From a virus, in IMG/VR virus record IMGVR_UViG_3300031696_000033, positions 1-31,309 of that record: DNA of 31,309 bases; one strand, given 5' to 3'. Each line of letters opens with the position of its first letter. The stretch's first letter is position 1. A model generated the notes under the pieces. It did no database searches. It worked only from the letters and a program-made list of their open reading frames with translations, and was not told the DNA's origin. This document shows, piece by piece, positions 1-31,309 of this stretch. A program made the translations under genes and the position numbers.

Positions 1-285
1 TTAAATAGAGGTATGGAAGTGTGTGATGAGGCTATGGTCATAGGATTTACTATGGGAAATAGCACAGAAATAAGTTCATGGGTTAGATGGCTATTTAAGT
101 TTTGTGCTAGATACATATACCCTAAAGGATATAAATTTAACGAACATGATCTTTTAGAGTTTGAGAAAGGCTTTGTTTACGGGTATACCAGACCAAATAA
201 GAATATACATCTAACAGAGTTTAATAAATCTGAAACTATTTCAGCTATTCGTGAAAAATGGGGAATAAATCTTATAAATATATAG
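1..285 (+). CDS. Hypothetical protein, C-terminal part (left-truncated)
   Basis: The reading frame is open from the first base of the window, so this is most likely the last 94 residues of a gene starting upstream; the first ATG inside (position 13) is not preceded by a convincing ribosome binding site in the bases available. The fragment is rich in aromatic residues (for example WVRWLFKFCARYIYP near residues 27-41) and ends in a basic/hydrophobic stretch. I do not recognise a family. It lies just upstream of baseplate gene 25 on the same strand, but a late-promoter-like motif overlaps its end and another follows in the gap, so it need not share a transcript with gp25. Its function is unknown. 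Confidence 0.6.
   Translation, partial: LNRGMEVCDEAMVIGFTMGNSTEISSWVRWLFKFCARYIYPKGYKFNEHDLLEFEKGFVYGYTRPNKNIHLTEFNKSETISAIREKWGINLINI
273..280 (+). promoter_or_regulatory. Late-promoter-like TATAAATA
   Basis: This is an exact match to the T4 late promoter element TATAAATA, lying just before the stop codon of the first gene and 160 bases ahead of gp25. Together with a second copy at 341-348 it suggests tandem late promoters for the baseplate block. The 8-base motif can occur by chance in A+T-rich DNA, so support comes mainly from its position and recurrence. Confidence 0.4.
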
Positions 286-340
286 ACTATAATAGAAGTA
301 TACATTATAGCTATGATGAAAGATATACAATTGATAAGCA

Positions 341-348
341 TATAAATA
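341..348 (+). promoter_or_regulatory. Late-promoter-like TATAAATA upstream of gp25
   Basis: This is an exact TATAAATA in the 154-base gap (286-439) between the first gene and gp25. In T4 this octamer alone forms the late promoter, recognised by gp55 with gp33 and the sliding clamp. Initiation would fall around position 354, giving a leader of about 85 bases to the gp25 start. I see nothing else of note in this gap. Confidence 0.5.
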
Positions 349-439
349 ATTAGATAAGTAATATAGACTATATCTGACCCACCCAACAGTTATATAATAA
401 CATATAAAAAGCAGTAATACAAGGAAAAAGGTAATAAAG

Positions 440-889
440 ATGTCAACAAAAATCTATACACAACCATTAAAAACGAATACTCGAAGATGGACTGATTTGG
501 ATTTAGATTTCGTGGCGCATCCTGTTACTAAGGATATTATATTCAAGACAGACGTTGAAGCGGTCAAACGGTCTATAAGGAATCTGATTCTCACTAATCG
601 CTATGAGCGTCCGTTCCAACCTGATATTGATGGCGGAGTGACCCGATATTTATTTGAACTAGCGACACCCCATACTAAGCACGACATTGAATCTGCTATC
701 AAAACTTGTATATCAAACTTTGAACCTAGAGCTGAAGTTATTTCTGTTTATATCGGTCAAGATACATCAGCAGGTGTGGTATTAAATGGCGACTTAGATA
801 GGAATGGATTTGATGTGACGATAAATTTTAGAGTTGTGAATACACCAGATCCAGTAACAATCGAATTATTTTTAGAGCGATTGCGATGA
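440..889 (+). CDS. 25: Baseplate wedge protein gp25
   Basis: This is the T4 gp25-type baseplate wedge protein, 149 residues against about 132 in T4. It forms part of the wedge core with gp6 and gp53 that anchors the tail sheath to the baseplate. The family hallmark is visible: a segment containing RSIRNLILTNRYERPFQP (44-61), with the ERPF core conserved in gp25/GpW-like proteins, followed by a short alternating beta region ending in a Leu/Glu-rich helix. A good ribosome binding site (AAGGAAAAAGG, 421-431) precedes the ATG. The stop codon overlaps the ATG of the following HNH gene in an ATGA arrangement. Old annotations of this family as lysozyme are not supported by the sequence. Confidence 0.93.
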   Translation: MSTKIYTQPLKTNTRRWTDLDLDFVAHPVTKDIIFKTDVEAVKRSIRNLILTNRYERPFQPDIDGGVTRYLFELATPHTKHDIESAIKTCISNFEPRAEVISVYIGQDTSAGVVLNGDLDRNGFDVTINFRVVNTPDPVTIELFLERLR

Positions 890-1443
890 TAACACATAAA
901 CATCACATAATACCAAAACACGCTGGTGGTAGTGACCATTCTGATAATATTATCAGATTAACAATACCAGAACACGCAGATGCTCATAAGAAACTTTTTG
1001 AGAAAAACGGTATGTGGCAAGATGAACTTGCTTGGAGAGGACTATCAGGACAAATCAGTTGTGCAGAAGCAATTAAAGAAGCACAGATAAAAGGCAATTC
1101 GGGTAATAAGCATAAACTTGGTTATATAACTCCTGAAACAACTAAGAAACGAATTAGTAACTCTTTATTAGGAAGTAAACATTCAGAGGAACACAGACTA
1201 AATAATAGTAATGCACATAAAAATGTAAGCCATTCTGCAAATCATATTAAGAATAGAACTAATGCTCTCAAAAAATCATATAAAATTACATTTCCAGATG
1301 GGAAAATTGAAATAATAACAGGACTTAAAGATTTTGCAAATAAACATGGACTACATTATAGTAATTTGTGTAAAGCTGCAAACAGGAAAAATACTTATAA
1401 ACAATATAATATAAAGAAACTTGACAATGCCAGCATCCAATAA
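886..1443 (+). CDS. HNH homing endonuclease (free-standing)
   Basis: This 185-residue protein starts with an HNH nuclease motif: HHIIPKHAGGSD (6-17), then N21 and H30/H34 in DNIIRLTIPEHADAH. The paired histidines, the Asn and the last His match the metal-binding and catalytic positions of the HNH family. A NUMOD3-like segment (GSKHSEEHR, 96-104) and a C-terminal helix-turn-helix-like region (GLKDFANKHGLHYSNLCKA, 146-164) would provide DNA recognition, as in phage homing endonucleases. It overlaps gp25 by 4 bases, and its last 17 bases overlap the start of gp6. It is an insertion in an otherwise conserved 25-6 gene pair. It probably cuts DNA of related phages lacking the insertion and promotes its own spread; it has no expected role in the virion. 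Confidence 0.88.
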   Translation: MITHKHHIIPKHAGGSDHSDNIIRLTIPEHADAHKKLFEKNGMWQDELAWRGLSGQISCAEAIKEAQIKGNSGNKHKLGYITPETTKKRISNSLLGSKHSEEHRLNNSNAHKNVSHSANHIKNRTNALKKSYKITFPDGKIEIITGLKDFANKHGLHYSNLCKAANRKNTYKQYNIKKLDNASIQ

Positions 1444-3256
1444 ACTAGCAATCACAGATTTAGAATTTGATACAATCAAAGGAAATTTGAAATCATTTCT
1501 CCAGGCACAGAGTCAATTTCAAGATTACGATTTTGAAGGAGCCGGAATGTCTGTACTTGTTGATCTTCTTGCTTACAATACTCACTACATGGGTTACTAT
1601 GCAAATATGTTGGGCAATGAGATGTTTTTGGATTCAGCATCATTGAGAGAGTCAGTAGTATCTCATGCAAAACACCTCAATGTTATTCCAACATCCAGAA
1701 GAGCTGCTAAGGCATATTTAAATTTCACATTTACTCCTTCTGGTTCACCTACTTATTTGACGATTGCAAAAGATACAAAGTTCTTTACGAGCATTAGTGG
1801 TGTCTCTTATAATTTCACAACAAATAAAACTACTTCAATTCCCCGTTCAACTTCTGGTACATATACTACAACGGGTGTAGAAATTATTGAAGGAAAAATT
1901 CTAAGTCGTTCTTACACAGTAAATGGTGCTGACGCTACTCAGAGATTTATTATTCCAAATGCAAATGTAGATACTACGACTATCACAGTCAATGTTCAGA
2001 CTTCAGTGGGAGACTCAACTGTTGCGACTTATAATGATGGAAACTCTTATGATGTAACCACCATCAGAGGATTTGATAAAGTTTATTTCCTACAAGAGAT
2101 TGAAGGACAAAAGTATGAATTAACTTTTGGCGATGGTTCTGTAGGAAAACAATTATCAGATGGAAATATTATTTTTATTGAGTATGTTGTTACAACTGGA
2201 ACAGCTGCAAACCTGGCTTCAACTTTTACTGCTTTGGGTTCTGTTGCTGGTTTGAATTCTGCTGACTATGTTTTAACAACACATACAAATGCAACAGGTG
2301 CTGCAGATATTCAAACTATTGAGTCTTTACAATTTCAAGCACCCAAGTTATTCGCAGCACAAGGAAGAGCTTGTACTAAAGAAGATTATAAAGCAATTGT
2401 TTTAGACAGTAGATCAGATATTGAATCCATTGTTGTTTATGGTGGAGAGGATGCATCACCAGTACAATATGGAAAAGTTTTTATTGCTGTAAAACCTTTT
2501 GGTAATAATGTTTTTAGTAATGTATCAAAAGAAAATATTAAATCATCTATATTACAAAAAACAAATATGGTAACAGTTATACCAGAGATCATTGACCCTA
2601 TATTCTTTTATTTACTAATTGACACAACAGTAAATTATGACCCTGTTTCTAACTTGACTGATGAGGAAACACTCAAAACAAATATCAATACATCCATACA
2701 AAATTATCTGCAAACTAATCTTGAAAAGTTTGACCAGAAATTCCGTTATTCAAAATTGGTACAAGATATAGATAATACGGGTGATGCAATTAGGAATAGT
2801 AAATCAACAATAAAATATCGACAGTTGATAACACCAGTAGTTATGAATGCTCCTGTTACATACACATTAAACTTTAATAACGAAATAGAAAAAGGTAGTA
2901 TAAAATCTACATCATTTGTTGCTTCTGATGGTAATACATATTCTATGGTTGACGATTCTGCTGGTGTAATTAAACTTGCAAGAACAACAGCTGGGGTTCT
3001 TCTCACTCCAGCAATTTATTTTGTTCAAACGGATGGTTCAAATCAACAGGGTTCAATAGACTATACGACAGGTCAAGTGATTCTGACAAACTTAAATCCT
3101 TCATCAATATCTGATGGAACGATTAATATAAAATTGACAGTCACTCCAGAACAAAATAACAGTGACATCATACCATTAAGAGAACAATTATTAACTTACG
3201 ATGTTGCTGACACAGAAGCTATTACTATTTCTATGGTAGCGGAAACAATAATTTAA
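1427..3256 (+). CDS. 6: Baseplate wedge protein gp6
   Basis: This 609-residue protein is T4 gp6-like (T4: 660 residues), a baseplate wedge subunit of the J-like family that forms the inner baseplate ring. The N-terminal region is characteristic: LKSFLQAQSQFQDYDFEGAG followed by SVLVDLLAYNTHYMGYYANM and NEMFLDSASLRESV, the best conserved block of marine T4-like gp6. Later segments include the ring-core motif FAAQGRACTKEDYKAIV and a beta-rich C-terminus. I chose the ATG at 1427 rather than the in-frame TTG at 1421; an AAAGAAA-type weak ribosome site lies just upstream, inside the HNH gene. The gene is followed after one base by the gp7-like gene, so translation is probably coupled. Confidence 0.93.
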   Translation: MPASNKLAITDLEFDTIKGNLKSFLQAQSQFQDYDFEGAGMSVLVDLLAYNTHYMGYYANMLGNEMFLDSASLRESVVSHAKHLNVIPTSRRAAKAYLNFTFTPSGSPTYLTIAKDTKFFTSISGVSYNFTTNKTTSIPRSTSGTYTTTGVEIIEGKILSRSYTVNGADATQRFIIPNANVDTTTITVNVQTSVGDSTVATYNDGNSYDVTTIRGFDKVYFLQEIEGQKYELTFGDGSVGKQLSDGNIIFIEYVVTTGTAANLASTFTALGSVAGLNSADYVLTTHTNATGAADIQTIESLQFQAPKLFAAQGRACTKEDYKAIVLDSRSDIESIVVYGGEDASPVQYGKVFIAVKPFGNNVFSNVSKENIKSSILQKTNMVTVIPEIIDPIFFYLLIDTTVNYDPVSNLTDEETLKTNINTSIQNYLQTNLEKFDQKFRYSKLVQDIDNTGDAIRNSKSTIKYRQLITPVVMNAPVTYTLNFNNEIEKGSIKSTSFVASDGNTYSMVDDSAGVIKLARTTAGVLLTPAIYFVQTDGSNQQGSIDYTTGQVILTNLNPSSISDGTINIKLTVTPEQNNSDIIPLREQLLTYDVADTEAITISMVAETII

Positions 3257-3257
3257 T

Positions 3258-5240
3258 ATGGCACTAGTAAACCCAAATCAACCAATTCATCCTGCTTTTG
3301 ATGAAAGAATAAGTGTAAAGGTAGAAGGACAGTTGCCTGCATTTGTAAAACAAGACCATTCTACATTTGTTGCTTTCATGGAAGCTTACTATGAGTATAT
3401 GGAGCAAACTGGTAAGCCTTATGAAATTATTGGCAATCTACATCACTACAATAATATTGATAAGACTACTGATGATTTTCTGAATTATTTCAAAAACCAA
3501 TTTGGTAGAGATATACCTCACACGATTTTTGAAAATTCTAATAAACCATTTGTACTAAAACATCTTAGAGATTTTTATCGTACTAAGGGAAGTGAAAAAT
3601 CATTTCAATTTCTTTTTAGATTATTATATAAAGAAGAAATAGATTTTTATTATCCTGGCAGAGATATGCTTCGGGTGTCTGATGGAAGATATACTAAGAA
3701 CAGTATAATAAGAGTTATTGATTCATCTGGAACTGATGCTATATTTACAATAGTAGGAAAAAAGATTACAGGCAATAGTTCGGGTGCGACAGCTGTTGTT
3801 GAAACAGTGTTGAATGAAAATATAGGTTCATTTGTTGCATCTACTGTTTTTCTTTCTAGTATTTTGGGTGTATTTTCTGTAGGTGAAATTATTTCTGATG
3901 GCACCAGTTCTTTTACTACTGGTGGAATGATAACAAGTTATGCCATTACAGGTCTGGGTAATAACTATGTACTTGGTGATATTGTTCCTGTTACTGGTGG
4001 TGGTAATGCTAGTGGAAGTTTTATATCGATAAGTGAATTGACTTCTGGTAAGGTTACGACTACTACTATTGTTTCTGGTGGGACAGGATATGTTGTAGGT
4101 GATAAACTTACAATAAGTAATTGGAATGCTTTTGCAATTGATGGAAGAAGTGCTAGTATACTTGTTAAAACTGTCGATGGTTCTGGAACAATAACAGCAT
4201 TAGAAATTGAACATTCTGGCAGAGGATATACTTCTGTTCCAACAATTTCAGGTGGTGGAACAGGAACAGGTGCAAATATAACTTTAGCTGGTTGGGGTAT
4301 TGGTGGTGTTAAAACTTTGAATATTGTTAATGGTGGATATGGGTTTTCCGAGAATGTTACGTTGGACTTTTCTTCTTTAGGTGATGGGACTGCGACAGGT
4401 ATAGCATCCGTTGGTGCATATGAAGATAATTATCAAAAAGGATTCACTACTAATGATGGATTTCTTTCTGGTGCAAAATATATTCAGGATAGTAAATATT
4501 ATCAAGCGTTTTCTTATGTATTAACTACTAGCAAGACAGTTGATAAGTGGAGGGATTCTGTAAAACGATTAGCACATCCTGCTGGATTGTCATTATTCGG
4601 AAACTTGGAAATTGTTTCTTTAATTACGACAGGCTTTAAGATTACTGGAATACCACAGCGTAGAGATTATAAAATTATTTTCCATGCAGGTGAATCAACT
4701 CCTGTCGTATTAGATTTAAGGGTTGACAGTTGTACACCTTGGTTATTAGACCCGCCAGGAATTGTTCCAAAAGTATTCTATCCTGTGAATGACGGTACAT
4801 TTTATCATGCTGCAACGAAATGTCAAATATATGAGAAAGATTTAGCAATACAATATCTCACAACATTTTCAAGTGAAGATTATCTACAGATAAGTGAGTC
4901 TGAAACTTTACCACCTAATCCAGATATTGAGATGGGACTTATTACTCAATCAGTAATTCTAAAAACAGATATTGAAGATTGGGGAGATTTACATAGCAGA
5001 GCACAAATGAGATTGGGCCCTATTAGAAAAACTCTTGACCAACAGAAATTTAATAAGTTTGGTGGGTTTAGTCAAGAGATTGGTGTTGGAACTGAATCAG
5101 GTACAACAATAAATAGTTTCAGAGAAACTTTAATAGATGATTATATTTATGCTAGGGGAATAAAAACTAAATTGGTTATGAATTCTACTGTTACTAAATA
5201 TACAAATGGAGCAGAAAACACATCATTACCTCCAAGTTAA
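3258..5240 (+). CDS. 7: Baseplate wedge protein at the gp7 position
   Basis: This 660-residue virion protein sits between gp6 and gp8, where T4 encodes gp7 (1032 residues). The N-terminal part (about 20-145) is a recognisable module of marine T4-like baseplate proteins: STFVAFMEAYYEYMEQTGKP, then HLRDFYRTKGSEKSFQFLF and a YYPGRDMLRVSDG end. The middle (about 150-385) consists of Gly/Thr-rich units: a SGATAVVE-type unit, then LGNNYVLGD, GGTGYVVGDKL, SGRGYTSVPTISGGG and NGGYGFSENV. The C-terminal third is unlike anything I can name. Assignment as gp7 rests on gene order plus the N-terminal module; sequence similarity to T4 gp7 itself cannot be judged by eye. The repeats suggest surface-exposed beta structures added to a wedge scaffold. 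Confidence 0.75.
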   Translation: MALVNPNQPIHPAFDERISVKVEGQLPAFVKQDHSTFVAFMEAYYEYMEQTGKPYEIIGNLHHYNNIDKTTDDFLNYFKNQFGRDIPHTIFENSNKPFVLKHLRDFYRTKGSEKSFQFLFRLLYKEEIDFYYPGRDMLRVSDGRYTKNSIIRVIDSSGTDAIFTIVGKKITGNSSGATAVVETVLNENIGSFVASTVFLSSILGVFSVGEIISDGTSSFTTGGMITSYAITGLGNNYVLGDIVPVTGGGNASGSFISISELTSGKVTTTTIVSGGTGYVVGDKLTISNWNAFAIDGRSASILVKTVDGSGTITALEIEHSGRGYTSVPTISGGGTGTGANITLAGWGIGGVKTLNIVNGGYGFSENVTLDFSSLGDGTATGIASVGAYEDNYQKGFTTNDGFLSGAKYIQDSKYYQAFSYVLTTSKTVDKWRDSVKRLAHPAGLSLFGNLEIVSLITTGFKITGIPQRRDYKIIFHAGESTPVVLDLRVDSCTPWLLDPPGIVPKVFYPVNDGTFYHAATKCQIYEKDLAIQYLTTFSSEDYLQISESETLPPNPDIEMGLITQSVILKTDIEDWGDLHSRAQMRLGPIRKTLDQQKFNKFGGFSQEIGVGTESGTTINSFRETLIDDYIYARGIKTKLVMNSTVTKYTNGAENTSLPPS

Positions 5241-5249
5241 AAAATGTCT

Positions 5250-5257
5250 TATAAATA
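5250..5257 (+). promoter_or_regulatory. Late-promoter-like TATAAATA (first of two before gp8)
   Basis: This exact TATAAATA lies in the 74-base gap between the gp7-like gene and gp8. A second copy follows 19 bases downstream, so gp8 may have a tandem late promoter. Confidence 0.5.
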
Positions 5258-5268
5258 CAAATAAGTAT

Positions 5269-5276
5269 TATAAATA
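5269..5276 (+). promoter_or_regulatory. Late-promoter-like TATAAATA before gp8
   Basis: This exact TATAAATA ends 38 bases ahead of the gp8 start codon. Initiation near 5282 would leave a leader of about 33 bases that contains the AAAGGA ribosome site, a plausible spacing for a late promoter. Confidence 0.55.
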
Positions 5277-5314
5277 TACAAAAAAGTAAATAACAATAAA
5301 AGGAACAACTAATT

Positions 5315-6676
5315 ATGAGTGCTATTATACACGACGGCTTTAGAAAATTCAATGCAGATAATTTTATTGATTTTATTGACGGTACACCAAAAGTATTGTA
5401 TCTGGGTATTGGAAAGCCCACACCTTGGTCTGGTAATAGTATTGGTGAATATGCTGATGCTTCTGTTGGTAATCCATATTCTGATACTGTTATCCCTGTT
5501 CCCATTGATACCACAGTAGCTCCATATTTGCATTATGCAGATTTGTTAGCTGTTAAAAAGATTAATTCTCCAAGTACCTCTCATGTACTTAAAAGAATTG
5601 ATTGGACATCGGGTACAGTTTATGTTGAATATAATCATAATACAAACAATCTTATAGATGTAGACTTTTTTGTAATGACCGATCAATATAATGTGTACAA
5701 GTGTATCAGTAATTATAGTGGTGCTGCGTCTGTAGTTAAACCAACAGGACAATCAGAAAATATTATCGAAACATCAGATAATTATAGATGGAAATTCATG
5801 TTTGAAATTCAACAGGCAGATGTATTGACCTTTGTTACTCCCGATTGGATTCCAGTAAATTCTCCAGGCACAGCTAATCAATCAAACCAACAAAATGTAG
5901 AGAGTACTGCTGTTGATGGTGCGTTAGACCAAATATCTGTAACAGCCGGTGGAACTAATTATAAAAGTAATGTTGGTACTTCAGCTGCAACAGGAACAGT
6001 CAATACAATTAAATTAGCATCTGGTTCTGGAGATCATCTTGTCGATGACCAATATAATAATATGACTGTATATATTTCTGCTGGAACCGGAGAAGGACAA
6101 TTTAGTACTATTAGTGATTATGTTGGTGCAGATCAAATTGCTACTGTTTCACCTGCGTGGGCATTAGCAACTGATAGTACAAGTGTTTATCAAGTTATGC
6201 CTGCTGTTACACTTGTAAGTACTACCTCAACTTCTACTGCAACAGCAAGAGTATCAAGTGTGATTGGAGGAGTCATTAAAAAAGTTTCTACAATTGCTGT
6301 CGGTGCTGGATATAGAAGTGCTACAGCAACGATTACTAGTGGTGGTGGTACAGGTGCAACAATTTTTCCAATCATAGGCCCTGCTGGTGGACATGGTAAA
6401 GATTCTGTATCAGAACTCGGTGGTGCTTTTGTTATGTTGAATACAAGACTTATTGGTTTTGAGGGTGGTATAGTTCCCATTAACGATGATTTTAGAAAAG
6501 TTCATTTAATAGTAGACCCAAAATTAGCAGCGGATGATACAATAGCAACAGCATCCGTTATACTTGGTAGTGATCTTAAAGTTGGTTCTGGTTCTATAAT
6601 TTATTCAGAGTTTAGAGCACCGATTAACAGAGCAGCTGATTCTACTGAAGATATAAAATTAGTTGTTGAATTTTAA
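5315..6676 (+). CDS. 8: Baseplate wedge protein gp8
   Basis: This 453-residue protein is gp8-like (T4: 334 residues). In T4, gp8 dimers sit on the baseplate wedge and link gp7, gp6 and gp10. Family features visible here are the N-terminal DGFRKFNADNFIDFI and LYLGIGKPTPW segments, the NVYKCISN motif near residue 127, the nearby NYRWKFMFEI, and the PINRAADSTEDIKLVVEF C-terminus. The excess length over T4 is explained by Gly-rich units in the second half: TAGGTNYKSN near 209 and VGAGYRSATATITSGGGTG near 328. An AAAGGA ribosome site precedes the ATG, and tandem late-promoter motifs lie upstream. Confidence 0.88.
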   Translation: MSAIIHDGFRKFNADNFIDFIDGTPKVLYLGIGKPTPWSGNSIGEYADASVGNPYSDTVIPVPIDTTVAPYLHYADLLAVKKINSPSTSHVLKRIDWTSGTVYVEYNHNTNNLIDVDFFVMTDQYNVYKCISNYSGAASVVKPTGQSENIIETSDNYRWKFMFEIQQADVLTFVTPDWIPVNSPGTANQSNQQNVESTAVDGALDQISVTAGGTNYKSNVGTSAATGTVNTIKLASGSGDHLVDDQYNNMTVYISAGTGEGQFSTISDYVGADQIATVSPAWALATDSTSVYQVMPAVTLVSTTSTSTATARVSSVIGGVIKKVSTIAVGAGYRSATATITSGGGTGATIFPIIGPAGGHGKDSVSELGGAFVMLNTRLIGFEGGIVPINDDFRKVHLIVDPKLAADDTIATASVILGSDLKVGSGSIIYSEFRAPINRAADSTEDIKLVVEF

Positions 6677-6679
6677 GTA

Positions 6680-6687
6680 TATAAATA
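6680..6687 (+). promoter_or_regulatory. Late-promoter-like TATAAATA before the giant virion protein
   Basis: This exact TATAAATA starts 4 bases after the gp8 stop codon and ends 25 bases before the next ATG. Expected initiation near 6693 leaves a short leader that still contains the TAAAGG ribosome site (6701-6706). Confidence 0.55.
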
Positions 6688-6712
6688 ATTAAAAGAAAAT
6701 TAAAGGTACTTT

Positions 6713-9700
6713 ATGTCTGATAATAATATTACAATAAATACGAATCAAAGTCCGTACTTTGATGATTTCGATGAAGCCAAAAACTATCATCAGGTTTTAT
6801 ATAGACCATCATTGCCCGTACAGGCTCGTGAACTTTCTACACAACAGAGTATAATTAGAGATCAAATAAAAAGATTCGGCGACCATGTATTTGAAAATGG
6901 TAGCCGTGTATCTGGTGGTGAGCTATTTATTGATACTGAATATAACTATGTTAAGTTACAAGCAAATTATAATGGTGTAGCAATCGACCCTTCCTTGTTG
7001 AGTGGAAAGACTATTGTTGGTAATTTATCTGGTTCAACTGCAAAGGTAGTTAACTTTGCAGCGTCCAATGTAAACACAGGCGACCCTGATACAATATGGG
7101 TAAAGTATCTTACTGGTTCTTCATTAACAGATAAGGTTCAATCAATAGCAATAACTAATTTTGGTTCAGGGTTTACCTCTGCACCTACTGTAGCTATTAC
7201 TGGTGGTGGTGGAAGTGGTGCTGCAGCAACTGCAATTCTTAGTGCTGAACAAACTGTTATTGGAATTGATATTATACAAAAAGGTAGTGGTTATACATCT
7301 GCACCTACGGTTACTATTAATGGTGGTGGTGGCGCAAATGCACAAGGAACATCAAATCTAAATTCTGCTGCATTGTTTTTGGGTGGTGAAAGAATTACTG
7401 CAACAGATTTTTCAGTATCAGTATTAGCTGCTAGTTCATCTCCAACAGGAAAAGGTTCTGCTGTTTCAAACGACGCTGGTCATTATTACTTTAACGGAAA
7501 CTTTATACGAGCAGAGGCCGGTACTCTAATATTAGATAACTATACAAATACACCTTCATATAAAATTGGATTTCAAATTTCTGAAACAATTGTTGGTTCT
7601 GGTTCTGATGTATCATTACTAGATAATGCACAGGGTTCTTATAACTTTGCTGCTCCAGGCGCTGACCGACTAAAGTTTCAACTTACGCTCACAAAGAAAA
7701 CTTTAACGTCAACAGATGATACAGATTTCATTGAAGTACTTAGGTTGGAAGATGGTATTAGAAATGTTGATAACACTTATCCTATATATTCTGTTTTAGA
7801 AGAAACTTTCGCAAGAAGGACTTTTGATGAATCAGGAAGTTATACGGTAAGACATTTTCCACTTCAGTTAAAACTTTCAACCAACGATCAAATATCTCAA
7901 TCAGAAAATGATAAATTGTTTGTAGCTAGATTAGACCCAGGCAAAGCATATATTCAGGGACATGAATTTAAAACATTAGTTTCTTCTGATGTAACAGTAG
8001 ACCGTGCTAGAGAATTTGTTAATGTAAATAATTTTGATCGTGTTATGCAGTATGGTAATTTTGCTATTGTTACAAGTCTGTCAGGATTGTATGATATATC
8101 AACTCATGCTATTGTGGATTTGCATAGTGTGGTTCATGCAAGTTTAACATTAACAGCAGAAGTTGACTACACTGGTACAAAAATTGGTACAGCAAGAGTT
8201 AGACAGTTAACACAGACTGCTTATAGTGGCCCTCATAAAATGTATCTCTACGACATTACAATGTCATCTGGTGATTTCGGAGATGTTAAGAGTATTATCA
8301 TTCCTGAATCTCCTTTATCTGGAGCTATAACAGTTAATGCAAAATGTAATATTGATGACACTGGAAGAGTTGGTGGTGTCTCAGGTGGTGATGCAAAATT
8401 GTTTGAAACATCTGATAACTCAATGGTTTTCAAATTACCACAGAATACAATTAAAACAATTCGTGATGATTCTGGTTCTATTGATACCAGTTATACAATA
8501 CAGAGAACCTTTTCAAATGTTGCAGTAGCTTCAGGTCAATGTGTTTTAACATCTGGCGGTTCAAACGAAACATTTTTTGGAACTGGTTTGATAAGTGCGA
8601 CAATTGCTGACCAATATTATCACGGAACAGATGATAATGGAGCTGTTATAGACCTCAATACAAATTCACCTGCCCAAGCAACAGTTACAGTTGCTGCTAA
8701 TGGACAATCAGTTACAATTTTTATTGGTAATTCTGGTGTAGGTGCAACATATAATTTTATTGTTACGATGAATATTGATACTAAACAAGAAAGAATTAAA
8801 TCACTTGTTAAGAATGGTACTTCAGCAATTGCAGTACCTACTACAGTATCACTTGGATTTTCTTCTCTTGTTAAATCAGACGTAAATTCAATTAAAGCAA
8901 TTTATGATTCTGGCAGTCTTGCTGTCGATGCAATACCTCCTACGTTGACCGTTTCTGGTGCAACTGGAACTTTCATTGCTGGTGAAACTATTACAGGCGG
9001 AACCTCTGGTGCAAAGGGAACAGTTATCGCACATACCCCATTGACCACAATTACTTTTGTTGTTACTTCAGGTGCTTTTACTGGAACAGAAACTATTACT
9101 GGCACAACATATAACGCAACGATGGTTAGTATTGTAGATGGTGATACAGAGAGTAAAGAGTTTTGGACATTGGATAATGGACAGCGAGATAACTTTTACG
9201 ACCATGGCAGACTCCAATTAATGGGGACAGCTCCAACGGGTAAATTACTTGTTGTTATGGATTACTTTACTCATAGTGGTTCTGGTTATCTTTCAGTAGA
9301 TTCATATACTGCTGCAACTGGTTATGATAATGTTCCCATCTTTACTAGTCCTATTAGTGGTAACACTCTAGAATTGAGGGATTGTATTGATTTTCGTCCA
9401 AGGCGACAAGATGGTGCAAGCAGTACACTGCTGGATGGTATTGAATTGCCTTATCCAAATCTTAATTGGCAGGCAGATTATAGTTACTACCAACCACGAA
9501 TTGATACTATATATGTAAGCAAAGATAAAAAGTTCGGTGTTCATAAAGGTGTTGCTTCTGATAATCCTGTCCCTCCATATAAATTGGATGGTACGATGAA
9601 TCTTTGGGAAATTAAAATCCCAGCATATACCTTTAACCCCAGTGATATTATATCGGAGTATATAGAAAATAAAAGATATACGATGAAAGATATTGGTAAG

Positions 9701-12121
9701 TTAGAAAAACGACTTAACAATGTTGAATATTATACAGCTCTTACTTTACTTGAGAGAGATGCAGAATCTTTGGTTATCAAAGATGGAAATGGTCTTGATA
9801 GATTTAAGAATGGTATTATTGTAGACGACTTTGCTGGACATAGAGTTGGTGATGTTTTAAGTACAGATTACAAATGTGCTATTGATTTTCAGAAAAGAGA
9901 GTTACGACCTTCATTCCTTTCTAATGTTGCTGACTTAAAGATTGCGTTTTCTGGTGACTTATCAGAGGGTGTACAGTTAACTGGTGATTTGATTACATTA
10001 CCATTTGTAGAAAAAGTTTTTCTTTCTCAAACTCAAGCAACTTCATTCTCTAGTGTAAATCCGTTTGATGTTCAGCATTGGATGGGTGTGTTGGAATTGA
10101 GTCCCCCGGGCGATGTTTGGGTTTCAAAAAATAATAGACCAGAAGTTATCGTTAATGCAACAGGTGAGAACGATGCTTGGCAGTCTCTTGCTCAAACTGG
10201 TCTTGGATGGGGAAGTCAATGGAGTGATTGGCAAGATATTGGTACAGGAAGAAATGAAAGAGTCGTTGACCGAGGCACAGCAAATTGGCAGGGACGAGCA
10301 CTAGTTCAGAGGCAGACTTTCGCTGTAGACCAACTTCAATCAAGACAAGGTATCAGAACAGAAATTGTTGGTTCTGAAACAGTTAACGTAAGCCTTGGTG
10401 AAAGAATTGTTGATTTGAATGTATTACCTTTTATTCGAGCTCAAGATATTACTGTTACGGTTACTGGTATGAAACCAAATACAAGAGTATATCCGTTCTT
10501 TGATAAAACAGACATTGCAGCATATTGTACTCCGTATGGTGGTGTTTTAGGTGATGCAATTTACACTGATGACGCTGGTTCAGTTTCTAATTTAAATTTT
10601 AGTTTGCCTTGTCCAGATTTGGCACAAGAGCAAGTTCCACCATTGTTAATATTCAGAACTGGTGAAAGACAATTTTTACTAACTGATGATTCTAATGGTA
10701 ACTTAGAAACTGCAAGTACATTTTCTTCTGCTGCTTTCCATGCACAGGGATTGTTGGCAACAGAACAAGAGGTTATTCTTTCTTCACGGATACCTAGACT
10801 TCATGTTGGACAATTAGGAAGTGCGGATGAAGCAATTGTAACAACAAGACGATTTGATAGAAATGTTGTTATTGGTTGGGCTGCACCTCCTGGCGGTGGT
10901 GATCCTCTTGCACAAACATTTTTTATTGATCCTAATCTTTATCCAAATGGAATTTACTTATCAAGTGCAGATTTATATTTTAAAACTGTAGATGAAGGAA
11001 ATATTCCTTGTAACATTTCTATTAGGTCAACTGAAGCTGGTTATCCAACTTTATCAGTAGCACCATTTTCTGATGTAAGTAAATTACCAGCAGAAATAAA
11101 TGTTAGTGAGGACGGTTCCGTTTTAACTAACTGGTTGTTTCCTTCACCAGTATATTTATCTCCTGGCGAGTATGCAATTGTTATTATGTCAAACAGTAGT
11201 AAGTATGAATGTTTTCTTGCAGAGCTTGGACAGAATATTATTGGTACTAATAGAAGAGTTTCTAAACAACCTGCATCGGGTGTTTTATTTAAATCACAAA
11301 ATGCAAGTACTTGGCAACAAAATCAAAATCAAGATTTAACTTTTAGATTAAATCGTTGTTCATATACTATAGCAGGAACTCATGAAGCTGTATTTAATAA
11401 TTTCAATACTTATGAAATGAAAATGGATGTTATGCAATTAACACCACAGGAATTGAGAGTGGATAATACCAGTATTGATTGGGCGGTAAAAACAACCAAC
11501 GAATCAACAGGTGTGTTGTCAACTTCATATGTTAATACTATTCCAAGTAAAAACCATGAATTTAATAGTCAACAAACGATTAAGACCCCTGCTGGTTCAT
11601 TTGTTGCACGAGCAACCTTAGCATCAACAAGTGACCATATAAGTCCTGTTCTTGATGTAAAGAGGTTGGGTGTAATTGCAGTTGAAAATATTATTAATAA
11701 TCTTGCTACGAATGAAACTAATAGTTCTGGTGGTGATGCAACAGCAAGATATATCTCAAGAAGAGTGACACTTTCAGATGGTTTTGATGCATCAGATTTA
11801 ACAACATATTTGACGATGAATAAACCAGCTGGAACAAATGTATATGTGTATTACAAAATATTGTCACAATTTGACCCAGAAACTTTTGATGAGAAAAACT
11901 GGATTGTTATGGAACAAACAACATCATTAGCAACGGTTTCATTAGATGCTAATGTATTTTTGGAATATCAATTTGACCCATCAGGTGGAAATCTGAACTA
12001 CACCAGCAATGGTGCAACATATACATCATTTAAAACATTTGCAATTAAAATAGTTATGACAAGTAATGATACAACTAAGGTTCCAAGGATTTCAGATTAT
12101 AGAACAGTAGCAATGGCATGA
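6713..12121 (+). CDS. Giant DUF4815-type virion structural protein
   Basis: At 1802 residues this is the largest gene of the window. The N-terminus carries the DUF4815 signature of marine T4-like structural proteins: YFDDFDEAKNYHQVLYRPS (15-33) followed by QARELSTQQSIIRDQIKRFG (37-56). Two Gly-rich units follow (about 146-176 and 183-212, with GSGYTSAPTVTINGGGG). Residues 742-806 form another Thr/Gly module that recurs in the protein at 26722. The central region has a Trp/Tyr-rich part (ELPYPNLNWQADYSYYQPR) and the C-terminal third looks like beta-sandwich domains (LAQTFFIDP, YLSPGEYAIVIMSN). It occupies the place of T4 genes 9-12, so it probably forms the peripheral baseplate and the fibre attachment platform; this role is inferred. 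The stop overlaps the next ATG (ATGA). Confidence 0.85.
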   Translation: MSDNNITINTNQSPYFDDFDEAKNYHQVLYRPSLPVQARELSTQQSIIRDQIKRFGDHVFENGSRVSGGELFIDTEYNYVKLQANYNGVAIDPSLLSGKTIVGNLSGSTAKVVNFAASNVNTGDPDTIWVKYLTGSSLTDKVQSIAITNFGSGFTSAPTVAITGGGGSGAAATAILSAEQTVIGIDIIQKGSGYTSAPTVTINGGGGANAQGTSNLNSAALFLGGERITATDFSVSVLAASSSPTGKGSAVSNDAGHYYFNGNFIRAEAGTLILDNYTNTPSYKIGFQISETIVGSGSDVSLLDNAQGSYNFAAPGADRLKFQLTLTKKTLTSTDDTDFIEVLRLEDGIRNVDNTYPIYSVLEETFARRTFDESGSYTVRHFPLQLKLSTNDQISQSENDKLFVARLDPGKAYIQGHEFKTLVSSDVTVDRAREFVNVNNFDRVMQYGNFAIVTSLSGLYDISTHAIVDLHSVVHASLTLTAEVDYTGTKIGTARVRQLTQTAYSGPHKMYLYDITMSSGDFGDVKSIIIPESPLSGAITVNAKCNIDDTGRVGGVSGGDAKLFETSDNSMVFKLPQNTIKTIRDDSGSIDTSYTIQRTFSNVAVASGQCVLTSGGSNETFFGTGLISATIADQYYHGTDDNGAVIDLNTNSPAQATVTVAANGQSVTIFIGNSGVGATYNFIVTMNIDTKQERIKSLVKNGTSAIAVPTTVSLGFSSLVKSDVNSIKAIYDSGSLAVDAIPPTLTVSGATGTFIAGETITGGTSGAKGTVIAHTPLTTITFVVTSGAFTGTETITGTTYNATMVSIVDGDTESKEFWTLDNGQRDNFYDHGRLQLMGTAPTGKLLVVMDYFTHSGSGYLSVDSYTAATGYDNVPIFTSPISGNTLELRDCIDFRPRRQDGASSTLLDGIELPYPNLNWQADYSYYQPRIDTIYVSKDKKFGVHKGVASDNPVPPYKLDGTMNLWEIKIPAYTFNPSDIISEYIENKRYTMKDIGKLEKRLNNVEYYTALTLLERDAESLVIKDGNGLDRFKNGIIVDDFAGHRVGDVLSTDYKCAIDFQKRELRPSFLSNVADLKIAFSGDLSEGVQLTGDLITLPFVEKVFLSQTQATSFSSVNPFDVQHWMGVLELSPPGDVWVSKNNRPEVIVNATGENDAWQSLAQTGLGWGSQWSDWQDIGTGRNERVVDRGTANWQGRALVQRQTFAVDQLQSRQGIRTEIVGSETVNVSLGERIVDLNVLPFIRAQDITVTVTGMKPNTRVYPFFDKTDIAAYCTPYGGVLGDAIYTDDAGSVSNLNFSLPCPDLAQEQVPPLLIFRTGERQFLLTDDSNGNLETASTFSSAAFHAQGLLATEQEVILSSRIPRLHVGQLGSADEAIVTTRRFDRNVVIGWAAPPGGGDPLAQTFFIDPNLYPNGIYLSSADLYFKTVDEGNIPCNISIRSTEAGYPTLSVAPFSDVSKLPAEINVSEDGSVLTNWLFPSPVYLSPGEYAIVIMSNSSKYECFLAELGQNIIGTNRRVSKQPASGVLFKSQNASTWQQNQNQDLTFRLNRCSYTIAGTHEAVFNNFNTYEMKMDVMQLTPQELRVDNTSIDWAVKTTNESTGVLSTSYVNTIPSKNHEFNSQQTIKTPAGSFVARATLASTSDHISPVLDVKRLGVIAVENIINNLATNETNSSGGDATARYISRRVTLSDGFDASDLTTYLTMNKPAGTNVYVYYKILSQFDPETFDEKNWIVMEQTTSLATVSLDANVFLEYQFDPSGGNLNYTSNGATYTSFKTFAIKIVMTSNDTTKVPRISDYRTVAMA
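8936..9130 (+). repeat. Module copy 1: 65-residue Thr/Gly unit
   Basis: This stretch encodes a unit beginning PPTLTV and ending ATMVS. It aligns without gaps to 27001-27195 in a different gene, with about 48 of 65 residues identical by eye. The DNA is clearly diverged, mostly at third positions, so the duplication or exchange is not recent. Confidence 0.8.
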
Positions 12122-12321
12122 ACGAAACTAAGTTTATTAGGGATACTGTTTCCAAGGCGGTACTAAATACTGATGTAAATGCATTGGAACAATATAAGTT
12201 AGCAAGAGATAGAAAGATAAAAGAAAAAAATATTATTGAGGGTTGTGTAGATGATATAAATAGTTTAAAAGATGATATGCAAGAAATCAAAAAACTTTTA
12301 CTAAAGTTAAGCGAGAAATAA
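12118..12321 (+). CDS. Small coiled-coil protein
   Basis: This 67-residue charged protein of unknown function starts inside the stop codon of the giant virion gene (ATGA overlap) and ends one base before the fibre gene. The C-terminal half (about 42-65, with INSLKDDMQEIKKLLLKL) has leucine/isoleucine spacing typical of a short coiled coil. No signal peptide or membrane segment is seen. Its tight coupling to both neighbours suggests a role in assembly or attachment of the fibre to the giant baseplate protein, but this is inference from position only. Confidence 0.65.
   Translation: MNETKFIRDTVSKAVLNTDVNALEQYKLARDRKIKEKNIIEGCVDDINSLKDDMQEIKKLLLKLSEK
12255..12262 (+). promoter_or_regulatory. 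Late-promoter-like TATAAATA inside the small coiled-coil gene
   Basis: This exact TATAAATA lies 60 bases ahead of the first fibre gene (12323), which otherwise has no intergenic promoter space. It could provide independent late expression of the fibre. Because it is within coding sequence, it may be chance. Confidence 0.35.
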
Positions 12322-12322
12322 T

Positions 12323-13831
12323 ATGGCAAAGAGAGTTCAAAGACGAAGAGGAACAACTGTAGACCATTCTACCTTTACAGGCGAAGAAGGTGAATTGACG
12401 GTTGACATCACTGTTGATACTGTAGTCGTACATGACGGTATTACTGTTGGTGGACATCCATTAAGTAGAGCAGATGGTAGCAATCTTAATTTGTTAAACT
12501 CCATTGGTGTACCAGAATTAAATCTTTCAGATGGAAATACTGGATATGTTCTGCAAACAGATGGTGCAGGAACTATAAGTTTTACAAATGTACCAGATGT
12601 TTCTGGTTCATCTGTTGGCGGTGACTTATCAGGTACAGTTGGTAATGCACAGATAGTCTCTGGTTCTGTCGGTATTCCAGAATTAAATCTTTCAGATGGA
12701 AATGCTGGTCAAGTACTTTCTACAGACGGCGCAGGAACTATAAGTTTTACTAGTCAAACTGATGTCTCTGCTTCAGCTATCGGTGGTGACTTATCAGGTA
12801 CAATTGGTAATGCACAGATAGTTGCAAACACGATTGGTGTTGCGGAGTTGAATGTTGCAGCAGATGGTTCTTCTGGACAAGTGTTAGCTACTAATGGTAC
12901 AGGTGATTTCTTCTTTACAACTAATACTGGTAGTATGGGTGCTAGTTCTTCTACCTTTGTAGAAAACAATTTTGCAGGCGATGATGTTACAACAGTATTT
13001 ACTTTAAGTCTGCCTGTATTGATTGAAGAATCAATTTTAGTTTTTATTGATGGTGTAGCACAACCAACAGCTTCTTATAATTTACCAACAACAACGACCA
13101 TTGATTTTATTAGTTCTCCACCAGCTACTGATTCAGATATCAGAGTCTTACATTTAGGTATTGCTTCTGAAATTTTAGACAATACTATTAATGGTGCTAA
13201 GATAGCAATGGGTGCGGATGTTACGGGTGATATGATTTATTTTAATGGTACAGATTACCGAAGATTGGGAATCGGAACAGCTGGTCAACATCTTGCGGTT
13301 AACTCTGGTACTTCCGCTCCTGAATGGGTTAACAGTGTAACAGTAGGTGGTGGTCAGGTATTGCAAACACAATTTGTAAATAAATCTGATATTTTTGAAG
13401 CTACTGTAAATTTTAATGCTTATCAAGATGTTCCTGGCTTGACCAAAACTATTACACCATCACTTGCTACTAGTAAAATATTTTTGAGTGGAACTGTAAT
13501 GGCTTCTATTAATACAAAAACTCTTTGTGTTAGAATTATGAGGTCAATCAATAGTGGTGCATTTGTAGAGGTTGGTTCGGGTGATACCGCAGGTGTTAGA
13601 AATACAGCACACTCTTCTATTTTAATGAGTGGTGGTTCTGTTGGGCCAGATCCAATGTCAATTCATTTCGTTGATAGTCCAAATACACTTTCTAGTGTTG
13701 AGTATAAATTACAATTAAAAGATGATGCTGATATTGGTCAATGGTGGATAAATTCACCCATTAATAATCCAAATGCTGCGACTAGTAGTGTACGGACTAA
13801 TAGTGGATTCACCCTACAAGAGTTATCATAA
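12323..13831 (+). CDS. Tail fibre with Mtd-like N-terminus and 55-residue repeats
   Basis: This 502-residue fibre protein opens with RRGTTVDHSTFTGEEGELTV and VVVHDGITVGGHPL (about 8-49), the pattern of the short N-terminal domain found in Mtd-like and many marine phage fibres. Residues about 61-200 consist of a 55-residue repeat (two full copies and a partial third) with the core ELNLSDGNxG and GGDLSGTxGNAQIV, probably a shaft. Then comes a module with FIDGVAQP (about 250) also seen in neighbouring fibres, and a C-terminal beta-sandwich-like domain (from VLQTQFVNKSDIF, about 347, to the end) that resembles the tip domain of the protein at 20005. It likely trimerises and contacts the host surface. 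A ribosome site is weak, so translation may be coupled to the preceding gene. Confidence 0.85.
   Translation: MAKRVQRRRGTTVDHSTFTGEEGELTVDITVDTVVVHDGITVGGHPLSRADGSNLNLLNSIGVPELNLSDGNTGYVLQTDGAGTISFTNVPDVSGSSVGGDLSGTVGNAQIVSGSVGIPELNLSDGNAGQVLSTDGAGTISFTSQTDVSASAIGGDLSGTIGNAQIVANTIGVAELNVAADGSSGQVLATNGTGDFFFTTNTGSMGASSSTFVENNFAGDDVTTVFTLSLPVLIEESILVFIDGVAQPTASYNLPTTTTIDFISSPPATDSDIRVLHLGIASEILDNTINGAKIAMGADVTGDMIYFNGTDYRRLGIGTAGQHLAVNSGTSAPEWVNSVTVGGGQVLQTQFVNKSDIFEATVNFNAYQDVPGLTKTITPSLATSKIFLSGTVMASINTKTLCVRIMRSINSGAFVEVGSGDTAGVRNTAHSSILMSGGSVGPDPMSIHFVDSPNTLSSVEYKLQLKDDADIGQWWINSPINNPNAATSSVRTNSGFTLQELS
12503..12927 (+). repeat. Tandem 165-base repeat in fibre gene
   Basis: Units start at 12503, 12668 and 12833, an exact 165-base (55-codon) period; the third unit is partial. 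The first two copies share long identical stretches, including CAGAATTAAATCTTTCAGAT. The repeat encodes the fibre shaft segment and could expand or contract by recombination. Confidence 0.85.
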
Positions 13832-13852
13832 AGAAATTAAAAAGGAAAAACC

Positions 13853-14269
13853 ATGGCATTACAATATATAACAAAGAATATTCTAAAACGTGATTCTGGT
13901 GAAGCTTTATTAGAATTACCATATGATATTGGATTCATTGCTGGTTATGATTTTGAAACACTCAAGTCAGATATACTAATTCAAACATACGGTGTATTAA
14001 TAATGGCTAGGCCTGGAAAATTTGTAGGTGATATTGGACATCTTGAAACACAATGTACTGGTACATCATTAATATGTGATGTTTTAAAAAATGATGTAAC
14101 GATATATTCTTCAAAACCCCAATTCGCAGTAAGTACTTCAGATATGTCTGTTGGTGTATTATCAACAACGACATTTGTTTCTGGTGATCGTATAACTTTT
14201 AAAGTTACACAAATTGGTTCTTCTGCTCCGGGGCAGGGTTTACGATTTATGTTAAAATGTAAGGTATAA
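13853..14269 (+). CDS. Small virion or fibre-associated beta protein
   Basis: This 138-residue protein of unknown family follows the fibre gene after 21 bases and has a good AAAAAGGA ribosome site. The sequence is mostly alternating hydrophobic/polar, as in a small beta-sandwich, with the N-terminal ITKNILKRDSGEALLELPYD and the C-terminal GQGLRFMLKCKV. No transmembrane or signal segment is seen. Its position between a fibre and a glycine-rich tip-like protein suggests a capsid/tail decoration or a fibre component, but I cannot assign a function. Confidence 0.65.
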   Translation: MALQYITKNILKRDSGEALLELPYDIGFIAGYDFETLKSDILIQTYGVLIMARPGKFVGDIGHLETQCTGTSLICDVLKNDVTIYSSKPQFAVSTSDMSVGVLSTTTFVSGDRITFKVTQIGSSAPGQGLRFMLKCKV

Positions 14270-14272
14270 TAT

Positions 14273-15127
14273 ATGTCATTTGTTAATCATGGTAGACACA
14301 TTGGTACTGTTGGTGTAGCACAACCAGAAACTATAGGTGGCATAGAAACCTATTATGGTGGATTTAAAATTCATACATTCTTAACTTCTGGAACATTTGA
14401 ATACTCTGGTAGTTCTAAAACTTTAACATCACAGGTTCTTGCTGTCGCTGGTGGCGGCGGTGGCGGAGGAGGACAAGGTGGTGGTGGAGCGGGTGGTATG
14501 GTAACACAAACAATATCTGTTACTCCTGGCATAGTTAATGTTGTTGTTGGGGCTGGCGGTGGTCAATCAACTCGTGGTTTTAATAGTCAAACTAGTATAT
14601 CTGGTGAAACTATAGCATTAGGTGGTGGTTCTGGAAATTCTGGTTCTGGAACAGAAACTGGTGGAAGTGGTGCTGGTCAAGGTAGAGCGGGTGGTGGTGC
14701 TGCCGGAACAGTTGGTCAAGGAAATAATGGTGGAAATGGTGCAAATTGTGGTTCCGTGACTGGTGGTGGCGGAGGCGGAGGTGCAGGGGCAGCAGGATCT
14801 AGTGCGCCAGGTTTCGGTGGTTGTCCAGGCTGTGGTGGCTGTAATGGTGGTGGTTCTGGAGCAGGCGGCGCAGGATTATCAAATTTATTAAGAGCAGACT
14901 CTTCAGTTTTTTATGCTGGTGGTGGTGGCGGCGGAGGAGGAAATGTTAGTGGTAATGGTGGTGAATCAGCTGGTGGTATTGGTGGCGGAGGAAATCCGGG
15001 CTCATCTCCGGGCAACGCAGACGGTGTTGAAAATACTGGTGGTGGTGGTCATGGTTCGGGAAGTGGTTCAAATGCTGGTCTTGGTGGCAGAGGAATAGTT
15101 GTTATCAGAGTACCGTTTCCTTTATAA
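14273..15127 (+). CDS. Glycine-rich tip/adhesin protein with a CxxCxxC motif
   Basis: This 284-residue protein has a short N-terminal part (1-55, with FKIHTFLTSGTFEYSG) and then an extended Gly-rich domain (about 58-270) with runs of consecutive glycines interrupted by short loops. It ends with GGRGIVVIRVPFPL, a variant of the C-terminal strand shared with the three paralogues at 18863, 23871 and 25090. This is the architecture of glycine-rich phage adhesins, where polyglycine helices present variable loops, as known for the gp38 tip of phage S16. Unusually, all four cysteines lie in the Gly-rich part: C159 and C184, C187, C190 (CPGCGGC). It lacks the SDPTxSTNPSGGVG linker of the other three, so it may be attached differently. 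Role as a receptor-binding tip is inferred from architecture. Confidence 0.78.
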   Translation: MSFVNHGRHIGTVGVAQPETIGGIETYYGGFKIHTFLTSGTFEYSGSSKTLTSQVLAVAGGGGGGGGQGGGGAGGMVTQTISVTPGIVNVVVGAGGGQSTRGFNSQTSISGETIALGGGSGNSGSGTETGGSGAGQGRAGGGAAGTVGQGNNGGNGANCGSVTGGGGGGGAGAAGSSAPGFGGCPGCGGCNGGGSGAGGAGLSNLLRADSSVFYAGGGGGGGGNVSGNGGESAGGIGGGGNPGSSPGNADGVENTGGGGHGSGSGSNAGLGGRGIVVIRVPFPL

Positions 15128-15143
15128 TATAGAGAGAGGTTTT

Positions 15144-15635
15144 ATGGGACATTTTGCAAAAGTTATAGATAATAAAGTTGTTAATGTAATCGCAGCTGAC
15201 CAGAAATTTATAGACCAGTATGATGATGGTCTTGGTGGTGAATGGATTAAGACTTCTTACAATACATGGGGTGGAAAACATTATGACCCTGTAACTGGTT
15301 TGGAAGATAGTAAACCCCATCTAAGATATAATTATGCTGGATACGATTATACATATGACCGAGAGAATGACGCGTTCATTCCTCCTAAACCATATCCAAG
15401 TTTTGTATTTAATGAAACAACATTTAGGTATGAACCCCCAATTACATACCCAACAGGATTTAAAGGTGGGCCTAATAGATTTATTTGGGATGAAGAAAGT
15501 GTAAGTTGGTTAGATATGTGGAGTACAGCACATTCTTTATCAAATTATAATTCAGATTCAAAATATTTTGATTCAACAGTCGTACAGTACGAAGACCCTA
15601 ATTATTCTTTTGATGACAAACCTTATAGATGGTAA
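15144..15635 (+). CDS. Fibre-associated protein, 'HFAK...IPPKPYPS' family
   Basis: The chosen start at 15144 gives 163 residues. It has an excellent AGAGAGAGG site (15131-15139), whereas the in-frame ATG at 15099 would overlap the previous gene by 29 bases. The protein begins MGHFAKVIDNKVVNVI and carries YNYAGYDYTYDREN and DAFIPPKPYPSF. This is a family I recognise as common and unassigned in marine T4-like phages. A shorter paralogue lies at 26308, and both directly follow a glycine-rich tip gene. A role as a chaperone, cap or accessory of that tip is a reasonable guess, unproven. The C-terminus here is longer than in the paralogue. Confidence 0.78.
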   Translation: MGHFAKVIDNKVVNVIAADQKFIDQYDDGLGGEWIKTSYNTWGGKHYDPVTGLEDSKPHLRYNYAGYDYTYDRENDAFIPPKPYPSFVFNETTFRYEPPITYPTGFKGGPNRFIWDEESVSWLDMWSTAHSLSNYNSDSKYFDSTVVQYEDPNYSFDDKPYRW

Positions 15636-15660
15636 TCTTTTTAAAATATAGGAAAACGCT

Positions 15661-16188
15661 ATGGCCATAATAACAGTACAGATAACAGATACTTTTGAAC
15701 AATGGAGATTAAAATCCAATTCTCTTGGCACAAATACAGGTGATCTAACTACTCTTAGTACTACAGATAAAACGAGTATTGTTGCAGCTGTTAATGAGAT
15801 TTATAGTAATGACAGTGATGATATGGAAAGTTTGTTAGATGATACCTCACCACAATTAGGTGGTGATTTAGATTTATTTTCAAAAGATATTACTGGTACA
15901 GGCAATATTAATATCACGGGTAGTCTAACAGCTACATCTATTGCTGGTACAGTTTTGGGTGTTACACAGACTGCCAGTGATAACTCAACGAAACTTGCAA
16001 CAACTGCTTATGTTGATGCACAGGTAGCAACAGAAAATACTTTAGATGAAATGGATGATACAACAATATCATCGCCTACTGACGGTCAAATATTAGTATA
16101 TAATACAGCAACAACAAAATGGCTCAATGAAACATCTGCTGCTGCTACTACTGGATTTGCAGTAGCAATTGCAGTCGCATTGGGGTAG
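15661..16188 (+). CDS. Short tail-fibre-like protein
   Basis: This 175-residue protein has fibre-like low-complexity beta sequence. The N-terminal section (about 1-55) includes LTTLSTTDKTSIVAAVNEI, a helix-like segment frequent near fibre anchors, and then a middle with LDDTSPQLGGDLDLFSKDI and TATSIAGTVLGVTQ. The segment DNSTKLATTAYVDAQVA (about 106-122) is typical of phage fibre shafts. The C-terminus (AVAIAVALG) is hydrophobic and short, so this may be a shaft without its own tip, or the tip may have been lost. A ribosome site (ATAGGAAAA) precedes the ATG. Confidence 0.75.
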   Translation: MAIITVQITDTFEQWRLKSNSLGTNTGDLTTLSTTDKTSIVAAVNEIYSNDSDDMESLLDDTSPQLGGDLDLFSKDITGTGNINITGSLTATSIAGTVLGVTQTASDNSTKLATTAYVDAQVATENTLDEMDDTTISSPTDGQILVYNTATTKWLNETSAAATTGFAVAIAVALG

Positions 16189-16197
16189 AATAAGTCT

Positions 16198-16205
16198 TAT
16201 AAATA
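16198..16205 (+). promoter_or_regulatory. Late-promoter-like TATAAATA (first of two)
   Basis: This exact TATAAATA begins 10 bases after the preceding stop codon, in the 126-base gap 16189-16314. A second copy at 16260 suggests a tandem promoter pair for the following structural gene. Confidence 0.5.
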
Positions 16206-16221
16206 AATAAAAACATCATAG

Positions 16222-16241
16222 TTACCATGATTTTATGGTGA
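16222..16241 (+). other. Small hairpin between two promoter-like motifs
   Basis: TTACCAT pairs with ATGGTGA (7 pairs including one G-T) around a 6-base loop. There is no following T run, so it is not a convincing intrinsic terminator. It would lie in the 5' leader of a transcript from 16198 and might affect its processing or stability. Confidence 0.3.
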
Positions 16242-16259
16242 AATGGAGAGAGTTAGTAT

Positions 16260-16267
16260 TATAAATA
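16260..16267 (+). promoter_or_regulatory. Late-promoter-like TATAAATA before the 108-residue virion protein
   Basis: This exact TATAAATA ends 47 bases ahead of the ATG at 16315. Initiation near 16273 leaves a leader containing the AAAGGA ribosome site at 16301-16306. Confidence 0.55.
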
Positions 16268-16314
16268 TAGGTATATTAGAATGTTACCTCTGTCGTCAAT
16301 AAAGGAACAAAACA

Positions 16315-16641
16315 ATGGCAAATGATTTTACAAATGCACAAGAAGTTGGTGTAACAACCGTAAGGTCTATTTATACAGCACCAGCATTAAAAGCTAGTAT
16401 CATACTTGAATTAGATATCTCAAATACAACAAATTCTGTCGTTACGGTTTCTGCTGAAGTAGTAGATGTATCTGCTAGTACGTCTGCTTATATTGTTAAA
16501 GATGCTCCAGTCTCAACGGGTGGTGCTCTACAAGTTGTTGCAGGTCAAAAAATTATCCTATTAGCGGGTGATAGTATTCGTGTAACTGCTTCAGGTGCTA
16601 GTGACGTTATTTGTTCGATTCTTGAAGATGTTAATTCCTGA
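16315..16641 (+). CDS. Small beta-rich structural protein
   Basis: This 108-residue, mostly beta protein has the sequence IYTAPALKASIILELDISN early and VAGQKIILLAGDSIRVTAS late. That is a pattern typical of small phage decoration or tail proteins with an immunoglobulin- or jelly-roll-like fold. It has its own pair of late-promoter-like motifs and a strong ribosome site (ATAAAGGAAC), suggesting high expression, as for a multi-copy virion component. I cannot assign it to a specific T4 gene product. Confidence 0.7.
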   Translation: MANDFTNAQEVGVTTVRSIYTAPALKASIILELDISNTTNSVVTVSAEVVDVSASTSAYIVKDAPVSTGGALQVVAGQKIILLAGDSIRVTASGASDVICSILEDVNS

Positions 16642-16687
16642 TAACCGATAACTATTGATAAATAATATAATAAAAAAGGTTAAATAG

Positions 16688-18316
16688 ATGGCTTACATAG
16701 GTCGAGAGGTACAATACGGGGTATTTACAAAACAGACTATTACTGCTGATAGTGCTACAACTGACTTCACTTTAGGACACAGCGTTACATCTGCTAGTAG
16801 TTTGTTGGTTTCAGTTGGTGGTGTTATTCAAGAACCAGATATCGCATATTCAGCTACAGGAACATCGCTGGTTTTTATTACTGCACCTACTACGGGTGAC
16901 ATTGTATATATTATATATCTTGGAAGAGAATTGACAGTAGCTAATGCTCCTAGAGATAATATTACTTTTCAGACTGGTACTGGTGATGGAACAACGACAC
17001 CAATTACATTGTCAACAGCTGTTCCTTCTGCTCAAAGTATTTTGGTTTCAATGGACGGTGTTACACAGGTGCCTGCTACGGATTATGGGGTCGTTGGAAC
17101 AACACTGACTTTTACGACAGCACCAGCAGTTGGTGTAGTTATATTAATTTACCAATTAGGACTTACTTCTTATATCGGCACACCTAGTGACGGGACTGTT
17201 ACTGATGTGAAGATAGCAGCAATGTCTGCATCGAAATTAACTGGAACAATTGCTGATTCTCAAATTGCGGCAATGGCGGCAACTAAACTAACTGGTACAA
17301 TTGCTGATGCAAGAATATCCGAAAGCTCAGTCACTCAGCACGTTACAGCGACAGATTTAACCAACCTCGAATCAAGGTTGAAAACTTCTGAGTTAAGAAT
17401 TGCGGGATTAAATGATGCTGGTATTAATAATTCTGAAGGTAGTTTCGCTGATGCGTATACGAATGAGACAGGGGTTGATACTGGTGCGAGTACTAATGAG
17501 AGCTATGATGCTGTTAATAATATTTATTCTATAGCTGCTAGCGCAAGTTTGGCGATTACATCCACGATGTCAAGTGCGACTGCACCTTCTGGAACCGTTA
17601 GCACGAATAGCGAACAGGCTCCTACATGGGCGGCTTGGAAGGTCTTTGATAAAGCAGCAGGGACTTGGTTCTCAAATGGAACTAACATTGTCTATATCCA
17701 ATACGCTTTTAACAATGGGCTAACCACGAAAGTTATAGACAAGTACACCATAAAAGCTGGAACTGGTAGTGCTAACATACCTAAAGATTACTCCATTAAA
17801 GCCAGTAATACCGGATCGTTTTCAGGCGAGGAAATCACCCTTGACACACAGACAAGCCAAAGTTTTACCGCTTCCGAAACTAAAAGCTATAGTTTCGCTA
17901 ATTCAACATCTTATATTTACTATCGTTTAGATATTACTGACAACGCTGGTGGAAGTGGCTCAACAGAAATTGATGAGCTTGAGTTTTTTGAAAAACAGTC
18001 CGTCTTGAATCTCACATTAATTTCAAACACCGTAACAGCGGAAACCGAACCTACAACAGTTGAAGTCCTACTGGTAAATCAACCTGTAGATACCGTTACT
18101 CTAAATACCGATCTGACTATGGAAGTCTCAATAGACGGAGGCGCAACTTACGATGCGGTGACTCTAGTCGATAAAGGTTTATTCGCTACAGGGCAAAACC
18201 TATTGAGAGGTAGTGCGGATGTGACGGCACGGACAGGGACATCAATTAAATACAGGTTGAAGACACTGAACACGAAAGAGCAAAACCAGATCGGGATTGT
18301 TTTAGCTTGGAGCTAA
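16688..18316 (+). CDS. Tail fibre with discoidin-like domain
   Basis: This 542-residue protein begins with MAYIGREVQYGVFTKQTITA. It has two copies of a beta module with VSVGGVIQEP and VSMDGVTQVP (about 15-85 and 92-160), then the shaft-like repeats SASKLTGTIADSQIAAM and AATKLTGTIADARI. Residues about 290-440 look like a discoidin (F5/8 type C) domain: APTWAAWKVFDKAAGTWFS, then IQYAF, YSIKASNTGSF and YIYYRLDI. This fold often binds sugars. The last ~100 residues (DLTMEVSIDGGATYDAVTL to IVLAWS) are a common phage fibre C-terminal module. By eye the DNA of the C-terminal part is less A+T-rich (29 of 60 G+C in 17821-17880), suggesting a domain acquired by recombination. It probably binds host surface glycans. 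Confidence 0.8.
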   Translation: MAYIGREVQYGVFTKQTITADSATTDFTLGHSVTSASSLLVSVGGVIQEPDIAYSATGTSLVFITAPTTGDIVYIIYLGRELTVANAPRDNITFQTGTGDGTTTPITLSTAVPSAQSILVSMDGVTQVPATDYGVVGTTLTFTTAPAVGVVILIYQLGLTSYIGTPSDGTVTDVKIAAMSASKLTGTIADSQIAAMAATKLTGTIADARISESSVTQHVTATDLTNLESRLKTSELRIAGLNDAGINNSEGSFADAYTNETGVDTGASTNESYDAVNNIYSIAASASLAITSTMSSATAPSGTVSTNSEQAPTWAAWKVFDKAAGTWFSNGTNIVYIQYAFNNGLTTKVIDKYTIKAGTGSANIPKDYSIKASNTGSFSGEEITLDTQTSQSFTASETKSYSFANSTSYIYYRLDITDNAGGSGSTEIDELEFFEKQSVLNLTLISNTVTAETEPTTVEVLLVNQPVDTVTLNTDLTMEVSIDGGATYDAVTLVDKGLFATGQNLLRGSADVTARTGTSIKYRLKTLNTKEQNQIGIVLAWS

Positions 18317-18334
18317 TTACTAAAGGAGATATAG

Positions 18335-18853
18335 ATGTCATATATAGGTAACGTACCAGCAGAAAAATATAATTCACTAACACAACAAACATTCAGTGCT
18401 CCGACAGGCACTAGCTTCGCACTGACTCAATCAGTGACAAATAGTGTAGACCTTGCATTATTCATTGACAATGTTCGTCAAGACCCTACTAGTTATACAG
18501 CATCAGGTACTACTTTAACAACTAGTACAATCAGCAGTCCAAGTACAATGTACTGTTTGTTTATTGGTAAATCAGTAGGGACTATATCTCCTCCTGTTGA
18601 TAGTGTTGGAATTGCTCAATTAAGTGCGACTGGAACACCGAGTTCAGCATTGGCACTTAAAGGTGACAATACATGGGGAACAGCAGGTGGGCCAAGTCTT
18701 GGTTCAGATGCAATCATTCGTACTAATGGTAAGACTATCGCTAGTGATATAGTTTTTGCAGGCACAGAAAATGGTCTTACTATTGGGCCAGTAACAATTA
18801 ATAGCGGAATAACAGTGACCGTTACAAGCGGTTCAACTTGGACTATCGTTTAA
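18335..18853 (+). CDS. Short tail fibre protein
   Basis: This 172-residue fibre-like protein starts MSYIGNVPAEKYNSL, similar to the start of its upstream neighbour, and contains one copy of the beta module with LFIDNVRQDP (about 48-57). A linker GTPSSALALKGDNTWGTAGG follows, then a short beta C-terminus (ITVTSGSTWTIV) of the kind found at the end of marine phage fibres. It has the strongest ribosome site in the island (AAAGGAGAT). It could be a complete short fibre, or an N-terminal adaptor on which a glycine-rich tip from the next gene is mounted. Confidence 0.78.
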   Translation: MSYIGNVPAEKYNSLTQQTFSAPTGTSFALTQSVTNSVDLALFIDNVRQDPTSYTASGTTLTTSTISSPSTMYCLFIGKSVGTISPPVDSVGIAQLSATGTPSSALALKGDNTWGTAGGPSLGSDAIIRTNGKTIASDIVFAGTENGLTIGPVTINSGITVTVTSGSTWTIV

Positions 18854-18862
18854 GAGGATAAT

Positions 18863-19978
18863 ATGGCTTCGACTATAAAAGTAGACACAATAACAACTCC
18901 AGATGGAAATGGAAATATTACGTTTAGTAGACCTATTGTAGGTGATGGTAGTAATTTAACTAACTTGCCTAGTGATATTACTAAGTCAGCATCTGACCCG
19001 ACAATCTCAACTAATCCTTCTGGTGGTGTTGGTACAGTATTTCTAAACACAACGACAGGTGAGATGTTTTCATTAACGGATGCGACAGCCGGTGCAAATA
19101 TTTGGACAAACACTGGTGATGGTACTGGACTGATATCAAACTTTACGGGGATGGTAGGAACTGGCGGCACAATTACTACTGATGGAAATTTCAAAGTTCA
19201 TTCTTTTACATCGTCTGGTACTTTTGAAGTTACTACTCTTGGCAGTGAGGCAGTTGTCGAATATCTGGTTATCGCTGGAGGTGGTGGGGGAACTCGAAGG
19301 CCTACAGCTGGCGGCGATGGTGGTGCAGGAGCGGGTGGTTACTTAACAGCAACAGGATTTTCGGTGTTGGCTCAAACATATTCAATTACAGTTGGTGCAG
19401 GTGGTGTTGGTGCTTCAGGTGCTGTTGGTGGTACTGGGAATGACTCTGTTTTTAGTTCTATTACCTCTGATGGCGGTGGTGGTGGTGGTTACGGAGCAAC
19501 TTCCTTGTTACTTTCGACAGGTGGTGCTGGAGGTTCTGGTGGCGGCAGTGGTTATCTAAATACAACCGCTGGTGGTGTAGGCACTGTAGGGCAGGGGAAT
19601 AATGGTGGAGCAGGTTTGATGGTTGGTGGCGGGAGTTCGATCTCTGGCGGCGGAGGCGGCGGTGCTGGTGCTGTTGGTGCTGTTGGGGCAAGCCTTGCAA
19701 ACGGAGGTGCTGGTGGTGCAGGATTGGCTTCCAGCATTACAGGCTCATCAATTTCGCGTGCAGGTGGCGGCGGAGGCGGTGCAGATAGTCGGAACGGTAA
19801 TACAGGGGGAGTGGGTGGTACAGGAGGAGGCGGAGCTGGAAGTGGATCTGGTGGTGGTGCGGAGCCGGGAACAGTAAATACAGGTGGCGGGGCAGGAGCA
19901 GTTGGTTCTGGCGGAGAAGGCGCTCCTGAGAGTGGCGGGTCAGGCATAGTAATAATCAGATACCAATTTCAAGAATAA
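18863..19978 (+). CDS. Glycine-rich tip/adhesin, paralogue 1
   Basis: This 371-residue protein has an N-terminal fibre linker with GDGSNLTNLPSDITKSAS and SDPTISTNPSGGVGT (about 30-58), then LTDATAGANIW, then TTDGNFKVHSFTSSGTFEV leading to EYLVIAGGGGG (about 133). Residues 138-358 are Gly-rich with short variable loops, closed by SGIVIIRYQF. The same order is found in the genes at 23871 and 25090. Polyglycine-helix adhesins such as S16 gp38 are the closest known architecture. The repeated GGT/GGC/GGA codons make this a local G+C-rich island. Opposite-strand proline-rich frames here are shadows. Receptor-binding function is inferred. Confidence 0.82.
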   Translation: MASTIKVDTITTPDGNGNITFSRPIVGDGSNLTNLPSDITKSASDPTISTNPSGGVGTVFLNTTTGEMFSLTDATAGANIWTNTGDGTGLISNFTGMVGTGGTITTDGNFKVHSFTSSGTFEVTTLGSEAVVEYLVIAGGGGGTRRPTAGGDGGAGAGGYLTATGFSVLAQTYSITVGAGGVGASGAVGGTGNDSVFSSITSDGGGGGGYGATSLLLSTGGAGGSGGGSGYLNTTAGGVGTVGQGNNGGAGLMVGGGSSISGGGGGGAGAVGAVGASLANGGAGGAGLASSITGSSISRAGGGGGGADSRNGNTGGVGGTGGGGAGSGSGGGAEPGTVNTGGGAGAVGSGGEGAPESGGSGIVIIRYQFQE

Positions 19979-19983
19979 CTAAT

Positions 19984-20010
19984 AAATATAAAGAAGGATA
20001 AATTATGTCA
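19984..20010 (+). repeat. 27-base leader repeat, copy 1
   Basis: This run is identical to 21112-21138. It spans the ribosome site (AGAAGGATAAATT) and the first codons (ATGTCA) of the gene at 20005. The similarity continues into coding sequence, showing that the whole 5' end was duplicated. Confidence 0.85.
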
Positions 20011-20736
20011 GAACTTCTAACTAATAAAATTACACCAACAACTGGTACTGCTATAACGCTAGGTGACTCTGGTGATACTCTTACAGTACCAGTAGGTGCT
20101 ACTTTAGCGGTAGCAGGTGCAGCTACTGTAGGAACCTCGTTAGCGGTAGCAGGAACATCTACGGTAGGAGGAGTATCTGTAGTTGCAACTGCTCCAGGCA
20201 CATCAGGTAATGTTTTAACTAGCACTGGTTCTGCTTGGGCTAGTAGTGCAGTAGCTGCTGGGGGTAAGGTTTTGCAAGTTGTTCACACAGTAAAGACGGA
20301 TACTTTTTCAACCTCCACTACTGGATCATGGGTAGATGTTACAGGGCTTACTGTCACTACTGGATCATTGGCAAGCACAGGGAGCAAAGTTCTGGTGCAG
20401 GTAACGATGAATGCAGGGTCAACTGCTGATTACGCCAATGCTAGAGTGGTTGATGGGTCTGGAAATTTTATTACAGGATTTGGTGGAGATGCGGCTGGGG
20501 GCAGACATAGAGCAAGTTTTGGCACATTTTATCGGGGGGCAGACGGTGGGGGGAATATCCAGCTTCGCATGGCTGTAAACTTATACGACAGCCCCGGCTC
20601 TACATCAGCCCAAACTTACAAAGTTCAGACTTATTCTAACGGAATTTTGTATATAAATCGTTCCGTCACTGATGCAGACAATACTTCCATTGGTCGCTCT
20701 GTTAGCACAATATCAGTTATGGAAATAGGAGTATAA
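20005..20736 (+). CDS. Short tail fibre with beta-sandwich tip
   Basis: This 243-residue protein starts MSELLTNKITPTTGTAITLG, with a Gly/Ala/Thr/Val-rich repeat (TLAVAGAATVGTSLAVAG). It then has a tip domain from about residue 89 (GGKVLQVVHTVKTDTFSTST) to the end (TVTDADNTSIG-like segment, ISVMEIGV). The tip domain resembles the C-terminal domain of the large fibre at 12323, so this is a short fibre with the same type of head. The first 30 residues and the leader are shared with the gene at 21133, which has an unrelated C-terminus. The tip DNA is less A+T-rich than the core genes (27 of 60 G+C at 20461-20520). Confidence 0.8.
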   Translation: MSELLTNKITPTTGTAITLGDSGDTLTVPVGATLAVAGAATVGTSLAVAGTSTVGGVSVVATAPGTSGNVLTSTGSAWASSAVAAGGKVLQVVHTVKTDTFSTSTTGSWVDVTGLTVTTGSLASTGSKVLVQVTMNAGSTADYANARVVDGSGNFITGFGGDAAGGRHRASFGTFYRGADGGGNIQLRMAVNLYDSPGSTSAQTYKVQTYSNGILYINRSVTDADNTSIGRSVSTISVMEIGV

Positions 20737-20785
20737 ACTATATTACAGCAATCGAAATCTCAGCTTAATTTTGAAAGGATAACAA

Positions 20786-21088
20786 ATGACAGATATAATT
20801 TCAGCAATTTCGGCAATTAACCCAGACGCACAAGTGTCTGTTAACGGTGAAGACTATGAACAAATTACTTGGCATAACAACACAGCAGTAATAAGTAAGA
20901 GTGACATCGTAGCAAAACAAGCAGAACTCAAAACTGCTTATGATGCTCTAGATTACAGCAGAAAACGTAAGGTTGAGTATGATGCATTAAATCAATTAGA
21001 ACTTATCTCTGACGATTCAGTTGCGGGTACAACAACACATAAAGATGCTGTTCTTGCGATCAAAGCTAAGTACCCAAAACCTGAATAA
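20786..21088 (+). CDS. Small fibre-associated protein (100 residues)
   Basis: This protein begins MTDIISAISAINPDAQVSVN, continues ITWHNNTAVISKSDIVAKQA, and ends GTTTHKDAVLAIKAKYPKP. I recognise this as a family widespread beside fibre genes of marine T4-like phages and distantly reminiscent of XkdW-like or fibre-assembly proteins. The helical middle (about 37-65) could form a coiled coil. It directly follows the short fibre at 20005, so a role in folding or attaching that fibre is plausible but not shown. An AAAGGA ribosome site is present. Confidence 0.72.
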   Translation: MTDIISAISAINPDAQVSVNGEDYEQITWHNNTAVISKSDIVAKQAELKTAYDALDYSRKRKVEYDALNQLELISDDSVAGTTTHKDAVLAIKAKYPKPE

Positions 21089-21111
21089 CGATCTGAAAAT
21101 AGTAAATAATA

Positions 21112-21138
21112 AAATATAAAGAAGGATAAATTATGTCA
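21112..21138 (+). repeat. 27-base leader repeat, copy 2
   Basis: This is an identical copy of 19984-20010, placed over the ribosome site and start codon of the gene at 21133. Confidence 0.85.
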
Positions 21139-21651
21139 AGACTTCTAACAAATAAAATTTCAGCTGCATCTGGGACTACTATAACACTAGGTGATTCTGG
21201 AAATACCTTTGCAATACCAACAGGAGCTACTTTAACTATAGGTGGTGCATCACTAGCTACTAGTCCATTAAGTACAGCATTAGACGGACAAGATAATATT
21301 GTTTCAAAGATAAACTTAAAAGATTATGGTGAAGTTACAAATGCAATTGGTAGTACAGGTGGTGGTACTCAGGATATTGATTTAACTTTAGGGAATTCTG
21401 TCTCAGCCACTGTTGACACGAGCGCAAATACTTTCACATTCTCTAATCCGACAGTTTCAGATGAACTTTGTGGTTTTACATTGATGTTGACTAATGGTGG
21501 AGCGCAGACTGTAAACTGGCCTGCTACGGTAGACTGGGCGGCAGCAACGCCACCGACACTCACGGCAGCAGGTGTGGACTGTTTAGTTTTCTGGACAATC
21601 GATGGAGGCACTATTTGGAACGGTGCGCCCGTTGCTTTGACGTTATCATAA
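21133..21651 (+). CDS. Short tail fibre, same anchor as 20005 with a different tip
   Basis: This 172-residue protein starts MSRLLTNKISAASGTTITLG, near-identical in design to the N-terminus of the protein at 20005. The C-terminal domain (about 57-172) is different: INLKDYGEVTNAIG, then TFTFSNPTVSDELCGFTLML and QTVNWPATVDW, and ends APVALTLS. I recognise this tip type in many phage tail proteins, where it is usually C-terminal. The gene is followed after one base by the next, so the two may be translated together. Confidence 0.8.
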   Translation: MSRLLTNKISAASGTTITLGDSGNTFAIPTGATLTIGGASLATSPLSTALDGQDNIVSKINLKDYGEVTNAIGSTGGGTQDIDLTLGNSVSATVDTSANTFTFSNPTVSDELCGFTLMLTNGGAQTVNWPATVDWAAATPPTLTAAGVDCLVFWTIDGGTIWNGAPVALTLS

Positions 21652-21652
21652 T

Positions 21653-23383
21653 ATGACTAATTTAAAACGAATGATGATGGGAGTAGCTAAAGGTGGGGGG
21701 GATCAGGTGATTGCTATGAGCAGTAATGACTGGGATTATACTTTTGCACAAAGTGAATGGCCTGCGGCTGGCAATGCGCTTGGCGATCATACATTAGGTG
21801 GATTTATTGATCCTACAGGGGGAGATTCTGCTCTATACTCCTTAATCACTTTTGATGGTGATTGCATTGTTAGTTTTATTGCAGCAGGCATAAACGATAA
21901 TAATAATGGTGCTTGGGGATTCATGGCTATAGATGAAGACGATACAAGATCTGCATCTGACACTGGCAATATGAAGAACATGACCAACTCTTTTTGGTAT
22001 GACGAGGCTAGCGCAAGCGGAAAAGATTTCTATATAGGAGGGTCAGCCGAAAGTGATGCCGAAACTTTTGCGGAAGGCGTTGAAGTTCGATGGGAAAGAG
22101 TTGCTGGAACAATAAAAGTTTACAAGGATGATGCACTTGTTCATACGTTTTCATCGACTTATTCAGGGACTATACGCTGGTGCTTTGCAGCACATGGTTC
22201 TCCTTTCGAACAAAACTATGACAATATCTTCTTCACCGACACTGATAAAATTCAGCGTGATGGATTCCTATATGGAGTAGATGTCTCTGGACAAGGCGTT
22301 GGTGATGGATGGGCAAACGGTAGAAACGTAGGGGCATTAATACCCTGCACAAGATCAGGCGAAGTTCAGACCATTCAGTTTATATCAGATAATATTACCG
22401 CTAATTGGACAGGGCATATAGAGGTTTGGACTTCCGATGGAACAAGTCCTGTAGCGCAGATTGGAGGAGATTCAGCCGGTGCAACGATAAGCACCACAGG
22501 CTTACAGTCAATTTCATGGGCATCTGATTTTCCTCCCGTTACTAAAGGTGCAAGCTATTGGTATATTTTTGTTGACACAGGCGGGTCAGGAAGGATTGCC
22601 ATTGATGATATGAACCCTCTCGCAGGGATGGCCCAAGGAACAAACGACACGCTAACAAGCATGGCAGTTGGTGATGAGGCTAGAACGATGAGGCTTGACG
22701 TTGAAATAGATACTTCAGCCGGAGAACCAACACCTGACCACGACACTCTTTTGCTTATTCATTCTGATACTACTGATGCTAGTACTACTTTTGTTGACTC
22801 TAGTCAGACTGGGAGAACTATTACGGTAGCAGACAATGCTCAACATGATACTGCTCAAAAGAAGTTCGGGGCAAGTGCAATTTTATTTGACGGGACGGGT
22901 GATTATTTGACTTACCCTGATTCGCCCGATTGGAAGCCAGCAGCTATAACAATAGATTTGTGGATTAGATTAGACACTAATGGCATATCCCAGCCAATAA
23001 TGGGCCAGTGGGGAGGGGGTGCTTCTTCTGCTCATGCTTGGTATCTTCATATCGGTGGGGGAAATACGATTGAATGGACTGTGAGTAATGGTAGTAGCTC
23101 TGTTACTTCCAGTAGCACGACTGCAATGAGTACAGGGACGTGGTATCACATTGCGGCTGTGTATAACTCTAATGGTGGAGGGTCTGGTATCTGGGTTAAT
23201 GGAACCAGTGAGGCTACAAATTCATCGTTAGTGACAATTCAGGATTATGCGGAGGTTGTCAGGATCGGCACAGATTTCGCAAGTCGTTATTTTGACGGAT
23301 GGATGGACGAAATAAGAATATCAAAAACGGCAAGATGGGAACCGGGCGTAGCCTTCACACCCCCTTCAGCACCTTACTCTTAG
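21653..23383 (+). CDS. Adhesin with SPRY-like and LamG-like domains
   Basis: This 576-residue protein has three apparent domains. Residues about 20-200 resemble a SPRY/concanavalin-like sandwich (NNGAWGFMAIDEDD, VEVRWERVAGTIKVYKDD). Residues about 205-355 are a beta-sandwich of unknown type (GHIEVWTSDGTSPVAQIG, KGASYWYIFVDTG). Residues about 362-576 fit a LamG/concanavalin-type jelly roll (DGTGDYLTYPDSPDWKP, ITIDLWIRLD, WYHIAAVYNSNG, DGWMDEIRISKTARW). Such domains bind glycans or mediate adhesion. There is no shaft-type N-terminus, so it probably joins the fibre encoded just upstream. The DNA is clearly less A+T-rich than the core (32 of 60 G+C at 22441-22500), pointing to acquisition by transfer. 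Confidence 0.78.
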   Translation: MTNLKRMMMGVAKGGGDQVIAMSSNDWDYTFAQSEWPAAGNALGDHTLGGFIDPTGGDSALYSLITFDGDCIVSFIAAGINDNNNGAWGFMAIDEDDTRSASDTGNMKNMTNSFWYDEASASGKDFYIGGSAESDAETFAEGVEVRWERVAGTIKVYKDDALVHTFSSTYSGTIRWCFAAHGSPFEQNYDNIFFTDTDKIQRDGFLYGVDVSGQGVGDGWANGRNVGALIPCTRSGEVQTIQFISDNITANWTGHIEVWTSDGTSPVAQIGGDSAGATISTTGLQSISWASDFPPVTKGASYWYIFVDTGGSGRIAIDDMNPLAGMAQGTNDTLTSMAVGDEARTMRLDVEIDTSAGEPTPDHDTLLLIHSDTTDASTTFVDSSQTGRTITVADNAQHDTAQKKFGASAILFDGTGDYLTYPDSPDWKPAAITIDLWIRLDTNGISQPIMGQWGGGASSAHAWYLHIGGGNTIEWTVSNGSSSVTSSSTTAMSTGTWYHIAAVYNSNGGGSGIWVNGTSEATNSSLVTIQDYAEVVRIGTDFASRYFDGWMDEIRISKTARWEPGVAFTPPSAPYS

Positions 23384-23392
23384 GAGACACAA

Positions 23393-23839
23393 ATGGAATA
23401 CTGTTTAGTAGAAGAGGGTCAGCTTATGCAAGGCCCACAACGATTACCAAAGAACTGGAAGAATGTTTCTGGTTTGAATTTAGGCACACAAGCAGAACTA
23501 AAAGAAAAAGGATGGCTTCCAGCTGTTCTAATACAGCCTACTTTTGATAAAGCTACACATAAAAGAGCAGCACGATCAGTAGTTATAGGTGCAGATGATG
23601 TCACGTTTACTTGGGCAACTGAAGCACTTAATGTATCTGACAAGTGGGAGAACTGGAAGAAGACTATGACCGAGAGTGATTTAGCGGGTGATGTAATGTC
23701 TAGAGAGTTTGAAGATCATCTTGAGTCTGACCATGGCGGACTAGCTACTAATGCGGCACAACAAGCTAAGTATGATGAGAAGAAAGCGAAACGAGCTTTG
23801 AAACCAGAAAAACCTGCTGACCCTGTATTACCCGAATAA
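23393..23839 (+). CDS. Putative fibre assembly/accessory protein
   Basis: This 148-residue protein directly follows the LamG-type adhesin, with a TAGGAG ribosome site. The N-terminal LMQGPQRLPKNWKNVSGLNL (11-30) and KEKGWLPAVL are reminiscent of the short proteins encoded after fibre genes (tail-fibre assembly-like). The C-terminus is charged and helical (AQQAKYDEKKAKRALKPEKP). No signal peptide or membrane segment is seen. The position and size suit a chaperone for the upstream adhesin, but no catalytic or binding motif proves it. Confidence 0.68.
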   Translation: MEYCLVEEGQLMQGPQRLPKNWKNVSGLNLGTQAELKEKGWLPAVLIQPTFDKATHKRAARSVVIGADDVTFTWATEALNVSDKWENWKKTMTESDLAGDVMSREFEDHLESDHGGLATNAAQQAKYDEKKAKRALKPEKPADPVLPE

Positions 23840-23870
23840 ATTAAGATAGATAATTACTAAGGATACCTAA

Positions 23871-25064
23871 ATGGCAATATCAAAAATAACAATTAATTCA
23901 TTAGAATCCCCTTTAAATTTACCTGCAAATAATTTAACTGGTACTATTGCAGATTCCCAAATTGCGACATTGGACGCCAGTAAACTAACTGGTACTTTGC
24001 CAGCTATTAGTGGTGCTTCTCTAACAGGCATTGAAACTTTTACTAAGTCAGCATCCGATCCGACAATCTCGACTAATCCTTCTGGTGGTGTTGGTACAAC
24101 TTGGTTAAACACGACTACAGGTTCTATGTTTTCGTTAACAGACGCAACTGCTGGTGCGAATGTTTGGCTCAACACTGGAGATAGGACAGGTCAAATTCCT
24201 CCGATAGCTTGGTCAGTAGCCACTGGCGGAACAATTACTACAGACGGAAATTTCAAGGTTCACTCTTTTACTACATCAGGCACATTTGAGATCACCACCT
24301 TGGGGGATGATGCCATAGTGGAGTACCTGACAGTTGCTGGTGGGGCTGGTGGGTGTTATCAACATGGAGGTGGAGGTGGAGCAGGCGGTTATCGTACAGC
24401 CACAGGATTTTCAGTATCCGCATCAAGTTATACTATTACAGTTGGTGGTGGAGGAGCAGGTTCTGTTGCTATTGGTAATGGAGCAGGAAACCCCGGCGCA
24501 AGTGGGGGTGATAGTATTTTTAGTAGTATTACGTCCTCAGGTGGTGGTGGGGGAGCTTGTTATCGGGGGTCTTCTGCGGATGTTATAGGGGCTGCCGGGG
24601 GTTCAGGCGGTGGTGGTGGTAACAATACAGCTGCTAATGGGGCAACTCAAGCTGGCGGTGCAGGTAACACACCTTCCACTAGCCCTTCTCAAGGAAATGC
24701 TGGTGGATCTGGTCTAGGTTCTTCTGCCAATCGGGGCGGCGGTGGAGGAGGAGCAGGCGCAGCAGGGGAGTCCGCTCCTGATGTTTCTATTGGTGGGGCA
24801 GGCGGAGCAGGAGCTACTTCATCCATTACAGGTTCGGCAGTTACAAGGGCCGGAGGCGGCGGTGGAGGTAATAATGCTAACACCACCACTGCTGCTGGAG
24901 GAGCGGGTGGAGGAGGTAATGGCGGTGTTAGCACATCAATAGCGTCTGTAGCCGGAACAGCTAATACAGGTGGCGGAGGAGGTGGGGGTGGATCATGGAC
25001 AGTCGCTTCCGTTGCTGGCGGCTCAGGTATAGTAATTATTCGATACCAATTTCAAGCAGCTTAA
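23871..25064 (+). CDS. Glycine-rich tip/adhesin, paralogue 2
   Basis: At 397 residues this is the longest glycine-rich adhesin here. The N-terminus has shaft repeats (LTGTIADSQIATLDASKLTG), also found in the fibre at 16688, followed by the shared linker SDPTISTNPSGGVGT and LTDATAGANVW. Then comes TTDGNFKVHSFTTSGTFEI leading to EYLTVAGGAGG (about 150). The Gly-rich domain (about 155-385) has loops different from its paralogues, with CYQHGG and ACYRGSS as distinctive cysteine-containing loops. It ends SGIVIIRYQF. Sharing both linker and C-terminal strand with 18863 and 25090 shows a common origin, and the divergence is concentrated in the loops. An alternative receptor-binding tip is the likely role. 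Confidence 0.82.
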   Translation: MAISKITINSLESPLNLPANNLTGTIADSQIATLDASKLTGTLPAISGASLTGIETFTKSASDPTISTNPSGGVGTTWLNTTTGSMFSLTDATAGANVWLNTGDRTGQIPPIAWSVATGGTITTDGNFKVHSFTTSGTFEITTLGDDAIVEYLTVAGGAGGCYQHGGGGGAGGYRTATGFSVSASSYTITVGGGGAGSVAIGNGAGNPGASGGDSIFSSITSSGGGGGACYRGSSADVIGAAGGSGGGGGNNTAANGATQAGGAGNTPSTSPSQGNAGGSGLGSSANRGGGGGGAGAAGESAPDVSIGGAGGAGATSSITGSAVTRAGGGGGGNNANTTTAAGGAGGGGNGGVSTSIASVAGTANTGGGGGGGGSWTVASVAGGSGIVIIRYQFQAA

Positions 25065-25089
25065 ATAAATAAATAAACAGGAAAACTAA

Positions 25090-26208
25090 ATGACAACTAA
25101 AGTCACTACAGATTTAATAACAAGTGTGGACGCAAGTAAACTGACAGGTACAATTGCAGATGCTAGATTCCCTGCTACTTTGCCAGCTATTAGCGGGGCT
25201 AGTTTGACAAACCTTCCCAGCGATATTACTAAACAATCTTCTGATCCTACAGTATCAACTAACCCTTCTGGTGGAGTGGGTAGCATTATCTTGAACACTT
25301 CCAACGGTAAGCTGTTTGTCCTCACTGATGCAACAGCTGGAGCCAATGTTTGGCAAGCTGCCGTATCTGGAAATATACCTGCCTTAACTTTGGCTACTGG
25401 TGGAACAGTCACTACTGATGGTGATTACAAGGTTCACACTTTTAATACTTCTAGTGATTTTATAGTTTCTCTTTCTGATGCCCCAGTAGAATACCTAGTT
25501 ATTGCTGGTGCTGGCGGCGGCGGCGGTGATAATGGCGGCGGCGGCGGTGGAGCAGGAGGATATAGAACTGCCACAGCTTTTGCTGTTACGGCACAGACTT
25601 ACGCTATAACTATTGGTGGTGGTGGTGCTGGCGGAGTAGGTGGTACCAATGGTGTAGCTGGCTCTGACAGCGTGTTTTCAACTGTCACCTCGGATGGCGG
25701 AGGCTATGGAGGCGGTGGTAACGGAGCAAGTGTTAGCCCGGAATCTGCCACTACTCGTGCAGGTGGTTCAGGTGGTGGTGGCGGTGCTTCAGGAGCGGAA
25801 GTAATAATTGGTGGTACGGCAACAGTAGGGCAGGGTAATGATGGTGGAGACACGGTCAATGCGTCAGGGTACCCGTCAGGTGGTGGTGGTGGCGCAGGGG
25901 CGGAAGGTGACGATGGCACGACAACAGAAGCTGGTGATGGTGGAGTGGGTTTGAGTTCTAGCATCACAGGTTCAGCCGTTTATAGGTCGGGTGGTGGCGG
26001 AGGTGGAGCTACAGGTTCAGGCGCAATTATTATTGGCGGTACTGGAGGCAATGGTGGGGGTGGGGCAGGCGGTATCCCTTCAGGTAATGGTAATGCAGGA
26101 ACGGTAAACTCAGGCGGCGGTGGAGGAGGGGGTGGAGATAATAGCCCTTCTGCAAATGGAGCCGCTGGCGGCGCCGGAGTTGTAATTCTTCGATACAAAT
26201 TTCAATAA
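25090..26208 (+). CDS. Glycine-rich tip/adhesin, paralogue 3
   Basis: This 372-residue protein has the same plan as the preceding gene: a shaft repeat (VDASKLTGTIADARF), the linker ASLTNLPSDITKQSS and SDPTVSTNPSGGVGS, then LTDATAGANVW. It continues with TTDGDYKVHTFNTSSDFIV, EYLVIAGAGGGGG (about 133), a Gly-rich domain to about residue 360 and a final GVVILRYKFQ. It starts 25 bases after paralogue 2, and the two form a tandem pair. Loops are again different. It is followed by a copy of the HFA...IPPKPYPS family, as is the adhesin at 14273. Confidence 0.82.
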   Translation: MTTKVTTDLITSVDASKLTGTIADARFPATLPAISGASLTNLPSDITKQSSDPTVSTNPSGGVGSIILNTSNGKLFVLTDATAGANVWQAAVSGNIPALTLATGGTVTTDGDYKVHTFNTSSDFIVSLSDAPVEYLVIAGAGGGGGDNGGGGGGAGGYRTATAFAVTAQTYAITIGGGGAGGVGGTNGVAGSDSVFSTVTSDGGGYGGGGNGASVSPESATTRAGGSGGGGGASGAEVIIGGTATVGQGNDGGDTVNASGYPSGGGGGAGAEGDDGTTTEAGDGGVGLSSSITGSAVYRSGGGGGGATGSGAIIIGGTGGNGGGGAGGIPSGNGNAGTVNSGGGGGGGGDNSPSANGAAGGAGVVILRYKFQ

Positions 26209-26307
26209 AATAGAGATTTAATGCAATACATCTAAAGATGATACACTAGCAACAGTATCTAAATATGCCAATAACAATTGATGGAAATATTTCAAAGGAA
26301 AACTAAT

Positions 26308-26634
26308 ATGAGTCATTTCGCAGAAATCAATTCAGATAACATTGTACAAAGAGTAATAGTAGCAGAACAGAATTTCATCAACTCAGGAGCAGTAGGTGAT
26401 AGTTTCAATTGGGTACAGACGAGTTACAATGGTAACTTCCGTAAGAATTATGCTGGTAATGGTTATACATACGATAAAACTAGAGATGCGTTTATTCCAC
26501 CTAAACCATACCCTAGTTGGACTTTAGTGGAAGCTACTTGTCAGTGGGAATCACCAGTTGCATATCCTAGTGATGGTAAAAGGTATTCGTGGGATGAAGA
26601 CCTGACTAACTGGGTCGAAGATCCAGACTTATAA
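26308..26634 (+). CDS. Fibre-associated protein, second 'HFA...IPPKPYPS' copy
   Basis: I place the start at ATG 26308 (108 residues), preceded by AAAGGAAAA; upstream in-frame starts at 26278 and 26281 lack such a site. The protein begins MSHFAEINSDNIVQRVIVAE and has WVQTSYNG, NYAGNGYTYDKTRDAFIPP and KPYPSW, and ends YSWDEDLTNWVEDPDL. It is a shorter paralogue of the protein at 15144. Both follow a glycine-rich adhesin directly, suggesting that the family works with that adhesin type. The 99 bases before it (26209-26307) hold no other gene I can support. Confidence 0.8.
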   Translation: MSHFAEINSDNIVQRVIVAEQNFINSGAVGDSFNWVQTSYNGNFRKNYAGNGYTYDKTRDAFIPPKPYPSWTLVEATCQWESPVAYPSDGKRYSWDEDLTNWVEDPDL

Positions 26635-26674
26635 TATCAATTCCAATAAAACTCAATACATACAGTTAAAAGTT

Positions 26675-26682
26675 TATAAATA
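26675..26682 (+). promoter_or_regulatory. Late-promoter-like TATAAATA before 26722
   Basis: This exact TATAAATA ends 39 bases before the ATG. The expected start near 26688 leaves a leader with the TTAGGA ribosome site. It probably serves the last gene of the fibre island. Confidence 0.55.
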
Positions 26683-26721
26683 CAAGTAATATAATCAACA
26701 ATCATTGTTTAGGATAAAAAT

Positions 26722-27264
26722 ATGTCAACAACAACAAAATTGAATAATGATTTAAATGCTGGACAAGATTGGGTGACTACTCTTAATATATTAATAGCTG
26801 ACGGTACTGCAAATAGAGATATCACTGGTTGTACACTTGTATCACAAATAAGAAGACATTGGAAATCTGTATCTTCAAAAACATCAGTTGGGATAATAGT
26901 TTTAGATGCTACAACCGGAAGTATACGAATGACGTTGACTGCTGCACAAACTACTTTATTAAAATCAGGTAAGTATGTTTATGATGTAGAAATGACAACA
27001 CCTCCTACACTAACAGTTAAAGATGCGACAGGCACATTTATTACAGATGAAGTAATCACAGGTGCAACATCGGGTGCAACTGGAACAGTCATTGCTCATT
27101 CTCCTTTAACTAAAATTACCTATAATATTACATCAGGTACTTTTGCAGGAACAGAAACTATCAATGGTACTACATACAATACAACATTAGTTAGTAATGA
27201 TGGACGGCCTATTGAGAGAGCTATAGAAGGTGTATTCACGGTTCAGCCAGAAGTGACAGTATAA
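26722..27264 (+). CDS. Virion protein carrying the Thr/Gly module
   Basis: In this 180-residue protein, residues 1-93 (LNNDLNAGQDWVTTLNILIA, then SIRMTLTAAQTTLLKSGKYV and YDVEM) look like the small beta N-terminal domain of BppU-type phage baseplate/fibre proteins. Residues 94-158 are a copy of the 65-residue module found in the giant virion protein, about 74 % identical by eye. The rest (GRPIERAIEGVFTVQPEVTV) appears to resume the N-terminal domain's strand pattern, so the module looks inserted into a loop. It is likely a virion component linking or decorating fibres. It ends just before the terminator region. Confidence 0.75.
   Translation: MSTTTKLNNDLNAGQDWVTTLNILIADGTANRDITGCTLVSQIRRHWKSVSSKTSVGIIVLDATTGSIRMTLTAAQTTLLKSGKYVYDVEMTTPPTLTVKDATGTFITDEVITGATSGATGTVIAHSPLTKITYNITSGTFAGTETINGTTYNTTLVSNDGRPIERAIEGVFTVQPEVTV
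27001..27195 (+). repeat. Module copy 2: 65-residue Thr/Gly unit
   Basis: This is the partner of 8936-9130, equal in length and free of gaps. It begins PPTLTVKDATG and ends TTLVS. Confidence 0.8.
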
Positions 27265-27302
27265 TGTCAATAAAAATAATTTCAGAAGACGGTACTTTCT
27301 AA
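27264..27302 (+). pseudogene. 12-codon open frame, possible gene remnant
   Basis: An ATG overlapping the preceding stop (TAATG) opens MSIKIISEDGTF and stops at once. The start context is gene-like (translation coupling), but the frame is far too short for a normal product. It may be the stump of a deleted gene or only chance. Confidence 0.25.
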
Positions 27303-27348
27303 TATTAATTAAACTTAAAAACAACACTAGATTTAAGATTCACTGAAG

Positions 27349-27381
27349 GGGGATGGGGATTTTCCCTGTCCCCTTTTTTTT
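27349..27381 (+). terminator. Strong intrinsic terminator
   Basis: GGGGATGGGG (27349-27358) pairs fully with CCCTGTCCCC (27364-27373), 10 pairs of which two are G-T, around the 5-base loop ATTTT. It is followed by eight T (27374-27381). It ends the fibre island on the + strand and is the only convincing terminator I found in the window. Confidence 0.9.
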
Positions 27382-27384
27382 CCT

Positions 27385-27392
27385 TATAAATA
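27385..27392 (+). promoter_or_regulatory. Late-promoter-like TATAAATA right after the terminator
   Basis: This exact TATAAATA lies 3 bases downstream of the terminator's T run, an arrangement expected where a new transcript begins. It ends only 16 bases before the ATG at 27409, so the leader would be about 11 bases and the ribosome site poorly placed. It may mainly serve the genes from 27732 on. Confidence 0.45.
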
Positions 27393-27408
27393 CATATAGG
27401 TAAAAGTT

Positions 27409-27699
27409 ATGCAATTAGACCAAACTGCTGACCTAATTGAAAAATTAGGTGTACCAGTTGTAGGTTTATTATTGATTGGGTGGGGTTTTTGGAAAATTGT
27501 AAAATGGTTGCAAGATTCATTGACGAGCAAGATTGTTGGTCAAACGGAAATATTGATTCAACTCATTGACCGTATTCGAGTATTACAAACAGATATTTTA
27601 AAACTTGATACGATGGTAAGAACTAAATATGGATTAGATGTTGATGAGACTAGGATTGAAAGAGCAGATGAACCAGTTAGGAAAAAAAGAGGTAAATAA
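27409..27699 (+). CDS. Small membrane protein, possibly holin-like
   Basis: This 96-residue protein has one clear membrane segment (GVPVVGLLLIGWGFWKIV, about 14-31), then a helical stretch with coiled-coil spacing (about 35-70, ILIQLIDRIRVLQTDILKLD) and a basic C-terminus (RKKRGK). This layout (N-terminal hydrophobic helix, amphipathic middle, charged tail) resembles BhlA/UviB-type holin-like proteins, and no other lysis candidate is in the window. There is no specific motif to prove lysis function, and it could be another membrane-associated phage protein. It directly follows the terminator and a promoter-like motif. Confidence 0.7.
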   Translation: MQLDQTADLIEKLGVPVVGLLLIGWGFWKIVKWLQDSLTSKIVGQTEILIQLIDRIRVLQTDILKLDTMVRTKYGLDVDETRIERADEPVRKKRGK

Positions 27700-27731
27700 C
27701 AACTTAATAATTATATATAGGAGTTGATGAT

Positions 27732-28007
27732 ATGAATGAAGCAGTAGAAGTAGACTGCCCAAAACCAAACAAAGTAAAAGAAAAAAAAGAATCACTTCTA
27801 CAGAAACCTCAGATTGACCCAAGTATTTCTATTGAAAAAATACAAGGACAACTTGATTATGCCCAAAAGATTATCAATATTCTTCAAGTTAAAGTCAATG
27901 ATGCCAATGGTGTGATTGTACAGTTAGAAGCAAGATTACAAATTGCTAACGAAGATAAAGAAAATATTTTGAAACAAGTAGAAAAAATGGGAATTTCTCC
28001 TGTTTAA
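27732..28007 (+). CDS. Small coiled-coil protein upstream of gp13
   Basis: In this 91-residue protein the first third is charged and Lys/Pro-rich (CPKPNKVKEKKES), and residues about 35-85 form one long predicted amphipathic helix (IQGQLDYAQKIINILQVKVN, then VQLEARLQIANEDKENILKQ). It has a TAGGAG ribosome site 10 bases upstream. Its place just ahead of gp13 is where T4 carries wac (fibritin, a long coiled-coil neck whisker), but it is far shorter and shows no fibritin foldon, so I do not call it that. Function unknown. Confidence 0.7.
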   Translation: MNEAVEVDCPKPNKVKEKKESLLQKPQIDPSISIEKIQGQLDYAQKIINILQVKVNDANGVIVQLEARLQIANEDKENILKQVEKMGISPV

Positions 28008-28025
28008 TTAAAAAAGGATAATAGT

Positions 28026-28793
28026 ATGGCTGCTGTAACGACAAGACAAGGACTGATTGATTATTGTTTAAGAAGATTAGGTCAGCCTGTTGTTGAAATT
28101 AATGTAGATGAAGATCAACTTGAAGAAAGAGTTGATGATGCTTTAGAGTTTTTTCAGGAATATCATTTCGATGGTGTTGAAAAGGTTTTTCTAAAACATA
28201 TTGTCACAACAGATGATATCACTAATGAATATATTCCTATGGGCGATCCTGTATCACCAGACGGTGGGCCTGTTATCAGTGTAGTCAGAGTTTTACCTAT
28301 TCCTAGTTTTGATTCATTTCAAAGTGGATTCTTTAATGAAGAGTATCAGTTACGTTTGAATGACTTAAATAGTTTTTCTGGTTCTTCATTGATTCAATGG
28401 CAGATGACACAACAAAACTTTTCTTTAGTTGAAGATTTATTTTCTATTGCACCCACAATGCTTTTCAATAGAAAACAAAATAGAGTTTATTTAGAAACTG
28501 ATTGGGCAACAAAGTTTGTGGCAGGTGATGTTATAATCATTGAAGCTTATAGATCACTTGACCCATCAACATACACAGAAGTTTATAACGATATGTTTCT
28601 GAAAAAGTATTGTACTGCTTTGATTAAAAGACAGTGGGGTGAAAACTTGAAAAAGTTTACAGGTGTTGTATTGCCCGGTGGCATCACACTTGACGGCAAG
28701 ACAATATATGATGAAGCAATTCAAGAGATAGAAAAGATAGAAGAAGAAATGAGTCTAAGATACGAACTTCCAGCAGACGGATATGTAGGTTAA
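28026..28793 (+). CDS. 13: Neck protein gp13
   Basis: This 255-residue protein is gp13-like (T4: 309 residues). With gp14, gp13 closes the filled head and forms the neck to which the tail attaches. The conserved N-terminus is clear: TTRQGLIDYCLRRLGQPVVE followed by NVDEDQLEERVDDALEFFQE and YHFDG. Later segments include SYRSLDP-like IEAYRSLDPSTYTEVYNDMF and LIKRQWGENLKKF, ending in a helical segment (IQEIEKIEEEMSLRYE). An AAAAAAGGA ribosome site precedes it. The next gene starts after one base, so expression with gp14 is coupled. Confidence 0.92.
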   Translation: MAAVTTRQGLIDYCLRRLGQPVVEINVDEDQLEERVDDALEFFQEYHFDGVEKVFLKHIVTTDDITNEYIPMGDPVSPDGGPVISVVRVLPIPSFDSFQSGFFNEEYQLRLNDLNSFSGSSLIQWQMTQQNFSLVEDLFSIAPTMLFNRKQNRVYLETDWATKFVAGDVIIIEAYRSLDPSTYTEVYNDMFLKKYCTALIKRQWGENLKKFTGVVLPGGITLDGKTIYDEAIQEIEKIEEEMSLRYELPADGYVG

Positions 28794-28794
28794 T

Positions 28795-29661
28795 ATGACA
28801 ACTAATCATTTTTTTAAAAATTTCAATTCATTTCCACAACAAGAATTACTTAATAGTCTTACTAGAGAAGTAATTCAAATGAGTGGTCTTGATGTTTTAT
28901 ATTTACCTAGAAAAAATATAAAAAAAGATGACATACTAAACGAAGACCCTTTATCAAAATTTGAATCAGCATTTGAAATAGAAATGTATGTCAATGTACC
29001 AGATGGTTTTGGTGGTGTTGGTGATATCTCTACTAAGTTTGGACTTGATGTTCAAGATGAATTGATACTAATAGTGAATAAAGAAAGGTTCCTTAAAGAG
29101 ACAGTATTGAGTGTTCCAAAAGAAGGAGACTTAATTTATTTTCCTTTGGATAAAAATATATTTGAAATCAAATTTGTTGAACACGAAAAACCATTTTACT
29201 CTATGGGAAAAAATACTGTATTTGAAATGACTTGTGAGAAATATGTATTCAGTGAAGAGAAATTTGAAATACCTATAGCTAGTAGTGGTGTAATATTTGA
29301 TAAGTTTGAAAGAGAAAATGCTATCACTATACAAATCACTGTTGCAGCTGGTTCATCGGTTGTATATACTAAAGACGAAGAAGTTTATCAAGGTGTTAGT
29401 TTAGTAGGCTCAACTGCTAAAGGTATTGTTGCTGACTTTAATAGTACTACTAATATTATGAATATTTTTAATACTGTCGGCACATTTGCAACTGGTATAA
29501 ATATTATTGGTGCTACAAGTGCAACAACAAGAAATGTTACGAAGGTTGATGACCAGACCATTTCTTCATCTGAATATTCAGATAACTCAACATACGAAAC
29601 CGACGGCGACGGAATATTAGACTTCAGTGAAGTCGATCCGTGGAGTGAGGGAGACTTATAA
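28795..29661 (+). CDS. 14: Neck protein gp14, with an extra inserted module
   Basis: This 288-residue protein is gp14-like (T4: 256 residues), a partner of gp13 in the neck. Typical parts are the N-terminal FFKNFNSFPQQELLNSLTRE, GLDVLYLPR, ESAFEIEMYV, FGLDVQDELILIVNKERF and PKEGDLIYFPLD, plus the acidic C-terminus YETDGDGILDFSEVDPW. Between them, residues about 186-253 (VYQGVSLVGSTAKGIVADF, VGTFATGINIIGATSATTRN) form a Thr/Gly unit of the GTFxxGExITGxTSGA type seen in the giant protein and at 26722. It appears inserted near the C-terminal end. The last base of the stop codon is the first base of the gp15 ATG (TAATG). Confidence 0.9.
   Translation: MTTNHFFKNFNSFPQQELLNSLTREVIQMSGLDVLYLPRKNIKKDDILNEDPLSKFESAFEIEMYVNVPDGFGGVGDISTKFGLDVQDELILIVNKERFLKETVLSVPKEGDLIYFPLDKNIFEIKFVEHEKPFYSMGKNTVFEMTCEKYVFSEEKFEIPIASSGVIFDKFERENAITIQITVAAGSSVVYTKDEEVYQGVSLVGSTAKGIVADFNSTTNIMNIFNTVGTFATGINIIGATSATTRNVTKVDDQTISSSEYSDNSTYETDGDGILDFSEVDPWSEGDL
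29496..29503 (+). promoter_or_regulatory. Late-promoter-like TATAAATA inside gp14
   Basis: This exact octamer lies 157 bases ahead of gp15 but inside the Thr/Gly unit of gp14. It could drive gp15-gp17 but may be a chance match. Confidence 0.22.
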
Positions 29662-30677
29662 TGTTCGGAAATTACTTTTACAATAAAAATATCAGAAATA
29701 TAATTATATTATTTGGAACAGTATTCAATGATGTCAGTGTAAGACGGACAACTGCCGCAGGTGTTATTGATAAACAATTCAAGGTTCCTATTGCGTATGG
29801 CCCAGCAGAAAAGTATTTAACAATGATAGACCAAGGGCGACTTAGTACAACTAATTCAAAGTCAGCAATAACATTACCAAGGATGTCATTTGAAATTTCA
29901 ACAATGACATATGATGCTACTAGAAAATTACAAACTAAGAAAAGATTTAGAGAAGCAAAACCATTAGGAACAATTGATAGTATTGATGTAATAAATGGAG
30001 GTAGTGGTTACACATCCGTTCCTACAGTAACCGTTGTAGCACCAGTAAGTGGTATTACTGCGACAGCAACAGCAGTACTTGGAACAGTTGCAAATGGTAC
30101 TTCCGACCAAGTTGTTAGTATATCACTGACATTATCCGGCAGTGGTTATACTACACGACCTAATGTTACTATTACAGGTGGTGGTGGAACGAAGGCGACT
30201 GCATCTGCAAACTTAGATGCAAACACTTCTACAGTAGTTACTGCTTATACTCCTGTTCCTTATAACTTTGATATTGAACTTTCTATCATGGTTAAGAATA
30301 GTGATGATGGAGCACAAATCTTAGAACAGATTTTACCATACTTCACTCCAGAGTATCATGTTACTCTAAATGAAATGAGTACACTTGGAGTTAAGAGAGA
30401 TATACCAATCATAATGAATGCTATGAGTACAGAAGATACTTATGAAGGTGACTTTATTTCCAGAAGAGCTCTGATACATACTTTGTCCTTTACAGTGCAG
30501 GGTTATATTTATGGGCCTACTCAAGATATTGGTATTATCCGTGAAATAGATGCTAATGCTGGAACGAGTTTTAATGGTATAGATGAACAACTAACTAATA
30601 TTGATATAAAACCAGACCCATTAACAGCTGACCCTGATGACGATTTTGGTACTACAACAACTGTAACAGATTTATAA
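29661..30677 (+). CDS. 15: Tail sheath stabiliser/completion protein gp15, with an inserted module
   Basis: This 338-residue protein is gp15-like (T4: 272 residues). gp15 caps the finished tail and joins it to the neck. Conserved segments are NYFYNKNIRNIIILFGTVFN, KQFKVPIAYGPAEKYL, LPRMSFEISTMTYDATRKLQ, then after a gap YTPVPYNFDIELSIMVKN, EQILPYFTPEYHVTL, and FTVQGYIYGP. Between the two halves, residues about 104-190 hold two Gly-rich units (GGSGYTSVPTVTVVAP and GSGYTTRPNVTITGGGG) that account for the extra length. These match the units of gp7-like, gp8 and the giant protein. The insertion sits exactly at a loop between core strands. Confidence 0.92.
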   Translation: MFGNYFYNKNIRNIIILFGTVFNDVSVRRTTAAGVIDKQFKVPIAYGPAEKYLTMIDQGRLSTTNSKSAITLPRMSFEISTMTYDATRKLQTKKRFREAKPLGTIDSIDVINGGSGYTSVPTVTVVAPVSGITATATAVLGTVANGTSDQVVSISLTLSGSGYTTRPNVTITGGGGTKATASANLDANTSTVVTAYTPVPYNFDIELSIMVKNSDDGAQILEQILPYFTPEYHVTLNEMSTLGVKRDIPIIMNAMSTEDTYEGDFISRRALIHTLSFTVQGYIYGPTQDIGIIREIDANAGTSFNGIDEQLTNIDIKPDPLTADPDDDFGTTTTVTDL

Positions 30678-30680
30678 TTT

Positions 30681-31100
30681 ATGAAAAAGAATATAGTGAA
30701 AAAATTAAATGATGTTTTAGATATTGCTGGTGATATTATTGATATCGAGATGCCAGAAGAGAAAAAAGAAACAGCACCGTCTGTAACCGTTGGTATGACT
30801 GACTTAACGAGTGACTATGATTTTTCAAGAGATCAGTATCATAACCTTATTGAAAAAGGTAATGATGCTCTTGAAGAACTTTTGTCAATTGCAAAGGAAG
30901 GTGAACAGCCAAGAGCATTTGAAGTTGCAGTTCAAATGATTAATTCTTTAACTGCTACCACAAAAGAACTTTTAGTTTTACAGAAAACAAAGAAAGAAGT
31001 TGAAGACAGTAGAACACCAGTAAAGAATGAAAATAATCTTTTTGTTGGAAGCACTAAAGAACTTCAAGAACTTTTAGAAATGAAAAAAAATAAAAAATAA
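30681..31100 (+). CDS. 16: Terminase small subunit gp16
   Basis: This 139-residue protein is gp16-like (T4: 164 residues), the small terminase subunit that recognises DNA and regulates the gp17 packaging motor. The central helix pair characteristic of T4-type gp16 is visible: YDFSRDQYHNLIEKGNDAL (about 46-64), LSIAKEGEQPRAFEVAVQMI and TATTKELLVLQKTKKEV. An acidic N-terminal stretch (IIDIEMPEEKKET) precedes it and a Lys-rich tail ends it. Its position directly between gp15 and gp17 supports the call. Confidence 0.88.
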   Translation: MKKNIVKKLNDVLDIAGDIIDIEMPEEKKETAPSVTVGMTDLTSDYDFSRDQYHNLIEKGNDALEELLSIAKEGEQPRAFEVAVQMINSLTATTKELLVLQKTKKEVEDSRTPVKNENNLFVGSTKELQELLEMKKNKK

Positions 31101-31103
31101 TTT

Positions 31104-31309
31104 ATGACAGATTCATATTTAGGAAACAACCTTCTTAAAGGTTGTGGTATCCCACATAAGTTTAAGAAGAAAGAAATTGAAGAATACATTAAGTGTTCTA
31201 ATGACCCGATTTACTTTTTGGAAAACTATGTGCAAATCGTTCACGTTGATGAAGGATTAATTCCTTTCAATCTGTATGATTTCCAGAAAAAGTTAATAGA
31301 GACAATAAC
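31104..31309 (+). CDS. 17: Terminase large subunit gp17, N-terminal part (right-truncated)
   Basis: An open frame from the ATG at 31104 runs out of the window. The 68 residues available read MTDSYLGNNLLKGCGIPHKF, then DPIYFLENYVQIVHVDEG and YDFQKKLIETI. The DPxYFxxNYVxIVHVDEG-type segment and YDFQ motif are typical of the region before the Walker A motif of T4-type gp17, the ATPase/nuclease that drives packaging. The catalytic motifs lie outside the window. It follows gp16 after three bases. Confidence 0.92.
   Translation, partial: MTDSYLGNNLLKGCGIPHKFKKKEIEEYIKCSNDPIYFLENYVQIVHVDEGLIPFNLYDFQKKLIETI

Follow-up and report, generated by a model that had tools for sequence, protein, structure and literature searches.

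Glycine-rich adhesins and the modular exchange of their parts are already known. In the cyanophage Pam3, one fibre-chaperone pair has been described, in which the fibre gp24 joins a helical N-terminal shaft to a TNF-like base and a glycine-rich tip, and forms a trimeric 3:3 complex with the small chaperone gp25 (7YPX; PMC9608196). In the haloarchaeal hafunaviruses, for example HF2, a glycine-rich tip gene is followed by a small gene within a hypervariable region, and this adhesin tracks host range across isolates (PMC8651126). The gp38 adhesins of T2, S16 and PP01 likewise present glycine-rich strands with hypervariable loops at the fibre tip, loops are exchanged modularly, and gp38 of T2-type phage binds OmpC (PMC12892980). 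The Melnitz phages of OM43 bacteria (Kyanoviridae) carry three glycine-rich tips with a phrog_7759 gene behind each, and their natural variants differ in this region. The authors of the Melnitz study reported altered lengths for nine genes without recognising the tip-chaperone cassettes; on a small OM43 panel, four isolates that differ in their tip cassettes showed the same host range (PMC9004378).

These precedents bear on what such domains may do. Glycine-rich domains could attach virions to surfaces or to each other without setting host range; the equal host ranges of the Melnitz cassette variants agree with this, and we know of no receptor for any marine member. Such general stickiness is nevertheless improbable as the main role, given that the hafunavirus adhesin follows host range (PMC8651126) and that T2-type gp38 has a defined protein receptor (PMC12892980).

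The window analysed here, the whole 31,309-bp linear IMG/VR record IMGVR_UViG_3300031696_000033, is an incomplete genome of a marine T4-like phage with four glycine-rich tip genes. Its tail module is T4-like: the baseplate wedge genes occupy 440-6676, a long fibre cassette extends from 12323 to about 27264, and neck and sheath-stabiliser genes come thereafter, an order shared with the cultured phage Melnitz. The four tip genes, A (14273..15127, 284 aa, 36% Gly), B (18863..19978, 371 aa), C (23871..25064, 397 aa) and D (25090..26208, 372 aa), are intact open reading frames with their own ATG starts, all on the + strand, as are the other features described below. In contrast to the single pair of Pam3, the window has four tips and two chaperone-like genes, with an adaptor standing where gp24 has its long helix. 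It also differs from the hafunaviruses, for which archaeal hosts and a single adhesin gene per virus are described (PMC8651126); from gp38, which caps the long-fibre protein gp37 with a polyglycine-II sandwich tip and has a beta-helix base and a three-layer lattice (PMC12892980); and from Melnitz, in which an adaptor of the window's type is absent. No description of a multi-tip bank with a pair that changes slots, even into the head operon, was found in the open-licence papers searched.

The reading favoured here, with a probability of roughly two in three, is that A to D are Pam3-type receptor tips with shared chaperones, that they are renewed at conserved junctions through recombination between phages, and that they are probably displayed together. 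A to D would form the receptor-binding distal modules in short tail fibres and share the Pam3 gp24 fold, their glycine-rich loops extending from a TNF-like beta base to a variable tip. The phrog_7759 proteins encoded after A and after the C-D pair would act as fibre-tip chaperones on the conserved base, and one chaperone could thus serve several unrelated tips. Through their differing N-termini the tips would attach at distinct places on the fibre or baseplate, and all copies would be made late, probably for the same virion. New specificities would come mainly from homologous recombination with other phages; with breakpoints in the adaptor and last strand, which are conserved, or at gene ends, a whole tip, or a tip with its chaperone, could be replaced or moved to another slot. 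Related phages show that tips are exchanged between phages as such ready-made modules. The attachment target could in this way change without rebuilding of the tail, which bears on the means by which phages infecting abundant but uncultured marine bacteria keep pace with changing receptors.

Sequence and fold of the tip family

The original prediction described B, C and D as paralogues with the same linker, lead-in strand and last strand around a variable glycine-rich core, and the gene at 14273 as a fourth variant. The linker, here called the adaptor, is a 151-nt repeat (family D4) at 18978..19128 in B, 24040..24190 in C and 25226..25376 in D; the copy in B is 81% identical to the one in C and 65% identical to the one in D. 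It is followed by the lead-in strand (repeat family D7; 19160..19234, 24222..24296 and 25396..25470, respectively) and, beyond the core, by the last strand (repeat family D18; 19931..19972, which reads GGSGIVIIRYQFQ in B, 25014..25055 and 26164..26205). The exact shared motifs hold for B and C, which both carry SDPTISTNPSGGVG, LTDATAGAN(I/V)W, TTDGNFKVHSF and SGIVIIRYQF; D has only close variants, namely SDPTVSTNPSGGVG, LTDATAGANVW, TTDGDYKVHTF and AGVVILRYKF. Gene A possesses the glycine-rich core expected of a fourth variant, but lacks the adaptor and has only weak counterparts of the strands. The cores of B, C and D between these ends are divergent, as had been proposed.

All four genes exceed the curated cut-off of the Pfam family PF21722 (Gly_rich_2; 24.3 bits), with scores of 31.7 to 76.4 bits and E-values of 2e-7 (A), 5e-17 (B), 4e-21 (C) and 3e-14 (D), and each matches phrog_2295. 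Their likeness is thus far above low-complexity chance. This likeness is a family-wide trait found in many phages and is not special to B, C and D; multiple tip copies are also common among relatives. A regular-expression search found no adaptor joined to a non-glycine tip, yet two open reading frames of contig L168 match the linker profile and bear other tips. Core trees leave a single B+C+D clade undecided (p-AU 0.875; linker tree 0.076). Against phage isolates, tblastn with C retrieved pieces of the N-terminus or lead-in only, a restriction probably due to low-complexity masking of the core.

Searches of PDB sequences with C, the tip profile and the chaperone profile returned no relative, and the PDB relatives of both proteins were recovered by fold comparison only. 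A single-chain AlphaFold2 model of C, built from 45 relatives (pLDDT 85.8), resembles the Pam3 fibre gp24 (7ypx_A) along residues 126-397; 190 residues align at rmsd 3.1, giving Z 15.4. A tail-tip chain of Bxb1 (9d93_Qb) follows at Z 15.2, all other entries reach at most 7.6, and T-even gp38 structures were not among the matches listed; the HF2 protein also matches the C model. The model has the TNF-like base and glycine-rich tip that characterise a Pam3 gp24-type fibre. The long N-terminal helix, or helical baseplate-docking domain, of gp24 is absent from it, and its sole N-terminal helix comprises five residues (28-32) in a low-confidence region. On this model, C is likened to gp24 in its working, yet is not classed as a full gp24. 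By fold, A to D are taken to be receptor-tip proteins; the model and the analogous adhesins suggest that the window's own copies bind receptors, each presumably with its own specificity.

The phrog_7759 partner gene and its candidate function

Directly behind A and directly behind D lie genes of phrog_7759, a family of unknown function. The open reading frame behind A (15099..15635; phrog_7759 E 5e-24) overlaps that of A, has its probable start at 15144 (MGHFAKV) and aligns with family A3. The gene behind D (26308..26634, 108 aa from the ATG at 26308) is assigned to the family by alignment and by a near-identical relative in contig L279.

A single-chain model of the D-side protein (pLDDT 88.8) has as its best match, among 350,542 PDB chains, the 162-residue Pam3 chaperone gp25 (7ypx_a). 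The match covers gp25 residues 1-57, the client-binding domain that embraces the fibre; its figures are weak taken alone (Foldseek E 0.23, Z 5.2, 56 residues), and it is the sole chain with Z of at least 2 among 217. The model thus shows, at a weak score, the N-terminal client-binding beta-sandwich of the gp25 kind. In contrast to gp25, whose C-terminal part is a helical trimerisation domain, no such domain is predicted for the window's protein, which has no similarity to that part; the C-terminal half of the model consists of strands and contains no helix. A chance match is unlikely, because two adjacent genes independently retrieve both members of one Pam3 complex.

Gene neighbourhoods point the same way. 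Among 68 contigs fetched by the chaperone gene alone, a glycine-rich tip lies immediately upstream of phrog_7759 in 57, and the same arrangement occurs in 6 of 10 isolates. Some relatives instead come after 2OG-Fe(II) oxygenase genes; in three of the four exceptional isolates, phrog_7759 follows the oxygenase gene or the oxygenase's neighbour. Tip and chaperone are one unit, since the phrog_7759 genes after A and D best match Pam3 gp25. The modelled fold gives the family a candidate function, likely that of a folding chaperone of the fibre tip. The original prediction overlooked both chaperone-like genes as well as the mobility of the tip-chaperone pair.

Exchange and movement between phages

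The shared ends were originally proposed as sites of recombination that swaps tips, and breakpoints of the expected kind are present in relatives. Contigs L006, L010 and L013 form a three-way mosaic that breaks within the adaptor, at SDPTISTNP|AGGVG, and before the last strand, at ASGG|KAGGSGVVIIRYQF (chi-square 321 versus at most 21.7 across 200 permutations). L010 and L013 agree at 256/268 informative sites in positions 4010-4780, compared with 10/122 before, and their cores are 97% identical within flanks that are 83.5% identical. The opposite pattern occurs in L061 and L065, in which 99-100% identity surrounds cores that are about 60-65% identical. Flank-matched pairs fall mostly into two classes, with cores either as similar as the flanks or unalignable.

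Two slots of the window show the same signature. For slot B compared with L009, codon identity is 64% in surrounding genes and gene parts and 39% in the core (p 9e-6); for slot D compared with L254, it is 57% around and 35% in the core (p 4e-5). In both, the cores are synonymously saturated and the flanks are not. Saturation confined to the core indicates an older core history, which is expected from recombination and not from selection on amino acids. These data bear on the view that the tips descend from old duplications and, without recombination, were driven apart by rapid adaptive point mutation. Differences in loop length and sequence are what strong selection would produce; however, synonymous saturation of a core between two unsaturated flanks is not an outcome of selection on amino acids, the flank-matched cores are mostly flank-like or unalignable, and the L010 and L013 cores are more alike than their flanks. 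For the relatives this view is refuted by the mosaics, and for the window it is highly improbable.

Complete replacement of a tip is seen between L278 and L279, in which unrelated tips lie between 162 nt at 90% identity upstream and 4,344 bp at 99.4% identity downstream. The swap runs from the adaptor start to the tip gene's stop codon, and with flanks this similar, one chaperone stands beside two unrelated tips. Such swaps were observed in relatives and not within the window's own population. The one contig nearly identical to the window, L015, encodes a D protein that is 100% identical, and it matches the window without a difference across D and the final 185 nt of C.

Tip and chaperone also move together. 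In three contigs from three samples (L277, L278 and L279), the pair lies just upstream of the scaffold gene gp22, and in L279 it is demonstrably located between the head protease gene gp21 and gp22, so that tail-tip genes sit in the head operon. The chaperone of L279 shares 94% identity with its counterpart in the window. In L254, the pair sits before the neck genes, as in the window, the gp21-gp22 gap is merely 42 nt, and the match to L279 picks up again right behind the cassette. Direct repeats flanking the gp21-gp22 insertion are only about 10 nt long, and for this reason no site-specific mechanism is claimed. Contig L014 was initially considered a relative of the D slot and was rejected, as its cassette proved to lie between gp21 and gp22; comparison with it reflects the histories of tip and chaperone and not slot orthology.

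Cultured phages show similar changes. Around the region, Melnitz isolates share 19 kb at 99.94% identity and 8.8 kb at 100%, and Melnitz-3, compared with its sisters, has lost a tip-chaperone pair at one slot and has a pair at another. At the emptied slot, the N-terminal 102 residues are kept at 93% identity and the C-terminus is new. Assembly chimeras are unlikely, because these are cultured isolates. A concrete unit of adaptor, tip and chaperone thus emerges, together with the junctions at which it is exchanged and near-identical variants from nature; with some of these variants in culture, a link between tip content and adsorption is directly testable. A broader proposal is put forward tentatively, at somewhat below even odds: tip and chaperone may form a self-sufficient mobile cassette in the gene pool of marine T4-like phages, occupying several slots including the head operon and exchanging the tip at fixed adaptor and gene-end junctions, so that a virion would hold several independently replaceable specificities with few chaperones.

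Copies within one genome and their predicted expression

The exchange seen between phages does not extend to the window's own copies, for which the original prediction had also envisaged swapping. At conserved amino acids, identical codons number 53/129, 48/129 and 52/124 in the three core pairs of B, C and D, compared with 45.0, 45.8 and 43.0 expected from codon usage; the cores are at chance, and a weak excess appears in at most one segment per pair. The nearest relatives of each core were found in other phages, in trees that are themselves unresolved. The flanks retain more likeness, with 25/42 identical codons in the B and C adaptors (16.2 expected) and lead-in identity at the 99th percentile, and copies on the same contig are slightly more alike than shuffled ones (core 0.275 versus 0.248).

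These residual likenesses would suit a switchable archive, in which a single working tip would be converted by intragenomic recombination with the remaining copies, kept as silent donors. However, the B adaptor is equally close to that of another phage, L014 (25/41), the cores are at chance for synonymous identity, and all four copies are intact, have their own starts and fall in predicted late units. The 31-kb window, part of an incomplete genome, yielded no reverse transcriptase, invertase, serine recombinase or tyrosine integrase, and the Mtd_N domain occurs there in gene 12323 only. A silent archive is accordingly a long shot, and the suggested switchable repertoire finds no switch-like element in the window.

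Predicted promoters place the copies in two units. T4-type TATAAATA boxes, which match the consensus, lie upstream of 12323, 16315 and 26722; one (12255..12262) is ahead of the unit of A, and two late-promoter-like boxes (16198..16267) are ahead of the unit with B, C, D and the second chaperone-like gene. By these consensus matches, A would be expressed late in a unit apart from B, C, D and the second chaperone, which would share another. Late-promoter-like sites number 13 compared with 6.3 expected; a scan for Sigma-70 promoters gave results at chance level. Display of several tips on one virion is plausible.

The presence of several copies could also reflect a division of labour, in which the tips belong to structurally different fibres, for example for reversible and irreversible attachment, and their number follows from fibre architecture and not from a repertoire of specificities. 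The N-termini do differ: B has a ASTIKVDTITTPDG-type head, C and D have LTGTIADS/LPAISGAS repeats, and A is without the adaptor. Gene A, moreover, is placed in a late unit apart from the others, where a chaperone-like gene accompanies it, and keeps its synteny in the relatives L246, L248 and L250. A fixed architecture is nonetheless rather unlikely to account for the bank, since slots are gained and lost between near-identical phages, contig L012 has an additional tip adjoining B, and copy number varies: complete isolates have between 1 and 11 matched tip stretches, with the maximum in Synechococcus phage Bellamy.

Tip and adaptor arrangements in relatives

In the glycine-rich tip of the cultured OM43 phage Melnitz-3 (L267:24027-25001), the last strand (GGSGVMIIRY) precedes the lead-in strand (YEYHVFTSSGTF). 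This tip looks circularly permuted; alternatively, the same strand order could reflect a truncated second domain. A further phage sequence (L168:12393-15355) has two ORFs in which a match to the adaptor profile leads into a tip of another kind of sequence, so the adaptor may be usable by more than one type of tip. Synechococcus phage Bellamy has 11 Gly_rich_2 stretches, several of them within two-domain proteins.

A contig edge and phrog_7759 relatives

A contig from a different sample (L015), 99.94% identical to the window, begins at window position 24880, within the core of tip gene C (23871); strain variation or repeats could account for a break at that point. In DSL-LC04, S-SSM5 and S-CAM8, relatives of the small chaperone-like phrog_7759 genes follow 2OG-Fe(II) oxygenase genes or oxygenase neighbours rather than glycine-rich tips, and modified fibres are possible there.

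Other genes of the tail module

The product of the fibre gene at 12323-13831 carries Mtd_N (E 1.7e-10), the domain that stands at the N-terminus of the major tropism determinant in Bordetella phage, and no reverse transcriptase to accompany the gene was found within the 31-kb window. Between gp25 and gp6, an ORF at 886-1443 with an HNH-like motif (HKHHIIPKHAGGSDHSDNIIRLT) probably encodes a homing endonuclease.
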